A stretch of 64,000 bases of DNA, taken from Nitrosomonadales bacterium. Its GTDB lineage: Bacteria > Pseudomonadota > Gammaproteobacteria > Burkholderiales > Gallionellaceae. Numbering within the stretch: the stretch's first letter is position 1; each line of letters opens with the position of its first letter. The position numbers and the translations under genes were made by a program. Positions 1-64,000 of the stretch are shown here, piece after piece. The stretch is from contig JACPYR010000095.1 in assembly GCA_016195965.1 (NCBI GenBank), positions 1-64,000 of the forward strand, given 5' to 3'. A model generated the notes under the pieces. The model was given only the letters and a program-made list of their open reading frames with translations, searched no databases and was not told where the DNA came from.

Positions 1-1596
1 GAGCAGGCGTTCCAGCAGGCCGGAGAACACGCCCATGGACTGGTCCAGCCGGGCGATCAGTTCGCTCTGGCGCGGGGTCGGTGAGGTGAGTTTGAGCGCG
101 TCGACAAACAGGTTGGCGGCCGCGACCGGTTGCCGCAGGTCATGTCCCGCTGCGGCGAGGAAGCGGGTCTTGGATAGTTCTTTCTCTTCCAGCTCTTTCA
201 TCGAGCCGAGCAATTTTTCCTCGGTTTTTTTGCGTTCGGTAATATCGGTAAATGTCGCGACATAATTTGCGTTGATGCCGTGCTGATCTTTTACCGCCGT
301 GATGGTGAGATATAGCGGGAAAATTTCCCCGTTCTTGCGCCGGTTCCAGATTTCGCCTTCCCATGAACCCGTGTTGTCGATTTGCCGCCACATGGCTGCG
401 TAAAACTGTTCATCATGGCGGCCGGAATGGAATATGCGTGGATTTTTTCCTATGACCTCATCCGGGGTATAACCGGTTACATGGGCGAAAGCGGGGTTCA
501 CCCGTACGATCAGTTTGTCGGAATTGGTGATAAACATGCTTTCACGGGATTCAAATGCGGTGGCGGCGATGCGGAGTTCCTGCGCCTGTTTGAGCGCGCG
601 GGTGCGTCCCGTGACCAGCTGCCAGACCAGCAGCGATAGCAGCAGGCTGATCATGACCCCGGTTGCTTGTATGATACGCGGCTCTGCCTTATCAACGTTT
701 TCCTCGAATTGCGGCAGGGAGTGTAAGCGCACGGTCCAGGGATGGCCGGAAAAATCCAAACGACTGGTCGTTTCGAATAACGGTTCTGCAGCGCGCTCCC
801 GGTTTAAACTGCTGTGGTATAGCTGCGCTTGCGGCGATGTGTTTACGCCATCGTAAATTTCCAGGTCGACAAGGTTGGCTTGCTCGCCGATTATGCCGAA
901 CAACAGTTCGTTCGCATGGACCGGCGCCTGTATCCATCCGGCGAGATTGGCGCGGCGCTCCGCCAGCGTGGCGTGCGGGCCGCGGTAGAGCGGCAAGTAC
1001 ATCAGGACACTGGGCGGTGCGGACGGGCCGATATCGCGTACCAGCGTGACCTTGCCGGACATCACCGGGTTGCCCGAATCGCGCGACCGCTGCAGCGCCG
1101 CGCGGCGTATCGGCTCCGAAAACATGTCGTAGCCGACGATATGCCGATTGGTGCCCGCAAAGGGTTCGATATAGACGATGGGGGCATAAAATTCGCGTTC
1201 CCCTTCCGGGAATATCCCGTAATTCAGGTAGCCGGATTCACGGATAGACAGGGTGTGCAAAGCTTTTTCCGCTTGCGGCACGATAGGTGCAAAGCCTATT
1301 GCCTGGATGCCGGGATAATAGGTCGCCAGCCGCAGGTTCTTGACGTAATTGTGAAACGCATCCCGGGAAATGTGTTGCGACGAGACATACAGTCCTTCCA
1401 CACTGCGCAGCACATACATATAGGTAGACAGGCGCTGTTCGATGCTCAGCGTGATTTCGCGGGACAGGTAAGCGAAGTTGTCTTGTTGGGCCTGTCGTGC
1501 GGTGTAAAGCGACATGTCCTGCAAAATGTTGGTTGCGATCAGTCCGGCAATAAACACCAGTCCCGGCAGCCATTTATCAAAGTGCAGCTTTGCCAT
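1..1596 (-). CDS. CHASE-PAS sensor histidine kinase (C-terminus beyond the window)
   Basis: The minus-strand frame is open from an ATG at 1596 to the first base of the window, so the 3' end is missing. A membrane segment near residues 9-25 is followed by a periplasmic CHASE-like region (about residues 75-240, with the typical IGFAP and FYAPIVYIEP stretches), a second membrane segment near 310-325 and a PAS domain at about 345-455 ending in the usual DITERKK linker. A phosphoacceptor helix follows, with GHDLRQP placing the candidate histidine at residue 485. The catalytic ATPase domain lies outside. The family senses small molecules through CHASE and signals to a response regulator; ligand and partner cannot be deduced here. 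Many kinases with an HDLRQP box are hybrid proteins, so a receiver domain may follow. Confidence 0.9.
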   Translation of the reverse strand, partial: MAKLHFDKWLPGLVFIAGLIATNILQDMSLYTARQAQQDNFAYLSREITLSIEQRLSTYMYVLRSVEGLYVSSQHISRDAFHNYVKNLRLATYYPGIQAIGFAPIVPQAEKALHTLSIRESGYLNYGIFPEGEREFYAPIVYIEPFAGTNRHIVGYDMFSEPIRRAALQRSRDSGNPVMSGKVTLVRDIGPSAPPSVLMYLPLYRGPHATLAERRANLAGWIQAPVHANELLFGIIGEQANLVDLEIYDGVNTSPQAQLYHSSLNRERAAEPLFETTSRLDFSGHPWTVRLHSLPQFEENVDKAEPRIIQATGVMISLLLSLLVWQLVTGRTRALKQAQELRIAATAFESRESMFITNSDKLIVRVNPAFAHVTGYTPDEVIGKNPRIFHSGRHDEQFYAAMWRQIDNTGSWEGEIWNRRKNGEIFPLYLTITAVKDQHGINANYVATFTDITERKKTEEKLLGSMKELEEKELSKTRFLAAAGHDLRQPVAAANLFVDALKLTSPTPRQSELIARLDQSMGVFSGLLERLL

Positions 1597-1740
1597 GTCG
1601 TCCTTTATGATAGAGGAAACTCACCCGCGAATTTACCGGGGTAGCGGCAATATTGCAATGCCGAGATATTGGGAGGCGCGATGCCTGCATGCCGCAATAT
1701 CGGATAGACTGCGATTTTATATCGGACAGTGGGCGGCATC

Positions 1741-2715
1741 ATGACGAGAATATGGTCGGGCAGCATATTGGGTGCGCTTGCGCTGTTATGGCTGGCATGG
1801 GGCAGTGTGCATGCCGGTGAAATGCTGTTGGCCGACCATCCGCTGGCGGGCAAGATATGGGACACGAACGGCCGCAGCTATATCGACGAGGCCGCGCTGC
1901 TGGCTAGGGCCAACGCGGCAGACGTGCTGTTGCTGGGCGAGACGCACGATAACCCGGTGCATCATGCTAACCAGCAGAAGCTGTTGCAAGCCCGCATCGA
2001 TTCGGGAGCGCGTCCCGCGTTGTTGATGGAGCAACTCAATGTAGAAGACCAGGCGGCGCTCGATCAGGCATTGGTCGGCAGCGATCGCGACGCAGTGTTG
2101 CGCCGTGTGATCAAGCTGGTCAAGTTCGCGGATGCCCAGCCCTATCAGCCGCTGCTGGCGATCGCGGTCGATAATCAATTGCCTGTCATCGCCGCGAATG
2201 TTTCCAACCAGCATTTGCAGCCTGTCATCTGGCGCGGCTACGCGGCATACGATGCGGGCCAGCTGAAACGTCTGGCCGTCGAGGCAGTGTGGAGCGAGAG
2301 CCGCCAGAATTACCTGCTCGCGCACATGGGTGGCGCGCACTGCGGCCAGCTCAGGGATGAATTGCGCGCCGGGCTGACCCGCAGTCAGCGACTGCGCGAT
2401 GCTTTGATCGCCGATAGCGCGCTAGCGAGCGTGGCGCGCGGCGTGGTCGCGATCGTCGGCAGCGGCCATGCCCGCCGAGATATCGGCCTGCCGCTGTATT
2501 TCGCCGCGCGCGCTCCGTCCGCGCGGGTGTTTTCGATCGGTTTTGTCGAAGTCAGTCCGGGAGCGCTGGACCCCAATATTTACGCGGCGGACAGCGCCAC
2601 CGGCGAAGCGCCCTATGATGTGATCTGGTTCACGCCGCGAGTCGAGCGCGGCGATCCTTGTGCCGATATGGTAAAAGGTGCCGACCTCAAGAAGGGCGGA
2701 GAGACGCAGCCCTGA
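1741..2715 (+). CDS. ChaN/Tiki-superfamily exported haem-binding-like protein
   Basis: A 324-residue protein with a cleavable signal peptide (about residues 1-25, ending SVHA) and no lipobox cysteine. The motif LLGETHDNPVHH near residues 64-75 is the hallmark of the ChaN (DUF399)/TIKI fold, and the later GSGHARRDIGLP stretch is also typical. Known ChaN proteins are periplasmic or outer-membrane-anchored and have been linked to haem binding; related TIKI proteins are metalloproteases, so the activity is uncertain. The ATG at 1741 is preferred over an in-frame GTG at 1729 because it starts the signal peptide cleanly. It is divergent from the sensor kinase, with a 144-bp gap that holds both promoters. 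Confidence 0.85.
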   Translation: MTRIWSGSILGALALLWLAWGSVHAGEMLLADHPLAGKIWDTNGRSYIDEAALLARANAADVLLLGETHDNPVHHANQQKLLQARIDSGARPALLMEQLNVEDQAALDQALVGSDRDAVLRRVIKLVKFADAQPYQPLLAIAVDNQLPVIAANVSNQHLQPVIWRGYAAYDAGQLKRLAVEAVWSESRQNYLLAHMGGAHCGQLRDELRAGLTRSQRLRDALIADSALASVARGVVAIVGSGHARRDIGLPLYFAARAPSARVFSIGFVEVSPGALDPNIYAADSATGEAPYDVIWFTPRVERGDPCADMVKGADLKKGGETQP

Positions 2716-2724
2716 AGCAGCGCG

Positions 2725-4203
2725 TCACCGGCCGCGCTTGCGCGCTTCGATGCGTTTGACGAACACGCCCATCACTTCGCGGTACAGCGCATCCTTGAGC
2801 ACGCTGTCCTCGTTGCCGGCGTCCACATTGGGGTTGTCGTTGATCTCGATCACATACAGGCGTCGCCCGACTTGCTTGATGTCCACGCCATAGAATCCAT
2901 CGCCGATCAGCCTGGCCGCCCTGAGCGCGATTTTTACGACACGGTCCGGCGCCTCGCCGACCGACAAGGCCTCGGTTTTTCCATCGACAAAATCGTGCTT
3001 GCGATCATTTTGTTTTCCGGCGCCGTGCAGGATGATCTGCCAGTGGCCGGGCACCATGTGATATTTCGCGACGAACAGCGGGCGCCGGTCGAGGATGCCT
3101 ACGCGCCAGTCAAACTCGGTGGGCAGGTATTCCTGCGCGACGATCAGCTCGGATTTGTCTAGCAGCCCGTTCACCATGCCGGGCAAGGCTTCTGCCGTTT
3201 CCACTTTCACCACGCCCAGCGAGAAAGAGCTGTCCGGCTGCTTGAGCACGCAGGGCAGGCCGAGCGTGGGGATGATCTGGTTCACATTGTCGCGGTGCAC
3301 CAGCAACGTCTTCGGTGCCGGGATGCGGTGCCGCGCGAGTATCTCGGCAAGATAGACCTTGTTGTTGCACTTCAGGATGGAATCCGGATCGTCGATCACC
3401 ACCAGTCCTTCGGCGGCGGCGCGTCGCGAGAAGCGGTGGGTATAGTGATTGGCGAAGGTAGTGTCGCGGATGAACAGCGCGTCGAATTCGCTCAGCCTGC
3501 CGTAGTCGGCCCTGGTGATGAATTCCACATGCATGCCCAGGGATAGTGCCGCTTTTTCGAATTTTTGCAGAGCCTTCGCATTGGAAGCAGGTTCCGGATT
3601 GGCGGGATCGTGCAGGATAGCCAGATTGTAGCGAGGCGCATGCTTTTGCGTCCGCCGCCTGCGACCCGAAAAATATTCGGTGGTGGCCCGAACCGCAATT
3701 TCATGAAGCTGCGGCGGAATATCGCTGGCGGCAATCGGGTGCACGCTGCGGATATACCAGCGCTGGTTGCGGCGTTGGAAATCTGCGCGCAACAACGGCG
3801 CTTGCAGCAGGTTGAAAAGCTGGCGGCTGAGTTGATCGTGACTGTTCGCCGCGCTGCGGCCAAAGTAGATGTTGAGTTCGAAGGTATCAGCTTTGACCGT
3901 AGCCAGCGATTTCTGGATCAGTTCGTCCAGGCCCTCGGTCAGCAGCCTTACCATGTTGCGCGATTGCAGGTCTTCGATGGTGTTCACCAGGGGCAGCGGC
4001 TTGTGGCCGCGCGCCTCGGCGAGCAGCGAGACGTAATAGCCCAGGGTCTGGTAGCGGTAGCTCCTGCACAGGTTGAACACGCGGGCAAGGTGCTCGCCGC
4101 CATAAGCCGGATCGGACAGATAAGCACGCGCCGGAACGACGGTCACGCCGGGTATGTCCAGCGGCCAGTCGCGCGGGTTATTGACCACGATCAGGATGCT
4201 CAT
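2725..4203 (-). CDS. RimK-like ATP-grasp ligase with RLAN N-terminal domain
   Basis: A 492-residue protein. The N-terminal half matches the RimK-like ATP-grasp N-terminal (RLAN) domain; the C-terminal half is an ATP-grasp fold with VLKQPDSSFSLGVVKV (lysine for ATP), VAQEYLPTEFDWRVGIL and the metal-binding VIEINDNPNVDAG. Such enzymes ligate an amino acid or peptide to a carboxylate (RimK adds glutamate to ribosomal protein S6); the substrate of the RLAN branch is not known to me. The ATG at 4203 follows a GAGGAG ribosome site; the longer in-frame start at 4233 has none. It is convergent with the ChaN gene (9-bp gap), and a hairpin repeat lies just upstream. Confidence 0.88.
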   Translation of the reverse strand: MSILIVVNNPRDWPLDIPGVTVVPARAYLSDPAYGGEHLARVFNLCRSYRYQTLGYYVSLLAEARGHKPLPLVNTIEDLQSRNMVRLLTEGLDELIQKSLATVKADTFELNIYFGRSAANSHDQLSRQLFNLLQAPLLRADFQRRNQRWYIRSVHPIAASDIPPQLHEIAVRATTEYFSGRRRRTQKHAPRYNLAILHDPANPEPASNAKALQKFEKAALSLGMHVEFITRADYGRLSEFDALFIRDTTFANHYTHRFSRRAAAEGLVVIDDPDSILKCNNKVYLAEILARHRIPAPKTLLVHRDNVNQIIPTLGLPCVLKQPDSSFSLGVVKVETAEALPGMVNGLLDKSELIVAQEYLPTEFDWRVGILDRRPLFVAKYHMVPGHWQIILHGAGKQNDRKHDFVDGKTEALSVGEAPDRVVKIALRAARLIGDGFYGVDIKQVGRRLYVIEINDNPNVDAGNEDSVLKDALYREVMGVFVKRIEARKRGR

Positions 4204-4257
4204 GTTGACTCCTCTCGCTGTAAGATCACTCATCCTAAAAACCGCAATTCAAGCCAC

Positions 4258-4320
4258 ATAACCAGCCACTTGGCTGCCGTATTTTGGCGGCCTAGTGGAA
4301 TGGCTAGTAGTTTTATCAGA
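4258..4320 (+). repeat. Intergenic hairpin repeat, copy 1
   Basis: First of six copies in this window of a roughly 60-bp imperfect hairpin beginning ATAACCAGC. The inner stem is GCTGCC/GGCGGC around a T-rich 7-nt loop, the next stem is CCAC/GTGG, and the tail reads TAGTTTTATCAG. Other copies are at 11990, 15021 (minus), 16572 (minus), 45502 and 47082. It lies in the gap upstream of the ATP-grasp gene. Confidence 0.85.
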
Positions 4321-4445
4321 GATCACAGAGTACACAGAGAGAGCGGCGATTCCACGCGCTTCTATATGCTCACCCCAAAGGTGCGTCAATCTCTTGGTTC
4401 AGCCGTTTGTTTTATCTCGGTGATCTCTGTGTTCTCTGTGGCTAA
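4318..4445. repeat. Inverted ATCACAGAG/CTCTGTG-type repeat
   Basis: The gap between the efflux operon and the hairpin repeat carries an imperfect inverted repeat: GATCACAGAGTACACAGAG at the left end and TGATCTCTGTGTTCTCTGTG at the right. The centre (ATATGCTCACC) resembles the centre of the pair of repeats at 20998 and 44372, so it may be a diverged relative. No gene is seen between 4204 and 4460. Confidence 0.5.
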
Positions 4446-4460
4446 CTAAGTTTTTCAGAT

Positions 4461-5516
4461 TCATTTCTCGGTCGGTGTGATCCGCACATCCACCGTCATG
4501 CCCAGTTTTAGCGGGGTCGCTTCGAGCAGTGCGATCTTCACCTGGATAATTTTCAGGCCGAGATTGACCGCAGGGTTGTTGGGTTTGATCTCGCGTTTGC
4601 CCACATAGTGCGCGATCTCTTCAATGCGCCCCTTGTATACCTTGCCCGGATAAGCGTAGGCGCTGATCTCTGCCGGATCGCCCAGCTTCAGGCGTCCGGC
4701 GTCTGTCTCATCCACTTCCGCATTGATGCGTAATCGATTGGTGTCGGCAATCACGACCAGTGGTTTTTCCGGCATCACCACTTCGCCCGCGTCGAGATAG
4801 CGCTCAATCAGGACACCGCTGATCGGCGACGTCACGCGGGTCTGGTCGAGCAGCGAGCGCATATGGCGCACGTTGGCCTCGGCCTGGGACACCTGTGCTT
4901 CGTGCAACGCCAGCGTCTCGTGGCGCGGACCCGACAGCAGCAACCGCAAATGTTCTTCGGCTTCTGCGACACGCGCGGTCGCAACTTTATAGGCGCTTGC
5001 AGAGGTGTCGAGAGTGGCTTGCGATACGAACTTGTCTTTGAAAAGCCGCCCGGTACGGTTGAATTCATTTTCGGCCTGTATCTGTTCGGAATGCACGCGT
5101 TGCAGCACGGCTTGTGCCTGTTTGATCTCCTCGTCGCGGGCGCCCGCCGCGACTTCCACGCGTTTGGCTTTTGTCACCGCCACTTCCGCCTCGGCCTGTT
5201 GTAATCGGGCAACCAGTTCTTTGGAATCCAGCACGGCGATCACCTGGCCTTTGTCGATGTGATCGCCTTCATAGACCAGAAAACGCTCGATGCGCGCCGT
5301 CATCGCGCTGCCGACCTGCATTTCAGCGCCGGGACGCGCCTCGAGTTTGCCTTCCGCTGAAATTGTGTGCACGGATGATTGCGTGCCGGAGGAATTGCTG
5401 TTGTTTGATTTGCTCCCGTTGCCGGGTGCGCCGATGTTGTCGGTATGCGGGAACTGATACAGCGCCAGCGCGATGATGGCGGCTGCTGCCGCGATTGCCA
5501 AAGGCTTCCATTTCAT
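4461..5516 (-). CDS. Membrane-fusion (HlyD/DevB-like) adaptor of an ABC exporter
   Basis: A 351-residue periplasmic adaptor. One N-terminal membrane anchor (about residues 6-21) is followed by a low-complexity Asn/Ser linker, a biotinyl-lipoyl half-motif, a long alpha-helical hairpin (about 100-215, rich in Ala, Glu, Gln and Arg), then the second lipoyl half (TSPISGVLIERYLDAGEVV) and a beta-barrel. It should bridge the inner-membrane ABC transporter encoded upstream to an outer-membrane channel. The start overlaps the stop of the ATPase gene (ATGA), indicating one operon in the order permease, ATPase, adaptor, typical of DevBCA/MacAB-like systems. The exported substrate cannot be inferred. 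Confidence 0.9.
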   Translation of the reverse strand: MKWKPLAIAAAAAIIALALYQFPHTDNIGAPGNGSKSNNSNSSGTQSSVHTISAEGKLEARPGAEMQVGSAMTARIERFLVYEGDHIDKGQVIAVLDSKELVARLQQAEAEVAVTKAKRVEVAAGARDEEIKQAQAVLQRVHSEQIQAENEFNRTGRLFKDKFVSQATLDTSASAYKVATARVAEAEEHLRLLLSGPRHETLALHEAQVSQAEANVRHMRSLLDQTRVTSPISGVLIERYLDAGEVVMPEKPLVVIADTNRLRINAEVDETDAGRLKLGDPAEISAYAYPGKVYKGRIEEIAHYVGKREIKPNNPAVNLGLKIIQVKIALLEATPLKLGMTVDVRITPTEK

Positions 5517-6196
5517 GATCTCAACCTCCCGTCTTCCAGATGTATTACCCGGTGCGCGACCTCTTCGACCTTGGGATCGTGGCTGACGATCGCTACCGCC
5601 TTGTGCAATTCTTGCGCATGGCCGCGCAACAGTTGCAAAATATCGCGGCCTGTCTTTGAGTCGAGATTGGCGGTAGGCTCGTCGGCCAGAATGATGGGCG
5701 GGTCGCCGGCCAGCGCTCTTGCGATCGCGGTGCGCTGCTTTTCGCCTCCGCTCAGGTCGCGCGGATAGGCGTGGGCGCGCCGCGCCAGACCGACGCGCGC
5801 GAGCAGATCCGCCGCCTCGGCGTGAACCTTTTGTGTCGATCTGCCCTTCATCCTCAGCACCACCTCGACATTTTCCTGCGCCGTCAGCGAACGAAACAGA
5901 TTGAAGGCTTGGAACACGAAGCCGAAATAGCGGCGGCGGATGTTCGCCAGCTCGCTTTCATCGCACGCGCTGATGTCGCGGCCATGCACCAGCACCTCAC
6001 CGTCCGTGGGCCGCAGGATACAGCCCATGATGGACAGCAGTGTGGTCTTGCCCGATCCGGAAGGGCCCATGATCAGCAGCACTTCATCCTGCGCCAGCGT
6101 GACCGAGGCGGATTCCAGTGCGGCCACTTTTCCGGCGCCTTCGCCATAGGTTTTGCTGACCGCACGCGTCTCCAGTATCGGCTTATCCATATTCAT
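5513..6196 (-). CDS. ABC exporter ATPase (DevA/LolD/MacB type)
   Basis: A 227-residue nucleotide-binding subunit with Walker A GPSGSGKTT (residues 44-52), Q-loop FVFQAFNLF, signature LSGGEKQR (148-155) and Walker B IILADEPTANLD. Length and motifs place it in the LolD/MacB/DevA group, which powers transport or mechanotransmission rather than import. The start ATG shares one base with the stop of the permease gene (TAATG), and its end overlaps the adaptor start by four bases, so the three subunits are translationally coupled. Confidence 0.93.
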   Translation of the reverse strand: MNMDKPILETRAVSKTYGEGAGKVAALESASVTLAQDEVLLIMGPSGSGKTTLLSIMGCILRPTDGEVLVHGRDISACDESELANIRRRYFGFVFQAFNLFRSLTAQENVEVVLRMKGRSTQKVHAEAADLLARVGLARRAHAYPRDLSGGEKQRTAIARALAGDPPIILADEPTANLDSKTGRDILQLLRGHAQELHKAVAIVSHDPKVEEVAHRVIHLEDGRLRS

Positions 6197-7335
6197 TACT
6201 CCCGGAACACCATCACCGGATCGAGCGACTTGACCTTGCGCACCGAGATGTACGCCGCAGCCAGGCAGGTCATGATTACGATCGCAAAAACCACGGCGAA
6301 CAGCAGCGGCGGCAGCTGCATCGACACTCCCGCGCCGACGATGCCGTGACGCGACGCCAGGGTGACGATTACGCCGATTGCGAAACCGAGTATCGCGCTG
6401 ACCGCAGCCTGGGTCAGGATCACCAGGTTGATGTCGGAATTTTTTGCGCCCATCGCCTTGAGCGTGCCGTAATCGCGCAGGTGTTCTATTGTTCCTGCAT
6501 AGATGGTCTGTCCGACGATCGCGCCGCCGATCAGCACTGCGAGTATCGCGGTCAGGAAGAATGCCATGCCCATGCCGGTCTGTATCGTCCAGTAGTTGAC
6601 CGTGCGGTCGATGAAACCCTGCTTGGTGTAAACATCGTTGTCCGGCAACACCGAGCGCAGCTTCTGTGCCACTGCCTCGACTCGTGCCGGGTCTTTGAGC
6701 TTGACGACGATGAACGATATCTGGCCTTCAAAGTCGGTGCCCATCAGGCTCTGGTCGATCTCGTTGAACGAGGTGAACACCACCGGTATTGTGGTGAAAC
6801 TGAGCGCCTCGCGCGACAACGCGACCAGCTTGAACGACTGTTCCCGGAACAGATTGAGTTCCCAGTTTGAGCCCGGTTCTAGCTTGCCCAGCCGCTGGCG
6901 CGAGCTTTCATCCATGATGATGTAATGCCCGCCTTTGACATCGGACGGCTTGCCGGTCGCCATGGACCATGGTCCGCCGATGCCGTTATCCGGATTGAAG
7001 CCTATCACCTGCGCCTGCTCGCGGCGACCGTCCGCCAGCTTGAGGAACGCGAACCAGACGTGGATTTTTTCGGCCCATAAAACGTCGTCCAGTGCGCGCA
7101 CCCGGTTGATGCGATAGGCGGGAAAGGGCTGCGAGAAATCGAAGTTGGGCACGTTCTGCGATACCACCCAGATGTCGGCATCGGTATGGCGCACCACGCT
7201 GGTGGCATTGCCCATCATGCCGAGATAGATGCCGACCTCGATCAGCGTCAGCACCGTGGAAAAGACGATGCCGACCAGCGTGATGGCGAGCCTGCCGCGC
7301 TCCTGAAATAACATTCTGAAAGCAAGCCACAGCAT
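6196..7335 (-). CDS. ABC exporter permease, FtsX/DevC-like
   Basis: A 379-residue permease with one membrane segment near the N-terminus, a large periplasmic domain of about 200 residues, and three further membrane segments from about 255 to the end (AFFLTAILAVLIGGAIV and the C-terminal pair). This is the FtsX-family topology. Its sequence style (RMLFQERGRLAITLVGIVFS, DADIWVVS) is closest to DevC proteins. The ATG at 7335 follows GGGAGCACACCTT; a TTG at 7359 would overlap that ribosome site. It is the first gene of the three-gene exporter operon. Confidence 0.88.
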   Translation of the reverse strand: MLWLAFRMLFQERGRLAITLVGIVFSTVLTLIEVGIYLGMMGNATSVVRHTDADIWVVSQNVPNFDFSQPFPAYRINRVRALDDVLWAEKIHVWFAFLKLADGRREQAQVIGFNPDNGIGGPWSMATGKPSDVKGGHYIIMDESSRQRLGKLEPGSNWELNLFREQSFKLVALSREALSFTTIPVVFTSFNEIDQSLMGTDFEGQISFIVVKLKDPARVEAVAQKLRSVLPDNDVYTKQGFIDRTVNYWTIQTGMGMAFFLTAILAVLIGGAIVGQTIYAGTIEHLRDYGTLKAMGAKNSDINLVILTQAAVSAILGFAIGVIVTLASRHGIVGAGVSMQLPPLLFAVVFAIVIMTCLAAAYISVRKVKSLDPVMVFRE

Positions 7336-7449
7336 AAGGTGTGCTCCCGTGCGGTTCAATGCTCCAGGTGCAAGCCGGACTGGTGATCACAGCAAAAAAC
7401 AACAACCGGTCTGCACGAATCAGTGTTCATTCTACTCTTCGATATGCTG

Positions 7450-7629
7450 TTATGCCTGCCAGATCAGCCGGTCAGCTTGCCGCTTCAGCTTTGTATCAAA
7501 CCCCGCGTACAACATTTCCATGTGCGCGCTGATCGCTGCGAATTCCTTGCCGCGCGCCAATGCGACATGCGCCACGTTCAATGACACCGGCAGCAGTTCG
7601 ATGCGGCACAGCTTGTCATGCTCAAACAT
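7450..7629 (-). CDS. Small hypothetical protein (59 aa)
   Basis: A 59-residue reading frame between polX and the exporter operon, on the same strand and 43 bp after the polX stop. Codon use (G/C-rich third positions) matches the neighbouring genes, and the product is a charged soluble alpha-helical peptide. No ribosome site of note and no recognised domain. It may be a genuine short gene co-transcribed with polX or the remnant of a longer one. Confidence 0.4.
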   Translation of the reverse strand: MFEHDKLCRIELLPVSLNVAHVALARGKEFAAISAHMEMLYAGFDTKLKRQADRLIWQA

Positions 7630-7672
7630 CAACAGAAAAAGCGATTGTCATTGATATCGCCCATAGTAAAGG

Positions 7673-9397
7673 TTACATCGTGCTCTTTAGCAGCTTGCGC
7701 AGTGCGGCCAGTGAACGGGTGTTGAGCACATCGGATTTTCCCAGCCAGCCGCGCCGCGCCTGTCCTACGCCATATTTGAGGTTGGCGAAATCGAAGGTGC
7801 TGTGCGCATCCGAGTCGATGCTGACCAGCACGCCTTCTTCCCTGGCGCTCTGGCAGTGGCTGTCGGTCAGGTCGAGGCGTTCCGGATTGGCGTTCAGCTC
7901 GAGGTAGCAGCCGCGCTGTCTGGCATGGCGGATGATGCGCAGCATGTCCACATCGTAAGGCTCGCGCTTGTCGAGCAGGCGCCCGCTGGGGTGCGCGAAC
8001 AGCGTGAAGTGCGGATGGTCCATCGCGCGCAGGATGCGCTCGGTCTGTCTGGCGCGCGACAGGTCGAAGCGGCTGTGCACTGCGCCCACCACCAGGTCTA
8101 GCCGCGCCAGCACTCCATCCGGCAGGTCGAGGCCGCCGTCTTCGAGGATGTCCACCTCGATGCCCTTGAGCAGGGTGATACCGTCCAGTTCTGCGTTGAG
8201 GCGATCGATTTCGTCGCACTGTTTCGCCAGTTGTATTGGATCGAGTCCATGCGCGACGGTGAGTCGGCGCGAGTGATCGGTGATGGCGAGGTACTCCAGC
8301 CCCAGCGCCTTGGCGGCCAGCGCCATGTCGCGCAGGCTGTCGTGTCCATCGCTGGCCTTGGTGTGCGCATGCAGGTCGCCGCTGAGCTCGGACAGCTCCA
8401 CCAATTGCGGCAAGCGTCCGGCGCCGGCCGCTTCGATCTCGCCGCGATCTTCGCGCAGCTCCGGCGGAATGTAGGGCAGGCCGACAGCGCGATACACCGA
8501 TTCCTCGCTGTCTCCTGCAATTTTCTTTGCACCGCGGAACACCCCGTATTCGTTGACCTTCAGGCCGAGCCGTTGTGCGATGCGGCGGATCGCGATGTTG
8601 TGTGATTTGGAGCCGGTGAAGTAGTGCAGCGCCGCGCCATAACTTTGTTGTGCGACGACGCGCAGGTCAACCTGCATGCCGCATTTGAGCAGGATGCTGG
8701 CGCGCGTCTTTCCAGCCGAATACACCTCGGCCACCTCATCATAGGCGGTGAAGCGCTGCATCACCGCGCTGTCAGGCGCGGCGGTGACCAGGATATCCAG
8801 ATCACCGACGGTTTCGCGCCTGCGCCGGAAGCTGCCTGCCACGACCACCTGCTGCACGCCGGGTATTGCTTGCAAAAAGGCTTGCAGCGCTTCGGCATAT
8901 TGTGCAGCCGTGGCGAGCTTGAAGCGGCGGCTCTGGCTGGCGTGCGCTTGCACGGCCTGCAAAATATTCTGCTCGGTTTTTGCGCCGAAGCCGTGCAGCG
9001 CACGGATGCGGCCATCCTGCGCGGCGCGATGCAGTTGTTCGATGGTCTGCACGTCGAGATCGTGGTACAGCGCCTTGACCCGCTTCGGCCCCAGGCCGGG
9101 GATTTTCAGCAGCTTGGTGATCGCGGGAGGCAGCTCGCGGCGCAAACGATCCAGCAGGCTGCAATGTCCGGTGGTGATAATTTCATTTATTTTTCCGGAG
9201 AGATCGGTGCCGATGCCGGGCAGGCGGGTCAGGTCATCGCCGCGCTCCACCAGCACGCGCGCCTCCTGCGGCAGGTCGCCCAGGATACGCGCGGCATTGC
9301 GGTAGGCGCGGATGCGGAAGGTATTTGCGCCCTCAATTTCCAGCAGGTCGGCGATTTCGCTAAAGATTGCTGTGATATCGGCGTTATGGACAGGCAT
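7673..9397 (-). CDS. polX: DNA polymerase/3'-5' exonuclease PolX
   Basis: A 574-residue family-X DNA polymerase. Residues 1-150 carry the helix-hairpin-helix lyase-like region (LPGIGTDLSGKI and IPGLGPKRVKAL); 150-310 the nucleotidyltransferase palm, with GSFRRRRETVGDLDILV giving the catalytic DxD. The C-terminal PHP phosphoesterase/exonuclease domain starts at SGDLHAHTKASDGHDS. Bacterial PolX fills short gaps in base-excision repair. The ATG at 9397 is chosen because the GGAGGT ribosome site ends 6 nt upstream; the earlier in-frame ATG at 9415 lies on that site. It follows the Lon-like gene closely. Confidence 0.93.
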   Translation of the reverse strand: MPVHNADITAIFSEIADLLEIEGANTFRIRAYRNAARILGDLPQEARVLVERGDDLTRLPGIGTDLSGKINEIITTGHCSLLDRLRRELPPAITKLLKIPGLGPKRVKALYHDLDVQTIEQLHRAAQDGRIRALHGFGAKTEQNILQAVQAHASQSRRFKLATAAQYAEALQAFLQAIPGVQQVVVAGSFRRRRETVGDLDILVTAAPDSAVMQRFTAYDEVAEVYSAGKTRASILLKCGMQVDLRVVAQQSYGAALHYFTGSKSHNIAIRRIAQRLGLKVNEYGVFRGAKKIAGDSEESVYRAVGLPYIPPELREDRGEIEAAGAGRLPQLVELSELSGDLHAHTKASDGHDSLRDMALAAKALGLEYLAITDHSRRLTVAHGLDPIQLAKQCDEIDRLNAELDGITLLKGIEVDILEDGGLDLPDGVLARLDLVVGAVHSRFDLSRARQTERILRAMDHPHFTLFAHPSGRLLDKREPYDVDMLRIIRHARQRGCYLELNANPERLDLTDSHCQSAREEGVLVSIDSDAHSTFDFANLKYGVGQARRGWLGKSDVLNTRSLAALRKLLKSTM

Positions 9398-9425
9398 ACG
9401 GATACCTCCATCCATTTCGGATTGG

Positions 9426-11849
9426 TTATTTGCGTGAACGCTTGCGCACGGTCTTGGTGTGTTCCGACTCCTGACAGGCGCGGCGGTAGGCCTGCAAGGT
9501 TTTCTGCGCGTGGCCCAGCACGCTGCCGCGCGGGTAGCTGCCCGTAGCGTTCGCGTTGCCTGCGGGCAGGCCGGTGAGCAGCGCTATGCCCGCCGTGATG
9601 TGCTCGGCTGTGTGGATATGGAACAGGCCTTGTTCGACGGCGGCGACGACACGGCGTTCCAGCATCAGGTGGCGGCGGTTGCGGCTTGGGATCAGCACGC
9701 CCTGGCTGCCGTCCAGCCCGGCCTTTTCGCATACGCGGAAATAACCTTCGATCTTTTCGTTGACGCCGCCTACCGGCAACACCTCGCCGTGCTGGTTGAC
9801 CGCGCCGGTCACCGCGATGCCTTGTTTGAGCGGCAGGCCGGATAGCGCCGAGAGCAAGGCATACAGTTCGGCGCAGGAAGCCGAGTCGCCTTCCACACCG
9901 TTGTATTCCTGCTCGAACACGATGGAAGCGTTGAGCGCGAGCGGGGCGTTGCGGGAGAATAGCGCGGACAGGTAGTTTTGCAGGATCAGCACGCCCTTGT
10001 CGTGGATAGGCCCGGACATCTCCACCTCGCGCTCGATGTTGAGCAGGCCATCCTCGCCTGCATGCGTGCGCGCCGAGATGCGCACCGGATAGCCGAAACG
10101 GTAATCGCCCAGATCGACCTGCGTCAGCCCGTTGAGCTGGCCGATTTTTTCGCCCTGCACGGCGATCAGCAAATCTCCTTCGGCAATCGCCTCCTGCATG
10201 CGCTGGTCCGGGTAGTCGTGGCGTTTGATGCGCGCGCTCAGCGCCGCCTCCACATCCCGTTCTTCGATCAGTTGCCCGTTGCGGGCGCCGCACAATGCGG
10301 CGCTTTCCATCACCAGCGCCTCGGTGCGGCCGAAGATCGCGCTCTGGCGCGACTGGTCGTCCACATCGCGGTGTCCGTCTTCCAGCAGGCGTGCGACCGC
10401 AGCGGCGGAAAAATGCGGCAGCCCCAGATCGCGGCAGGTGTGCGCGAGGAAGATAGCCGAAGCGCGCCGGGTCTCGTCGCTGGACGAAAAGCGCTCGGCA
10501 AAATCCACCTTGACGCGGAAATGGCGCGCGAACTCAGGGTCTTCTTCCTGCAATTCGTAATACAGTTCGCGCGAGCCGATCAGCACGATCTTGACGTCGA
10601 TGTCCACCGGCTCCGGTTCGAGTGAAACGGTCGCGATCGGCGTGAATGTCGTACCCGGTTCTTCGATCTGCAAGCGACCGCTGCGCAAGAAGCGCCGCAG
10701 CTTTTCCCACACCAGGCCATCGGCGATCAGGTCGCGCAGGTGCAGCATCAGGAAGCCGCCATGCGCCTTATGCAGGCTGCCGGCGCGTATTCTCGAGAAA
10801 TCTGTCATCAGCACATCGTTTTCGGTCTGGTATTCGATGCTGCCGAACAGCGGGCGGTACAGCGGATTGTCTTCGACGATCACCGGCGCTCCCTCGCGCC
10901 CGTCGTTGTCCACGATCACATTGACACGGTAGCGCGACAGCACCGTGCTCAATGCCTCGCGGCGAATCTCGTCATCGCTATCGGATACCTTAAACAGCTC
11001 CAGATTGTCGAGCACGTCGTGCATCACCTGATCCAGATAAGCGCCGAGCTTGACCGTATCCTTGATCTGCTTCTTCAGTCCGATGCGGATTTCCTGCAAT
11101 TCATGCTCCAGCAGCGGCTTGACCACCTGGCGGCGCAATGCCGCCAGGGCTTCGTTCATCACCCGTTCCATAGGCCGGGTTTTTTCGAAATAACGGGCGA
11201 TCTCCGCGCGCAGCTCCTGTTCGGCCTGTGCGATTTCGGCTCGACGCTCCTTGGGCAGGGCCAGCACTTCATCCTCGGTATAGGCGCGGCCTTTTTTTCC
11301 CAGCAGCGTGAACAGGATATGGCCGGTTTCGCGGTGCATCGTGAAGCTGCGCGCTTCGGCAAATGCTTCGAGCTCGGCGTAGGCCTGACCTTCTTCCGCC
11401 TTGTGGGTTTTTTCGATGCGTTCGCTTTCGGCCTTGAAATCCTGTCCGTCCAGACGTAGCGGAATTTCCCGTTGCAGCGTCTTGATCATCTGCGCCATCA
11501 GTTGCCGCAGTAGCCGTCCTTGCCCGGCGGGCAGGCGCAACGCGCGCGGGCGTTCCGGCGTGTCGAAGTTATGCAGATAGCACAAGTCGGGCGGTACGGC
11601 ACGGTTCGCGGCGGTGGCCTGCATCGCCTGCTTGAGCAGCGAAGAGCGCCCGCTGCCGACCTCGCCCAGCACAAACAGGTTGTAATCCGGCTGGTCCATG
11701 GAGAGGCCGAAGCGGGCAGCCATCTCCGCGCGCTCCTGGCCTATCCAGGGCAGCGTCTGCTCCAGCAATTCGGATGTATCGGAGAATCCCAGCGTGTCGG
11801 GGACGATGGTGAGGCGCAGCTCGGCGGGTGTCAGTTCAGATGTCGGCAT
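9426..11849 (-). CDS. Lon-like ATP-dependent protease (AAA_32 + Lon proteolytic domain)
   Basis: An 807-residue protein. The N-terminal region holds a nucleotide-binding motif GEVGSGRSSLLKQ, with Arg where classical Walker A has Lys (something I associate with this branch of Lon-like proteins), then a long helical insert (about 130-260). The C-terminal Lon protease domain contains GDSASCAE with the catalytic Ser and GGVNEKIEGYF with the catalytic Lys. It belongs to the COG1067-type group, distinct from housekeeping LonA. Cytoplasmic; the substrates are unknown. It sits 28 bp upstream of polX on the same strand, so co-transcription is likely. Confidence 0.88.
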   Translation of the reverse strand: MPTSELTPAELRLTIVPDTLGFSDTSELLEQTLPWIGQERAEMAARFGLSMDQPDYNLFVLGEVGSGRSSLLKQAMQATAANRAVPPDLCYLHNFDTPERPRALRLPAGQGRLLRQLMAQMIKTLQREIPLRLDGQDFKAESERIEKTHKAEEGQAYAELEAFAEARSFTMHRETGHILFTLLGKKGRAYTEDEVLALPKERRAEIAQAEQELRAEIARYFEKTRPMERVMNEALAALRRQVVKPLLEHELQEIRIGLKKQIKDTVKLGAYLDQVMHDVLDNLELFKVSDSDDEIRREALSTVLSRYRVNVIVDNDGREGAPVIVEDNPLYRPLFGSIEYQTENDVLMTDFSRIRAGSLHKAHGGFLMLHLRDLIADGLVWEKLRRFLRSGRLQIEEPGTTFTPIATVSLEPEPVDIDVKIVLIGSRELYYELQEEDPEFARHFRVKVDFAERFSSSDETRRASAIFLAHTCRDLGLPHFSAAAVARLLEDGHRDVDDQSRQSAIFGRTEALVMESAALCGARNGQLIEERDVEAALSARIKRHDYPDQRMQEAIAEGDLLIAVQGEKIGQLNGLTQVDLGDYRFGYPVRISARTHAGEDGLLNIEREVEMSGPIHDKGVLILQNYLSALFSRNAPLALNASIVFEQEYNGVEGDSASCAELYALLSALSGLPLKQGIAVTGAVNQHGEVLPVGGVNEKIEGYFRVCEKAGLDGSQGVLIPSRNRRHLMLERRVVAAVEQGLFHIHTAEHITAGIALLTGLPAGNANATGSYPRGSVLGHAQKTLQAYRRACQESEHTKTVRKRSRK

Positions 11850-12414
11850 ATTATTTTTCAGCTTGTGTACCGGGCGATCTCGTCTGTTTGGAATTAAACG
11901 CCTTATGCGGATTTATCGCAACAGGGATTTGCGAGATGGGTAACGTGAAATTCGCGTAGCGATTCGTTTGCCCCCTCTCCCTCCGGGGGATAACCAGCGA
12001 CTTGTCCGCTTGCGGATTTAGTCGAATGGCTAATAGTTTTATCAGGGTTGGGGTGGGGGAGTACAAAGTTAAATCCGCCGGAGGTAGTCCGGCAGCCAAG
12101 TCCGTTAGTGGTGAGGTATCAATCCATGAACGACAACATACGACATCAAAGTCGCGGGGTGCTAAACCGCCGATCATGCAGAATGCAAAGCGCCAATTTC
12201 CTCTTTCGCACCGGTTTTACCTTACACCAAACTGAAAGCTCCCGTTAGTCGGCGATTGGTCACCCTTTGTCCGCATTTCAATTGCAGTTGTATAAAAAAT
12301 CAATATTGTGCGCCTGGTCGTACGGCAAGTTCATTTCATGCCACTCACGTTGGACATCACAGCGAACGGGTGCTGAGCTTGACGAACAACAAGTTCGAAT
12401 AATCAAGGAGCGAA
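11850..12414. other. Gene-free gap with dispersed repeat blocks
   Basis: No credible gene is seen here. Short frames exist on both strands, but they consist of repeat translations. The gap contains, in order, a block also present near 46938 (TAACGTGAAATTCGCGTAGC), hairpin repeat copy 2, and a block near 12090-12165 (around TCAATCCATGAACGACAACA) that recurs in inverted orientation near 15232-15292. The last 150 bp lead into the exported-protein gene, including an inverted GAACGGGTGCTGAGC/CAAGTTCG stretch. Confidence 0.7.
11990..12044 (+). repeat. Intergenic hairpin repeat, copy 2
   Basis: Same family as 4258. The outer stem is CGAC/GTCG; the inner stem is TCCGC/GCGGA, different in sequence from other copies but perfectly paired. 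The tail TAGTTTTATCAG is conserved. Confidence 0.85.
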
Positions 12415-13719
12415 ATGATGGTTACGCCAACGTTAAATGCAACAAGATTTGTTCAATCTGTCTCACTGACCCTTGCGCTGTATTTTTCTATCATCGTGAT
12501 TTTGTCGATGACTATGATCAAGCCGGCTCATGCCTCGGGAAATGTTTTTCCGATTCAAGCCCCCAACAATGTCGGCTTCTTGCCCGCTTATATATTACAG
12601 TTCTTGTCTGTATCAGGGACTCTGGCTGAAATGCAGGCTGCCTATAATGCTTGGTTAGCTCTGCCTACTACTGTTTGCCGTAACCAGTATGGCCCCGTCA
12701 ACTGTGGTGATATCTCCCCATTTTCCAGCGTGGTTACTGGGCCATTTTACACGCTATGTCCTGCGGGATATGTGAGTGGCGGGCATGACTGCCATCTGAT
12801 ATACCCGATATCAACATGTCCACCCCATTCCACCGGCGCGCCCGCCACCAATCCGACTTCTTGCACCTGTGACGACCCCTATGTGCCCGACCCTACACAC
12901 TCAAATTGTATTTTGGATCAATACACGCTCTCGTTGCGAATCGTGCCCGGGCAAGTTGAGCCTGGCAAGCAGGCAACTGTCATCGCCACAGTCATCAACA
13001 CCGTGACCCAGAAGCCCGCAGCGGGCGTGGCGGTGAGCATCAAGGTCGATGTGGATGCTGGCACTGGCGGGCACGCTCATCATGACGCTGCTCGCCCAAA
13101 GGGTTCCCTGAGCGGAGGCGGAAGCACCGGGCCGGACGGCACCGTCAGCTTCACCTTCATGGCACCGGAGGTGTCCGGCACCCACACCTTCACCGCTCAA
13201 TGCGACAGCCCCACCTGCACCAACAACCCGGTAACGGCCAAGATTAAGGTCAAGGTGGATGGGTTGGAGCTGATTACGGCTTCGCCTTACTATGCGCTCC
13301 AGGATTCGGCGGGAAAGGTGATCGGTGCGGTCAAGAACAAGCATTCAGATAACCACTACCTGACGAACGCTGCGATAAAGAAATTGAAGGATTTTGCTGA
13401 AAGATATAATGGCACCGTTCTTCCCGGCGCAAAGTTATACCTCAATGACGCCAGCTTGGTGTGGGGTGGGCTGTTCGACGTGGGGAGCACCCCCTGGAAA
13501 TCGCCGCATACCGCGCATGACCGGGGAAGGTCAATCGACATCCGCGCCGAAAACAGCGGCGGCCAGTATGAGGGCGCGGTGCCGTTTGCATATTTCGACG
13601 ACACCATAAAAGCGGCTGCGGACGCACATGCCAGAGCAGCGCTGCACTGCCAGGGCAGCATAGTTACAGCAGTTTGCTTGGGCATACCATACAACCGTCA
13701 CTTCCATGTCGACTTTTAG
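12415..13719 (+). CDS. Exported protein with Ig-like region and LAS/M15-type peptidase signature
   Basis: A 434-residue exported protein. The signal sequence is long (about 1-40, membrane stretch LALYFSIIVILSMTMI, ending AHA). Residues 90-170 are Cys-rich; about 172-285 resemble a bacterial Ig-like/carrier domain (VPGQVEPGKQATVIATV ... GTHTFTAQC). The C-terminus has H368-xx-G371-xxx-D375 and H429-x-H431, the zinc-ligand pattern of LAS peptidases (VanY/DD-carboxypeptidase M15 family). A secreted cell-wall or peptide hydrolase is therefore inferred; the overall protein is not recognised. The start follows AAGGAGCGAA. The next gene starts 9 bp downstream, pointing to a two-gene operon. Confidence 0.8.
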   Translation: MMVTPTLNATRFVQSVSLTLALYFSIIVILSMTMIKPAHASGNVFPIQAPNNVGFLPAYILQFLSVSGTLAEMQAAYNAWLALPTTVCRNQYGPVNCGDISPFSSVVTGPFYTLCPAGYVSGGHDCHLIYPISTCPPHSTGAPATNPTSCTCDDPYVPDPTHSNCILDQYTLSLRIVPGQVEPGKQATVIATVINTVTQKPAAGVAVSIKVDVDAGTGGHAHHDAARPKGSLSGGGSTGPDGTVSFTFMAPEVSGTHTFTAQCDSPTCTNNPVTAKIKVKVDGLELITASPYYALQDSAGKVIGAVKNKHSDNHYLTNAAIKKLKDFAERYNGTVLPGAKLYLNDASLVWGGLFDVGSTPWKSPHTAHDRGRSIDIRAENSGGQYEGAVPFAYFDDTIKAAADAHARAALHCQGSIVTAVCLGIPYNRHFHVDF

Positions 13720-13728
13720 GAGACCGCA

Positions 13729-14814
13729 ATGAAAACATCCCGCAAGCTGTTAACCGGCATCGCGACATTGGCAATATCGCTTCATGCGCACGCCTATCCG
13801 GGCGAAAGCATCGTGCTCGATCCCGCCACCGGGAATTACACCATCACCTACCGGGGCGACTCGAATTCGACCGACCTGTCGCAGACGGTATTCGTCCCCT
13901 CCACCAAGGTCGTGCCGTCCATCCGTTCCGGTTTCCACTTGGGGGAAAAAAGCGCTATCGTCTACCGCTATACCGTGTCCAACGGCACAACGGCGAAACA
14001 GGCCATCGTCAGCGTGGTGCTGGACCAGATCATCGACCCCATCGTCGGCGAGTTGCCGTTTCCACTCGATCAAAATGAAACTAAGGAAAATATTGACGCA
14101 TACAGAGCGGCTACCAAGGCAGCGCTCTCTACCCCAGCCAACTGGTACGGAAGTATCATTCGTGTAACCAACGAAGACGGTAGCAAATTGAACCGAGTCG
14201 CTTGGAGGCCCAAACCCCCGATTAGAATGGGTGGCATTCCGGCCGGTCACACGTTAACCGGCTTCGGTTTCAGCAGCGTGGATTTGCCGGGCGTAGGGCC
14301 GTCCCAGATGGATGGTTTGGGTGAGGTTCTTGGCTTTCCCGACGAAGGGCCGATAGAAAGCAGCGCCATCAAGGCTGAACTGGACCGGATACGTGACAAC
14401 GACTTCGTCACTCGCCCCGCCGCCGTTCCCACCATCGCCGTGCCTGTGCCATTCAACGCCGCCGTATTGCTGGAACGCATCCAGACCCAGATGCACACCT
14501 GGATAGGCATGAAGCTGCTCGACCCAACCTTCTCATCCCAGCTCGACCGCTACTTCCAGTCCGCGATCAGCGCCTACCGCCTGAACCAGCCCAAGGTCGG
14601 CAAGAAACAAATCGAGACGATGCGCGAACTCATCGAAAAAGAGCACCAGGACCTGGGCCACGACGAGGAACATGACAGCGACAAGAGTCAGGAGAAAAAC
14701 GACGACAGGCAATCCGCGCTGATCGGCCGCCTAGCCGCTCGCGTGTTGGACTTCGATCTCAAGTATGTATTGAAGCGCATGGATGATGATGAAGATCGTG
14801 GACATAAAAAATAG
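13729..14814 (+). CDS. Exported hypothetical protein, partner of the peptidase-like gene
   Basis: A 361-residue protein with an N-terminal signal peptide (MKTSRKLLTGIATLAISLHA, cleavage near AYP). The body has beta-rich stretches up to about residue 200, and the last 60 residues are highly charged (HDEEHDSDKSQEKNDD and a C-terminal DDDEDRGHKK). I recognise no domain. It lies 9 bp after the peptidase-like gene with an AGGAG ribosome site overlapping that stop region, so the two secreted products are probably made together. Confidence 0.75.
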   Translation: MKTSRKLLTGIATLAISLHAHAYPGESIVLDPATGNYTITYRGDSNSTDLSQTVFVPSTKVVPSIRSGFHLGEKSAIVYRYTVSNGTTAKQAIVSVVLDQIIDPIVGELPFPLDQNETKENIDAYRAATKAALSTPANWYGSIIRVTNEDGSKLNRVAWRPKPPIRMGGIPAGHTLTGFGFSSVDLPGVGPSQMDGLGEVLGFPDEGPIESSAIKAELDRIRDNDFVTRPAAVPTIAVPVPFNAAVLLERIQTQMHTWIGMKLLDPTFSSQLDRYFQSAISAYRLNQPKVGKKQIETMRELIEKEHQDLGHDEEHDSDKSQEKNDDRQSALIGRLAARVLDFDLKYVLKRMDDDEDRGHKK

Positions 14815-14913
14815 CCTGTGCTTATAAACACTAGCGAGATGATAGAACGTCCGCTATCAGGAAATGCAAAGACAGCAAAGTGTCGTTAGCAGAAACTTGT
14901 GAACGACTGCAAA

Positions 14914-14935
14914 GGTGGGCAACTTGTTGCCCACC
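14914..14935 (+). terminator. Candidate terminator hairpin after the exported-protein operon
   Basis: A perfect 9-bp stem GGTGGGCAA/TTGCCCACC with a 4-nt loop lies 100 bp after the operon. A run of six T occurs only about 25 bp further on, so termination is plausible but not certain. Confidence 0.45.
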
Positions 14936-15291
14936 CGATTTGAGGTTTTGGGTTTCGCTTTTTTCCCCTGTGCGCCGCCGAGTCGCGCAGGCTGGTCAGG
15001 GGATGTCGGCGAGGAAGCTTTGCATAGCCAATCGACTAAGCTGGCAAATGACGCCAGCCAAGTCGCTGGTTATGTTTAAGCACGTGGACGGGTAGCGGAT
15101 CGTGCGAGTTCCGCAGCCGCCTGACCAGTCGAGCAACGCAGGGTACCCCGCAGGGGCGGGAAACCGGGGCGGCGTTTCTTTAGTTCCTTTCTTTAGCCGG
15201 ATAAAGAAAGGAACCGGCGTGCGGGGCCGCACCCCGGGACTTTGATTTTGCATGTTGTTGTTCATGGTTCGATATCTAACCACGAACGGCC
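14936..15291. repeat. Mosaic of dispersed repeats
   Basis: This gene-free stretch contains hairpin repeat copy 3 (15021-15074, reverse), a perfect 13-bp stem GTTCCTTTCTTTA/TAAAGAAAGGAAC with a GCCGGA loop (15183-15214), and a block at 15232-15292 that is the inverted counterpart of 12090-12165. A 95-codon frame across it reads only repeat sequence, so I do not call a gene. Confidence 0.7.
15021..15074 (-). repeat. Intergenic hairpin repeat, copy 3
   Basis: Reverse-oriented member of the family at 4258. The inner stem GCTGGC/GCCAGC is perfect, the next stem is CGAC/GTCG, and the tail is ATGCAAAGCT, shared only with the copy at 47082 (subfamily B). Confidence 0.85.
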
Positions 15292-15804
15292 TTATTTTTG
15301 CGGATCAATAGTTAGGATCATATGCCATGCCTCCAGCTTCTGTTCATATCGCAACGACGCATGCGCCGGGCTGGTCGAAGGCAGTCGCTGATAATGCAGC
15401 GACAGATGTTCGAGCGATGGCAGGACATGCTTGCGGAAGCATTGTTCGGCCATCGCGCCATTGAAGAAGACCTGGGTGATGTGCGGATGTTGGGCGAAGA
15501 AGTCCGCGAAATCGTTGGCGCGGATCGAGTCCGCCTCGATGTCGGCATCCAGGCTGCCGTGGCGCGTGCAGCAGGCGAGCACATCCCATAGCGCGATGCC
15601 GGCGGACTTCAGTTTTCGGATGCGCGTTTGATAGGGCAAGGCTGGGGCTGCGCCGACCAGCTCGCCCATAATGGGCCAGAAAGCGTTGCGCGGATGCGCG
15701 TAATATTGCCCGGCGCGCAGCGATTCCTTGCCCGGCATGCTGCCGAGTATCAGGATATGCGCGCTTGGGTTTTCGATAGGCGGGAAGCTCTGGACTTGTG
15801 GCAC
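15292..15804 (-). CDS. DNA-deoxyinosine/mismatch uracil glycosylase (MUG-like)
   Basis: A 170-residue uracil-DNA-glycosylase-superfamily protein. The family motif HILILGSMPGKESL lies near the N-terminus, followed by YYAHPRNAFWPIMGEL and the C-terminal STSPAHASL. These match the DNA-deoxyinosine glycosylase branch, which removes hypoxanthine/uracil-type lesions in base-excision repair. The GTG at 15804, five bases after the upstream hydrolase stop, is the likely start. A longer frame runs back into the hydrolase gene, but that extension is just the hydrolase DNA read in another frame. The two genes are probably translationally coupled. Confidence 0.85.
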   Translation of the reverse strand: MPQVQSFPPIENPSAHILILGSMPGKESLRAGQYYAHPRNAFWPIMGELVGAAPALPYQTRIRKLKSAGIALWDVLACCTRHGSLDADIEADSIRANDFADFFAQHPHITQVFFNGAMAEQCFRKHVLPSLEHLSLHYQRLPSTSPAHASLRYEQKLEAWHMILTIDPQK

Positions 15805-15809
15805 GTCGG

Positions 15810-16436
15810 TTATAAATGCTGTGAGAACCAGTCTGCCGCGTGATTTGCCGCCTGTTGCAGCGTGCCGGGTTCCTCGAACAAATGCGTCGCACCGGGAATC
15901 AGCACCAGTTCTTTTTCGCAGTTGAGCAGCGCATCGGCCTGCTGGTTCAGCTCGATCACGCCGTAGTCCGCCGCGCCTACGATCAGCAGTGTCGGCGCGG
16001 TCACGCGACGCAGTGCGATTGCTCCGGCCAGGTCGGGGCGTCCGCCGCGCGACACCACGGCGGCGATCTTGCTGCCCATTTGCGCTGCGGCCTGTAACGC
16101 CGCAGCCGCACCGGTGCTGGCGCCGAAATACCCAAAATGCAGGGCTTGCGTGCCCGGATTGTTTTGCAGCCACGCAGTCGCCGCGAGCAGGCGTTGCGTG
16201 AGCAGCGCAATGTCGAAGCGCGTCTCATAATTCTGATCTTCCGCGCGCGTCAGCAGGTCGAACAGCAGCGTGCCGATGCCGCGTTGCTGCAGCACTTCGG
16301 CGACAAAAGTGTTGCGCGGGCTGAAGCGGCTGCTGCCGCTGCCGTGGGCGAACAGTACGACGCCCCTGGTAGAGGGCGGCAGGATCAGTTCGCCATCAAG
16401 TTCAACGTGTCCTGCTGGAAAATGAACGGTACTCAT
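15810..16436 (-). CDS. Dienelactone-hydrolase-family alpha/beta hydrolase
   Basis: A 208-residue alpha/beta hydrolase. The nucleophile elbow is GYFGASTGAAAAL (Ser), the acid is in LLIVGAADYGVIELN and the base in GATHLFEEPGT. The oxyanion-region motif VVLFAHGSGSSRFSPRN near residue 30 is typical of the family, which hydrolyses ester or lactone bonds in the cytoplasm. The ATG at 16436 follows GGGAGGAACAAC. It is first of a pair with the glycosylase gene. Confidence 0.85.
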   Translation of the reverse strand: MSTVHFPAGHVELDGELILPPSTRGVVLFAHGSGSSRFSPRNTFVAEVLQQRGIGTLLFDLLTRAEDQNYETRFDIALLTQRLLAATAWLQNNPGTQALHFGYFGASTGAAAALQAAAQMGSKIAAVVSRGGRPDLAGAIALRRVTAPTLLIVGAADYGVIELNQQADALLNCEKELVLIPGATHLFEEPGTLQQAANHAADWFSQHL

Positions 16437-16571
16437 GTTGTTCCTCCCTTCACGATTGGGATGCGTTGCCAGCCAATTTCGATTTTGGCATGGCGATCCC
16501 ATAGCTGGAATGCGGGCAGATATGGAACCAGAGGGGCGGCGGTGATATTCCCCCCGATTGCGCTAGCCTGT

Positions 16572-16634
16572 CCTGATGAAACTACTAGCTAATCCACTAG
16601 GCTGTTAAAAGCCAACAGCCAAGTGGCTGGTTAT
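16572..16634 (-). repeat. Intergenic hairpin repeat, copy 4
   Basis: Reverse-oriented member. The inner stem GGCTGTT/AACAGCC is perfect (7 bp), the next stem is CCAC/GTGG, and the tail is TAGTTTCATCAG. It sits between the hydrolase gene and the 29-residue membrane-peptide gene. Confidence 0.85.
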
Positions 16635-16707
16635 GAGCCTGTCGCAGGACTCCATCCGGGCTGCCTGTTTGGCTGCGCCAATGGCTGGGAAATCAATTCA
16701 CGGGCAA

Positions 16708-16797
16708 TTAATGGCCGGGGAAAAAAACAAATCCCAGCACACCGAGAATCAAAACCATTGCGATGAAAAGCATGATGCTGCGCCAGATGTTGCTCAT
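16708..16797 (-). CDS. 29-residue single-pass membrane peptide
   Basis: A short gene encoding MSNIWRSIMLFIAMVLILGV followed by LGFVFFPGH and a TAA stop. An excellent ribosome site (GGAAAGGAG, 6 nt before the ATG) precedes it. Residues 8-26 form one hydrophobic helix with a short charged N-terminus and a C-terminal PGH. It lies on the same strand as amrS but downstream of amrS and the repeat-rich gap separates it from the hydrolase. The function is unknown; small bacterial membrane peptides often regulate larger membrane proteins or act in stress responses. Confidence 0.65.
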   Translation of the reverse strand: MSNIWRSIMLFIAMVLILGVLGFVFFPGH

Positions 16798-16843
16798 GAT
16801 ATTCTCCTTTCCAGAATAGGTCATGCGCCCTGCGCGATCATTT

Positions 16844-17944
16844 TCACGCCATGACGCCTGACATGACAACGGGAATGCGCCGCGCGCCGAAGGCCTGGCC
16901 GAATTTCCCGAAACGTCCGGCGATCTGTGCGTTGCAATCCGGGCAGTGGCCGTCGGGGGTGAGGCGGTAATTGTTTATTTCATACCAGTCGCGTTCGATC
17001 AGCTTGGCGTGGCAGGAAGGGCAGAATGTGGTGTCGCCCTCGATGTTGTGCACGTTGCCGGTATAGACGTAATGCAGCCCGGCATCCAGCGCGATGTTGC
17101 GCGCGCGGGTCAGCGTGGCCGGAGGAGTTGCCGGAACATCGGCCATTTTCCAGTCCGGGTGGAACGCGGAAAAATGCAGCGGCACGTCGGGGCCGAGTTC
17201 CTGGCTTACCCATTTCGACAGCGCGGCGAGTTCGGTGTCGGAGTCGTTGTGGCCGGGAATCAGCAGCGTGGTGATCTCCAGCCAGCAATCGGTTTCGTGA
17301 TGCACGTAAGCCAGTGTGTCCAGGATCGGTTGGAGGTGCGAGCCGGTGAGCTTGACGTAGAACTCGTCGGTAAACGCCTTCAAGTCGACGTTGGCGGCGT
17401 CCATCTTGGCGTAGAACTCGCGGCGCGGCGCATCGTGGATGTAGCCCGCGGTGACCGCAACGGTCTGGATGCCGTGGGCATGACAGGCATCGGCGGCATC
17501 CATCGCATATTCGGCGAAGATCACCGGGTCGTTGTAGGTGAACGCGACGCTCTTGCTGTCGTATTTTTTGGCTGCCAGCGCGATGGCTTCAGGGGTGGCA
17601 CGGTCCATCAGCCTGTCCATGTCGCGCGACTTGGAGATATCCCAGTTCTGGCAGAATTTGCAGGCGAGGTTGCATCCTGCCGTGCCGAACGAGAACACGC
17701 TGGAACCGGGATAGAAATGGTACAGCGGTTTTTTCTCGATAGGGTCGATGCAGAAACCCGAGGAGCGACCGTAGGTGGTGAGCACCATTTGCCCGTTTGC
17801 GACGCCGCGCACGAAGCACGCGCCGCGCTGGCCTTCGTGCAGCTTGCAGTCGCGCGGGCACAGGTCGCACTGGATGCGTCCGTCATCCAGTTTGTGCCAG
17901 TATTTTGCCGGGTAGCGTTCGGCAATGCTGATAGCTTCATCCAT
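16844..17944 (-). CDS. amrS: AmmeMemoRadiSam system radical SAM enzyme
   Basis: A 366-residue radical SAM protein. The [4Fe-4S]/SAM motif is C91-xxx-C95-xx-C98 (CNLACKFC). An N-terminal Cys cluster (CDLCPRDCKL, then GACFVRG) and two C-terminal CxxC pairs (FCPSCHAKL, HCPDCNAQI) suggest extra metal sites. It is homologous to pyruvate-formate-lyase-activase-like proteins and always found with MEMO and AMMECR1 homologues, which lie immediately upstream. The reaction of the system is unknown to me. It is the third gene of the cassette, separated from amrA by 94 bp containing an inverted REP-like pair. Confidence 0.93.
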   Translation of the reverse strand: MDEAISIAERYPAKYWHKLDDGRIQCDLCPRDCKLHEGQRGACFVRGVANGQMVLTTYGRSSGFCIDPIEKKPLYHFYPGSSVFSFGTAGCNLACKFCQNWDISKSRDMDRLMDRATPEAIALAAKKYDSKSVAFTYNDPVIFAEYAMDAADACHAHGIQTVAVTAGYIHDAPRREFYAKMDAANVDLKAFTDEFYVKLTGSHLQPILDTLAYVHHETDCWLEITTLLIPGHNDSDTELAALSKWVSQELGPDVPLHFSAFHPDWKMADVPATPPATLTRARNIALDAGLHYVYTGNVHNIEGDTTFCPSCHAKLIERDWYEINNYRLTPDGHCPDCNAQIAGRFGKFGQAFGARRIPVVMSGVMA

Positions 17945-17979
17945 GTTGGTTCTCCTTGTCGCGTCTTTGCTAAGGTAAT

Positions 17980-18030
17980 GTGGAAGCGGCTTTAGCCACG
18001 AAGAGCAATCGCGGCTGAAGCCGCTCCCAC
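17980..18030. repeat. Inverted REP-like pair between amrS and amrA
   Basis: GTGGAAGCGGCTTTAGCC at 17980-17997 faces GGCTGAAGCCGCTCCCAC at 18013-18030. This is the widespread proteobacterial repeat type read as GTGGGAGCGGCTTCAGCC. It could fold as a long hairpin in the amr transcript. Confidence 0.75.
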
Positions 18031-18038
18031 AGTCAGCT

Positions 18039-18581
18039 TCATTCCTTCCATTTGGTCACGGTATAGCGCGACAGCTTCACGCCTTCGGCCCAGAAGTCAT
18101 CGGGCAGCCCGGCCTTGCGCTTTAGCATCGCGAGAAATTCGCGCGGCTGGGAGAGACTCTCCCATACCTGCGGCAAAAAAGTGCTACGGTATCTTCCGTA
18201 CTCAAAAAAGATTCCGTCTATATTGGGGCGCAGTTGTGCCAGCGCATCGGCTTCATCGCGAATTTCCATCTGCTGGGTAGGCGAGAGCAATGAAATCTCG
18301 ACGCGGGTGATGACCAATTCATCGACGGTCAACGGCATGAAGCGCGGATCGCGCAAGGCGGCGGATACGGCGTTGCCTTTGACATCGGCCAGCAAGGGCC
18401 GGTGCGCCTGCAACGAGCCGATGCAGCCGCGCAGTTCGCCATGTTGTGTCAATGTGACGAAGCATGCGCCATGCTCGGCCAGCCACGGTGCGGATTCGTC
18501 TGCTGCGTGCGACGCGCTCAACGCGTTCGCAATCGCGGCTCGCGCAATGGGTAATAGAATTTTACCTCGATCAATGAGCAT
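18039..18581 (-). CDS. amrA: AmmeMemoRadiSam system protein A (AMMECR1 domain)
   Basis: A 180-residue AMMECR1-family protein with the invariant LRGCIGSLQAHRPL near residues 50-65 and the family's DPRFMPLTVDEL and FLPQVWES stretches. The role in the AmmeMemoRadiSam system is undefined. The start overlaps the end of amrB by 11 bp, so the two are co-translated. Confidence 0.93.
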   Translation of the reverse strand: MLIDRGKILLPIARAAIANALSASHAADESAPWLAEHGACFVTLTQHGELRGCIGSLQAHRPLLADVKGNAVSAALRDPRFMPLTVDELVITRVEISLLSPTQQMEIRDEADALAQLRPNIDGIFFEYGRYRSTFLPQVWESLSQPREFLAMLKRKAGLPDDFWAEGVKLSRYTVTKWKE

Positions 18582-19377
18582 GGTTATTTTCCTCCGCAGT
18601 GAAGGCGAACGATGCGTAACCCACTACCTGATCGCGCGAGCCAGCGGTGTCGCCGGAGTTGCGCAGATCGAGCAGGTGGGGCGTGAGGCGATGGCGCCGT
18701 GCTGCGACGATCAGGCCGCTGATAGGCGTGCCGCCGCAGGCCTGTTCGTGTGCGATCGGCTGGTGCAGCTCCAGGATGGATTGAGCGGTTTCATTGTCCA
18801 CGCGTTTGGCGGTGGCGTAGGGCAGGTAGTGGGAGAGGTCGGAACTGATCACGATCAGCGTTTCATCGCCGCCCCATACCCTGTCCAGCACCTCGGCGAC
18901 TTCTTCCGGTGTCGTGCTGCCGACCGCCAGGGGCAGCAGCGTGAAATCCGACAACACGCTTTGCAGGAACGGCAGTTGTACTTCCAGCGAGTGCTCGAGC
19001 GCATGAGCTGGCGCGTTGACACTGACTTGCGGCAGGGCTGCGATGGCGCGTGCACCGGCAATGTCCAGCATCACGCGGCCCAGCGGCGTGTCAAAAGCAT
19101 CTGCTTCTGGCAGCGCCAAGCCGCGCACCGCTACGCGATGGGTGGGGCCGAGCAGCACCACGCGGCGGATGCCATGTGAGATCGTATGGAGCGCGGCATA
19201 TGCCGTGGCCGCGATCGCCCCGGAATAGACGTAACCGGCGTGGGGAACGATCAAAGCTTTGGGACCGAGATTGAACGGGCGCGCGTCAAGCAACAGCTGC
19301 CGTACCTCATCGGCAAGCTGTCTGGGTTCCGCCGGGTAAAACAAACCTGCAACGGCAGGGGGGCGAACGTTGGACAT
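18571..19377 (-). CDS. amrB: AmmeMemoRadiSam system protein B (MEMO1 family)
   Basis: A 268-residue MEMO-family protein. Family marks are VRPPAVAGLFYP at the N-terminus, IVPHAGYVYSGAIAA with the metal-binding His, LGPTHRV, HALEHSLEVQLPFLQ and ISSDLSHYLPY. MEMO is related to class III extradiol dioxygenases and keeps the histidines for metal binding. The ATG follows AGAGAGGTTGCC. It is the first gene of the amrB-amrA-amrS cassette. Confidence 0.93.
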   Translation of the reverse strand: MSNVRPPAVAGLFYPAEPRQLADEVRQLLLDARPFNLGPKALIVPHAGYVYSGAIAATAYAALHTISHGIRRVVLLGPTHRVAVRGLALPEADAFDTPLGRVMLDIAGARAIAALPQVSVNAPAHALEHSLEVQLPFLQSVLSDFTLLPLAVGSTTPEEVAEVLDRVWGGDETLIVISSDLSHYLPYATAKRVDNETAQSILELHQPIAHEQACGGTPISGLIVAARRHRLTPHLLDLRNSGDTAGSRDQVVGYASFAFTAEENNHAH

Positions 19378-19551
19378 GGCAACCTCTCTTCACGCAATGT
19401 ACGTAATATGAGGATGGGGCGGGCAGAATCAAGGTGCATCACAAAAAACGCTACGATAGCTCCTGTGCAAGAAGTGTCTTCCTTGCCGGACAGCACCGGA
19501 GTAGCATAGCCCGAATGCAATTCATTGAATAGGGATGGAAGGTTAAACCCA

Positions 19552-20502
19552 ATGGGCATCTTTGGAAACTTATTCGACCATCGTGTCGAGCAGCCTGCAT
19601 TGTTGCCCGCCATCGAGCGGGCGGTGTCTGTGGTCGAGCCGCTGCTCAAACAGGTGGGCGGTTATCCGGACAATTACCGTAAACCCGTTGCGGCTGCGCT
19701 GGAATATGCGCACTTGCTTGCGGCCAAGGTGCCCGGCCCGGTGACGGTGGATCGCAGGGCATATGCCAGCGACGACTTTGTACATGCGTTGTTTCCGGAT
19801 ATCGGCACGGTCGCAGAGGCGATCCGTTCCAGCCAGGCCTTGCAGGATTACCAGCGCGATTTTCCCGCCAGCGACGAGTTATATGCCCTGATGGGGATGC
19901 GACGCATCGAAAAGAGCGTGGTGGGAATGGAGTTGTCCGGACTTACGGTGCAACGCGATGTGCTGCAACAGGCGGTCTATTTCACCAGCCATACGATAGA
20001 TCATCCCGCGCCCAGCGAACAGCAGGCCAGAGAGCTGGCCGCGATGAGTTTCTTTGACAGTCTGGTGCGCAAGGTAAAAAAACGGGTGGAACAACGCAAG
20101 CGGGACAAGCAAGCACAGCTGCTGGAAAAAGAGCTGCTGACGGCGCAGTTGCATATGGCGAATGGCCGGGACAGTACGCTGGAACATCAGCTGGCCGGGA
20201 TGGTGGACACCCTGCAGACTACCGTCAGTTCGCTGGAGTTAAGCCATTATGCGGCAGATTTCGACGCCGTACTGCTCCATCCCGAGGAGCATCTGAGCCT
20301 GAAACAGACCGCTATCACGCTCGATAGCATGGGTATACGGCGCGCGGCAGACGATGTGGATCGGGGCAGGGCGCTCATGTTCAACGATCTGATCGGTTAT
20401 GACCGGCGCGATTGGACCGTGACCATGGTGCGCTGCAGCAATTTGCAGAATGAATCATTCGCAGAAAAGCTGGATAAGGCCTATCGGAGGCTGGCGATTT
20501 GA
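19552..20502 (+). CDS. Conserved hypothetical cytoplasmic protein
   Basis: A 316-residue soluble protein without a signal peptide or membrane segment. The first half is helical; residues about 160-235 are very rich in Lys, Glu, Gln and Arg (KVKKRVEQRKRDKQAQLLEKE), suggesting a coiled coil. The C-terminal part is compact (DFDAVLLHPEEHLSLKQTAITLDSMGIRR). I do not recognise a family. The ATG at 19552 is chosen because GGAAGG stands 9 nt upstream; the earlier TTG at 19525 has no such site. It is divergent from amrB. Confidence 0.8.
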   Translation: MGIFGNLFDHRVEQPALLPAIERAVSVVEPLLKQVGGYPDNYRKPVAAALEYAHLLAAKVPGPVTVDRRAYASDDFVHALFPDIGTVAEAIRSSQALQDYQRDFPASDELYALMGMRRIEKSVVGMELSGLTVQRDVLQQAVYFTSHTIDHPAPSEQQARELAAMSFFDSLVRKVKKRVEQRKRDKQAQLLEKELLTAQLHMANGRDSTLEHQLAGMVDTLQTTVSSLELSHYAADFDAVLLHPEEHLSLKQTAITLDSMGIRRAADDVDRGRALMFNDLIGYDRRDWTVTMVRCSNLQNESFAEKLDKAYRRLAI

Positions 20503-20523
20503 TGGGTAGATTGTTTGGTAGCA

Positions 20524-20563
20524 CGGTAGGGCGGATGAGCAAAAGGCGTTATCCGCCCTACCG
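20524..20563. repeat. GTAGGGCGGAT inverted repeat / possible terminator
   Basis: A perfect 13-bp inverted repeat CGGTAGGGCGGAT/ATCCGCCCTACCG around a 14-nt loop, 22 bp after the hypothetical gene and facing the lipoprotein gene. It is a widely distributed proteobacterial repeat type and could serve as a bidirectional terminator, although no T-run follows. Confidence 0.7.
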
Positions 20564-20585
20564 CTTCCACCTTAAGCGCCGCCCA

Positions 20586-20972
20586 TTAATAATGAAGAGC
20601 GCAATAGGCCAGCGGCTTGTCGTCCCGGTATGGTGAAAATACTTGCAGTTTCAACCGGCTGTCCAGTTCCGCTGTCAATGGCTTGACCTTGTTCGCAATA
20701 TCGACGCACAGGCTTCTTGCCGCTTCGTCATTGGTGTTGATCACGATGTTGACGGTGTTGTCCCGGTCGTTGAGGGCGCATTTTTTGGTGAGGCCAGTAT
20801 CCAGTATTGCACCGCACAATCTATTCGTCTCATCTGTCGCAGCCGAATGTGTTTCGGATTTTCCGCAGCCGCTGAGCGTCGCGGACAAGGCGGTTGCCGT
20901 GAGCAATACAAGCAACGAGGCTGGTCGTTTCAACAGTGCGGCGCTGTTCGGAATGGGCATTTTGAATTGCAT
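20586..20972 (-). CDS. Small lipoprotein
   Basis: A 128-residue protein with a signal sequence and lipobox LSGC (Cys36), so the mature part of about 93 residues is lipid-anchored. The remainder has four cysteines (two in LCGAILDTGLTKKC) that may form disulfides. No family recognised. The start follows AAGGATAAAAA. It is the last gene before a 118-bp dispersed repeat. Confidence 0.75.
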   Translation of the reverse strand: MQFKMPIPNSAALLKRPASLLVLLTATALSATLSGCGKSETHSAATDETNRLCGAILDTGLTKKCALNDRDNTVNIVINTNDEAARSLCVDIANKVKPLTAELDSRLKLQVFSPYRDDKPLAYCALHY

Positions 20973-20997
20973 TTTTTATCCTTAAGCCATAGTTAAA

Positions 20998-21115
20998 TCC
21001 GCAGATTACACAGATTTACGCAGATTTTTATATGGTTGCAGACTGTTTTGCGCTCACCATATGGATTGCTCCGGCTATATTGATATCCAGTGGTTTAATC
21101 TTGTGTAATCGGCGC
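20998..21115 (+). repeat. 118-bp dispersed repeat, copy A
   Basis: It begins CCGCAGATTACACAGATTTA and ends TTTAATCTTGTGTAATCGGC. A close counterpart lies inverted at about 44372-44497 and keeps the same termini and the GGTTGCAGAC and CTATATTGATA-type centre. It has no coding capacity and lies downstream of mdh. Confidence 0.75.
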
Positions 21116-21146
21116 AAGCTGCGGGCAAATAGGTTTTTTAGGTTCA

Positions 21147-22130
21147 TTAACCCAGCAAATGTTTCACATGATTGCGTTCTTCGATCAGCTCGCGGTAACT
21201 TTCTTCCATGTGCTGGCGTCCCAGTGCGCTGATCGGCAGCCCCTGCACGATATGGTAATGACCGTTTTTGCAGGTGACCGGGAAGCCGTAGATCACGCCT
21301 TCCGGGATGCCATAGCTGCCGTCGGACGGCACGCTCATGGTCACCCAGTCGTTGTGGTGCGAGCTGAGCATCCAGTCGTGGATGTGCGTGACTGCGGCAT
21401 TCGCCGCGCTCGCCGCGCTGGACAGCCCGCGCGCTTCGATGACCGCTGCACCGCGCTTTTGCACCGTGGGGATGAATTCGCGTTCCACCCAATCCTGATC
21501 CGGCAAAATGTCGCGCACCAGGCGACCGCGTATCTCGGCGTGGTCGAGGTCGGGATATTGGGTGCCGGAATGGTTGCCCCACACGACCATTTTCTTGATG
21601 TCGCGGATAGGCTGGAACAATTTGAGCGCAACCTGCGCAATCGCGCGGTTATGGTCGAGGCGCATCATCGCGGTGAAATTGCGCGGGTCGAGATCGGGGG
21701 CGTTCTTCATCGCGATCAGCGCGTTGGTGTTAGCCGGGTTGCCTACCACCAGTACCTTGACGTGGCGCGCGGCATATTCGTTGAGCAGCTTGCCCTGCGC
21801 GGAGAAAATCGCGCCGTTTGCTTCGATCAGGTCTTTGCGTTCCATGCCCTTGCTGCGCGGGCGCGCGCCGATCAGCATGGCGATCTCGGTGTCCTTGAAA
21901 GCCACCTTGGGATCGTCGGTGATGATGACTTGTTGCAACAGCGGAAAGGCGCAATCTTCCAGTTCCATCACTACGCCGCGCAGCATTTGTTGCGCCTGCG
22001 GCAAATCCAGCAATTGCAGGATGATGGGTTGGTCGCGTCCCAGCATGTCGCCGTTGGCGATACGGAACAGCGTGGCGTAGCCGATCTGCCCTGCGGCTCC
22101 GGTGATGGTGATGCGGACGGGTGCTTTCAT
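21147..22130 (-). CDS. mdh: Malate dehydrogenase
   Basis: A 327-residue NAD-dependent malate dehydrogenase of the type common in Betaproteobacteria. The NAD-binding motif is [10 protein letters not shown] at residues 9-18. The substrate-binding loop is [14 protein letters not shown], catalytic Asp is in RLDHNRA and catalytic His in [13 protein letters not shown]. It interconverts malate and oxaloacetate in the TCA cycle. It is monocistronic in appearance, with a GAGGTCACC ribosome site before the ATG. Confidence 0.97.
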
Positions 22131-22458
22131 GGTGACCTCATGTTAATCAACGGTGGGCGAATCATAATTCTTTTGCCCGTTCTCTGCATGGCGAATATAA
22201 GCGGCCCAAAAACCAGCCCAATATGTGGTATGTGATTTGTGTAAAAGCAGTAATGCCCCCTGTCGATTTACAGAGGCACGGAAGGCGAGTGGCTTCGATT
22301 GCAGCGCGAAGTGCGCAAAGACAGGCAGTTCATCAAGTTTAGAGTTATGTGGAAATGATACTGACCCGTACTTGTATGTTCGGTCGCCAAGTTTGATCGT
22401 TCACTTGGCATGCCCAAGCCTCAAGACGGGTCAGATGGATCGGATAGCGATTTCACCA
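22131..22458. other. Gene-free gap upstream of mdh
   Basis: 328 bp with no credible gene. It should contain the mdh promoter. A 7-bp inverted pair TGACCCG (22362) / CGGGTCA (22427) brackets 66 bp and could be a small mobile-element remnant, but it is too short to be sure. Confidence 0.5.
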
Positions 22459-22950
22459 TCAATCATCGGGAGTGGTAATGGCGTAGGTACCAACACCGCC
22501 CCTACCCGTTCCCAGTGCTTTGATTCTGGTTCCCGGTGGAATACCATCTCCCGACAGTTGGGTGCCCACCTTCAAACGTCCGGAAGTGATGGTCGTTACG
22601 TTCAACGTATTGCCGGAAATAGTGCCGGCCATGACCAAGCGATCCTCGCGATCAGCAAGTTCGCTACGATCATGATTTTCTGCTGCGGAGCCGCTATCGT
22701 CGTTATCGCCCGAGGTAGCGCTCAATACCGGGGCGGTGGCAGCGGGAAGCAGAGTCGTGGGCGGGCATAGTGCCATTCCGGGAGGAGGAAGCACACCGCG
22801 AGGCATTGAAGTCACACCCGGTGGTAGAGGAAAACATGTAGATGTGATAGTTTGTCCGAAAGCAGTGGAAGTACTGGACAACATGGTTAGAAAAGCAGCG
22901 GTCACCATGTATTTTGGAATATTGCCTGCAGCTCGTTTAGCGATGTTCAT
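22459..22950 (-). CDS. Secreted Pro-rich protein with C-terminal adhesin-type repeat
   Basis: A 163-residue secreted protein. The signal peptide ends near AFGQ. Residues about 30-75 are Pro-rich (PLPPGVTSMPRGVLPPPG), then an acidic linker. The last 50 residues (SGNTLNVTTITSGRLKVGTQ onward) resemble one unit of the Gly/Thr-rich repeat found in phage tail and surface proteins. The ATG at 22950 follows TAGGAGTTATGCT; an earlier in-frame start lacks a site. Confidence 0.65.
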   Translation of the reverse strand: MNIAKRAAGNIPKYMVTAAFLTMLSSTSTAFGQTITSTCFPLPPGVTSMPRGVLPPPGMALCPPTTLLPAATAPVLSATSGDNDDSGSAAENHDRSELADREDRLVMAGTISGNTLNVTTITSGRLKVGTQLSGDGIPPGTRIKALGTGRGGVGTYAITTPDD

Positions 22951-23154
22951 AGCATAACTCCTATCAAATTGGATGCATGTACATTCCATGCAATTTCACA
23001 ATAAGGCAGCGCTAAGCTTATTGCAATTACGGAAAGATAAGTGGGATACCCTGAAGATGGACGGCGCTTGTCAATCGTTCAGCGGCATTTTTAACCGATA
23101 AGCGGTCATCGGGAATTGCGATGGATGAGCAGTATGGGGCCGATGAGAAATAAC

Positions 23155-23865
23155 TCACTCCAGCAACCCCAGCATCGCTGCCTGAACGGCAGCGGCGGTG
23201 CGGTTTGGCGCCCCCAGTTTTTTTGTGGCATTGTTGGTGTGGAAATTGACGGTGCGCTCGGAGATATTCAGGATATCGGCGATTTCGTTCGATACCTTGC
23301 CCTCCGCCAGCCAGCGCAACACCGCTATCTCCCGGTCAGTAAGTTTCGCTCCGGCGCCGGGCAGATAGTTCTCAATCAGATAAGGCGACAAACCCTGATG
23401 GGCGATGTTGGCCAGCCAGATAATCCTGGTTTTTTTCTCTTCGACTTCGGCCGCAGATATGGCCCGGTTATGAGCCGACAGGTTCAACAGGCCGGCCACA
23501 CCATGGGAGCCGCGCGTAGGCTGCGAGACCCCGGAAAGCGCTCCTGCAGAGCGAGCCGCATGCAACACTTCGGGATCGCGGGCAAACCGCTCATCTGCTG
23601 TCCAGATTATCAATTCCACCGAGCTTAACGCTTGTTGGATCAGCGGATCGATGCTCACATAATCGGCCCGTTCGTAGGTTTGCTTCAAGATTTCCGGATA
23701 ATTGGAAATGGCCATGCCCGTTGGATTGGTGACAGGTAACGGAGCGCGCATCGCGAAAGAGCAAAATTCGAAGCCCATTTCAGCGGACCATAGTGCTATC
23801 TTTCCGAACATCGTTTGCTCGCAATCGATGAAGCGCATCTCCTTCAACTGATATTTCTGCCACAT
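23155..23865 (-). CDS. LuxR-type regulator with autoinducer-binding domain (solo)
   Basis: A 236-residue quorum-sensing-type regulator: N-terminal autoinducer-binding domain (about 15-165) and C-terminal LuxR helix-turn-helix (LTDREIAVLRWLAEGKVSNE onward). Aligned by eye to TraR numbering, Tyr61, Asp70, Pro71 and Trp85 are kept, but position 57 (normally Trp) is Leu in NYPEILKQTY. No luxI synthase is in the window, so it is a solo here. The ATG at 23865 follows GGGGAG. A 20-bp lux-box-like palindrome lies 48 bp upstream, in the gap shared with the divergent phzF gene. Confidence 0.9.
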   Translation of the reverse strand: MWQKYQLKEMRFIDCEQTMFGKIALWSAEMGFEFCSFAMRAPLPVTNPTGMAISNYPEILKQTYERADYVSIDPLIQQALSSVELIIWTADERFARDPEVLHAARSAGALSGVSQPTRGSHGVAGLLNLSAHNRAISAAEVEEKKTRIIWLANIAHQGLSPYLIENYLPGAGAKLTDREIAVLRWLAEGKVSNEIADILNISERTVNFHTNNATKKLGAPNRTAAAVQAAMLGLLE

Positions 23866-23912
23866 CTCCACGTCTCCCCGCGCCCCAATTTATTCAAACG
23901 TTTCAATATCTA

Positions 23913-23932
23913 ACCTGTCAATTCTGACAGCT
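23913..23932. promoter_or_regulatory. lux-box-like operator between luxR and phzF
   Basis: ACCTGTCAATTCTGACAGCT: CTGTCA and TGACAG are exact inverted arms around ATTC, and the outermost A/T also pair. Length, the CTG...CAG half-sites and position match lux boxes bound by LuxR-family dimers. It is 47 bp from the luxR start and 129 bp from the phzF start. Confidence 0.7.
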
Positions 23933-24061
23933 ACCCATCGCATTTGAATTATAGTGCAATGGCATCCGTGGCAGATTGCTTGTGCAGCCCATACAAGGGA
24001 ATATCTACAAGCTCTTCAACCCCAAGCAATTTATAGATTTTCGGAGAAGGATAGCGTACAA

Positions 24062-24937
24062 ATGAAAGCAGGTAGCGCCAGGAAAGTCGCCTTCAGGCAA
24101 GTGGATGTTTTCACCTCTGTGCCGTTCATGGGCAATCCGGTTGCGGTGATTCTCGATGGAGAAGGCCTTTCAACTGGGCAAATGCAATCCATCGCCAACT
24201 GGACCAACCTGTCGGAAACCACTTTCGTGTGTGCGCCTACACATCCGGACGCTGACTACCGCCTGCGTATCTTCACGCCGAGGAGCGAGCTGCCCTTCGC
24301 CGGGCATCCGACCTTGGGCAGCGCGCATGCGCTGTTGCAACAGGGCTTGCAGCCCCGCACACCCGGCAGGCTAGTGCAGGAGTGCGGCAAGGGATTGATC
24401 GACTTGCGCATAGTTGGGCATAGTCTGTTTTTTGCATTGCCTCAACCGGTATTCGCCGCGCCAGATGCAGCGCAGCTTGCTGCCGTGGCTGAGGCGCTGG
24501 GTGTGCAGGCAAGCGGGATCGTTTCAAACGCGATCGTCGATGTTGGCGCAGTCTGGCTGACCTTGCAGTTGCCGTCCGCACAAGGGGTGATCGGACTCAA
24601 GCCAGACATGGCAAGACTGGCGGCGCTAGGTTGCGCCCAGTACATAGGCGTGACCGTGTTCGGGCTTTATGAGGCAGGCAATGCGGCTGTCGAAGTGCGC
24701 TCGTTCGCGCCGGCATGCGGCGTGCCGGAAGACCCGGTCTGCGGCAGCGGCAACGGTTGCGTGGCGGCGTTGATCCGCCGCCATAAAATTCTGCCGGTGT
24801 CGGCCTATACTGCATCGCAGGGGCGCTGCCTGGGGCGCGATGGCTATGTGCAAGTTGAGTTCGCTGCCGATGGCAATATATGGTTGGGCGGCAACGCGGT
24901 GACTTGCATCGAAGGAAAAATAACGGCCCGAGCTTGA
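24062..24937 (+). CDS. PhzF family isomerase/epimerase-like protein
   Basis: A 291-residue PhzF-family protein. The N-terminal FRQVDVFTSVPFMGNPVAV, the NWTNLSETTFV stretch with the catalytic Glu, ELPFAGHPTLGSAHAL and the C-terminal GVPEDPVCGSGNGCVAAL are all diagnostic. PhzF acts in phenazine synthesis, but most members are of unknown substrate, and no other phenazine gene is present. The ATG at 24062 follows AGAAGGATAG; an upstream in-frame ATG would extend over the promoter region. Placement behind the lux-box suggests control by the divergent LuxR. Confidence 0.9.
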   Translation: MKAGSARKVAFRQVDVFTSVPFMGNPVAVILDGEGLSTGQMQSIANWTNLSETTFVCAPTHPDADYRLRIFTPRSELPFAGHPTLGSAHALLQQGLQPRTPGRLVQECGKGLIDLRIVGHSLFFALPQPVFAAPDAAQLAAVAEALGVQASGIVSNAIVDVGAVWLTLQLPSAQGVIGLKPDMARLAALGCAQYIGVTVFGLYEAGNAAVEVRSFAPACGVPEDPVCGSGNGCVAALIRRHKILPVSAYTASQGRCLGRDGYVQVEFAADGNIWLGGNAVTCIEGKITARA

Positions 24938-25060
24938 TACTCCCCGGAAAAAATATGATGGGCAAATTATTGCGCGTCTGGGCGTGACTGCGCAAAAGTG
25001 CGTAGGTGCTCAATTAGAAGGTCAGGGTTTTGGAGTGTTTTTGTTTTTAAGGAGTCGAAT

Positions 25061-25972
25061 ATGTTTGCCGTGCTGATCTTGCTGGTTGTCATCGGAGCCA
25101 GTTTCCCTTATGTAGCACCCGAGAAAGCCACCCATTTAGCGCTCAACGTTGAGCGCTATCGCGCTGACCTCGTCCGCAAGGAAATCGAGCTGCCTAGTGG
25201 CTTGCACTATGTCTATCTGGAGGGCGGTCAGGGCGAGCCGTTGATGCTGCTGCACGGATTCGGCGCAAACAAGGACAACTTCACAAGGGCCGCGCGCTTC
25301 TTGACACCGCACTATCGCGTGATTATTCCCGACCACATTGGTTTCGGCGAATCTTCCCATCCGCAAGAGGCCGACTATTCTCCGCCAGCCCAAGTGGAGC
25401 GGCTGAGATCGCTGGCGCAAGCTCTAGGCATCAAGACTCTTCACCTCGGCGGCAGCTCTATGGGTGGGCAAATCGCCATGACCTATGCGGCGCACTATCC
25501 GGACGAAGTCAAAAGCCTTTGGTTGCTCGGCCCAGCCGGGGTGTGGAGCGCCCCCGAAAGCGAGGTATCCAAAGCCATTGTAAAGACAGGGCATAACTTC
25601 CTGCTGGTCAAAAACGAAGACGATTTCGCGCAGACATTTTCGTTCGTAATGAGCGATCCTCCATTCATTCCCAGACCTATGCTTGATGTGATGGCGCAGG
25701 AACGCATCGGGAATTTCAAACTGGAAGAGCCCATCTTTCAACAGATCGCCGCCTATTCCGTCGAAAATGAAATCGCAGGGCTGGCCACCCCGGCGCTGAT
25801 CGTGTTCGGCGATCAGGATCGCGCGATTCCCGTCGCCACTGCAGAAATACTGCACAAGCTGTTGCCGCATTCGCAGGTCGCCATCATGCCGAGAATCGGC
25901 CATCTACCGATGCTGGAACAACCGCAGCAATGCGCTGACGATTATTTGCAGTTTCGCTCAGTTTTGCGTTGA
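25061..25972 (+). CDS. Membrane-anchored alpha/beta hydrolase
   Basis: A 303-residue hydrolase. A short hydrophobic N-terminus (FAVLILLVVIGASFPYV) probably anchors it or directs export. Motifs: MLLHGFGANKDNF (oxyanion), LGGSSMGGQIAM (nucleophile Ser), FGDQDRAIP (Asp) and IGHLPMLEQP (His). Lipase or ester-hydrolase activity is inferred. The ATG follows AAGGAGTCGAAT. It is 123 bp after phzF, the largest clean gap in the run. Confidence 0.88.
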   Translation: MFAVLILLVVIGASFPYVAPEKATHLALNVERYRADLVRKEIELPSGLHYVYLEGGQGEPLMLLHGFGANKDNFTRAARFLTPHYRVIIPDHIGFGESSHPQEADYSPPAQVERLRSLAQALGIKTLHLGGSSMGGQIAMTYAAHYPDEVKSLWLLGPAGVWSAPESEVSKAIVKTGHNFLLVKNEDDFAQTFSFVMSDPPFIPRPMLDVMAQERIGNFKLEEPIFQQIAAYSVENEIAGLATPALIVFGDQDRAIPVATAEILHKLLPHSQVAIMPRIGHLPMLEQPQQCADDYLQFRSVLR

Positions 25973-25997
25973 ACGATAACCTTTGGGGTCTACCGTA

Positions 25998-26732
25998 ATG
26001 ACTACTGTCACAGAGCACTACGAAAATCATCTGGCCCCAGTCTACCTGTGGATGGCAGGAGGTTTCGATGCCGCTGTTGCTCGCGGTGCGACTGAAATCG
26101 CGGCCATCTGCCCAAATGAATCGAACGGTCTCACCGCCGTCGATCTCGGCTCAGGTTTCGGCATGCATGCCATCCCGTTGGCCCGTCGTGGCTATCTGGT
26201 GCTCGCCATCGATAGTTCTCCGATATTGCTCGATACACTTCGAGATCATGTCGCCACGCTACCAATCCGAACCGTGGAAGATGATCTGCTGGCCTTTCAA
26301 AAACACCTGAATCACAAGGCAGACCTCATCCTGTGTATGGGCGATACGTTGACCCATCTGTCAGGATTGACGACCGTCGAGCAATTATTTTCGCAGGTCG
26401 CAGAGTCGCTGCAGCCGGGTGGCCAGTTCATCGCGACCTTCCGTGACTACACCACCTCCATACTTGAAGATAAACGCTTCATCCCGATAAGGAGTGACGA
26501 CGATAGAATATTGACCTGCTTCCTTGAATACTCTCCCGACTACGTTACCGTCCACGATGTGCTGCATGAACGAAATGGTTCTGCCTGGCAACTGCGAGTC
26601 AGCGCCTATAGAAAACTCCGGCTATCGCCGGGATGGGTTACCACGTCGCTTCAAGCCAGAGGATTTACGGTTCGCATCGAACCAGGACTTGCGGGCATGA
26701 TCCGCGTTACCGCAACGATGGACCAACAATGA
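25998..26732 (+). CDS. Class I SAM-dependent methyltransferase
   Basis: A 244-residue methyltransferase. Motif I is AVDLGSGFGMHAIPLA, followed by AIDSSPILLDTL, DLILCMGDTLTHL and a post-motif LQPGGQFIATFRD. The substrate is unknown. It starts 25 bp after the hydrolase, and its stop overlaps the start of the EamA gene (ATGA). Confidence 0.85.
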   Translation: MTTVTEHYENHLAPVYLWMAGGFDAAVARGATEIAAICPNESNGLTAVDLGSGFGMHAIPLARRGYLVLAIDSSPILLDTLRDHVATLPIRTVEDDLLAFQKHLNHKADLILCMGDTLTHLSGLTTVEQLFSQVAESLQPGGQFIATFRDYTTSILEDKRFIPIRSDDDRILTCFLEYSPDYVTVHDVLHERNGSAWQLRVSAYRKLRLSPGWVTTSLQARGFTVRIEPGLAGMIRVTATMDQQ

Positions 26733-27661
26733 AAAAACTTTCGCCTCATTGGCAAAGCACTATATTCGGCATGCTGGGTGTGCTGGGATTTAGCCTTACG
26801 CTTCCCGCGACGCGATTGGCAGTTGCCGAACTCGATCCAACTTTTGTCGCTCTCGGGCGGGCAATCGTTGCGGCTGTCTTGGCAGGAATTGCGCTCGCGC
26901 TGGCACGTGCCCCTAGACCGTTCGGTATGCAATGGCTACGCTTGACTGGGGTCGCCATCGGCGTAGTGATCGGCTTTCCCGTGCTTTCGACCTGGGCGAT
27001 GACCACGGTGCCGGCGGCTCACGGCGCGGTGGTCGTCGGCCTGTTGCCGTTAGCGACTGCCCTATTTGGCGCGTGGTTGGGCGGCGAACGCCCGCGCCCG
27101 CTTTTTTGGGCTTCAACGTTGGCGGGCGGTATCACCATTGCCATTTTTTCGCTGTCGTCCGGCAGTGGCTCTTTTCATACGGGAGACTTGTTGCTGTTGG
27201 GTGCAGTGATAGCAGCAGGTTTCGGTTATGCCGAAGGCGCGCGCCTATCCCGTGAACTCGGAGCTTGGCAAACAATCAGTTGGGCATTGGTCATATCGGC
27301 TCCCTTGCTGATCTATCCCGTCGTAAAAACCATGCCACAGGACATCGCCGCTGTCGGCTGGCAAAGCTGGTGCGGATTTTCCTATGTCGGCGTGGTCAGC
27401 ATGTTTTTGGCGTTTGTTGTTTGGTACAAAGGACTCGCGCTTGGCGGAATTGCACACATTGGACAGCTTCAATTGCTGCAACCATTCCTGACCATTGCCG
27501 CCGCAGCCATGCTTTTGCATGAGCAGGTCTCGTGGCTGGAAGTGCTGGCGGCGCTGATTGTCATTGCCTGCGTGCTGATCGGCAGAAGAGCCGGGGCGAC
27601 ACCAATTAAAGCCATCAACTCAATAGATCAACATGATGCAGCGCAAGCAGCACATCTATGA
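26729..27661 (+). CDS. EamA/DMT-family transporter
   Basis: A 310-residue inner-membrane protein with about ten hydrophobic segments arranged as two EamA repeats (FGMLGVLGFSLTLPATRLAV and FCGFSYVGVVSMFLAFVVWY-type halves). Members export metabolites or amino acids. It is translationally coupled to the methyltransferase upstream. Confidence 0.88.
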   Translation: MKKLSPHWQSTIFGMLGVLGFSLTLPATRLAVAELDPTFVALGRAIVAAVLAGIALALARAPRPFGMQWLRLTGVAIGVVIGFPVLSTWAMTTVPAAHGAVVVGLLPLATALFGAWLGGERPRPLFWASTLAGGITIAIFSLSSGSGSFHTGDLLLLGAVIAAGFGYAEGARLSRELGAWQTISWALVISAPLLIYPVVKTMPQDIAAVGWQSWCGFSYVGVVSMFLAFVVWYKGLALGGIAHIGQLQLLQPFLTIAAAAMLLHEQVSWLEVLAALIVIACVLIGRRAGATPIKAINSIDQHDAAQAAHL

Positions 27662-27714
27662 GCCAGCCGGGAAACATTAGTCCAATTACGCCAGTGCATA
27701 TCAGGGAGAGTTCC

Positions 27715-28074
27715 ATGGAAAAAGTTAACCTTATTGAGAAATTCGGGAAATTCTCCGAATTGTGGACGCCAAAAATCGTCGGCGAATTGAATGGGCAATA
27801 TGTGAAACTGGCGAAACTCAAGGGCGAGTTCGCATGGCACCACCACGAGGCGGAGGAAGAACTGTTCATGGTGGTGAAAGGCTGCCTGATTATCAAGCTC
27901 CGCGATCGTGACGTGGTGCTGAATGAAGGAGAGCTCTTTATCGTGCCTCGCGGCGTGGAGCACATGCCTGTCGCTCATGAGGAAACTCACGTATTGATGT
28001 TCGAACCCCAAACCACGCTAAACACGGGAAACATCGAAACCGACAAAACCATCAAGCATCTAGAACGCATCTGA
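27715..28074 (+). CDS. Cupin-domain protein
   Basis: A 119-residue single cupin. The first motif is WHHHEAEEELFMVVKG with His/His/Glu metal ligands; the second is VPRGVEHMPVAHEE. Small cupins of this type are often epimerase-like or of unknown function. The ATG at 27715 has GGGAGAG upstream; an ATG overlapping the EamA stop would add 19 unconserved residues. Confidence 0.85.
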   Translation: MEKVNLIEKFGKFSELWTPKIVGELNGQYVKLAKLKGEFAWHHHEAEEELFMVVKGCLIIKLRDRDVVLNEGELFIVPRGVEHMPVAHEETHVLMFEPQTTLNTGNIETDKTIKHLERI

Positions 28075-28089
28075 CACAGAAAGGCCGCC

Positions 28090-28569
28090 ATGAACAACCA
28101 GGAAATTCCCATCGCCGTCGAAGCCATGCAAGTGGTGCCACGCGCTAAGCTGTCGATCTATCCGGAACCTTTTGCCGCGCGGATGAAAGGCCGTGAGAAG
28201 CGTATTATCGGCGACTTGTTTGGCCTGACAAATTTCGGCGTTAACTTGACACGCCTATTGCCCGGCGCGGGATCGTCGCTGCGCCATGCTCATGCCCGGC
28301 AAGACGAGTTCGTTTACATATTGCAGGGCCATCCTGTGCTGCTTACCGATGCGGGGGAGACGCAACTTTCTCCCGGAATGTGCGCTGGATTTAAAGCCGG
28401 TACGGGCAACGCTCACCAGTTGCTTAATCGCACCGATGCAGAAATAATCTATCTTGAAATAGGCGATCGCAGTCCAGGCGATTCCGTCGTATACCCGGAC
28501 GATGACCTTCAAGCGATTCTCGTCGATGGCAAATGGCTGTTTGCACACAAAGACGGCAAGCCCTATTGA
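28090..28569 (+). CDS. Cupin-domain protein (COG3837-like)
   Basis: A 159-residue cupin. Motif one is LRHAHARQDEFVYILQG, motif two GFKAGTGNAHQLLNRTD, and the tail YPDDDLQAILVDGKWLFAHKDG is characteristic of this subgroup. It is unlike the neighbouring cupin in sequence, so the pair is not a recent duplication. 15-bp gap. Confidence 0.85.
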   Translation: MNNQEIPIAVEAMQVVPRAKLSIYPEPFAARMKGREKRIIGDLFGLTNFGVNLTRLLPGAGSSLRHAHARQDEFVYILQGHPVLLTDAGETQLSPGMCAGFKAGTGNAHQLLNRTDAEIIYLEIGDRSPGDSVVYPDDDLQAILVDGKWLFAHKDGKPY

Positions 28570-28606
28570 AACCAATGCCTGTATACAACCAGCCCAACCT
28601 GTAATC

Positions 28607-29038
28607 ATGGACATCGAACCCATTACGGATATTGAAAACGTCAAGACACTGCTTGCCGAATGCGGTCTGCCTGTCGCCGACATTGCCCACTCTAAGCTGC
28701 CGCTGTTCTTTGGCATCCGTGCAGAATCGGGCATGGTCGCAGTCGTCGGCCTTGAGTTATTCGGCTCGGCGGCGTTGCTCCGCTCACTCGCCGTATCCCC
28801 CGCATACCGTAGTCACGGGCTGGCGCGCCGGCTGGTTGAACATGCCGAACATGTTGCGGCATCCGTTGGAGTGGATACATTGTTTCTGCTGACCACCACG
28901 GCTTCCGCTTTCTTCGCCAGGCTGGGTTACATGCCCCTATCCCGGCTTGAGGCTCCGCCGGTTATCAAGGCTACAGCGCAGTTCTCCACGTTGTGTTCAG
29001 AATCATCTGAATTGTTATTGAAAGAAATCCGTCGATGA
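28607..29038 (+). CDS. arsN2: GNAT acetyltransferase, ArsN2-like
   Basis: A 143-residue GNAT. GLELFGSAALLRSLAVSPAYRSHGLARRLVEHAE carries the acetyl-CoA loop, and LFLLTTTASAFFARLGYMPL plus the ending ATAQFSTLCSESSELLLK match arsenic-resistance N-acetyltransferase ArsN2 proteins by eye. No other ars gene is nearby, so the role may differ. Its stop overlaps the next start (ATGA). Confidence 0.78.
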   Translation: MDIEPITDIENVKTLLAECGLPVADIAHSKLPLFFGIRAESGMVAVVGLELFGSAALLRSLAVSPAYRSHGLARRLVEHAEHVAASVGVDTLFLLTTTASAFFARLGYMPLSRLEAPPVIKATAQFSTLCSESSELLLKEIRR

Positions 29039-29508
29039 GCAAATCCAACTTTATGCTTTCCACCTGGCAACGCCTGTCGCATTGGCCGGGAGGAAAATGG
29101 GCGTTTGCCAAACTGGTATGCTGGAAAGCTCCATACTTTGCCAGCATCAAACCGAAGTTTGTGGCCTTGCGTCCCGGCTACTGCGAGGTGTATATCAGGA
29201 AGCGCCGCGCGGTGCTCAACCACATCGGCACAGTGCATGCCATCGCGATGTGCAACATGGCCGAACTCGTCGCAGGTTCGATGACCGATGTCACTATTCC
29301 CGCCACGCACCGCTGGATACCCAAGGGCATGACTGTCGCTTACCTTAAGAAGGCCGAAACCGATTTGCGCGCGATAGCCGAACTGGAACCCGTCCCCGCA
29401 TTTGCAAGTTCCGGGGAGTTGCCGGTGACGGTTAAGGTTCTGGACAGTCTTGGGCAAACTGTAGTCCACGCAGTCATCACGATGTGGGTCGCGCCCAAAA
29501 ATAAATAG
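29035..29508 (+). CDS. DUF4442 hotdog-fold protein
   Basis: A 157-residue protein resembling DUF4442/PaaI-like hotdog thioesterases: NHIGTVHAIAMCNMAELVAG on the central helix, then IPKGMTVAYLKKAETDLRAIAE. Acyl-CoA or acyl-carrier thioester hydrolysis is the family expectation. It is coupled to the ArsN2-like gene by a 4-bp overlap. Confidence 0.78.
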   Translation: MSKSNFMLSTWQRLSHWPGGKWAFAKLVCWKAPYFASIKPKFVALRPGYCEVYIRKRRAVLNHIGTVHAIAMCNMAELVAGSMTDVTIPATHRWIPKGMTVAYLKKAETDLRAIAELEPVPAFASSGELPVTVKVLDSLGQTVVHAVITMWVAPKNK

Positions 29509-29530
29509 TCCATTTAAAAATGGAGAATTC

Positions 29531-30328
29531 TTGAGCAATTTTACGAGCATCTCGCCGCATTACCGGAAAACAGCCCTGCTGCAAAAATCGGCAGCCGAGC
29601 GGCTGTTCGGGATGCTGGACATCGGTCGCGAAGATGATGTGCTGGATCTTGGTTGTGGTCCCGGTCACCTTGCCAACAAAATTCGCGCGATGACGAAAGG
29701 AGTCGTGGCGGGCATTGATCCTTCACCGGGGATGATCGCCGAAGCGCTGCATAACTATCCGGCAGGAATTGAATTCAGTGTTGCCGGAGCTGAAACGTTG
29801 TCGGCAAGCGAACAATACGATGCCATATTCTGCAACTCCGTTTTCCAATGGTTTCGTGATCCGGCGCGTGCCGTTTCCAACTGCCATAATGCGCTGCGCC
29901 CCGGCGGACGCATGGCTATTCAGGCTCCGGCCCGACAAAATTATTGCCCGAATTTTCTGCGCGCAGTCGCCACACTCGGTGACGATACGCGCACGCGGGA
30001 TACTTTCGGGCATTTTATTTCTCCCTGGCTTTTTCTTGATACCGCAGAAGAGTACGCTGCCTTATTCAAAAATGCGGGGTTCAAGGTGTTGTCGTCCGAC
30101 ATTGAACAAGTGCCGCAACTTTGCGGCCCGGAAAAGGTCATGGAGATGTTCGAGTCGGGAGCTGCTGCGGGGTATCTCAACCCGGACTGTTACGATGTCA
30201 CACTGCCTTCAGCTTATATCGGTGCGGCGCGCGAATTGATCGCACAAGATTTTCACGCGCAAACGAAAACAAATGGGCAAGTGGAACTGACATTCAATCG
30301 CATTTATTTATTGGCGCACAAGATATGA
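29531..30328 (+). CDS. Class I SAM-dependent methyltransferase (trans-aconitate MT-like)
   Basis: A 265-residue methyltransferase. Motif I is VLDLGCGPGHLANKIR, then GIDPSPGMIAEA, YDAIFCNSVFQWFRDPARA and LRPGGRMAIQAPA, a pattern like Tam/BioC proteins. The start is a TTG with GGAG 6 nt upstream; no ATG is available. The stop overlaps the next start (ATGA). Confidence 0.83.
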   Translation: MSNFTSISPHYRKTALLQKSAAERLFGMLDIGREDDVLDLGCGPGHLANKIRAMTKGVVAGIDPSPGMIAEALHNYPAGIEFSVAGAETLSASEQYDAIFCNSVFQWFRDPARAVSNCHNALRPGGRMAIQAPARQNYCPNFLRAVATLGDDTRTRDTFGHFISPWLFLDTAEEYAALFKNAGFKVLSSDIEQVPQLCGPEKVMEMFESGAAAGYLNPDCYDVTLPSAYIGAARELIAQDFHAQTKTNGQVELTFNRIYLLAHKI

Positions 30329-30867
30329 AGTTGCCTGACGGGATCGGAGAAAATATATCGCGCTGCACTGGAAAAAATGCGTTGGGAGATGCAGTCAGTC
30401 ATAAGCCAGAAATCATGAGAAGGGGGCCGGGCTTTCTGGCCCGCCTGTTTGCGCTTGCCCCTTCTGGGGACGGGGTCGGTGCCGCTGAAATTAAAAAAGG
30501 TGACGGCGGTGCATTGTTCATACATGGGCGCCCTTCCGCCGCGGGCATCAAACAAGTTATTTCGCTCGTAGCGCAGGGCAAACTGGTTCTCCTATTTCCC
30601 AATGGCACCCGCTCGCGAGAGCAAGTCGAAGCGAAACGTGGTGCAGCAACGATCGCGCTGCAGGCCAAAGCGCAAATTGTCCCCGCGCAGTACGAGGGCC
30701 CTGCGAAAATCCGGTTCAGCCATTTGCTGCGCCGACCGGCTATCCGCGTCACGTTTGGGGTGCCCATCGTAATACAGTCGGATACGCCCGCTGATAAAGA
30801 GGCAGCGTCAATGTTAACTGCCCAACTTGATGAAGCCAAGAAGGCATTGAATTCGGTTAGGCTGTAA
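30325..30867 (+). CDS. PlsC-like acyltransferase lacking the HX4D motif
   Basis: A 180-residue protein matching the later half of glycerophosphate acyltransferases. LVLLFPNGTRSREQVEAKRG corresponds to motif III, and ALQAKAQIVPAQYEG to motif IV. The N-terminal block, where the catalytic NHX4D should stand, reads unrelated sequence (GKNALGDAVSHKPE), so activity is doubtful. It is either a degenerate paralogue or a fragment translated from the overlapping ATGA start. Confidence 0.65.
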   Translation: MKLPDGIGENISRCTGKNALGDAVSHKPEIMRRGPGFLARLFALAPSGDGVGAAEIKKGDGGALFIHGRPSAAGIKQVISLVAQGKLVLLFPNGTRSREQVEAKRGAATIALQAKAQIVPAQYEGPAKIRFSHLLRRPAIRVTFGVPIVIQSDTPADKEAASMLTAQLDEAKKALNSVRL

Positions 30868-30903
30868 GCCCCTTTTTTCATTGGTCGTCATAAGGAATAC
30901 GCC

Positions 30904-31293
30904 ATGGCACAAATCAAGATATACGGTATTAAAGAAAAGCTGGCTCCGGTACGCGAGCGTTTGTCTGAGGTTATCCATGAGTGCGTGATGGAAGCATTGC
31001 AATTGCCAGCCGATAAAAGGGCGCACCGTTTCTTTTTGATGGAACGAGAAGATATGCTCTGCCCGGCAGGACGCACCGATGCCTATACGATCATCGAAAT
31101 CACCCTGATCGAAGGCCGCAGCGTCGAAGCCAAAAAGAAGCTTGTCCGGTTGCTGTTCGACAACATCAGGGACAAGGCCAACATCCGGCATCAGGATATC
31201 GAGATATGCATACAGGAGAGTCCCGCCCACAACTGGGGATTCAGGGGCATGCATGGCGATGAAGTTAAGCTGGATTACAAGATCAATGTCTGA
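30904..31293 (+). CDS. Tautomerase-superfamily protein without Pro1
   Basis: A 129-residue protein of the long tautomerase/MIF-fold group. PAHNWGFRGMHGDEVKL is the family C-terminal signature. After Met it begins Ala-Gln, so the catalytic N-terminal proline is absent, unlike the homologue at 34101. Its 3' part and the 60 bp beyond it are repeated at 32266. Confidence 0.82.
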   Translation: MAQIKIYGIKEKLAPVRERLSEVIHECVMEALQLPADKRAHRFFLMEREDMLCPAGRTDAYTIIEITLIEGRSVEAKKKLVRLLFDNIRDKANIRHQDIEICIQESPAHNWGFRGMHGDEVKLDYKINV

Positions 31294-31347
31294 TTTCATG
31301 TCGGCAAACAAAGGAAAGTAATGCTTAGATATCTGGTGATAACATTC
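31114..31347 (+). repeat. Direct repeat L: tautomerase 3' end plus YciI 5' stub
   Basis: This 234-bp segment covers the 3' end of the tautomerase gene, its spacer and the first codons of a YciI-like gene (ATGCTTAGATATCTGGTGAT), which then breaks off. It is repeated at 32266-32496 with about three-quarters identity and a perfectly matching stretch of about 42 bp over the HNWGFRGMHGDEVK codons. Confidence 0.85.
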
Positions 31348-31389
31348 AGCCACCCCTAACTCAACTTTAATCATCGAGAATATCAGGCC

Positions 31390-31845
31390 ATGGAATCTAT
31401 CGGTACCATTCGCACTTCCTACAAGACAAAGCAGGACTGTCCGATTCAGCCGCTTTATACATCCGGCGTTTTAGGGCGCGTAGAGGTATTGGAACAATAC
31501 GCCGAGGGGTTGAAGGACATTGAAACCTTTTCCCACATCTATCTGCTTTACTTATTCGACCGAGCTGATGCGATCAGCTTGGTTCGTTCCACCTTTTTGG
31601 ACGATACCCCTCACGGTATCTTTGCCTCAAGGCATCCGTGCAGACCAAACGGAATCGGGATGTCCATCGTCAAGCTCATTCGGAGAGAGGGCAATGCTCT
31701 CATCGTCGAGGGAGCTGACGTGCTGGATGAAACGCCGCTCCTGGACATCAAACCCTACATTCCGAAATATGATGCAATTCCTTCAGCAAGCGAAGGATGG
31801 ACGGCCAACAAGCAGTGGCGTCAAAAGCCGGAGGGACGGGAATGA
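31390..31845 (+). CDS. trmO: TrmO/TsaA-like tRNA t6A N6-methyltransferase
   Basis: A 151-residue TsaA/VirR-fold protein. SIGTIRTSYKTKQDCPIQP at the N-terminus, FSHIYLLYLFDRAD and GIFASRHPCRPNGIGMSIVKL are diagnostic. TrmO methylates threonylcarbamoyl-A37 of tRNA-Thr. The C-terminal extension of the E. coli enzyme is absent. It lies on the segment inserted between the direct repeats, so it may be a later arrival. Confidence 0.85.
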   Translation: MESIGTIRTSYKTKQDCPIQPLYTSGVLGRVEVLEQYAEGLKDIETFSHIYLLYLFDRADAISLVRSTFLDDTPHGIFASRHPCRPNGIGMSIVKLIRREGNALIVEGADVLDETPLLDIKPYIPKYDAIPSASEGWTANKQWRQKPEGRE

Positions 31846-31907
31846 CCACGTCCAAGGTTAATCCGGTAGCCCCTTTACGTTAAGCGATATACCCAGAAGA
31901 GAATTAA

Positions 31908-32156
31908 ATGCTGCAACTTCGTCCTTCCTGTGAGTGCTGCGATAAGGCGCTTCCGCCCGAGTCCATTGAGGCACGCATATGTTCGTTCGAGTGTACTTTC
32001 TGTGTATCGTGCGCAGAGTTAGTGCTCCACGGAAAATGTCCAAACTGTGGCGGTGAACTTGTTGCAAGACCAAGGCGCCCATCCTGCAAACTGGCCGCGT
32101 ATCCAGCTTCAACCGAGCATATTTTCAAGCCCGCAGGTTGTGCAAAAGCAGCATGA
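31908..32156 (+). CDS. DUF1272 zinc-ribbon protein
   Basis: An 82-residue Cys-rich protein. CECCDKALPP, ICSFECTFCVSC and GKCPNCGGELVARP give three CxxC pairs, and ECTFCVSCAE is the DUF1272 signature. Zinc binding is expected; function unknown. It is the second gene of the inserted segment. Confidence 0.88.
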   Translation: MLQLRPSCECCDKALPPESIEARICSFECTFCVSCAELVLHGKCPNCGGELVARPRRPSCKLAAYPASTEHIFKPAGCAKAA

Positions 32157-32215
32157 TGTTCGCAATTTCGCTTATCCCATCGCTGCATCAATTCCACGCG
32201 CTTGCGAAGCGAACG

Positions 32216-32262
32216 TTAACCGGCCACTCGGCCACCGCTGTTTAGTGCCTAGTATGCCAAGA
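32216..32262 (+). repeat. Degenerate hairpin repeat copy
   Basis: TTAACCGGCCACTCGGCCAC and the following TAGTGCCTAGTATGCC resemble the hairpin family at 4258, with mismatches. It sits exactly at the left edge of the second direct repeat, so it may mark a recombination junction. Confidence 0.4.
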
Positions 32263-32265
32263 TCG

Positions 32266-32445
32266 AGCCGCATCGTGGAAACCAGGAAAGAATTTATCCG
32301 ACTTCTTTTCAACAAGATCAGGGATCGGGTGAATATTTCGCATCAAGACTTGGAAATTTGCATCACGGAAAGCGCGGCACACAACTGGGGATTCAGGGGC
32401 ATGCATGGCGATGAAGTTAAGTTGAATTACAAGATTAATGTCTGA
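32266..32445 (+). pseudogene. Truncated tautomerase (3' end only)
   Basis: A frame ending in HNWGFRGMHGDEVKLNYKIN reproduces the last 58 residues of the tautomerase at 30904. The sequence before it has no similarity to that gene, so the 5' half is gone. It is part of direct repeat R (32266-32496). A longer open frame from 32047 runs in from noncoding and DUF1272 DNA and is not a natural gene. Confidence 0.85.
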
Positions 32446-32496
32446 TTTTCTGTCGGCATATTAAGGAAAATGATGCGATATCTGGTGACAACATTC
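32266..32496 (+). repeat. Direct repeat R: tautomerase 3' fragment plus YciI 5' end
   Basis: Counterpart of 31114-31347. Here the tautomerase part is truncated and the YciI gene is intact, so the two repeats bracket trmO and DUF1272 like the products of a single recombination event. Confidence 0.85.
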
Positions 32497-32724
32497 CGCA
32501 CCACGCAATTTCAACCATCGGTCATAGACGCGCACTACGCATTCCTGGAGCGGTTGCGGCAGCAGGGCAAGCTAGAACTGGCCGGGCCGTTTACCGATAA
32601 GTCGGGCGGAGCTTATCTGATTAATGCGGCGAACCTGGAAGAGGCAAGAGAACTGGTCTTCAGCGATCCGGTGCATACGTCTCAATCTTCGGTAGTCACG
32701 GTCTATGAATGGAATGCAAAGTGA
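32473..32724 (+). CDS. YciI-family protein
   Basis: An 83-residue YciI-like protein (MRYLVTTFRT start; HYAFLERLRQQGKLELAGPF; SDPVHTSQSSVVTVYEW), a ferredoxin-like fold with a possible His/Asp site. The second of two adjacent ATGs is preferred for its spacing from AAGGAAA. A 5' stub of the same gene remains at 31323. Confidence 0.83.
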   Translation: MRYLVTTFRTTQFQPSVIDAHYAFLERLRQQGKLELAGPFTDKSGGAYLINAANLEEARELVFSDPVHTSQSSVVTVYEWNAK

Positions 32725-32749
32725 ACGGATTATGTCGCAAGAGGTGTAC

Positions 32750-33043
32750 ATGATACGCAGCGCCGAAAGGTATGAGCTGTCCAAGCTTGCCGAAATTTAT
32801 TCGGCATTGTGGCATCTGGCATTTTCCAAACACTTTCCGCCCGAGAATCTGGCGCGCGTAGCGATCTGTGATTTCGAGGAGAGATGGCGTGGCTATTTCG
32901 CAGGCGACGCTGTCAGCTCGTTTGTGTACGAACAGGATTCGGTTCAACTCGGTTTTGCCTTTTTCGGAGAGCAGCGGCTCATACAGCGTTATGGCATCGA
33001 GCTATGTCAGTTGCGCTACGAAAGACAACTACCGCGAGAATAG
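32750..33043 (+). pseudogene. GNAT acetyltransferase N-terminal fragment
   Basis: A 97-residue frame with a good ribosome site (AAGAGGTGTAC). It follows the GNAT pattern (MIRSAERYELSKLAEIYSAL, then FEERWRGYFAG ... VQLGFAFFGE) up to the fourth strand, then stops. The acetyl-CoA loop and C-terminal half are missing, so it is probably inactive. Confidence 0.6.
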
Positions 33044-33082
33044 AATATCTGCACTCCTCTAATGTAAAGAAAGGAAAATGCA

Positions 33083-33376
33083 ATGCCCGCCTATATGCTC
33101 ATCAGAGTCGCCGCAGACGATTCCGCTCAGCTCAGGGATTATCAGACGGCTGTTCCGCCCATCGTCGCAAAATACCGGGGAAAATTCATCGTGAGGGGCG
33201 GCGACACGGTCACGCTGGAAGGGCCGGAAGAATCGCGCCGCATCGTCGTGATCGAGTTTCCAGAGCTGTCCGATGTGCAGGCGTTCTATCACTCGCCAGA
33301 GTATGCGCAGGCGCGCAAGCTACGCGGAGGGGTCGCGAGATTCGAGGCAATCGCCGTGGATGGCATCAAGCTGTAG
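33083..33376 (+). CDS. DUF1330 protein
   Basis: A 97-residue DUF1330 (dimeric alpha-beta barrel) protein: MPAYMLIRVAADDSAQLRDY, FIVRGGDTVTLEG, RIVVIEFPELSDVQAFYHSP and EYAQARKLRG are characteristic. Function unknown. An AAGGAAA ribosome site precedes it. Confidence 0.9.
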   Translation: MPAYMLIRVAADDSAQLRDYQTAVPPIVAKYRGKFIVRGGDTVTLEGPEESRRIVVIEFPELSDVQAFYHSPEYAQARKLRGGVARFEAIAVDGIKL

Positions 33377-33396
33377 GCGGCACATAGGGAGGCGTG

Positions 33397-34071
33397 ATGG
33401 GATTTGATTTATACATCGGCAACAAGAATTATTCGTCGTGGTCGTTGCGCGCATGGCTGTTGCTCAAGCATCTGGGCATACCGTTCACCGAACACATGGT
33501 GTCGGTCGCCGGGCGCGATTACAACGCGGCCTTGCTGCCCATCTCCGCGAATGCCAGGGTGCCTTGCCTGCATGTGGACGGCTTCCAGATTTGGGAAAGC
33601 ATAGCGATAGCGGAATACCTAGCAGAACAATATCCTGATCTATGGCCAGCCGATCCCAAGGCTCGCGCGCGGGCGCGCAGCATCGCGGCGGAAATGCATG
33701 CCGGTTTCGCCAACCTGCGCCGGGCGATGCCGATGAATCTGAAATTCAAACTCAGGGGCAAACCGGCTGAGGCGGCAGTGCAGCGCGACATCGATCGCAT
33801 CGTCGAAATATGGACGGAAGCCCGCACCCGATTCGCAACACCAGACGCAGCCTATCTCTTCGGCGCGTTCTCGGTGAGCGATGCGATGTACGCGCCCATA
33901 GTCTGGCGCTTCCACATCTACAACGTGCCGCTGCCGAAAATTGCGGCAGAATATCGCGACACGATGCTGGCTCACCCCGCGATGCAGGAATGGTATGAAG
34001 CGGCGATAAAGGAAGCCGAGGCGCATGCGCATTACGATCAGCTGGCAATGGAATATGGCGGAGCTCGCTAA
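33397..34071 (+). CDS. Glutathione S-transferase family protein
   Basis: A 224-residue GST. The thioredoxin-like N-domain has YIGNKNYSSWSLRAWLLLKH with a Ser in the active-site region, then ARVPCLHVDGFQIWESIAIAEYL, the glutathione-binding segment. The helical C-domain includes the family DAMYAPIVWRF stretch. The GGGAGGCGTG upstream supports the ATG at 33397. Confidence 0.9.
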   Translation: MGFDLYIGNKNYSSWSLRAWLLLKHLGIPFTEHMVSVAGRDYNAALLPISANARVPCLHVDGFQIWESIAIAEYLAEQYPDLWPADPKARARARSIAAEMHAGFANLRRAMPMNLKFKLRGKPAEAAVQRDIDRIVEIWTEARTRFATPDAAYLFGAFSVSDAMYAPIVWRFHIYNVPLPKIAAEYRDTMLAHPAMQEWYEAAIKEAEAHAHYDQLAMEYGGAR

Positions 34072-34100
34072 ACAAACGCAATTTCATAAAAGGAAAAAAC

Positions 34101-34496
34101 ATGCCCAGCGTGCTGATCGAAGTAAGACGACAATACACTCAAGCGCAAGAAGTCGCGCTGATGGAAGCGGTCCATACCGCCTTGCGTGAGGCTTTCAAGA
34201 TATTACCCGACGACAGGAACGTGCGGCTGGTGGTTCACGAACCGCACCGCTTTATCTGCCCTCCCGACAAGGAACATCCCGAGCTCTATACGCACATCAG
34301 CATAGACGCTTTTGCGGGACGTTCCCTCGATGCCAAGCGCAACCTGTACAAGGCCGTCGTCAACAACCTGGAAGCGCTTGGGGTACCCAAGGATCACGTA
34401 AAGATATTGCTTCGTGAAATTCAGAAAGAGAACTGGGGCATACGCGGCGGCCAGGCTGGCTGCGATGTCGAGCTGGGCTTCAAGGTCGAGGTATAG
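34101..34496 (+). CDS. Tautomerase-superfamily protein with Pro1
   Basis: A 131-residue homologue of the protein at 30904 (KENWGIRGGQAGCDVELGFK at the C-terminus). It begins MPSVLIEVRR, so Pro1 would be exposed after Met removal and could act as the catalytic base. The substrate is unknown. An AAGGAAAAAAC site precedes it. Confidence 0.85.
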   Translation: MPSVLIEVRRQYTQAQEVALMEAVHTALREAFKILPDDRNVRLVVHEPHRFICPPDKEHPELYTHISIDAFAGRSLDAKRNLYKAVVNNLEALGVPKDHVKILLREIQKENWGIRGGQAGCDVELGFKVEV

Positions 34497-34576
34497 CACT
34501 ATGCACATGAGCCATCACGCAAGTGTGATATGCCGATTTATTGACTACAGGTTAACCATTATGGAGAAAAAATAGC

Positions 34577-35320
34577 ATGGCTATCATCCTTGCACTTGTT
34601 ATTGTCATCGCAGCAACTGCGGTGATACTTAATCTTGGACATTTCGCGAACAGGTCGCCATACTCCGCAAGCGGCTTGGCATATATCGACACCCAATTCA
34701 AATATCAAACTCTGCTGCTTGGTGTGGCCGCAATAGTTCTGCTTGGCCTCTATTTCGTGAATGCCGAAAATTTCTGGTCGTATCTCGCGCCGGGAAATAT
34801 TGGCGCACCGGCCAAGGGCGTGGCATGGTTGGGCATCTATGACCATCAGTCGTGGGTTGGCGTGGGTGTCGCACTTTCCTTTTTCATCACGTTCGGCACG
34901 TCAACTTTCGTCTATCTGCAATTCCGCAAATCAGGCGGCGCGTTGAAGCATGCCTTCCACTATCTGTCGTGGATACTGCTGTTTTCCTGCACCAATGCAT
35001 TTTCGGAAGAGGTCGTTTATCGTCTCGGCGTTGTTGTGCCGCTCGCGGGTTCGATTGATACAAGCTACATCCTGCTCATTTCGGCCATTGCCTTTGGCGC
35101 GCCGCATCTTCGCGGCATGCCCAACGGTATTGTGGGTGCGCTGATGGCAGGCTTTCTAGGCTGGCTGCTGGCAAAGTCGGTGATCGAAACGAATGGAATA
35201 TTCTGGGCATGGTTCATCCATTTCCTACAGGACATCCCGATCTTTTCGGCTTTTGTTATGGCAGCGGCCAGCACTGCATTCGAGCGGGACGCACACAAAG
35301 CAGTGCGTCCCTCAATTTGA
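34577..35320 (+). CDS. CPBP family intramembrane metalloprotease
   Basis: A 247-residue multi-pass membrane protein (about seven segments). The CPBP/Abi catalytic residues are visible: E144-E145-xxx-R149 (SEEVVYRLG), His177 (FGAPHLRG) and His214 (WFIHFLQD). It belongs to the family of Rce1-like prenyl-CAAX proteases and bacteriocin-immunity proteins. Ribosome site GGAG, 9 nt upstream. Confidence 0.88.
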   Translation: MAIILALVIVIAATAVILNLGHFANRSPYSASGLAYIDTQFKYQTLLLGVAAIVLLGLYFVNAENFWSYLAPGNIGAPAKGVAWLGIYDHQSWVGVGVALSFFITFGTSTFVYLQFRKSGGALKHAFHYLSWILLFSCTNAFSEEVVYRLGVVVPLAGSIDTSYILLISAIAFGAPHLRGMPNGIVGALMAGFLGWLLAKSVIETNGIFWAWFIHFLQDIPIFSAFVMAAASTAFERDAHKAVRPSI

Positions 35321-35355
35321 ACATTAGCCCTGAAACAATTGTCACGGAGATGAAA

Positions 35356-35919
35356 ATGATAAAAGACCTGCACACTTTACCCGCTAATTTACCGGTTCCA
35401 GTAGATGACGGCGCATGCGACCATTTACCGGGAAGTACCCTGCCTTCGGTGCCGCTGACTAGCGCCGCAGGAAAAGCTGTTGATCTCAGCACTTATACGG
35501 GCACACTGGTTATTTACTTCTACCCCATGCTGGGTCGTCCCGATAGCCCGCCCCTTATCGGCTGGAATGAAATACCCGGCGCCAGGGGATGCACTCCGCA
35601 AACCTGCGCCTTCCGCGATTCACACACCGAGTTGAAACAGCTCGGTGTCGAGGTGTTTGGTGTGAGCGCGCAACGTTTTGAAGACCAACAAGAAGCCCAT
35701 GCAAGACTGCACCTCCCCTTTGCGTTACTCAATGACGGGCAACTTGCGTTGGCCAAGGCGATGAAGCTGCCCACATTCGAGTATGCGGGCATACGCCTGA
35801 TAAAGCGCTTAACGCTTGTCGCGACGGGTGGCGTTATCCGCAAGGTTTTTTATCCGGTGTTCCCGCCCAACAACAATGCGGCTGAAGTCATCGCATGGCT
35901 TACGGCGCACCAGGCCTGA
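35356..35919 (+). CDS. Peroxiredoxin (PrxQ/BCP-like)
   Basis: A 187-residue thiol peroxidase-like protein. GARGCTPQTCAFRDSHTEL holds the peroxidatic Cys and a resolving Cys four residues later, followed by GVEVFGVSAQ and LPFALLNDGQLALAKAM. It reduces peroxides using thioredoxin-type donors. The second of two near ATGs (35356) has GGAG at the correct spacing. Confidence 0.85.
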   Translation: MIKDLHTLPANLPVPVDDGACDHLPGSTLPSVPLTSAAGKAVDLSTYTGTLVIYFYPMLGRPDSPPLIGWNEIPGARGCTPQTCAFRDSHTELKQLGVEVFGVSAQRFEDQQEAHARLHLPFALLNDGQLALAKAMKLPTFEYAGIRLIKRLTLVATGGVIRKVFYPVFPPNNNAAEVIAWLTAHQA

Positions 35920-35927
35920 CATACATC

Positions 35928-36392
35928 ATGGCGCAATACACCGCAGAAGTACTCTGGTTAAGGGGAGAGCAGGGCTTTCTCGATAACCGCTACAGCAGGA
36001 AGCACACGTTTCGTTTCGACGGCGGCGCGGAAGTGCACGGCTCCTCATCGCCCCACATCGTGCCGCTGCCGATGTCCGACGCATCGGCGGTTGACCCTGA
36101 AGAGGCGTTTGTCGCCGCGCTATCGAGCTGCCATATGCTGTGGTTCCTGTCCCTTGCGGCCGGGCAGAAGTTTTGCGTTGATCGCTATTTTGATGCGGCA
36201 ATTGGCGTACTGGATAAAAATGCGGAAGGAAAAATATCCATGACCGTAGTCACGCTGCGACCAGAAGTGATTTTTTCCGGGGATCACTTGCCGACGCGCG
36301 AGCAAATCAACCGGATGCACCATGAGGCGCATGAGCTGTGCTACATCGCCAACTCCGTGAACACCGAGGTGCGCTGTGAACCGGTTTTCTGA
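35928..36392 (+). CDS. OsmC family peroxiredoxin
   Basis: A 154-residue OsmC-like protein. VDPEEAFVAALSSCHMLWFL contains the first catalytic Cys and HHEAHELCYIANSVNTEVRC the second, the two-cysteine layout of organic-hydroperoxide reductases. It starts 8 bp after the peroxiredoxin gene, making an antioxidant pair. Confidence 0.9.
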   Translation: MAQYTAEVLWLRGEQGFLDNRYSRKHTFRFDGGAEVHGSSSPHIVPLPMSDASAVDPEEAFVAALSSCHMLWFLSLAAGQKFCVDRYFDAAIGVLDKNAEGKISMTVVTLRPEVIFSGDHLPTREQINRMHHEAHELCYIANSVNTEVRCEPVF

Positions 36393-36452
36393 CACACCGT
36401 TTATATCATCCGGTACTGCCGGATCAACCGCCAAAATTCGAGGTGCCGCTTC

Positions 36453-36854
36453 ATGGACATAATTTATCGCGACGATGCCAAGATCACCGTCGAGGCCGCC
36501 ATTGATCTCTACAAACGCTCCACGCTGGGCGAGCGGCGTCCCGTGGATCGCCCGGATATCTTCGCTGGCATGCTCGATCATGCCAGCATCACCCTCACCG
36601 CCTGGCATGGCGAGCGCCTTGTCGGCATCTCACGCGCGCTCACGGATTTTAGCTATGTGGCCTATCTCGCAGACCTCGCCGTTGACGCCGCTTACCAGCG
36701 GCGCGGCATAGGCAAGCGTCTGATCGAGGAGACGAAGAGCAGGCTGGGGCGGGAGTGCATGATCGTGCTGTTGGCCGCGCCGGATGCCAACGCGTACTAT
36801 GCGAAAATCGGCTTCGAGCACAACCCGCGCGCGTGGGTGCTGCCGGGTGGTTAG
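36453..36854 (+). CDS. GNAT family N-acetyltransferase
   Basis: A 133-residue GNAT. ISRALTDFSYVAYLADLAVD then YQRRGIGKRLIEETK (acetyl-CoA pyrophosphate loop) and NAYYAKIGFEHNPRAWVL. The substrate is unknown. Confidence 0.88.
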   Translation: MDIIYRDDAKITVEAAIDLYKRSTLGERRPVDRPDIFAGMLDHASITLTAWHGERLVGISRALTDFSYVAYLADLAVDAAYQRRGIGKRLIEETKSRLGRECMIVLLAAPDANAYYAKIGFEHNPRAWVLPGG

Positions 36855-36955
36855 TCTTGAATTTGCAGCGACACAGGAAACATTCTGTTATGAAAAGGGG
36901 GCGTAATGAGCGGGATATATCAAATGATAATTTTTCACGGCACCGTTAAGTTGTT

Positions 36956-37345
36956 ATGCAAGTGATAAACCTTTCTTCCGCCGAACATTACACTTGGGGT
37001 GAGGTTTGCGAAGGCTGGCATCTTCTCAAGAGCGCCGATCTGAGTGTCATTCAGGAACGGGTGCCGCCCGGTCGCGGCGAAGTCAAACACTTCCATTCCT
37101 ACGCGAGACAGTTTTTCTTTGTCCTGTCCGGTGTTGCCAGCCTCGAATTCGAAGACAAGACCGTGAGCTTCAGAAGCGGCCAGGGAGTTCATGTGCCGCC
37201 GCTGACATCCCACCGCTTTACAAATCATTCGGATGAGGAGGTGGTCTTCTTGGTCATCTCGTCGCCACCCACAGCCGGAGATCGCACCAATATAACTATA
37301 GCCGGAATCGAGTTTAATCTGCCGTTATCACAAGCCACCGATTAA
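36956..37345 (+). CDS. Cupin-domain protein
   Basis: A 129-residue cupin. EVKHFHSYARQFFFVLSGVA supplies the metal-binding His residues, and GVHVPPLTSHRFTNHSDEE the second motif. It is the third cupin of the run and different from the other two. The 101-bp gap before it holds nothing recognised. Confidence 0.85.
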   Translation: MQVINLSSAEHYTWGEVCEGWHLLKSADLSVIQERVPPGRGEVKHFHSYARQFFFVLSGVASLEFEDKTVSFRSGQGVHVPPLTSHRFTNHSDEEVVFLVISSPPTAGDRTNITIAGIEFNLPLSQATD

Positions 37346-37369
37346 CTCTCCTGTTCTAAATTTATCGCC

Positions 37370-37801
37370 ATGACTGAAGTGACCGGTATCGACCACATAT
37401 ACATCGCCGTATCCGACTTTACCCGTTCGGAGTCTTTCTACGATCTCGTTTTGCGTGATACGCTGGGCTTTCGCAAGAACAGCTTCACCCTGGGCGGCGA
37501 TCCGCACATCCACTACTACAACCGCCATTTCGGTTACGTTTTGCGCCCCTCGCGTAGCGCCAACACACATGATTCCTACGCTCCAGGGCTGCACCATCTC
37601 TGTCTTCGGGTAGACTCCATTGCGGATGTCGCAGCGGTTGCCAATCAGTTTCGCGCGTTGGGCATCGAGGCTACGGATGCGAAACTCTATGCAGAATATG
37701 CACCGGACTATTGGGCAACCTTCTTCACTGACCCGGATGGCATCCGCCTGGAAGTGACCAACTACCGCCAGGAGCGCCGGAATCGCCATGACAATTGGTA
37801 A
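37370..37801 (+). CDS. VOC family (glyoxalase-fold) protein
   Basis: A 143-residue vicinal-oxygen-chelate protein. TGIDHIYIAVSDFTRSESFY supplies the first metal His, GLHHLCLRVDSIADV another, and FFTDPDGIRLEVTNYR the final Glu. Activity (lyase, dioxygenase or resistance) cannot be assigned. Confidence 0.88.
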   Translation: MTEVTGIDHIYIAVSDFTRSESFYDLVLRDTLGFRKNSFTLGGDPHIHYYNRHFGYVLRPSRSANTHDSYAPGLHHLCLRVDSIADVAAVANQFRALGIEATDAKLYAEYAPDYWATFFTDPDGIRLEVTNYRQERRNRHDNW

Positions 37802-37820
37802 TCAAAAGGAATATGCCGAT

Positions 37821-38288
37821 ATGGGTGAACTCATGAGCAACATCACCGTTCGCCAGGCTGTATGGTCCGATCTCGACGCGCTTGCGCCGCTCCTCGATGC
37901 CTACCGACAGTTCTACGGCAAGACCAGCGATGTTCAAGCTGCCCGCAAGTTCCTGCTGGCTCGCTTCAATCATAACGAGTCTGTCTTGTTCATTGCATAC
38001 GAAGGGGATAGCACAATCGGCTTTGCGCAGCTCTACCCGAGTTTCTCTTCGGCCTCGCTCGCCCGCACGTTCATCCTGAACGACCTCTTCGTCGCCGAGC
38101 AGGCCCGCAGGAAAGGGGTTGCATCGAAACTGATGTCCGCTGCCGTCGGGCATGCAGAATCGTTGGGCGCGGTGCGCGTCACGCTATCGACAGCAACGAC
38201 CAACGAAACGGCCCAGGCGCTTTATCGTTCCGCAGGATGGAAGCGCGACGATCAGTTCTATGTGTATCACTACTCCATCGCGACGTAA
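37821..38288 (+). CDS. GNAT family N-acetyltransferase
   Basis: A 155-residue GNAT. ILNDLFVAEQARRKGVASKL gives the acetyl-CoA loop, then TLSTATTNETAQALYRSAGW. The start is ambiguous (ATGs at 37788, 37821 and 37833); 37821 has AAGGAA upstream and does not overlap the VOC gene. Confidence 0.85.
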   Translation: MGELMSNITVRQAVWSDLDALAPLLDAYRQFYGKTSDVQAARKFLLARFNHNESVLFIAYEGDSTIGFAQLYPSFSSASLARTFILNDLFVAEQARRKGVASKLMSAAVGHAESLGAVRVTLSTATTNETAQALYRSAGWKRDDQFYVYHYSIAT

Positions 38289-38293
38289 AAAGA

Positions 38294-38977
38294 ATGGATC
38301 AGGTATCCATGGCTATTGCAGAGAAAATAACAATACGCCCGCCAGTTGATGGAGAGTGGAAATTCCTGAGGCCGCCCGGCCATCATCCGTATGCCTTCGA
38401 CTTCGTGCAGACGGATGTGCAAAGGAGATCTACTCACCGTGCTGCCCGGTGGCGGTACTTTGCCGATCGCATATTGTCGAATGAATTCCATTGCTGGAAC
38501 CAGCCGGTTTATGCGCCGATCGATGGCGAAGTCATCGGCGTGGGAGACGGCTGGCCGGATCACGAATACACCAACATCTGGGAAACCGTTCGGATATGGT
38601 ACAACGCGACTTACAAATTCCGGCCCAAGGAAAAAAACGGCAGGCTGGATATCCGTCCCAATGCCGGGAACCATGTGATGATACAGGCGAAGCAAGGACA
38701 TATCGTGTTCCTCGCCCACCTCAGGAATCAATCGGTTTCAGTCAAAGAAGGCCAGCATGTGCGGCAGGGAGAAGTAATCGGCAGGGTGGGCAACTCCGGC
38801 AACTCGACCGCGCCCCATCTGCATATCAATTTGTTCGACCAGATGGCAAATCCATTTGCTGCGAAAGTGCTGCCGTTTGTGTTCGATGGCTATGAATTGT
38901 TAAGTGCAGAAGGACAATGGCTCAGGCAAATTTTGTCTGCGCCCAAAGCAGGTTCGTTTGTGAGATTTAATGATTAA
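38294..38977 (+). CDS. M23 family (LytM-type) peptidase-like protein
   Basis: A 227-residue protein. The LytM/peptidase M23 core is in the second half: VYAPIDGEVIGVGDGW, NHVMIQAKQGHIVFLAHL, VKEGQHVRQGEVIGRVGNSG and the zinc motif APHLHINLFD (HxH). No signal peptide is seen, unusual for a peptidoglycan hydrolase. 5 bp after the GNAT gene. Confidence 0.83.
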   Translation: MDQVSMAIAEKITIRPPVDGEWKFLRPPGHHPYAFDFVQTDVQRRSTHRAARWRYFADRILSNEFHCWNQPVYAPIDGEVIGVGDGWPDHEYTNIWETVRIWYNATYKFRPKEKNGRLDIRPNAGNHVMIQAKQGHIVFLAHLRNQSVSVKEGQHVRQGEVIGRVGNSGNSTAPHLHINLFDQMANPFAAKVLPFVFDGYELLSAEGQWLRQILSAPKAGSFVRFND

Positions 38978-39073
38978 CCCTGCACTTGGATTTGCCGGTA
39001 TGCATACTCTTTGCGGCTTGTACTCTTACGAACTTGCAAGATGGTTTTATCCAATCAATTGGGAGGAATGCCG

Positions 39074-40060
39074 ATGAAAGCGATTGTTTACACAGAATAC
39101 GGTCCGCCGGAGGTTCTTAAATTTGAAGAGGTGGTGAAGCCGGTTCCGAAGGACGACGAGGTGCTGGTGAAAGTTTGTGCGGCTTCGGTGAATGCCGCCG
39201 ACTGGCGCATGATGCGCGCCGATCCATTTCTGGTGCGCCTGTATGCCGGGCTGCTGAGGCCAACAAAATTCCGGATACTCGGCGCCGACATCGCGGGACG
39301 TGTCGAAGCGGTGGGCAAGAATGTCACGCAGTTCAAACCCGGCGACGAGGTGTTCGGGGATGTGTTCGCAAGCGGCTTCGGCGGATTTGCCGGATACAAG
39401 TGCGCCCGCGCAGATGAATTGGTATCGAAGCCTGCCAATCTATCGTTCGAGGAAGCGGCAGCCGTGCCCTTGGCGGCGCTCACCGCCTTGCATGGCCTGC
39501 GCGACAATGGACAGATACGTCCGGGAAAAAAGGTGTTGATCAACGGCGCGTCCGGCGGTGTCGGTACATTTGCGGTGCAGCTTGCCAAATATTTCGGCGC
39601 GGAAGTGACCGCCGTGTGCAGCACGGGCAAGATGGAGCAGGCGCGTGCTCTCGGCGCCGACCACGTGATCGACTACACCAGTGAGGACTTCACCAGGAGC
39701 GGGCAGCAGTATGACCTGATCCTTGCGGTGAACGGATTCCATTCGATCTTCGACTACAAGCACGCATTGAGTCCGCACGGGATATATGTGATGACCGGAG
39801 GTCATCCAGCCCAGCTATTCCAGGCGCTGCTACTGGGGCCATGGTTATCCCTGTCCGGGAGCAGGAAGTTAGGTGCGCTGACATCGAAGCCCAACCAGAA
39901 GGATATGCTCTTGCTGAAGGAGCTGCTTGAATCCGGCAAGATCAAACCGGTTATCGACAGGCGTTACCCATTAAGCGATGTGTCTGAGGCGATCCGCTAT
40001 GTTGAGGCGGGACACGCCAAAGGGAAAGTGGTGATCACTTTGGAGCACAACCAAAGCTGA
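39074..40060 (+). CDS. MDR-family NAD(P)-dependent (quinone) oxidoreductase
   Basis: A 328-residue medium-chain dehydrogenase/reductase without the structural-zinc cysteines, like quinone reductases. MKAIVYTEYGPPEVLKFEEV, ILGADIAGRVEAVGKNV, the nucleotide motif LINGASGGVGTFAVQLAK, and LGADHVIDYTSEDF. A GGGAGG site favours the ATG at 39074. The 96-bp gap before it is clean. Confidence 0.9.
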   Translation: MKAIVYTEYGPPEVLKFEEVVKPVPKDDEVLVKVCAASVNAADWRMMRADPFLVRLYAGLLRPTKFRILGADIAGRVEAVGKNVTQFKPGDEVFGDVFASGFGGFAGYKCARADELVSKPANLSFEEAAAVPLAALTALHGLRDNGQIRPGKKVLINGASGGVGTFAVQLAKYFGAEVTAVCSTGKMEQARALGADHVIDYTSEDFTRSGQQYDLILAVNGFHSIFDYKHALSPHGIYVMTGGHPAQLFQALLLGPWLSLSGSRKLGALTSKPNQKDMLLLKELLESGKIKPVIDRRYPLSDVSEAIRYVEAGHAKGKVVITLEHNQS

Positions 40061-40135
40061 CGATCAAGGGGCCGCTTGTGGCGAGGATTGCAGCGGGAGA
40101 AGAAGATTGACGATAGGATAAGCATCCCGATCCGG

Positions 40136-40507
40136 ATGAAAACCCAGGGCGAAAAATGGGACAGCAAGCGCTACGAACAGGAGAAGCGCAGATTTATTCA
40201 GCGGCGGATACACTTATCCCCGCTGTGGAGCCAGTTCACGCTGATCTTTGCGGTGTCGTGGGGGGCAGCCTGGTTGTGCAGTTGGTTCTTATGGCGTTTC
40301 TTTGCCAATACTTATGCGTGGGCGAGCAGCTTGCCGATACGCTATATCATCGCCTTCCTGTTCGCCTACGGAAGTTTCTTTCCGTCCGTCAGGATCTGGA
40401 TTTATGTGGTGCAGAATGAACCTGCGGATAAAACCTCTTGGAGCGATATTTTTTGGGAGGCGGCGATTTCGGTAGTCCGGAAGGCTGCCTCTTGGCGATC
40501 GCCTTGA
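40136..40507 (+). CDS. Two-TM hypothetical protein, 5' part of a frameshifted gene
   Basis: This frame encodes a charged N-terminus (MKTQGEKWDSKRYEQEKRRF) and two membrane segments, then loses sense after SDIFWEAAISVVRK. The following frame from 40438 continues a membrane protein (GGGDFGSPEGCLLAIALM). The change falls on a T6 run at 40449-40454: one extra T would join the two frames as SDIFLGGGDFG. It is therefore probably one gene of about 219 codons broken by a single-base loss or a sequence error. No family recognised. Confidence 0.65.
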   Translation: MKTQGEKWDSKRYEQEKRRFIQRRIHLSPLWSQFTLIFAVSWGAAWLCSWFLWRFFANTYAWASSLPIRYIIAFLFAYGSFFPSVRIWIYVVQNEPADKTSWSDIFWEAAISVVRKAASWRSP

Positions 40508-40794
40508 TGCTGATTGGCTTTCTGGTCAGCGGGGTGTTCCTGGCAATGGGCGGCGCGCCGATGTTGCTGGAGGCGGCATTCGAAGCCGCGTTTGCCGGCG
40601 TGATGGTGCGCCGCCTGTCAGGCGATTTCGAGTTGGGCGGTTGGAAAATGCGGCTGCTGAAAAACACCTGGAAGCAGGCGCTGGCATGCATCGTTGTCCT
40701 GGCCGCAGTGGCGGCCTGGCTGCAACATCTTGCCCCGCAAACCAATACCGTATCCGGCGCCGTGCATGCAATAATACAAAAAAGTAAACAATAA
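40438..40794 (+). CDS. Hypothetical membrane protein, 3' part of the same frameshifted gene
   Basis: From about 40455 this frame carries GDFGSPEGCLLAIALMLIGF, then a region with GGWKMRLLKNTWKQA and a last hydrophobic helix. The frame before 40455 is not meaningful. It should be read with 40136-40507 as a single product. Confidence 0.6.
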   Translation: MERYFLGGGDFGSPEGCLLAIALMLIGFLVSGVFLAMGGAPMLLEAAFEAAFAGVMVRRLSGDFELGGWKMRLLKNTWKQALACIVVLAAVAAWLQHLAPQTNTVSGAVHAIIQKSKQ

Positions 40795-40811
40795 TAATTC
40801 AGGCAGTTTTC

Positions 40812-41504
40812 ATGTTTTGTCCAATTGACGTGGGGTTGGCGGTGAGTAAATTTTCTAGGGCAACGGTGCGTCTGATGCTATCGGTTCTGATCGCCATGTG
40901 GTTCTCGGCTTCGTTCGCGTATGCGGACGAAAATCATTATGAAGAGAATCCGGAGGAAATAGCACAGCGCATCGGTTCCGGCGATCCGGTAGCGGGTAAG
41001 ACTAAATCCTTGATATGCCAAGCCTGCCATGGTGCGGACGGCAGTCCATCCAGCCCGGATTGCCCCAAACTGGCCGGGCAATATGCCGTTTACATCCAGA
41101 AGGAAATCAGGGATTTTCAGAACGGTTCGCGCAAAGATCCGACGATGACCGACATCGCGGCCAGATTAACCAACGAGCAGGACTTGCTCGATATTTCCGC
41201 CTATTTTGCCAGCCAGAAAAAAATGCAGGCGGCGAGCCCGGTAATCAATGAAGCGGGCAAGAGACGGTTTCTATCGGGTAACGGTTGCGAAACCTGCCAT
41301 GGGGTAAACGGCAAAGGCCAGGCGCCCAACAATCCCATCGCACCGGTGATAGGCGGTCAGTTCAAGAGTTATCTGGTCAAGCAGCTCAAGGATTTCAGGA
41401 GCAACACGCGCACCAATGAAGCGAACGGCATCATGGGGCTGATTGCCGATCTGATGAACGATGAACAAATCGAGGATGTGGCGAGCTACGAATCAGGGCT
41501 GTAA
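40812..41504 (+). CDS. Di-haem cytochrome c (c4-like)
   Basis: A 230-residue exported cytochrome with two class I haem sites: CQACH at 69-73 and CETCH at 159-163, each followed by a downstream Met candidate. The signal sequence ends near YADE, so it is periplasmic. Two-domain c4 cytochromes pass electrons to terminal oxidases. The exact start is uncertain: the ATG at 40812 has no clear ribosome site and a GTG lies further in. Confidence 0.85.
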   Translation: MFCPIDVGLAVSKFSRATVRLMLSVLIAMWFSASFAYADENHYEENPEEIAQRIGSGDPVAGKTKSLICQACHGADGSPSSPDCPKLAGQYAVYIQKEIRDFQNGSRKDPTMTDIAARLTNEQDLLDISAYFASQKKMQAASPVINEAGKRRFLSGNGCETCHGVNGKGQAPNNPIAPVIGGQFKSYLVKQLKDFRSNTRTNEANGIMGLIADLMNDEQIEDVASYESGL

Positions 41505-41517
41505 TATCTGCATGCGA

Positions 41518-42292
41518 TCACTCTTTTTTGTCCATATAGCGCACGATGTGCTCCAGAAAAATACGGGTCTTGGCCGGCAGGTAGCGGCGCATCGGCAGCA
41601 CGGCCCAGGCGGGCACTGTGGGAAGCTGCCATTCCGGCAGCACGGGCACCAGCCGCTTTAACCTGACATCGTCAGCAACAAATCGGCAGGGCAAGGAACC
41701 TATACCTGCGCCATCCAGCAAGAGTTGCTGGATAACATCGGGGGAATTTAACGTGAGCCTGCCGGGCGGCACGACTTCCCATACGGTTTTGCCGCGTATC
41801 AGTTTCCACGGGATGGCGGCGCCCCGTGCGGACAGCCAGCGCACCCATGCGTATCGCCAGGTCGAAGCGCTCGCTTATCAGATCGACACGCCGCGCGGAC
41901 AGATCAAGGTCGAGCTGTATCTCGGGATAGGTTTCGATGAAAGTGGCGATGGCGCGCGAAAAATGCTGCCTGGCATAATCGCCCGGCATGGAGACGCGCA
42001 GGCGACCGCGAGGCCGTGCTTCCTGGCTGCGCACAAAAACCTGCGTGGCGGCAACTTCCTCGGCAATCCGGTTACAGTGTTCCAGAAATTTCTGGCCGAA
42101 TTCGGTGAGCGTCAGGCGACGCGTGGTGCGTATCAGCAAGCGCTGTCCCAACGATGCCTCAAGGTTGTTCAGCCTGCGGGAAACAGTGGCTTTGGGCATG
42201 GCTAGATGTTCGGCGGCGCGCACCAGACTTGCCTGTTCGACGATGGCGGCGAACAGGATATAGTCGTCGGCAGAGAGTTTTATTTGTTCCAT
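41518..42292 (-). pseudogene. LysR-family regulator, internally deleted
   Basis: Read from 42292, the helix-turn-helix (LVRAAEHLAMPKATVSRRLN) and the first effector subdomain up to SERFDLAIRMG are normal. Near 41835-41845 about 50 residues normally present are missing and the frame changes. The remaining C-terminal part (AIPWKLIRGKTVWEVVPPGR to the end at 41518) continues in another frame. The N-terminal product would be a DNA-binding domain with a nonsense tail. It is divergent from the pirin-nemA pair, which a LysR regulator commonly controls. Confidence 0.8.
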
Positions 42293-42380
42293 TTATGGAA
42301 CAGCCTATCCCGTATTCATGGCTTTATCTATCTTTTGGCCGCATTTAAAATGTGGTCACTTTCATTTTTCAGGGGCGGTC

Positions 42381-43247
42381 ATGCATACCATCACTCAAGC
42401 AACGCTAAAACAATCGCGCAGCATCGACCATCTGGTCGAAGGAATCGAGACCTCGGACGGCGCGGGCGTCAAGTTGACCCGGGTGCTGACCGGCAAGCTG
42501 CAACGCCGCCTGGATCCTTTTCTGATGCTGGATGCATTCGGCAGCGACGACCCGGACGATTACATCGCGGGCTTCCCCGATCATCCGCATCGCGGCTTCG
42601 AGACCGTGACCTACATGCTTTCCGGTCGCATGCGCCATCGCGACAGCGCGGGCCACGAGGGCTTGCTGGAAAACGGTTGCGTGCAGTGGATGACCGCCGG
42701 GCGCGGGGTGATACACTCGGAGATTCCCGAGCAGGAAGACGGTGTGATGGAAGGTTTCCAGCTGTGGCTCAACCTGCCCGCGCAACGCAAAATGGCCGAA
42801 CCGTGGTATCGAGATTTCCCGAGCGCGGAAATACCTGAATACGTTACCGGTGAAAACGTCACGGTGCGCGTGATTGCGGGCAGCAGCAACGGCGTAGCGG
42901 GCGCGGTGACGCGCGATGAAACCGAGCCGCTTTATCTGGATATTCACTTGCCTGCGGGCGCCACATTTTCAACCGCGTTAGCGGAGACACACAATGCCTT
43001 CATCTATGTTTATCGGGGTGCGGTGCAAGTCGGCAACACACGGGTGGAGTCGCGCCGCATGGGAATTTTGAGCAATGCGCCCGCATCGGATGGTGTGACG
43101 CTGACGGCGGGGGAGGAGGCGCGTCTGATTTTGATCGTGGGCAAGCCGCTCAACGAACCCATCGTGCAGTACGGACCGTTCGTAATGAACACGCAGGAAG
43201 AAATTCATCAGGCATTGGATGATTTCAGAAATGGGCGCTTTGCCTGA
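42381..43247 (+). CDS. Pirin family protein
   Basis: A 288-residue bicupin. FPDHPHRGFETVTYMLSG has the pirin metal ligands, GCVQWMTAGRGVIHSE the second motif, and MEGFQLWLNLPAQRKM is diagnostic. Some pirins have quercetinase activity; others act as redox regulators. A GGGGCGG stretch precedes the ATG. It is 33 bp upstream of nemA. Confidence 0.93.
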   Translation: MHTITQATLKQSRSIDHLVEGIETSDGAGVKLTRVLTGKLQRRLDPFLMLDAFGSDDPDDYIAGFPDHPHRGFETVTYMLSGRMRHRDSAGHEGLLENGCVQWMTAGRGVIHSEIPEQEDGVMEGFQLWLNLPAQRKMAEPWYRDFPSAEIPEYVTGENVTVRVIAGSSNGVAGAVTRDETEPLYLDIHLPAGATFSTALAETHNAFIYVYRGAVQVGNTRVESRRMGILSNAPASDGVTLTAGEEARLILIVGKPLNEPIVQYGPFVMNTQEEIHQALDDFRNGRFA

Positions 43248-43280
43248 ATCGTATTACTTTAAACCAACAAGGAGCAAGAT

Positions 43281-44348
43281 ATGACCACTACCCTGTTTAC
43301 CCCCACTACCCTGGGCAAGCTGCAATTGAAAAACCGTATCGTCATGGCGCCGATGACGCGTTCGCGCGCCATCGGTAACGTGCCGAATGAGCTGATGGAA
43401 AAATATTATCGTTTGCGCGCGGGAGCCGGGCTTCTCATTACAGAGGGCACGTCCCCATCCGCGAATGGTTTGGGCTATGCGCGCATTCCCGGCATATTCA
43501 ATAATGCGCAAGTGCAAGGCTGGCGGCGCGTAACGGATGGAGTGCACCAGGCAGGCGGAAAAATATTCGTGCAACTGATGCACACCGGCCGAGTCAGCCA
43601 TCCCGCCAACATGCCGGCAGGGGCGAAGCTGCTGGCCCCTTCCGCGATTGCCGCACCCGGCGAGATGTGGACGGACGGCAGCGGTCAACAGCCCCAGCCC
43701 GTTCCCGGCGCGATGAGCGAAACCGACATCGTGCAGACCATCGCCGAATACGTGGGCGCCGCCAAACATGCGATTGAGGCAGGATTCGACGGGGTCGAAT
43801 TGCACGGAGCGAATGGTTACCTGATCGACCAGTTCCTCAACACCGCATCCAACCAGCGCACCGATCGCTGGGGCGGCAGCATCGAAAACCGCATCCGCTT
43901 TGCGCTGGAGGTCGCCAAGGCAACGGCAGCCGCAATCGGGGCTGAGCGCGTCGGCATGCGGATTTCGCCCTACGGCGTGTTCAATGGCATGGCACCGGAT
44001 GCCGAGATGGATGCATTGTACGAACGCCTGATTGCCGAGCTGAATGGTGTAGGCCTGGTGTATATCCACGTTGTCGATCACAGCTCGATGGGTGCGCCGG
44101 AGGTCAGCCCCGCCTTGAAAGCGAAGCTGCGCGCCGGCTTCAAAGGCAAGTATATTCTTTCCGGCGGCTATGACCTGGCGCGCGCGAATGCCGATCTGGA
44201 TGCACAGCAAGGCGATCTGGTGGCATTCGGTCGCCCGTTCATCGCCAACCCCGATCTGGTGCAAAAGCTGCAGAACGGAACCGCGCTGACCGCCCCCGAC
44301 TTTAATACCTTCTACACTCCGGGCGAAAAGGGCTATACCGACTATTGA
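43281..44348 (+). CDS. nemA: Old-yellow-enzyme alkene reductase
   Basis: A 355-residue FMN-dependent ene-reductase of the NemA/OYE class. LKNRIVMAPMTRSRA (FMN-binding), LMHTGRVSHPANMP, GFDGVELHGANGYLIDQFLN with the active-site His/Asn pair, and RTDRWGGSIENRIRF are clear. It reduces activated C=C bonds and nitro compounds with NAD(P)H. It follows pirin with an AAGGAGCAAG ribosome site. Confidence 0.95.
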   Translation: MTTTLFTPTTLGKLQLKNRIVMAPMTRSRAIGNVPNELMEKYYRLRAGAGLLITEGTSPSANGLGYARIPGIFNNAQVQGWRRVTDGVHQAGGKIFVQLMHTGRVSHPANMPAGAKLLAPSAIAAPGEMWTDGSGQQPQPVPGAMSETDIVQTIAEYVGAAKHAIEAGFDGVELHGANGYLIDQFLNTASNQRTDRWGGSIENRIRFALEVAKATAAAIGAERVGMRISPYGVFNGMAPDAEMDALYERLIAELNGVGLVYIHVVDHSSMGAPEVSPALKAKLRAGFKGKYILSGGYDLARANADLDAQQGDLVAFGRPFIANPDLVQKLQNGTALTAPDFNTFYTPGEKGYTDY

Positions 44349-44371
44349 ACCTACAAAACTTGCTTGTCCGC

Positions 44372-44497
44372 AGATTACGCCGATTACACAAGATTAAACC
44401 TCCGGTTATCAATATTGCTTGAGCAACCTATTGGTGAAAGCAGAACTGTCTGCAACCTTAAAAAATCTGCGTAAATCTGTGTAATCTGCGGATTGGA
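44372..44497 (-). repeat. 118-bp dispersed repeat, copy B (inverted)
   Basis: Reverse complement counterpart of 20998-21115: the top strand begins CCGCAGATTACGCCGATTAC and ends AATCTGTGTAATCTGCGG. Without genes, located between nemA and the membrane-protein gene. Confidence 0.75.
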
Positions 44498-44528
44498 CTG
44501 CGGTTATAAGATTGAATAAGGTGGCGGG

Positions 44529-45347
44529 TTAAAGCGGTACGTCGCCCGCCACACGCCATGTCACGTAAATGGCTCCGCCCGCAAAAGCACAAGTCAGCAT
44601 CGTCAGCAACAGGCCTTGTATCCGGGGAGACTGCTTGGGCAGCGGCATCAGCCAGGCAGCAAGCGGGATCGCGGCAAGAATGGGCAGCGCGTACCAGAGC
44701 AGTTTGGCGCTGAGTACGGCAATGCAACCGGTCAGCCCGGCAATCAGCGCGAGCGGCAGCGTGAACGAGCGTCCCGCTGGCAGCGATTGGTTGGTGATCA
44801 TCTGGATCAGCAAGTGTGCGGCTGCGGCAGTTCCCAGCGCCAGACCGAATTGGCCGAGCAGGGCGGATGCGCCGACCAGGGCTGCGGCGCCCGTGCCTAT
44901 GCCCAACGCGGTAGCTGCGCTGGCGGCGCGCAGCGGTTCATGGGCAAGTTTGTCCATACTCCAGATCAGAACCGCGACATAAGCTGCGCAACCTGTGCCC
45001 CACAGCAACATGACTGCGGGCTGGGATTGCTGCTGGAGGATGCGCTGTGCCGTCCAGATAGCAGCCGCGCCGCCGAGCACGGCCAGAAACGGGCCTGTCC
45101 AGCTTGCCTGCAAAAAACTCAGCAGCAGGCCCGCTGCGGCGGCGATCAATCCCAGCAGCACAATTTTGCGCGAAGCGGTCAGCGGCTCTATCGTGAAGTC
45201 ACTGGCCAGGTAAACGGTGACGGCAAAACCGGCGATGATCGCCAGCCCGCTCAATTTGACGCGCTGGAATAATTCGGCAGTGATGAGTGCGACCAGGAAC
45301 GGCGCCAGGCCAGCTTGTACTGCGGGATGATTGAACAGTTCTTGCAA
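44529..45347 (-). CDS. Multi-pass hypothetical membrane protein
   Basis: A 272-residue protein with about eight hydrophobic helices rich in Ala, Leu and Gly, and short loops. No signature residues identify a transporter family. It stands alone on the minus strand between a repeat and the MITE-like element. Confidence 0.75.
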   Translation of the reverse strand: MQELFNHPAVQAGLAPFLVALITAELFQRVKLSGLAIIAGFAVTVYLASDFTIEPLTASRKIVLLGLIAAAAGLLLSFLQASWTGPFLAVLGGAAAIWTAQRILQQQSQPAVMLLWGTGCAAYVAVLIWSMDKLAHEPLRAASAATALGIGTGAAALVGASALLGQFGLALGTAAAAHLLIQMITNQSLPAGRSFTLPLALIAGLTGCIAVLSAKLLWYALPILAAIPLAAWLMPLPKQSPRIQGLLLTMLTCAFAGGAIYVTWRVAGDVPL

Positions 45348-45394
45348 CTAAACCTCCGATAGGGCTACGAAGGCGGCGAGTTTAACACTATTGA

Positions 45395-45595
45395 GGGTAC
45401 TTCTAAAAATTCAGAGTTCGCCCAAATACAAGGCGCGGAAAAAATTTCGCTGCGCCGCATATGTATGATATGCAAGCAAGAAATTTTTTCCGCAACAAAG
45501 TATAACCAGCGACTTGGCTGTCGTCTTTTGGCAGCTTAGTCGAGTGGCTAGTGGTTGCATCAGTTGGGATGAAATGTGGATTTTTAGAAGTGCCC
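45395..45595. mobile_element. MITE-like element with terminal inverted repeats
   Basis: The ends GGGTACTTCTAAAAATTC (45395-45412) and GATTTTTAGAAGTGCCC (45579-45595) are inverted copies with one mismatch. Inside are a perfect 14-bp inverted pair GCGGAAAAAATTTC/GAAATTTTTTCCGC (45435-45448 and 45480-45493) and hairpin repeat copy 5. No transposase is encoded. A second element with similar ends follows htpX. Confidence 0.7.
45502..45572 (+). repeat. Intergenic hairpin repeat, copy 5
   Basis: Nested in the MITE-like element. Inner stem GCTGTC/GGCAGC (one G-U type pair), next stem CGAC/GTCG, tail GTGGTTGCATCAG. Confidence 0.85.
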
Positions 45596-45702
45596 TTAAG
45601 TCAGTCCTTGAAATCTGGCGGGTTGTCCCCAACATACCCGAAACGTTGCGACAGGGGTGGTAGACTGCGCGGCGCAAATTTGACATTGGAGGCTACAAGT
45701 TC

Positions 45703-46584
45703 ATGAAGAGAATTTTTCTGTTTATTTTGACCAACCTGGCGGTGGTGTTCGTGATCAACATCACGCTACGCCTGCTCGGCGTGGATCGCTGGCTGAACGC
45801 AGCCGGCGGCATCAATTTCAGCGCGCTGCTGGTGATGTCTGCGGTGATCGGTTTCGCCGGCTCGCTGGTGTCGCTGGCGATGTCCAAGTGGTCCGCCAAG
45901 CGCATGGTGGGTGCGCAGGTCATCGAGAATCCGATCGATCCGACCGAGCGCTGGCTGGTCGATACGGTGCGCAGACAAGCCGAGGCTGCCGGTATCGGCA
46001 TGCCGGAAGTGGCGATCTACGATGCGCCTGACGTGAATGCGTTCGCCACCGGATGGAACCGCAACGATGCGCTGGTAGCGGTGAGCACCGGCTTGCTGCA
46101 AAGCATGAGCAAGGACGAGATCGAGGCGGTGCTGGCCCATGAAATGAGCCATGTCTCCAACGGCGACATGGTCACGCTGGCGCTGATCCAGGGCGTGGTG
46201 AACACCTTTGTGGTGTTTTTCTCCAAGCTGTTCGGCTACTTCGTGGACCGTGTGCTGCTCAAAAACGATGAGCGCAATGGTCCGGGCATAGGCGCGTTTG
46301 TCGCCGAGATGGCGGCGCAGCTGGTGCTGGGCATACTGGCCAGCATTATCGTGATGTGGTTCTCGCGCCAGCGGGAATTCCGCGCCGATGCGGGCGGCGC
46401 CCATCTGGCCGGACGCAACAAGATGATCGCCGCGCTGGAGCGGCTGAAAATCAATCACGAGCAAGCTACCTTGCCGGAAAAAATGGCGGCCTTCGGCATT
46501 TCCGGAGGCAAAGGGATGATGGGCCTGTTCATGACTCATCCTCCGCTGGATGAGCGTATCGCGGCGCTGCGCTCGGCGCAGTGA
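45703..46584 (+). CDS. htpX: Membrane metalloprotease HtpX
   Basis: A 293-residue inner-membrane zinc protease of the M48 family. Two N-terminal membrane segments, HEMSH at 146-150 as zinc motif, two further membrane segments near 160-180 and 205-225, then [15 protein letters not shown] supplying the third ligand. It degrades misfolded membrane proteins with FtsH. GGAGG precedes the start. MITE-like elements bracket the gene on both sides. Confidence 0.96.
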
Positions 46585-46604
46585 TTCAACCATCTATAAA
46601 CCTT

Positions 46605-46904
46605 GGGGAGCACTAAAAATTCATTATCGCCCGCTTCTGCGAAAACGAGCGTAGCTATTGATCCGGCACGAATTAAACGCGATGGCCGTTCGTGCTGAGC
46701 CTGTCGAAGCACCGAAATCCGCTCACATTTCGACAAGCTCAATGCGAACGGATTTTTGGATAACTCATGCTGGATCAATAAGTTTCGAGCTTGCGGCCAG
46801 CGGGAGTTCCGTCAATTCAATAAGCCGGACGACAGTTCCTCGAAACTTCAGTCTCTGACCTCGTTTTCCCGCTTTCGCGAAATGACGAATTTTTGAAGTG
46901 CCCC
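46605..46904. mobile_element. Second MITE-like element after htpX
   Basis: The ends GGGGAGCACTAAAAATTC and GAATTTTTGAAGTGCCCC are imperfect inverted repeats (13 of 18 positions) related to those at 45395. The interior holds an inverted pair CCGTTCGTGCTGAGCCTGTC (46685) facing TTCGACAAGCTCAATGCG (46730), a repeat type common in proteobacteria that translates as RQAQHER/ALSLSK. No gene. Confidence 0.55.
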
Positions 46905-47215
46905 TTAGTTTATCCACGAAGTGGAGCAAATTTTCCTTAACGTGAACGCGTAGCGACCCGCTTGCCTTCTTCCCTGCGGAGGTGCGTGTGTTGTTGGGGT
47001 TATGTCAATTCCGTCCGGCCTTTGGCCGGTTACCGATTAACTGACTGGGTTAGCGGTAGCTTTACCCCCACACAGGGGGCAATAACCAATGACTTGCTGG
47101 CATTGTTTGCCAGCTTAGTCAGTTGGCTATGCAAAGCTAACCTCTTCGGGGCAAACACGGCCTACCCCTTGCGGATATTCCACCGGGCTACGCCCGCTCA
47201 ACAGCGCATCCATTC
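46905..47215. other. Gene-free repeat-rich gap
   Basis: It contains the TAACGTGAACGCGTAGCGAC block (cf. 11939), a short inverted CCGGCCTTTGGCCGG, and hairpin repeat copy 6. No reading frame with coding character is seen. Confidence 0.65.
47082..47138 (+). repeat. Intergenic hairpin repeat, copy 6
   Basis: Inner stem GCTGGC/GCCAGC, next stem TGAC/GTCA (changed on both sides relative to CGAC/GTCG), tail ATGCAAAGCT as in copy 3. Confidence 0.85.
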
Positions 47216-47611
47216 TCAGCGTTTTTCAAGACGTAGCAGGCCATGCACGATCTCGCAAACCATCAGCTTATGGTCTGCACTCAACCGCTCGAAATCTTTC
47301 GGCAAAGCGGCAACCTGGTACTCGGCGCGCGCCTGTTCCGCCATTAATGCCTGGGCGGGTTTTTCTTCACCGTAATGCAGCCAATGGGGAGAAGCCTTCA
47401 ACCATTTCGACAAAGTACGGACTTTATCCGGAGCCGGAATTGCCTCCCCGCCCAACCACTTCCGCACCCCCTGCACCGAGATCGGCTTGCCCGCATAGCG
47501 CCGGTTGAATTCGTGCGCGATGTGAGTGGGGCTGGCCGTGCCGATACCCGCGTCGTTCAACAACCGCGCCAAGCGCTTACTGAAAGCTTCCTTTTCGTTC
47601 ATTAGACTCAT
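47216..47611 (-). CDS. Phage-repressor-like DNA-binding protein
   Basis: A 131-residue protein. Residues 10-70 form a Cro/CI-like helix-turn-helix (ARLLNDAGIGTASPTHIAHE ... SVQGVRKWLGGEAIPAPDKV); the C-terminal part is helical and charged, without a peptidase domain. Such short regulators are typical of prophage remnants or xenobiotic-response controllers. It is divergent from the kelch lipoprotein gene. No phage genes adjoin it. Confidence 0.75.
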   Translation of the reverse strand: MSLMNEKEAFSKRLARLLNDAGIGTASPTHIAHEFNRRYAGKPISVQGVRKWLGGEAIPAPDKVRTLSKWLKASPHWLHYGEEKPAQALMAEQARAEYQVAALPKDFERLSADHKLMVCEIVHGLLRLEKR

Positions 47612-47792
47612 ACATAAAAGCTATCACCATGGCACAAACTAACGGTTGCTTTATAAAGTAACTGAAAGTATTATATGAAAGCCACTCGATTGGCAGGGGT
47701 TTGGGTCGGGCCGAATTAAGCCGGGAATTTCCAGAGAAGTGCATGCGGATGTCGCATCCGCCACGCCCTGGATCGCGTAGCGGGGCGGGAAT

Positions 47793-47889
47793 CGTAAACA
47801 GACTGAGCGGGCGGGGAAAACTTGCCCAGATAGAAACTAAAGAAGATACAGCAGAAGCCGGGAAATTGGGCCGCGCCGTTCCGCTGCAT
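47793..47889 (+). repeat. Direct repeat flanking the kelch gene, left
   Basis: From CGTAAACA through AAAACTTGCCCAGA to GCCGTTCCGCTGCAT; the same blocks in the same order occur at 49183-49251 with a shorter middle. No gene is seen between 47612 and 47946, although an open frame runs through this repeat into the lipoprotein. Confidence 0.7.
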
Positions 47890-47946
47890 TGGGAGATAGC
47901 GCAATCGAAAGAAACCCAACGGTTACTTTATAGGGAGGCATCACCG

Positions 47947-49086
47947 ATGTATTTCAACAAAATTATTTACAGTGCGCTGTTGCTGGTTTCGATATTGTTG
48001 TCCGCGTGCGGCGGTGGGGGTGGAACAGCACCTGCAACCAATTCCACCGTTTCCGCAGCTAATTCCACCGGCATCTGGGCTGCGACGGGCAGTCTCGCCG
48101 TTGCGCGTAATGCTCATACAGCCACCTTGTTGCCGAACGGAAAAGTATTGGTGGTAGGGGGATGTAATGGGTCATCACTTGCCGGTGCCGAGCTGTACGA
48201 TCCAGTCACCGGGAGCTGGAGCGCGACGGGCAGCCTCGCCACTGCGCGCTGTAGCCACACCGCTACCCTATTGACCAATGGCAAGGTGCTGGTGGCGGGA
48301 GGAGGTTTAGCGTCAAGTGATACTGCCAGCTCCGAGCTATACGATCCGGCCTCTGGTATCTGGAGCGCGACGGGTAGTCTCGCTACTTCGCGCGGCGGTC
48401 ACACTGCCACTTTGCTGGCCAATGGCAAAGTGCTGGTGGCTGGTGGGCTCAGTTATAGAAGTACAGGTACCAATTTTGGTGTTCTCGCAAGTGCAGAGCT
48501 ATACGATCCGGCCACTGGCATCTGGAGCGCGACGGGCAGCCTGGCTACTGCACGCTCTTCCCACACCGCCACCTTGTTAAACACTGGCAAGGTGCTAGTG
48601 GTGGGGAATGGTAGTACCAGCGAGCTGTACGATCCGGCTACCGGCAGTTGGAGCGTGACGGGCAGTCTCGCTACTACGCGTGCCCTGCATACTGCCACCT
48701 TGCTGGCCAATGGCAAGGTGCTGGTGACAGGTGGTGCAAATTCTTCGCCATCTTATCTTGCCAGCGCCGAGCTGTACGATCCAGTTACCGGGAGCTGGAG
48801 CGCGACTGGCAGTCTGGCTACTGCGCGCGACTTTCACACCGCCACCCTGCTGGTCAATGGCAAGGTGCTAGTGGCGGGTGGCGAGATATCCGCGTCAATG
48901 ATGACGCCAATTTCTACCAACAGTGCCGAGCTGTACGATCCGGCCACAGGGAGCTGGGCCAAGACGGGTAGTCTGGCCACTGCACGCACTTTCCCCACCG
49001 CCACCTTGCTGCCCAATGGCAAGGTGCTGGTGGCCGGAGGCGGTACAGGTACATCCACCGCATCGTCCGCCGAACTTTATCAGTAG
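47947..49086 (+). CDS. Kelch-repeat lipoprotein
   Basis: A 379-residue lipoprotein. Signal peptide with lipobox LSAC (Cys20), then a Gly-rich linker and seven near-identical repeats of about 45 residues with the pattern HTATLL-NGKVLVAGG, SAELYDP and GSWSATGSLATAR. The repeats form a kelch-type beta-propeller, probably exposed at the cell surface. The DNA of the repeats is also highly similar, so repeat number can change by recombination. The ATG at 47947 follows GGGAGG. Direct repeats flank the gene. Confidence 0.88.
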   Translation: MYFNKIIYSALLLVSILLSACGGGGGTAPATNSTVSAANSTGIWAATGSLAVARNAHTATLLPNGKVLVVGGCNGSSLAGAELYDPVTGSWSATGSLATARCSHTATLLTNGKVLVAGGGLASSDTASSELYDPASGIWSATGSLATSRGGHTATLLANGKVLVAGGLSYRSTGTNFGVLASAELYDPATGIWSATGSLATARSSHTATLLNTGKVLVVGNGSTSELYDPATGSWSVTGSLATTRALHTATLLANGKVLVTGGANSSPSYLASAELYDPVTGSWSATGSLATARDFHTATLLVNGKVLVAGGEISASMMTPISTNSAELYDPATGSWAKTGSLATARTFPTATLLPNGKVLVAGGGTGTSTASSAELYQ

Positions 49087-49182
49087 CAAAGCTTGTAGGA
49101 TGGGTGGAGCGCAGCGATACCCATCAATTTGTTATCGTAGAGCTACAGCACACCGGACAGCGATCGTTGGCAGAGTATGGGC

Positions 49183-49251
49183 CGTAAACAATTTAGTGGG
49201 CGATAAAAACTTGCCCAGAAACAGAAACGGGGCAGCGCCGTTCCGCTGCAT
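49183..49251 (+). repeat. Direct repeat flanking the kelch gene, right
   Basis: Counterpart of 47793-47889, with the CGTAAACA, AAAACTTGCCCAGA and GCCGTTCCGCTGCAT blocks. The remainder of the gap 49087-49323 shows no gene. Confidence 0.7.
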
Positions 49252-49323
49252 GTAAGGGTGTCCTCTTAAAACTCGATGCATCGCTATCTTGATAGAGGTA
49301 TCCGCTTTAAGGGAGGTTCCAAG

Positions 49324-49901
49324 ATGGGAAAGATTAAATTTTTTGCGTTGATCATTGCTTTGCCTTTTTTCTTGCAGCATGTTCCATACCGGTCACGAAA
49401 GTGAGTGTGCAGTCATTTGAGTTAAAGAAACAGGGAATAACGCCAGCTGTGGCAATAACAAAAGTGACCGGGGTTTTAGTTGATAGGGGCTTTGACGTGA
49501 AGATGAGCAACGTGGAGTCGGGCATCGTAACCACCGAATACAAGAAATTTGCCTCAGTGAATTCTAACCCGCCATTCGATTATTACATGCAGATTCGCGG
49601 GAAGGTAAAAGTTGTCAATGGTGTTACTTCCGTTCAACTGACTCCTGTCGTAAAAGAACAGAATCGTATGAATGTTGCGGCATTTAACGAACAAGAATTG
49701 GGTTATTACACGGGTGAGCCAGACAAAATGCAATACGTAAATAACATAAATAGCATGAGGGCTCAAACAGGTTATCGTGCACTTGGTCAAGTACTATTTA
49801 TGAACGTAGTCACCGAATCGGCAGACGCTTTGGGGATTAGCGCAGATGAGGTAATCCAGAACGTGAGCAAATCTCCCGCCGATGCAATTGGCGCCAATTA
49901 A
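49324..49901 (+). CDS. Small lipoprotein, frameshifted in its signal peptide
   Basis: The ATG at 49324 (after GGGAGG) opens a hydrophobic signal (MGKIKFFALIIALPFF). The lipobox LAAC and the rest of the protein (SIPVTKVSVQSFELKKQGIT onward) are in another frame from 49371. One more T in the T6 run at 49365-49370 would join them. The mature part is about 170 residues, soluble, with DYYMQIRGKVKVVNGVTSVQ. From the sequence as given, only an internal GTG at 49401 yields an open frame to 49901. No family recognised. Confidence 0.7.
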
Positions 49902-49964
49902 AACTCACAAGGCCGGATGAAACGTAATGTAATCCCGGCCAAGGTGGGAGATGCGCCTCATCTT

Positions 49965-49995
49965 AAGGGAGCTGTTCTTGAACCGCTCCCTTTTT
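49965..49995 (+). terminator. Strong intrinsic terminator after the lipoprotein gene
   Basis: AAGGGAGC/GCTCCCTT 8-bp stem with a further GTTC/GAAC inner pair, followed by TTTTT. It ends 18 bp before the start of the next gene on the same strand. Confidence 0.85.
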
Positions 49996-50013
49996 AATTT
50001 TATGGGTAGTTAT

Positions 50014-50922
50014 ATGGACAAGGCTTACAAGTTAATCCGTTCAGGTCGCGTATTTGAGGGAGGTGCGCATCTGAGGGATATACTCGCAAGACAGCGTGCT
50101 GCGATGGATTTCTATTCCTGGGAAGCGTTCGCCAGGCTGGAAGCTGTTCGGCACCCGATCAAGGAAATCATGCACCTGTGTCCGATGACATCCCGCTCTT
50201 TCCATAAGCCGCGCGGTTATGCCGGGGATGCGGTGATGATAGACCATATCTACGGTTTGGGGGATGCGAAGTTCGCGCCGCATCCAGCAACGCTGGAGGG
50301 GCAGGTCTATTTTGCCACGATGAATTCCGCGTCGATAAGGGCAGTCCGCTTTCGCCGAGACATATTAGCGAAACTGATAGATGAAACCGTAAAAAAAGCC
50401 GGTGATGGACAGGCGAGGATACTTTCGATTGCCGCAGGCCATCTGCGTGAAGCGGAGTTGTCGCAGGCGATCAGGGAGAAACGTGTCGGCGAGTTGATTG
50501 CTTTCGATCAGGATGCAGAGAGCCTGGCGGTGGTCAACCATGATTATGCGGGACTCAATATTCACCCAATACAAGGCACGGTACGGCAATTGATCGGAGG
50601 GAAAGCGAAGTATTCAGGGTTGGACCTAGTTTATGCGGCGGGTCTGTTCGACTATCTGGAGCAGCCAGTTGGGAAGCGTTTGGTGGAGAAAATGTTCGAT
50701 ATGGTGCGTCCCGGCGGAAAGATCATGATAGCCAATTTCACGCACGACATACCGGATGCCGGCTACATGGAGGCGTTGATGGACTGGTGGTTGATTTATC
50801 GCTCGCCGGAACAAGTGATTGATCTATTTTCAGGATTGCCACAGGAGCGCATCGGAAAATTGGAGGCCTTTTATGACCCCGACCAGAACATCATTTTTGC
50901 AACCGTTAGCAAACTTGCATAA
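50014..50922 (+). CDS. SAM-dependent methyltransferase, extracellular-factor (PhcB)-like
   Basis: A 302-residue methyltransferase. SFHKPRGYAGDAVMIDHIYG is reminiscent of a group annotated as extracellular-factor (3-hydroxypalmitic acid methyl ester) biosynthesis proteins; ARILSIAAGHLREAELSQAI is motif I, and MVRPGGKIMIANF the post motif. Assignment to PhcB function is tentative. In-frame starts upstream (49951, 50002) overlap the terminator hairpin, so 50014, with GGGTAG upstream, is chosen. Confidence 0.7.
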   Translation: MDKAYKLIRSGRVFEGGAHLRDILARQRAAMDFYSWEAFARLEAVRHPIKEIMHLCPMTSRSFHKPRGYAGDAVMIDHIYGLGDAKFAPHPATLEGQVYFATMNSASIRAVRFRRDILAKLIDETVKKAGDGQARILSIAAGHLREAELSQAIREKRVGELIAFDQDAESLAVVNHDYAGLNIHPIQGTVRQLIGGKAKYSGLDLVYAAGLFDYLEQPVGKRLVEKMFDMVRPGGKIMIANFTHDIPDAGYMEALMDWWLIYRSPEQVIDLFSGLPQERIGKLEAFYDPDQNIIFATVSKLA

Positions 50923-50993
50923 GCGAATCATGGACTACAACGGCGAGAAAACAGCCAGGCAAAGCATGCTCTTTAGCCTTCTGAAATCCATAC

Positions 50994-51842
50994 CTATGGC
51001 TTTCCCGCCGCAGGTTGCGGCGCGGATTGGCCAGAACTATCGGGTGGCGCCATCGTTGCGGATGGTGCGGGAGCCGAGGCTGGTTGTGGTGGGGAGTTCG
51101 CGGGCGGCGCAGTATCGCTGCCCTCGTCATCGTCATATCGTGAACGGCGCGGCGGCTGGTCTTCGTCGACTTTGCTCTGGCGGCGCAGCAAATAGGCGTC
51201 GCGCATGAATTCGTAGGGATCGACCATCGCTTCGTTGAGGATGGTTTCCTGATCCAGCAACTCGGAGCGGCGGTTGACTTTCTTGGTTATGTAGACCTGG
51301 TAGCGCGTGGGCACATCCTGCACCTGGAAGATTGGGTCGGGAAACGCGTCGGCATAGTCGCCAATGCTGTCGCGCAATGTGCTGGGGCCCAATATCGGCA
51401 CCACGAGATAGGGGCCGTTGCCCACGCCCCACTTGCCCAGGGTCACGCCGAAATCCTCCTTGTGTTTGGGCAAGCCATCCATGGATGCGACGTCGATCAA
51501 GCCGAAAACACCTATCGTCGAATTGACGAACACGCGCATCCCGTCGGAGAAGCCCTGCCTGAATTTGAACTGCAGCAGGTCGTTGACGGTGACGACGACG
51601 TCGTCCAGATTGGAGAAAAAATTTGTGATCATGATCCTGCCGGCATTCGGTACGACGGCTTTATATCCCTTGGCGACGGGCTTGATGATGGCCTGGTCGG
51701 CCACATCGTTGAATTTGTAGATGCCGCGGTTGAGTGGCTCCAGTGGGTCGGACGGGTTCTTCGCATGGGTGGCGCATCCCGTCACGGCGAGGGATGCGAG
51801 AACAATCAGGGTGCGATAGTGTAGAAAGTTTGCGCAGTGCAT
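50994..51842 (-). CDS. mlaA: Outer-membrane lipid asymmetry lipoprotein MlaA (VacJ)
   Basis: A 282-residue lipoprotein. Lipobox VTGC; DPLEPLNRGIYKFND, GRIMITNFFSNLDDVVVTVN, FVNSTIGVFGLIDVAS and GNGPYLVVPILGPSTLRD are hallmark MlaA segments. It removes surface phospholipids and passes them to the Mla ABC pathway. The C-terminal tail is Pro/Ala-rich and variable. The start at 51842 is nearest to the signal peptide; a longer form from 51878 is possible. Confidence 0.95.
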   Translation of the reverse strand: MHCANFLHYRTLIVLASLAVTGCATHAKNPSDPLEPLNRGIYKFNDVADQAIIKPVAKGYKAVVPNAGRIMITNFFSNLDDVVVTVNDLLQFKFRQGFSDGMRVFVNSTIGVFGLIDVASMDGLPKHKEDFGVTLGKWGVGNGPYLVVPILGPSTLRDSIGDYADAFPDPIFQVQDVPTRYQVYITKKVNRRSELLDQETILNEAMVDPYEFMRDAYLLRRQSKVDEDQPPRRSRYDDDEGSDTAPPANSPPQPASAPAPSATMAPPDSSGQSAPQPAAGKP

Positions 51843-51884
51843 GCGGTGATTATAGAGGGGCGAGACTGGATTGTGCAAAGCGAG

Positions 51885-52430
51885 CTATACCCGCTGTGCA
51901 GGCGGGGACAGCTCGCCGATATGGAAACTGAATTTGCCGCTGCGGCGTTCGGCAAAATAAAACTCCAGGCTGTAGCGCACCGGGCGGAACGCGATTTCGT
52001 CCCAGGGGATTTCTGATTCGGAGAACAATTTGACTTCCAGGCTCTCCTGCCCGGGGCTGAAATCCAGGTCTAGCAGTTTCGCATGGAACAGCAGGTGCAC
52101 CTGGTTGATATAGGGCAGGCTGTACATCGAATACAAGTCGCCGACCGCAATGCGCGCATTGGCTTCTTCCAGCGTTTCGCGGATCGCCGCACCGGCGGTG
52201 GTTTCGCCATTCTCCATGAATCCGGCGGGCAGGGTCCATAGCCCGTAACGCGGCTCGATCGCGCGGCGGCACAGCAGTATCTTGTCTTCCCATTCCGGCA
52301 TTGCGCCGACGATCAGTTTGGGGTTCTGGTAATGGATTTCCCCGCAATTCGTGCAGACATGGCGTTCGCGGTTGTCGTCCGGGGGGATGCGCAGTTCGAC
52401 CGGGGCGCCGCACAGGCTGCAATATTTCAT
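51885..52430 (-). CDS. NUDIX hydrolase with zinc ribbon
   Basis: A 181-residue NUDIX protein. An N-terminal zinc ribbon (YCSLCGAPVE and HVCTNCGEIHYQNPK) is followed by the NUDIX box GFMENGETTAGAAIRETLEE. The arrangement resembles NudC/ADP-ribose pyrophosphatases. Its start lies 4 bp after bamD on the same strand, so co-transcription is likely. Confidence 0.92.
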   Translation of the reverse strand: MKYCSLCGAPVELRIPPDDNRERHVCTNCGEIHYQNPKLIVGAMPEWEDKILLCRRAIEPRYGLWTLPAGFMENGETTAGAAIRETLEEANARIAVGDLYSMYSLPYINQVHLLFHAKLLDLDFSPGQESLEVKLFSESEIPWDEIAFRPVRYSLEFYFAERRSGKFSFHIGELSPPAQRV

Positions 52431-52434
52431 CGCC

Positions 52435-53193
52435 TCAACCTTCCCGAGGCGGAGACGCCGGGAAATTTTTGTCCAGCACGCGCTGCGCATCGTCACGCAG
52501 TTCTTTCATACCAAGGGCGCCATAGCCCTGCACCAGTATCTGCAGCGCGTCATGTATTGACGGCGTATTCGGGTATTGCTTCAACACCTCCTGCGCGCGG
52601 TTGACAGCGGCGATGTTTGCGCCTCGGCGCAAGTAATATCGGGCGACGTGAACTTCATATTTTGCCAGTGCGCCCAGCAGATATTGCATGCGCAACCTTG
52701 CATCGGGAGCATACCTGCTGGAGGGAAAGCGGATGACCAGGTCCTTAAAAGCTGCGAAAGAATCCTGTGCCGCTTTCGGATCACGTTCGGTTGGATCCTG
52801 CCCGCTCGCCAGACCAAAGATACCGATATCGGCATTGAAGTTGGCCAAACCTTTTACATAGTAGGCGTAGTCCACATGCGGGTGGTTCGGGTACTGCCGG
52901 ATGAAACGGTCGGCGGCGGCAATCGCGGACTCCGGCTCGTTCTGGCGGTAATAGGCGTAGGTGATTTCAAGTTGAGCCTGCTGTGCATAACGCCCATACG
53001 GGTAATGCGATTGCAGCGATTCAAACTGTTTGACGGCTTCCTCAAAGCTGTTTTCGTTGAGGTGTTTTTTTGCGGTGCTGTACATTTCCTCGACGGGCGG
53101 GGCTTTTGCCGAATGGCCGCCATCCGGCTTTGCGCCGAATAAACCGCAAGCGGTTAACGTAAGTAACAGGAATACGGCTAAACTATGGCGCAT
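52435..53193 (-). CDS. bamD: Outer-membrane assembly lipoprotein BamD
   Basis: A 252-residue lipoprotein: MRHSLAVFLLLTLTAC signal with lipobox, then TPR repeats beginning EEMYSTAKKHLNENSFEEAV and QSHYPYGRYAQQAQLEITYAY. This is BamD/ComL, an essential part of the beta-barrel assembly machine. Other starts at 53217 and 53244 are possible, but the signal peptide argues for 53193. It is divergent from rluD, with only 22 bp between starts. Confidence 0.95.
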   Translation of the reverse strand: MRHSLAVFLLLTLTACGLFGAKPDGGHSAKAPPVEEMYSTAKKHLNENSFEEAVKQFESLQSHYPYGRYAQQAQLEITYAYYRQNEPESAIAAADRFIRQYPNHPHVDYAYYVKGLANFNADIGIFGLASGQDPTERDPKAAQDSFAAFKDLVIRFPSSRYAPDARLRMQYLLGALAKYEVHVARYYLRRGANIAAVNRAQEVLKQYPNTPSIHDALQILVQGYGALGMKELRDDAQRVLDKNFPASPPREG

Positions 53194-53215
53194 GATCAAA
53201 CCAAAAAATGAGCGC

Positions 53216-54364
53216 ATGACAAATCCAGAAAATAATTTGGCCAATTATACCAAAGGCGGGCGCGACGATTCCTCAAGTTCGCAAGAACTTGGGGGATCGC
53301 CTGCTTTTAGTGAATCCACTACGCGGAACTCCGCGTGTGCCAAAGGCAGGCAATTCGCTATTCAGCAAGCTGAATGCGGAATTGACACTGGAGTTGACGC
53401 GAGCGCAAACCTTCAGCCCGCCGAGCCGGAGCATTTCACCGTTCCCGATGAATATGCGGGCCTGCGCCTGGATCAGGTACTGGTCAAATTTTTTCCGGAA
53501 TATTCGCGCAGCCGCTTGCAGGAATGGATTGTCCAGCATCAAGTTACGGTAGATGGCGAGTTTGCCACGGCCAAGCAAAAAGTCTGGGGCGGCGAAAAGC
53601 TGGCAGTGTTGCCGCAAAGCCATCCAGCCGAACAGCCGTATTTGCCGGAAGACATCGCGCTGGACATCGTTTATGAAGACGACGCCCTGCTGGTGATCAA
53701 TAAACCGGTCGGTCTGGTGGTGCATCCGGGTAGCGGCAACTGGGAAGGTACGCTGCTCAATGCCTTGCTGCATCATGCGCCGCAATTGGCAGAGATACCG
53801 CGCGCCGGAATCGTGCACCGGCTGGACAAAGACACCAGCGGCCTGTTGGTGGTGGCCAAGACATTGACTGCGCAAACCGCACTGGTGCGGCAGTTGGAGG
53901 CGCGTAGCGTGCAGCGCGAATATCTGGCGCTGGTGCATGGCGAGTTGACGCGTGCCGGCAAGGTGGATGCGCCGATAGGCCGCCACCCATCACAGCGCGT
54001 CAAGATGGCCGTGGTGGAACACGGTAAGCCCGCAGTGACCCACTACCAGATTGAAATGAAATTTCCGAGCTGCACGCTGCTGCGCTGCCGTCTGGAAACC
54101 GGGCGCACCCATCAGATTCGCGTGCATCTGGCGCAGATCGGCTACCCGCTGGTCGGCGACGGCGTATACCTCAAGGGGCCGCAAAAATGCGTGCCGAAAC
54201 TGCGCGGACTACTGAACGGTTTTCCGCGCCAAGCATTGCACGCCACGCGTCTCGCGCTGGAACATCCGGTCACTGGCGAGCGGATGGAATGGCACGCGCC
54301 GTTGCCGCAAGACATGGTGCAACTGCTGCTGCAGATCAAGGCGATTGTGAATGAGCCTGCCTGA
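53216..54364 (+). CDS. rluD: 23S rRNA pseudouridine synthase RluD
   Basis: A 382-residue pseudouridine synthase. The S4 domain (YAGLRLDQVLVKFFPEYSRS) starts near residue 78; the catalytic Asp is in IVHRLDKDTSGLLVVAK; RLETGRTHQIRVHLAQIGYP ends the core. It modifies helix 69 of 23S rRNA. Oddly, about 60 residues of low-homology sequence precede the S4 domain, and their DNA contains a strong hairpin (53299-53351), suggesting an in-frame palindromic insertion. Confidence 0.93.
   Translation: MTNPENNLANYTKGGRDDSSSSQELGGSPAFSESTTRNSACAKGRQFAIQQAECGIDTGVDASANLQPAEPEHFTVPDEYAGLRLDQVLVKFFPEYSRSRLQEWIVQHQVTVDGEFATAKQKVWGGEKLAVLPQSHPAEQPYLPEDIALDIVYEDDALLVINKPVGLVVHPGSGNWEGTLLNALLHHAPQLAEIPRAGIVHRLDKDTSGLLVVAKTLTAQTALVRQLEARSVQREYLALVHGELTRAGKVDAPIGRHPSQRVKMAVVEHGKPAVTHYQIEMKFPSCTLLRCRLETGRTHQIRVHLAQIGYPLVGDGVYLKGPQKCVPKLRGLLNGFPRQALHATRLALEHPVTGERMEWHAPLPQDMVQLLLQIKAIVNEPA
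53299..53351 (+). repeat. Palindromic insertion inside the rluD 5' region
   Basis: Arms GCCTGCTTTT and AAAGGCAGGC with an inner perfect ACGCGGA/TCCGCGT stem, all within the coding frame and absent from the usual RluD protein. Confidence 0.55.
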
Positions 54365-55205
54365 TCATTTAAATCTTTCAAGCCACCTGATTGTTCCTGA
54401 CTGGCCTGCACCGCAAAACGTGCGCGCATTGCAGACTACACGCGTGGGCGGCTTCGGTAGCGCACCCTATGACAGTTTTAACCTGGGCGATCACGTTGGC
54501 GATGTGCCGTTGGTCGTGGCACGCAACCGCATGTCTCTCAACACGCTGCTGCCCAGCGAACCGGTGTGGCTGAAGCAGGTGCATGGAACGGTGGTGGTCG
54601 ATACGGCGACCTCAGGCTGCGGCGCTCCGGAAGCGGACGCCAGCATCTCGCGCCATGCGGGCAGTGTGTGCGTGGTGATGACCGCAGATTGCCTGCCGGT
54701 GTTGTTGTGCGACACGCAGGGCAGCGTGGTCGGTGCGGCCCACGCCGGATGGAAAGGGCTGGAGGCGGGCGTCATCGAAGCCACCGTGCAGGCGATGAAG
54801 GTTGTGCCGCGAAACCTGATGGCGTGGCTGGGCCCGGCGATCAGCCAGCCGGCATTCGAAGTGGGCGAAGAAGTGCGCACGCTTTTTGTGGATGCCGACC
54901 CGCACGCTGCTGCGGCCTTCATTCCCGGCCAAAACGGCAAATGGCAGGCCGATCTGTATGCATTGGCACGCTTGCGCCTGAACGTATTGGGTGTCACGCA
55001 AATATACGGTGGCGGCGACTGTGACACGTTACTGCGTAGCAGCCGATTGCGGGAGCAGTCGCCAGCCGCCCCTCCCGCACCAGACGGTTCCACCGCACCG
55101 TGTCGGGACGGCTACTGCACTTACCGTGAACCCGAACGCTTCTTTTCCTATCGCCGCGATGGCGTGACCGGAAGGATGGGCACATTCATCTGGATTGCCC
55201 GATAG
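54351..55205 (+). CDS. pgeF: Peptidoglycan editing factor PgeF (laccase-domain protein)
   Basis: A 284-residue YfiH/PgeF protein. WLKQVHGTVVVDT, VMTADCLPVLLCDTQGSVVG and AAHAGWKGLEAGVIEATV carry the Cys and His ligands; CTYREPERFFSYRRDG is the C-terminal signature. It removes misincorporated L-Ser from muropeptides. About 30 extra residues (LLRSSRLREQSPAAPPAPDG and neighbours) interrupt the usual GGD-CTY stretch and coincide with a hairpin at 55014-55063. It overlaps rluD by 14 bp. Confidence 0.92.
   Translation: MSLPDHLNLSSHLIVPDWPAPQNVRALQTTRVGGFGSAPYDSFNLGDHVGDVPLVVARNRMSLNTLLPSEPVWLKQVHGTVVVDTATSGCGAPEADASISRHAGSVCVVMTADCLPVLLCDTQGSVVGAAHAGWKGLEAGVIEATVQAMKVVPRNLMAWLGPAISQPAFEVGEEVRTLFVDADPHAAAAFIPGQNGKWQADLYALARLRLNVLGVTQIYGGGDCDTLLRSSRLREQSPAAPPAPDGSTAPCRDGYCTYREPERFFSYRRDGVTGRMGTFIWIAR
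55014..55063 (+). repeat. Palindromic insertion inside pgeF
   Basis: GGCGACTG/CAGTCGCC arms (8 bp) inside the segment that is extra in PgeF. The frame stays open through it. Confidence 0.5.
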
Positions 55206-55544
55206 CGGCGACTGCAATCAAGCGTTGATACCCAATCCCTCGTTTTCGTGACATGCGTTATGCATGCTAATGGCGTGCCGTTGCCTGGGGGCAGGATTCT
55301 GCCCGGCTGTATTACTTAGTTCAGCGACCCCGTCAGGTTGATGTAAGTTACCTTTGCCATAGTAAACCCGATTGGTAGTCAATGAGTTCAATACGGCTGG
55401 GAAGAAAATTATGTGGTTTATCTGTCTTGCTGCGGTTGCAAGCTGTCTTGGTGGGGATTTTTTCGCTAGGGAAGAGAGTTCTTCCAAAGCAAATAGCCGT
55501 CACTTTGGTTGCCCTGGAGCCGGCCTGACCATGAGGTGCCCATC
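55206..55544. other. Gene-free gap between pgeF and the TPR-methyltransferase gene
   Basis: Nothing with coding character is seen. An 89-codon minus-strand frame (55218-55487) has no ribosome site or recognisable domain. The gap probably holds the promoter of the downstream gene. Confidence 0.5.
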
Positions 55545-57038
55545 GTGATCAAGGGAGCCCACCATAAATCGATTCCACCTCAAGCCGAAATCAATGAGCC
55601 TGATCCGCAGGATATAAATATATTGGTGGATCTATTCCGGCAAGGCCGATTTGCCGAGACGGAAACTTCCGCCCGTGCGATGACAGCGCGCTTTCCCATG
55701 CATGGCTTTGGCTGGAAAGCGCTGGGAACCGCGCTCTTGCAGCAAGGTCGGGCCGCAGAAGCGTTGCCGTCTCTGCAAAAAGTGGTCGAGCTTTCGCCGG
55801 AAGACGCGCTGTTGCACAACAACCTGGGCAACACCTTGGCACAGCTAAACAGGATGCCTGAAGCCGCAAACAGTTATCGGCAGGCGATAAAACTTAATCC
55901 GGGTTTCGTCGTCGCTCACTACAATCTGGGCAACACATTCTTGAAGCTGGGGCTGCTGTCCGAAGCCGAAGCCAGCTATCGACGTGCGCTGGAGCTCAAG
56001 CCCGATCTCGCCGATGCGCATTACAGCCTGGGCAACACACTGCAGAGCCAGAGCAGATTAGCCGAAGCCGAGGCCTGTTACAAACGGGCATTGGAACTCA
56101 AACCGAATTTTGCCGGGGCGCATAACAATCTGGGCGTTACCTTATATGATCAGGGTCGTTTTTCCGAGGCCGAGATCAGCTATCGTCAGGTTCTGCAGGT
56201 CGAACCGAATAACATCGATGCACATTACAACCTGGGCAATACGCTTAAGAAAATGGGGCAAATGGAAGCTGCGGCAGCTTGTTTCAAGCGTTGTCTGGAA
56301 ATTGATCCTCATGACCGTTTGGGAGCCAGGCTATTGCTGGCGGCATTGGGTGTCGAACCCATGCCGTTGCGCGCCTCGGAAGCCCATATGGAAGCTTTTT
56401 ATATCAAGAAGGCGGCTGCGTGGGATCAGGTTGTAGACCGTTCGAAAAAATACTTTGGGGCTCAATTGGTGGCGCAGGCACTGAAGAGTCGGTCGCATAC
56501 CGCAGACAAGCTGGATATTCTCGATGCGGGTTGCGGTACCGGGCAAGTTGGATTGCTGATACGCGATCAGGCAAGCCATCTGGATGGAGTCGATCTGTCG
56601 CCTAGCATGCTGGAGAAAGCCAAGGAGAAGAAGGTCTATGACAACATCTACCTGAGCGATCTGGAATCCTTCATGAAGGATCATCCCAATCAATATGACG
56701 CCATTACCTGTGCCGCCACACTGATCCATTTCGGCGATTTGTCGCCCGTATTGAGTGCCGCTGCAGTAAGTCTCAGGGATGACGGTTTATTCGTATTTAC
56801 AGTGTTTCAGAATGACGGCGAACCAGATGGAAAAGAAGTGGTGGTCTCGCAGTTGGATGGGCTGGCGAAGAGCGGTTGTTATGCCCATGGCAAGGAATAT
56901 GTCATGCGCGTGGCAGAGGCCGACGGCTTCGCCGTGGAAATGCTGAATTCCGAAATACATGAATACCGTCTGGATGTAAGCGGCGACATTCCCATTATGT
57001 GCTTGGTAGTGGCGCTGCGTCGCCGTCCCCGGGTGTAG
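55545..57038 (+). CDS. TPR-methyltransferase fusion protein
   Basis: A 497-residue protein. Six to seven TPR units (about residues 25-265; repeats of the type AHYNLGNTFLKLGLLSEAEA) precede a class I methyltransferase domain (LDILDAGCGTGQVGLLIRDQ, GVDLSPSMLEKAKEK, YDAITCAATLIHFGDLSPVL). TPR-methyltransferase fusions of this layout occur near glycan or lipid modification genes; the substrate is unknown. No ATG is available; the GTG at 55545 has AGGTG upstream, while a TTG at 55509 is an alternative. Confidence 0.85.
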   Translation: MIKGAHHKSIPPQAEINEPDPQDINILVDLFRQGRFAETETSARAMTARFPMHGFGWKALGTALLQQGRAAEALPSLQKVVELSPEDALLHNNLGNTLAQLNRMPEAANSYRQAIKLNPGFVVAHYNLGNTFLKLGLLSEAEASYRRALELKPDLADAHYSLGNTLQSQSRLAEAEACYKRALELKPNFAGAHNNLGVTLYDQGRFSEAEISYRQVLQVEPNNIDAHYNLGNTLKKMGQMEAAAACFKRCLEIDPHDRLGARLLLAALGVEPMPLRASEAHMEAFYIKKAAAWDQVVDRSKKYFGAQLVAQALKSRSHTADKLDILDAGCGTGQVGLLIRDQASHLDGVDLSPSMLEKAKEKKVYDNIYLSDLESFMKDHPNQYDAITCAATLIHFGDLSPVLSAAAVSLRDDGLFVFTVFQNDGEPDGKEVVVSQLDGLAKSGCYAHGKEYVMRVAEADGFAVEMLNSEIHEYRLDVSGDIPIMCLVVALRRRPRV

Positions 57039-57045
57039 CGTTCAG

Positions 57046-58338
57046 CTATTGCCCGGCTATTCCCGATGCAAAGAAATTGGGCTTGGTGCCCGCAGTGGAA
57101 AGCGGGATCAATTTTCCGTTCACATCAATGATGTAGGGCGAAATATTGTTGCTGCTGTGGTTGGACACATAAGCAAACTTTCCCGAAGCAGGGATGGCAA
57201 TGGCTAGAGGTTCCTCGCCTGCGCTAATCGTGCCTATCGCCGTCAACATTCCGTTTGTGCCTATCGTGTATTGCGAGACGCTATTGCCTCCTGAATTCTG
57301 GTTAAATGAGTTTGCCACATAGACATGCTTTCCCGATGAATCGGTAGCGACTGAAAATGGCCAAAGGCCGGTAGCGATAGTCGCAGCGCTCATGGGGGTC
57401 AATTCGCCGTTGGCGGCTATGGTGTATTGCGAGATGCTGTTGCTGGACAAGTTCGTCACATAGGCGTAACGGCCCGATGGATCAACAGTGATGGCGTTTG
57501 GGGTGGTGTTGGTCGTTGCTGTGGCCACATCCAGCGGAGTCAAGCTGCCATTGGCGCTGATAGCATATTGCGAGACGGTATTGCTTCCGGTATTCGTCAC
57601 ATAAGCAAATCTTCCTGATGGAGCAATGGCAATGGAACTGGGCATCCGGCCTGTCGTAACCGTCGCCGGGTTCATTGCGCTCAGCGCACCATCCGTCCCT
57701 ATCGCGTACTGGGTGACGTTATTGCTGCGTTGATTCACCACATAGGCCCAGTGTCCAGAAGGCTCGATGGCAATACTGATCGGCCAGGTATCCGCCGTCA
57801 TCGTTGCCGGGGTCAGCGGGGTTAATTTTCCGTCCGTCCCTATGGTGTATTGAGAGATGCTGTGGTTGCCATGATTTGTCACGAAGGCGTGCTTGCCCGA
57901 GGGGTGGATGGCGATGGAACTCGGGTTTTCTCCAGCCCAAACCGTTGCTGGAGTCATGGGGGTCATCATACCGTTCTCGTCCAGTGTATATTGCGAGATG
58001 TTGTTACTGGCAAAATTTACCACGTAGGCATACTTGCCCGATTGATCGACGACGATCGCGCGTGGATTTTTACCTGCGGCAATCTGGCCTTTCGGTTTGG
58101 GTTGAGCGCTGATATTTTCCGCAGGGTATGCCGAGTCACGGTTGTCTGCGACGCTAAATTTATTGCCAGCCCCGTTATGCAATACCATGGAGTCTGCAGG
58201 GCCGTAACTGACGCTGCGCCCATCAGTGGCAGCCACCCCGCTATGGCAAATGCCTAATGCCACGATCAGGAACGCCATTGATTTGGCGCTGAAGTGGCGT
58301 GTAGGTCGCATCATTTTTATTTGGTGTTGCATATCCAT
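57046..58338 (-). CDS. Exported YVTN/lactonase-like beta-propeller protein
   Basis: A 430-residue exported protein (signal peptide to about residue 37, ending GVAA). It has seven to eight YVTN-type units, each with the pattern PSGKYAYVVN-SNNISQYTI-NG-LTPM, closely related to 6-phosphogluconolactonase-like propellers. Surface or periplasmic binding is more likely than catalysis. It is convergent with the TPR-methyltransferase gene (7-bp gap). Confidence 0.88.
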   Translation of the reverse strand: MDMQHQIKMMRPTRHFSAKSMAFLIVALGICHSGVAATDGRSVSYGPADSMVLHNGAGNKFSVADNRDSAYPAENISAQPKPKGQIAAGKNPRAIVVDQSGKYAYVVNFASNNISQYTLDENGMMTPMTPATVWAGENPSSIAIHPSGKHAFVTNHGNHSISQYTIGTDGKLTPLTPATMTADTWPISIAIEPSGHWAYVVNQRSNNVTQYAIGTDGALSAMNPATVTTGRMPSSIAIAPSGRFAYVTNTGSNTVSQYAISANGSLTPLDVATATTNTTPNAITVDPSGRYAYVTNLSSNSISQYTIAANGELTPMSAATIATGLWPFSVATDSSGKHVYVANSFNQNSGGNSVSQYTIGTNGMLTAIGTISAGEEPLAIAIPASGKFAYVSNHSSNNISPYIIDVNGKLIPLSTAGTKPNFFASGIAGQ

Positions 58339-58549
58339 TTAACCCATAGGCTTGCCGATAAGTGTTGCCTGCCGGAAACATTTCATGCCGATTTTGCTAG
58401 CCCAAACTTACTTCAAGCTGAATGGATAACCCGAGCGTAGGTCCGTTATGCGAAATGCATTAAAACTCGATGAATCTGAGCCATGCGGCGCATGTGGGAT
58501 GTTTATCTGCAAGATGTAATTGCCGCACTGGTAGCCTGTACTGGCAACC

Positions 58550-58578
58550 TTGTTTTTTTTGGTCAATTGCGCTAGAAT
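58550..58578 (+). promoter_or_regulatory. Sigma70-type promoter of lysC
   Basis: TTGTTT (58550-58555), a 17-bp spacer and TAGAAT (58573-58578), ending 35 bp before the lysC GTG. A T-rich run lies in the spacer. Confidence 0.5.
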
Positions 58579-58613
58579 CGCGTCCACTTTTTAAGTCGGA
58601 CATAGAAAACATC

Positions 58614-59846
58614 GTGGCATTGATAGTGCAAAAGTACGGCGGTACATCGGTCGGGAGTCCGGAACGCATCAAGAATGTGGCGCGGCGCGTCGCAAAATTT
58701 AAAGCCAAAGGGCATCAGGTAGTGGTGGTGGTCTCTGCGATGAGCGGCGAGACTAACCGGCTTATTGCCTTGGCCAAAGAGATTCAAACGCATCCCGATC
58801 CGCGCGAACTGGATGTGATCGTCTCGACCGGCGAGCAGGTCACGATCGGCTTGTTGGCGATGGCCCTGAAGGATGCCGGGCTGAAGGCCAAGAGTTACAC
58901 CGGTGCCCAGGTCAAGATACTCACCGACAGCGCGTTTACCAAGGCGCGGATTGTTTCCATCGACGAACAAAACATCCGTGCCGATCTGGCTAACGATTGC
59001 GTGGTGGTGGTTGCTGGTTTTCAGGGTGTGGATGCAGACGGCAATATCACCACGCTGGGGCGCGGCGGTTCGGATACCACCGGTGTGGCAGTTGCTGCCG
59101 CGTTACGCGCCGATGAATGTCAGATTTATACCGATGTGGACGGCGTGTACACCACCGATCCGCGCATGGTGCCAGAGGCGCGCCGTCTGAAGACCATCAC
59201 CTTCGAGGAGATGCTGGAGATGGCCAGCTTGGGCTCCAAGGTGCTGCAAATCCGCTCGGTGGAATTCGCCGGCAAATACAAGGTCAAGCTGCGCGTGCTG
59301 TCCAGTTTTGAAGAAGAAGGCGAAGGCACGCTGATTACTTTTGAGGATAACGACAAAATGGAACAAGCAATCATTTCAGGGATCGCGTTCAACCGCGATG
59401 AAGCCAAAATCACCGTGATGGGCGTGCCGGACAAACCCGGCATCGCTTATCAAATTCTCGGGCCGGTCAGCGATGCCAATATCGACGTGGACATCATCAT
59501 CCAGAACGTCGGCGTGGATGGCACCACCGATTTTTCCTTTACCGTGCATCGCAACGAATTTGCCAAGGCGATGGATATCCTGAAGAACAAGGTGCAGCCG
59601 CATATCGGCGCTCGCGATGTGATCGGCGACAGCAAGGCCGCCAAGGTTTCTGTGGTAGGTGTGGGGATGCGCTCGCATGTCGGCATCGCCAGCAAGATGT
59701 TCCGCACCTTGGCGGAAGAGGGCATCAACATTCAGATGATTTCCACTTCGGAAATCAAGATTTCCGTGGTGATCGACGAAAAATATCTGGAACTGGCGGT
59801 GCGTGTGCTGCATAAAGCCTTCGGCCTGGACCAGGAAGACGCATAA
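58614..59846 (+). CDS. lysC: Aspartate kinase
   Basis: A 410-residue monofunctional aspartokinase. VQKYGGTSVGSPERIKNVAR at the N-terminus binds ATP/aspartate; GFQGVDADGNITTLGRGGSD and the kinase core follow, and two ACT domains (MGVPDKPGIAYQILGPVSDA and VGVGMRSHVGIASKMF) give feedback inhibition. It commits aspartate to Lys, Thr and Met synthesis. No ATG fits: the GTG at 58614 is at the family N-terminus, and an earlier frame from 58470 is extra. Confidence 0.95.
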   Translation: MALIVQKYGGTSVGSPERIKNVARRVAKFKAKGHQVVVVVSAMSGETNRLIALAKEIQTHPDPRELDVIVSTGEQVTIGLLAMALKDAGLKAKSYTGAQVKILTDSAFTKARIVSIDEQNIRADLANDCVVVVAGFQGVDADGNITTLGRGGSDTTGVAVAAALRADECQIYTDVDGVYTTDPRMVPEARRLKTITFEEMLEMASLGSKVLQIRSVEFAGKYKVKLRVLSSFEEEGEGTLITFEDNDKMEQAIISGIAFNRDEAKITVMGVPDKPGIAYQILGPVSDANIDVDIIIQNVGVDGTTDFSFTVHRNEFAKAMDILKNKVQPHIGARDVIGDSKAAKVSVVGVGMRSHVGIASKMFRTLAEEGINIQMISTSEIKISVVIDEKYLELAVRVLHKAFGLDQEDA

Positions 59847-59860
59847 TTACGCATAACCGT

Positions 59861-59889
59861 TTGACCTTTCTGGTCAGTTACATTACTAT
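59861..59889 (+). promoter_or_regulatory. Promoter of the tRNA genes
   Basis: TTGACC (59861-59866), spacer of 17 bp, TACTAT (59884-59889), then a G/C-rich discriminator GCGCGGCC as in stringently controlled stable-RNA promoters, 11 bp before tRNA-Ser. Confidence 0.75.
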
Positions 59890-59900
59890 GCGCGGCCTTC

Positions 59901-59993
59901 GGAGAGGTGGCCGAGTGGTCGAAGGCACGCCCCTGCTAAGGGCGCATCCGGGCAAAACCTGGATCGAGGGTTCGAATCCCTCCTTCTCCGCCA
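59901..59993 (+). tRNA. tRNA-Ser(GCT)
   Basis: A 93-nt type II tRNA with long variable arm. The acceptor stem GGAGAGG pairs with CTTCTCC, the anticodon loop is CTGCTAA (anticodon GCT), the T-arm is GAGGGTTCGAATCCCTC and the CCA end is encoded. Confidence 0.97.
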
Positions 59994-60029
59994 GGTATCA
60001 AAATGTTGCATGAAGTAAAGTAGTCACTT

Positions 60030-60106
60030 GCGCCCGTAGCTCAGCTGGATAGAGTACTTGGCTACGAACCAAGGGGTCAGGAGTTCGAATCTCTTCGGGC
60101 GCACCA
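60030..60106 (+). tRNA. tRNA-Arg(ACG)
   Basis: A 77-nt tRNA starting GCGCCCG and ending CGGGCGCACCA. The anticodon loop is CTACGAA (ACG, read as ICG). Its 3' end is the likely integration target of the element that follows. Confidence 0.97.
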
Positions 60107-60113
60107 ATAAATC

Positions 60114-60148
60114 AATGGCTTGCAGGTTAATCCCGGCAAGCCATTTTT
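60114..60148 (+). terminator. Intrinsic terminator after tRNA-Arg
   Basis: AATGGCTTGC/GCAAGCCATT 10-bp stem, 12-nt loop and T5 tail (interrupted T-run further on). Confidence 0.8.
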
Positions 60149-61520
60149 CTTTTTACGCTTCATGGGTAAACCCATGGGTAAACCAGAAATTTGCTAGGCG
60201 ATTGAACCGGCTTCAGCAATTCCCGCAGCCGCAGTCTCTCAAACTCTTCCGTTGACCGCTCAGTCACGGCGCTTGCAATAAACCCCGCAAGCCCCGCGCC
60301 TTCGCTATCGCACTGGCATTGGACAGAGCGCAGAAGGCGGTGAAACTGCCCTCTGCTTTAGCTCCGTAGCCAAGTGTGTCCGCTCCGTTACCGCCGCCAC
60401 CTCACCACTGCGCCCTTCGCGAAAAAGTCCTCGCCAAGGGCTTGCGGTGCGCTGTCGGCTAGGGCATGGGCAGTCTGGGAGAGCGCCGAAGGCAAAAAAC
60501 CGCCATCGGCTTCCACGCTGTTACACGCTGGTTTCCCTCCGTTGCCGCAGCCGCTTCACGCCGTCGCGCTTCATGGCTTCGCAAAAGACCGCTACGCCAT
60601 CAAGCGCTCGCCGTTCGCAGGCTGCTGGTGCATGGGTAGCCTGAACGTGCAGTGCCCCTTCGCAGTACCGTTAAGGCGTTGTCGGCTGCGCCGGTTATGT
60701 GTGTGCCGGTGTTTAACATAAAGGCGTCTTATGCAAAGCGTGTGCGCCGGTAAAAGCTCCCGCCCTTCGGGTTCGCATAAGAGGCCTTTATGTCTTGCGC
60801 CCTTCGGGTAAATGCCGCCACACAAGTCAAAGTCAAATTCCATCTCCTTCGTCGAGGGGCAGCAAAACGGGGCTGGTGTTGCGCCGCCCCTTCGCCTTTT
60901 GCAGCATGGTCGTGCCGGTCTATGTCTTGTCTTGTTGTGGTCGCTTCGCGGCTTATGTGGGGGGCGCTTTCCCGCTAACGTCCCCCCGCCCCCCCAACGG
61001 CCAAGTGAAGCAAAGGCATGGCCGCACCCGTCCGCACTGCCACCCCTTGCCTTGGGTAAACCTGCATCCCGCGCACCGTCCACTGGCTTGCGCCCTGCAT
61101 CGCCCGCTGGTTCGCGCAGAGACGGGCAAGGCGAGGCAATGCTTATTCGGTCGGCTACGCCGGTTTGGTTTGTTTTTGTGGCGTGGTCGCTGCGCGGTAT
61201 CGTTCACAGCAGAAGTGCATTTTGTTTATCGCGGCAACGTCACGGTGCAGGCATGAACCAAGTGCGCCTTCACCGTCACGCCACCGCTGCCGTGTGCGGG
61301 TCGTGCGCGCCAACAAAAAAACCATGCCGGACAAAACCCCCGGCACCGGCTTTTTCATTGCCACACACCACCCTGAGTCAAAGTCAGGCTTGGTCGCTGC
61401 GCGTTCTGTTTATTGTCCCCGCCCGCCTAGCGTGTCAGGCTGCGCGGGGCGCGCTGCGCTGCTCCTTTCCCGCTCATCCTGCCATGCTTCCCGTCCGCCC
61501 CAAGTGGCTCCCCAAATTCG
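60149..61520. other. 1.4-kb region without credible genes at the element end
   Basis: It begins with a near-tandem ATGGGTAAACC duplication (about 60162-60186) next to the tRNA, as often seen at integration sites. The rest is G/C-rich with strong short hairpins. Frames of up to 291 codons exist on the plus strand and 163 on the minus, but they are low in complexity, lack ribosome sites and cross the hairpins. See the structured-RNA candidate at 60640-60850. Confidence 0.6.
60640..60850 (-). ncRNA. Candidate structured RNA of the integrative element
   Basis: An 18-nt inverted pair CATAAAGGCGTCTTATGC (60717-60734) and GCATAAGAGGCCTTTATG (60775-60792) matches at 17 of 18 positions. Two small CCC-GAA-GGG hairpins (as read on the minus strand) occur, one in its loop and one just outside. 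The strand is inferred from the element's gene direction only. No known RNA family is recognised. Confidence 0.4.
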
Positions 61521-62174
61521 CTACACCTCGATATTGCGAAACAGATTCATGTCCTCGTCGATACCGCCCAGCCTCGCCCCAATCATCCGCAGCCGCTGCT
61601 GCATTATGTTCAGCGATATGCCGACATGCGCATCATGCTGGATGGTCAGCCGCTGATAGGTGCGCGAGTGCATTCCCTTTGGCTTGATGCCATGCCCGTT
61701 CAAGATGCCCGGCTCCCATTTAAGCCGATCCCGGATTTTGTCTGCCCGTCGAGTTGCGCGGTCATCCAGATTTTCCCGCTGGCTGGAATAGGCCAGGCGG
61801 TAGCAGTGCCGACAGGCGAATATAGTGCCGCCGTAGAGAATCGCCACGCGCCGCCCACAGCCAACGGCAGGGCAGCGGAACCATGCCCGTGATCCGCCGT
61901 AGTTGCATGGCGTCCATTCAACTCGAACTGGGTAGTTCTCGCTTTTCCATTCGCCACCACCGCTCCGGTGCTTGTAGTCGAGAATAACCCGGTCGGTTTC
62001 CGTCCTCACGTTGATAGATGCAACTTTTTCGCCGTTGCGCGTCCAGCTCCAGCCGAAGGATTTTCCCGCTGTCAGCAAGCCATCCCGTTGCAACCGCCGC
62101 ACATCCAGCGCACGGTAATCGCCCGTTGTGCTCTTCCCGCTTTGATCCCGCCGCCCGCTATTCATGCCGCCCAT
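61521..62174 (-). CDS. Element-borne zinc-ribbon protein of unknown function
   Basis: A 217-residue protein. The N-terminus is MGGMNSGRRDQSGKSTTGDY, then RALDVRRLQRDGLLTAGKSF; a zinc ribbon WFRCPAVGCGRRVAIL ... FACRHCYRLAY provides four Cys ligands plus His. I recognise this as a conserved hypothetical protein of proteobacterial integrative elements. Last gene of the minus-strand cluster. Confidence 0.83.
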   Translation of the reverse strand: MGGMNSGRRDQSGKSTTGDYRALDVRRLQRDGLLTAGKSFGWSWTRNGEKVASINVRTETDRVILDYKHRSGGGEWKSENYPVRVEWTPCNYGGSRAWFRCPAVGCGRRVAILYGGTIFACRHCYRLAYSSQRENLDDRATRRADKIRDRLKWEPGILNGHGIKPKGMHSRTYQRLTIQHDAHVGISLNIMQQRLRMIGARLGGIDEDMNLFRNIEV

Positions 62175-62320
62175 TTTTTCTCTCCCGGATTTTGCCTAAA
62201 TCATAAGCAAGATTTAGCATTTTACTCATCACTGTTACCGTGTAAAAACCATGAAACCTATATATAACCTGCGTTTCAGGCTGGTTTGCATAATGCGATT
62301 TATGTTCTGATTTAATGGCA

Positions 62321-63130
62321 TCAACGCCCGATGCGAAGCTGTTTCAGCTTCAAAAGCATTGCCAAAGTGCGCTCGAACTTGCGGTCGAGGTGCGTTTCGT
62401 AGCGATTCAACTTCTCCAGTCGATGCGCCTGCAACCCTTCGCCCAAGGCTTGCGCTTTGATGGCTTCATGGTGCCGTGCTGTCTTCTCCATCCCCATGCA
62501 CAACGGCTCCAGATGCTCGCTGATGAAATCACCCAGACCTTCCGCAGTCGCTTGATATTCCTCTTCCTCGACATACTGTTCCCACCATTCGCGGGAATCA
62601 GGCAGCAGTGCCCGCAGTGCTTTGTCGTAGGCATTCGCGCCGCCACGCCGCAGGATTGCCGATGCCTTCCGGGTTGCTTCCAGATCGTGCTGCGTATCCC
62701 GTTGTTGCTCGGCGATGTCTTCCGGTGTCATATCCATCAAATCGCGCAGGTCGGTGCCTTTGCCGGATAACCCAAACTCGAAAGGTGCCGCCGCCGGTAT
62801 CACGTCTTCAGCATTCCGTGCCGAACCTTTCAACCCCTGATTGATATTCGCGCCCTCTGCCAGCAGCACCCGCCGCTTGCGCCAGATAATTGCCGCCAGC
62901 TCTTCAACAAGGTGCATCTCTGTTGCGCCTGCCGGTTGGTGTTCCTCCACCAGCGCCGCCAGCAAGTCGCCGAACTCGCCCGCATCTTCATGGGCCAGCA
63001 CCGCCAGCCTGGACAGGATGCCGTGCTTCATGGCGTTGTACCGCACGGGTTCGTAGTTGTTCTGCGGCGTTTCATCAGCAGCCGTTGCCGGTAATGGAAT
63101 CACGGCAGAATCGTTTTCAATTGTTTGCAT
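62321..63130 (-). CDS. Conserved hypothetical protein of integrative elements
   Basis: A 269-residue soluble protein with RYNAMKHGILSRLAVLAHED, VEEHQPAGATEMHLVEELAA and IIWRKRRVLLAEGANIN, a set seen in phage and island proteins. The C-terminal half is helical and charged. The ATG at 63130 follows GGTGAA and overlaps the previous gene by 14 bp; a frame extending to 63271 has no site. Confidence 0.83.
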   Translation of the reverse strand: MQTIENDSAVIPLPATAADETPQNNYEPVRYNAMKHGILSRLAVLAHEDAGEFGDLLAALVEEHQPAGATEMHLVEELAAIIWRKRRVLLAEGANINQGLKGSARNAEDVIPAAAPFEFGLSGKGTDLRDLMDMTPEDIAEQQRDTQHDLEATRKASAILRRGGANAYDKALRALLPDSREWWEQYVEEEEYQATAEGLGDFISEHLEPLCMGMEKTARHHEAIKAQALGEGLQAHRLEKLNRYETHLDRKFERTLAMLLKLKQLRIGR

Positions 63131-63488
63131 AATTTTCACCATAATGTTTTTCAATAAGTTCCAGCAGCACCATGCCGTCGTAGGAATGCCGTGGTATTGC
63201 CAGCTCGAAAGTAGCCACCTCTCGAATGCCGACCGTCGCGATAACGGGATCAGTCTTATCGTCATCCACAAACAGGGCGAAGCGCTTTCCCTCCAGCAAC
63301 GCCAGCACCTTGGCGCGCCTGCGTTCGCGCTGTAGCTCGCACAGGATGCTTGGCTTGTTGTCGCGGATTGTTGGAAGCCATTTATCCACTGCCGACTGGT
63401 CGCCGGTCGCGGTGATGGTGCCCGCAGGGGAGGGCGCGAGAGTCACACCTTCCACCGTTGCCTGTTCGATGATTTCCACCGGGGTCAT
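63117..63488 (-). CDS. TubC N-terminal-domain-like element protein
   Basis: A 123-residue protein. The N-terminal 55 residues (MTPVEIIEQATVEGVTLAPS ... KWLPTIRDNKPSILCELQRE) resemble the TubC docking-domain fold that also occurs beside mobile-element primases. The C-terminal part is acidic (FALFVDDDKTDPV). Its ATG overlaps the stop of the primase-like gene (ATGA). Function unknown. Confidence 0.72.
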   Translation of the reverse strand: MTPVEIIEQATVEGVTLAPSPAGTITATGDQSAVDKWLPTIRDNKPSILCELQRERRRAKVLALLEGKRFALFVDDDKTDPVIATVGIREVATFELAIPRHSYDGMVLLELIEKHYGENYANN

Positions 63489-64000
63489 ATCACCACCTCC
63501 ACATTTGAGGATTGCGTGACAGTTTTTGCAACTGTCCCGGTGAAAGGCGGTGAAGGCGTTAAAGGCGGTGGATTCGCCGCAACCACCCGCCATGCAACAC
63601 GGCCATCCGCCGTTGCTTGCTGGAATACAAAACCGCCGACGATGCGGTTCGCATTCTTTTTCAGCAGCCAGCCCAGCTTCGAGCGATTGATCGAACCTTT
63701 TTCTTCGACCGGAAATTCGCGCATCGCGTCGAGCAGGTTGGGATGCGCCATTTCTGCCAGATCAACGGCCTTGCGCACCGTCGCCGGTGTCGAGCCGAAT
63801 GCAGCCCGCCATTCCGCCATCAGCCCGGCGAGTGCATCCCCGTCCGGGTCATGCTTGACCTGTTCCAGCAGCGCCGTTGCCGGGTCAGGTTGCCCGAGCC
63901 ACATCAACGGATGCCTGCAATAGTCCGACCAAGCACCGCCGAAGGTGACAATGCTTTCAACGCCAGCACGCGGCGAACCCGCCTTGCGCCATGCCAGGAT
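63485..64000 (-). CDS. Primase/helicase-type replication protein, C-terminal part (cut by window end)
   Basis: The frame is open from the window edge. Residues read AWRKAGSPRAGVESIVTFGG, then WSDYCRHPLMWLGQPDPATA, a pattern I associate with the C-terminus of plasmid- and phage-type DNA primase/helicase proteins. A Pro-rich region and NVEVVI end it. The N-terminal catalytic domains are outside. A TTG at 63907 is only an internal codon. It leads the coupled minus-strand cluster. Confidence 0.65.
   Translation of the reverse strand: MLAWRKAGSPRAGVESIVTFGGAWSDYCRHPLMWLGQPDPATALLEQVKHDPDGDALAGLMAEWRAAFGSTPATVRKAVDLAEMAHPNLLDAMREFPVEEKGSINRSKLGWLLKKNANRIVGGFVFQQATADGRVAWRVVAANPPPLTPSPPFTGTVAKTVTQSSNVEVVI

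Follow-up and report, generated by a model that had tools for sequence, protein, structure and literature searches.

The 64-kb window (the whole stretch of DNA that was analysed) contains a solo luxR gene and a divergent phzF gene with a perfect lux-type palindrome between them; with moderate confidence, this arrangement is explained by a promoter of luxI type that has been orphaned, is controlled by a re-tuned solo LuxR and drives phzF and probably the gene array behind it. According to the proposed mechanism, an ancestral DUF4902 gene and luxI would have been lost, and a single box would be left with a luxR-type flank on one side and a luxI-type flank on the other. A LuxR dimer carrying its ligand would occupy the box, bring in RNA polymerase at about −43 relative to the phzF start and so activate phzF, and probably also the small detoxifying and modifying enzymes encoded in the same direction behind it; LuxR would limit its own gene via a TTGACA inside the box that is covered when LuxR is bound, and other cells, or a source not recognised here, would supply the ligand. 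That LuxR binds, in which direction it acts, which ligand it takes, that the genes are transcribed together and what the locus does are what we infer. A wider proposal is put forward only tentatively: a module recurrent in methanotrophs and in this iron-oxidiser lineage, in which a solo LuxR and a retained luxI promoter form the entry to a shuffled, partly horizontally shared detoxifying array, the window receptor being re-tuned off the lactone ring and eavesdropping on a non-standard signal of its neighbours. If this layout is under regulation in more than one lineage, signalling between species would have a definite outcome in the form of a variable set of protective enzymes; if true, the proposal would also give a route from a quorum-sensing pair to a listening-only system via luxI loss and promoter reuse, and the Leu62 receptor would be a testable case of ligand change.

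The sequence-only reading had placed a lux-box-like operator between a LuxR with an autoinducer domain and a divergent PhzF gene; a perfect 6-4-6 palindrome (23913–23932) and Pfam assignments of both genes bear this out. Features of the divergent region:
23155–23871, − strand: solo LuxR, 238 aa (GTG start, with ATG 23865 as an alternative; Pfam)
23913–23932, no strand (pattern search on +): lux-type box, core at 23915–23930
23916–23921, − strand: TTGACA, a putative −35 of luxR that lies within the box (from sequence)
23955–23960, + strand: predicted −10 (TGCAAT) of the phzF promoter (weight matrix; one base off the usual luxI spacing; putative position)
24062–24937, + strand: PhzF-family isomerase, first gene of the run (PF02567, 210 bits)

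Both LuxR domains were found over cut-off (PF03472, 86 bits; PF00196, 75 bits), with the ligand-binding domain at residues ~1–165 and the GerE helix-turn-helix at ~176–229. The phzF start was set by choice at ATG 24062 (the ORF list opens the frame at 23954); nearest solved chains of the protein: 1ym5 and YddE; orthologs in 7 of 76 genomes of the genus, own included (best other 36%); plasmid search, 55% identity at best among the matches listed. A phenazine locus was considered and rejected: the sole chorismate-binding enzyme of the assembly (contig C52, 516-residue frame) lies away from phzF, and no phz partners were found among the annotated array genes (Pfam).

The box core CTGTCAATTCTGACAG (23915–23930) is the sole exact CTGTCA-N4-TGACAG in the 2.73 Mb assembly (95 contigs, 82.9% complete); with up to 3 mismatches allowed, the pattern gave 1 match in the 64-kb window and 0 in 100 shuffles. 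A search for other copies, which the sequence-only reading had proposed, gave three places with one mismatch; these were rejected as a regulon, all three being without a luxI-type flank (best −7.3 bits). Conservation was assessed by a LuxR search in 150 relatives and an eight-LuxR alignment against a genome collection. Among the best 80 of 461 loci, a site within 2 kb of luxR matched at least 10 of the 12 fixed bases in 61 (reversed pattern, 8), at least 11 in 47 (reversed, 1) and all 12 in 24 (reversed, 1); a luxI homolog was present in the examined stretch of 51 of the 80. Judged by this conservation, the box is a LuxR-type site, to which LuxR would bind.

Loci with luxI have TTAC after the box and, 23 nt past the box end, a −10 resembling TNAAAT, the box mostly lying ~60 nt ahead of luxI; this sets the box near −43, as in a class-II lux promoter. 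Scored with a weight matrix built on 34 luxI promoter flanks (L037 and L039 left out), the phzF-side flank of the window box reached 11.6 bits and the luxR-side flank −2.2 bits; leave-one-out median of the luxI promoters, 9.1; 2000 dinucleotide shuffles of the intergenic region, mean −8.2, sd 6.0, 0 reaching 11.6. The phzF-side match is reached only when the −10 part is moved by +1 (unshifted score −2.6), a freedom that was granted equally to luxI promoters and shuffles. From this match, phzF transcription would be expected to start near 23967. Generic sigma-70 promoter and terminator scans gave sites no more frequent than in shuffles.

Many relatives show the gene order luxR, box, DUF4902 gene, box, luxI. 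Two boxes, 512–688 bp apart, were found in 20 loci with divergent luxR and luxI; a DUF4902-like gene, which we take to be RsaM-like, is present in all 20 (homology count; Pfam checked on two), and no DUF4902 homolog was found in the window. Matrices from these 20 loci scored the phzF side of the window box at 9.0 (luxI-like), −2.5 (DUF4902-like) and −1.2 (luxR-like), and the luxR side at 5.1 with the luxR-like matrix, a weak one. Since the phzF flank is luxI-like and the luxR flank luxR-like, the window box resembles a fusion of two outer halves, one from each of two ancestral boxes; recombination between two ancestral palindromes could have yielded it. The operator had been read as shared by the two genes, and is shared in this respect only: the flank is of activator type towards phzF and of luxR type towards luxR.

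The same layout was met in LuxR solos of methanotrophs. The nearest LuxRs (42–47% identity, among the best 80 of 461 loci) come mostly from Methylobacter and Methylomonas; twelve methanotroph LuxRs are solo within the examined stretch (up to 8 kb each side), with the box ~78–106 nt upstream of luxR and no DUF4902 homolog in the twelve loci. All twelve scored luxI-like on the divergent flank (7.6 to 12.9), not on the luxR flank; low luxI-type flank scores (−5.5 to 3.5) were obtained for L100, L113, L117 and L122, where luxI is absent or displaced (L100, Methylobacter tundripaludum SV96, has luxI nearby). On the divergent side of eight of the twelve, 87 of 87 ORFs over 8 kb point away from luxR; eight extended loci have one-strand runs of 9.4–21.8 kb, some ends of which look like antisense ORFs. 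For the 283 one-strand blocks of the other 68 loci the 99th percentile is 7.6 kb, and two of them reach 8 kb; because 11 of 210 control blocks within Methylomonas LW13 reach 10 kb, run length alone is only suggestive. The head gene of the run encodes a GST in L091 and L094, a GNAT in L093 and an FMN-reductase/transglutaminase-like protein in L099 and LW13 (L106), in the latter as two overlapping frames; a PhzF homolog stands beside luxR in 0 of 93 other loci (13 from relatives, 80 being the best of 461 in the collection). Judged from these gene orders, phzF is one variable head gene and the array is the recurring part. L204 was left out before counting, as a wrong contig.

A same-strand gene run behind the operator, of 17 kb in the sequence-only reading, was confirmed from 24062 to 40060, or to 41504 counting a cytochrome c gene; of the 27 gaps that separate curated genes, 20 are overlaps or no longer than 40 nt (several start codons being set by choice). 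The run length was taken from curated genes because the automatic counter halted at an antisense ORF (28927–29550). Genes of the run behind phzF (all assigned by Pfam):
25061–25972, + strand: alpha/beta hydrolase
26001–26732, + strand: SAM methyltransferase (homolog of 171 bits in the Methylomonas LW13 array)
26723–27661, + strand: EamA transporter
27679–28074, + strand: cupin
28090–28569, + strand: cupin (homolog of 293 bits in the L097 array)
about 28604–29038, + strand: GNAT
29035–29508, + strand: DUF4442
29531–30328, + strand: methyltransferase
within 30121–30867, + strand: PlsC-type acyltransferase
30904–31293, + strand: tautomerase (recurs in methanotroph arrays)
31390–31845, + strand: TrmO-like
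31908–32156, + strand: DUF1272
32047–32445, + strand: tautomerase remnant
32470–32724, + strand: YCII
33083–33376, + strand: DUF1330
33394–34071, + strand: GST (recurs in methanotroph arrays)
34101–34496, + strand: tautomerase (recurs in methanotroph arrays)
34577–35320, + strand: CPBP protease-like
about 35344–35919, + strand: redoxin
about 35931–36392, + strand: OsmC
36453–36854, + strand: GNAT
36956–37345, + strand: cupin (recurs in methanotroph arrays)
37370–37801, + strand: glyoxalase
37833–38288, + strand: GNAT (recurs in methanotroph arrays)
about 38300–38977, + strand: M23 peptidase
39011–40060, + strand: zinc-type dehydrogenase (array membership uncertain)
40812–41504, + strand: cytochrome c (end of the one-strand run; array membership uncertain)

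The enzyme set (GST, redoxin, OsmC, glyoxalase, tautomerases, acetyl- and methyltransferases) suggests chemical self-protection; a single transcript across 17 kb is plausible. The earlier suggestion that a signal switches on such an enzyme set agrees with the promoter signature in that this points at phzF; it has to be modified in that the array recurs and phzF is its changing head.

Homologs on the array strand in the 12 methanotroph solo loci: cupin 36956–37345, 7 loci; tautomerase 30904–31293, 7 loci (198–207 bits); GNAT 37833–38288, 8 loci (192–234 bits); GST 33394–34071, 5 loci (170–188 bits); DUF1330, 5 loci (48 bits); tautomerase 34101–34496, L093 (234 bits); these counts are not independent, because the methanotroph solo loci, including the Methylomonas ones, share ancestry. 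One window cupin was found in 6 of 12 methanotroph genomes searched, as a single copy and each time at the luxR locus. In Methylomonas LW13, five window array genes of at least 100 bits lie within 18 kb beside luxR, whereas 40 control stretches, 800 kb in all, contain none of at least 40 bits; this control, from which cytochrome c, dehydrogenase, pirin and OYE were left out (a cytochrome c homolog of 147 bits occurs there), does detect other genes. The GNAT 37833–38288 is 70–72% identical in L092 and L094, gave no match at 1e-15 in the other 75 genomes of the genus, and has best matches of 44–49% identity in 8 remaining relatives; the distant homologs (8/8) stand without another window array gene above 60 bits. 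Class-wide, tautomerase homologs were found in 11 of 369 genomes, own included; the ten others have no luxR match above 50 bits nearby, and in nine of them the gene stands among unrelated genes. In one of the ten contexts (L277) an 11/12 box-like site was seen, likewise without a luxR match above 50 bits. Homologs off the array were also noted: in L101 that of OYE lies across luxR from the array, and in L097 that of pirin is encoded on the other strand.

The window LuxR is the single PF03472 protein of its assembly; such a protein occurs in 12 of 76 genomes of the genus, own included, and a solo LuxR with phzF, within the genus examined, in the window genome only. Its AlphaFold2 model (mean pLDDT 91.5) has QscR as best PDB match. 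W57 contacts the lactone in the TraR, LasR and QscR structures. At the position of TraR W57 the window LuxR has Leu62, and all 91 homologs with a residue there have Trp (alignment of 93, two with a gap); of six key pocket residues (W57, Y61, D70, P71, W85 and G113, TraR numbering) the other five are kept, one short of the AHL-binding set. W57 is named among six conserved pocket residues of LuxR proteins in the excerpt of Bez et al. 2023 (PMC10134790). The ligand domain is ~31% identical to homologs, 47 ± 5% being usual at a DNA-binding-domain identity of 60–65%; the DNA-binding domain shares up to 72% identity with relatives. In the tree the window sequence is the longest branch of 87 (1.75), and its grouping with methanotrophs and Competibacteraceae is weakly supported (SH-aLRT 88); L037, L039, L043, L045 and L147 were left out (duplicates, split or partial frames). 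A plasmid search with LuxR gave 38% identity at best among the matches listed. Divergence of the ligand domain together with the W57L change suggests a changed ligand, or decay; because of the Leu, the ligand is probably something other than a standard AHL, or else an AHL bound in a different way. A signal made by neighbours, as the sequence-only reading had it, fits a related LuxR, MmsR, which is reported in PMC10134790 to be responsive to AHLs from another species; a plain AHL is less certain, given Leu at W57 and the diverged ligand domain.

No true luxI was found in the window, as had been noted before, or in the 2.73 Mb assembly (profile search with PF00765; genome 82.9% complete); with its autoinducer-binding domain and helix-turn-helix, the protein is a LuxR solo within that assembly. 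The single PF00765 match, a weak one on contig C70, was rejected as luxI, an OlsB-like acyltransferase accounting for it far better (PF13444, 130 bits, vs PF00765, 24); it scored 179–181 bits with OlsB equivalog models, below the models' own cut-offs, and its gene adjoins one for a PlsC-type acyltransferase.

Of the explanations that dispense with control of the array by LuxR, autoregulation of luxR through the box, with phzF and the array as neighbours under promoters of their own, is judged unlikely: the box does stand closer to the luxR start (43–49 nt) than to phzF (131 nt, vs ~60 nt usual for luxI), and the luxR-type matrix fits the luxR side, but the luxI-type signature is on the phzF side and not on the luxR side, an asymmetry repeated in 12/12 methanotroph solos scored. 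Somewhat more room, though still little, is left for a generic small-enzyme cluster independent of LuxR, headed by luxR by chance or through collection of foreign genes. Array content varies widely between genomes, the divergent side of L109 shares none of the window array genes, and L273/L278 has an array-like run with PhzF, tautomerase, GFA and GNAT without a luxR match, so such arrays are not exclusively LuxR-headed; this explanation has to contend with the five LW13 genes beside luxR and none in 800 kb, with the cupin confined to the luxR locus in 6/6 genomes having it, and with the distant GNAT and tautomerase homologs amid unrelated genes. Gene families like those of the run are common in integron cassettes, and attC sites are longer than gaps of ≤40 nt. 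An integron cassette array, which the one-strand small genes of such families might bring to mind, was rejected as highly improbable: no integrase over cut-off was found in the assembly (best 87 bits, cut-off 265), 20/27 gaps are too short for attC, and no recurring intergenic repeat family was seen among the repeats listed.

Two further explanations concern the receptor or its synthase. That LuxR is decaying or ligand-independent, its ligand domain freed from constraint after luxI loss, is improbable to about the same degree as autoregulation alone; the longest branch, the low ligand-domain identity and the loss of a residue conserved in 91/91 homologs speak for it, as does a same-genus luxI/luxR pair (G068) that looks broken (its luxI is interrupted by an in-frame stop and its luxR is divided between two frames), whereas the 238-codon frame is intact, five of six key residues are kept, the DNA-binding domain reaches 72% identity to relatives, the fold is confident and the box perfect. 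Rather less probable is an ordinary split quorum-sensing pair with luxI in the missing 17% of the genome: luxI does stand beside a related luxR in 2 of the other 75 genomes of the genus (G057 and G068), but in luxI-bearing relatives the synthase is mostly beside luxR, where the window has a different gene, and luxI was not seen in the examined stretches of the methanotroph solos. Counting against the orphan luxI-type promoter itself are the 123-nt gap after phzF, which could hold a further promoter, the lack of phzF beside luxR in the 93 other loci and the one-base shift of the −10, the L273/L278 array-like run and the low luxI-type flanks of L100, L113, L117 and L122, and the long divergent LuxR branch, which could mean decay.

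Solo LuxRs, lux boxes and MmsR are already known. To our knowledge, the targets of most solo LuxRs are unknown. The literature search returned nothing joining a solo LuxR with such an array or a PhzF target (primary MmsR RNA-seq may partly cover the array), and no description of the shared array, the orphan luxI promoter or Leu at W57, the queries not being Leu-specific. In the excerpt of Bez et al. 2023 (PMC10134790), MmsR of Methylomonas sp. LW13 is a class B LuxR solo (exogenous AHL), is reported to be responsive to 3-OH-C10-HSL, an AHL of another methanotroph, and has a neighbour named as FMN reductase. The L106 LuxR is at the MmsR locus, as identified by strain and neighbour gene; it is 43% identical to the window LuxR, with no luxI in the examined stretch, the same box, a luxI-type flank facing a divergent one-strand run and the five array genes of at least 100 bits. 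The window likewise has the box and a luxI-type flank toward a divergent enzyme run; it differs in its head gene (PhzF vs FMN reductase), in Leu vs the Trp kept at the W57 position and in the box distance from luxR (43–49 vs 106 nt).

QscR of Pseudomonas aeruginosa and RhlR are the best solved structures for the window LuxR by fold and sequence, at 34–37% identity, QscR W62 being Leu here. QscR is also a solo and adjoins a phenazine operon (excerpt of PMC10134790), whereas the window PhzF is a lone family member outside a phz operon. The luxR–DUF4902–luxI loci of Burkholderiales and others have the same LuxR subfamily, box and luxI-type flank, but luxI and DUF4902 are absent from the window. 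Plant-associated solos (OryR, XccR, PsoR type) are similar in being solo LuxRs with a changed W57 position; they have Met/Trp at positions 57/61 and a neighbouring pip gene (excerpt of PMC10134790), whereas the window LuxR has Leu/Tyr. The alpha/beta hydrolase nearest to the window LuxR is that at 25061–25972, assigned by Pfam.

G068, a genome of the same genus as the window's, carries a luxI gene and a luxR gene on one contig:

G068, contig C30, 12172-14116 (locus L045): luxI and luxR.

The luxI is interrupted by an in-frame TAG and the luxR is spread across two frames; the two look like a broken quorum-sensing pair. On contig C70 of the window's own assembly, the luxI model matched weakly an OlsB-like N-acyltransferase gene, which adjoins a PlsC-type acyltransferase gene; both are probably ornithine-lipid genes.

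In all 20 two-box loci with divergent luxR and luxI (L107 and 19 more), a DUF4902 gene (RsaM-like) stands between the lux-type boxes; box-to-box distance 512-688 bp; in many of these loci each box lies about 60 nt upstream of the gene that it faces. One example is:

L107, 7435-7857: DUF4902 gene.

Two further observations concern single genes:

L106 (Methylomonas LW13), 6609-7723: FMN-reductase-like gene adjoining luxR.
Window, 47701-49086: repeat-bearing ORF.

The former is read in two overlapping frames, whereas its counterparts in the methanotroph loci L093 and L099 occupy one, which points to a frameshift or sequencing error in L106. The latter has numerous GKVLVAGG-type repeats, Kelch-like as judged by eye, preceded by a lipoprotein-like stretch.

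Within the array, a 210-nt stretch (tautomerase end and YCII start) is duplicated (31115-31324 and 32267-32476, 77% identity), TrmO-like and DUF1272 genes separating the copies; this would be a trace of array growth. The one-strand run L273/L278 (G171, contig C37), at which no luxR match was found, could be a cassette array, with wider gaps between genes; it comprises tautomerase, PhzF, GFA, GNAT, DUF1801-like and methyltransferase-like genes.
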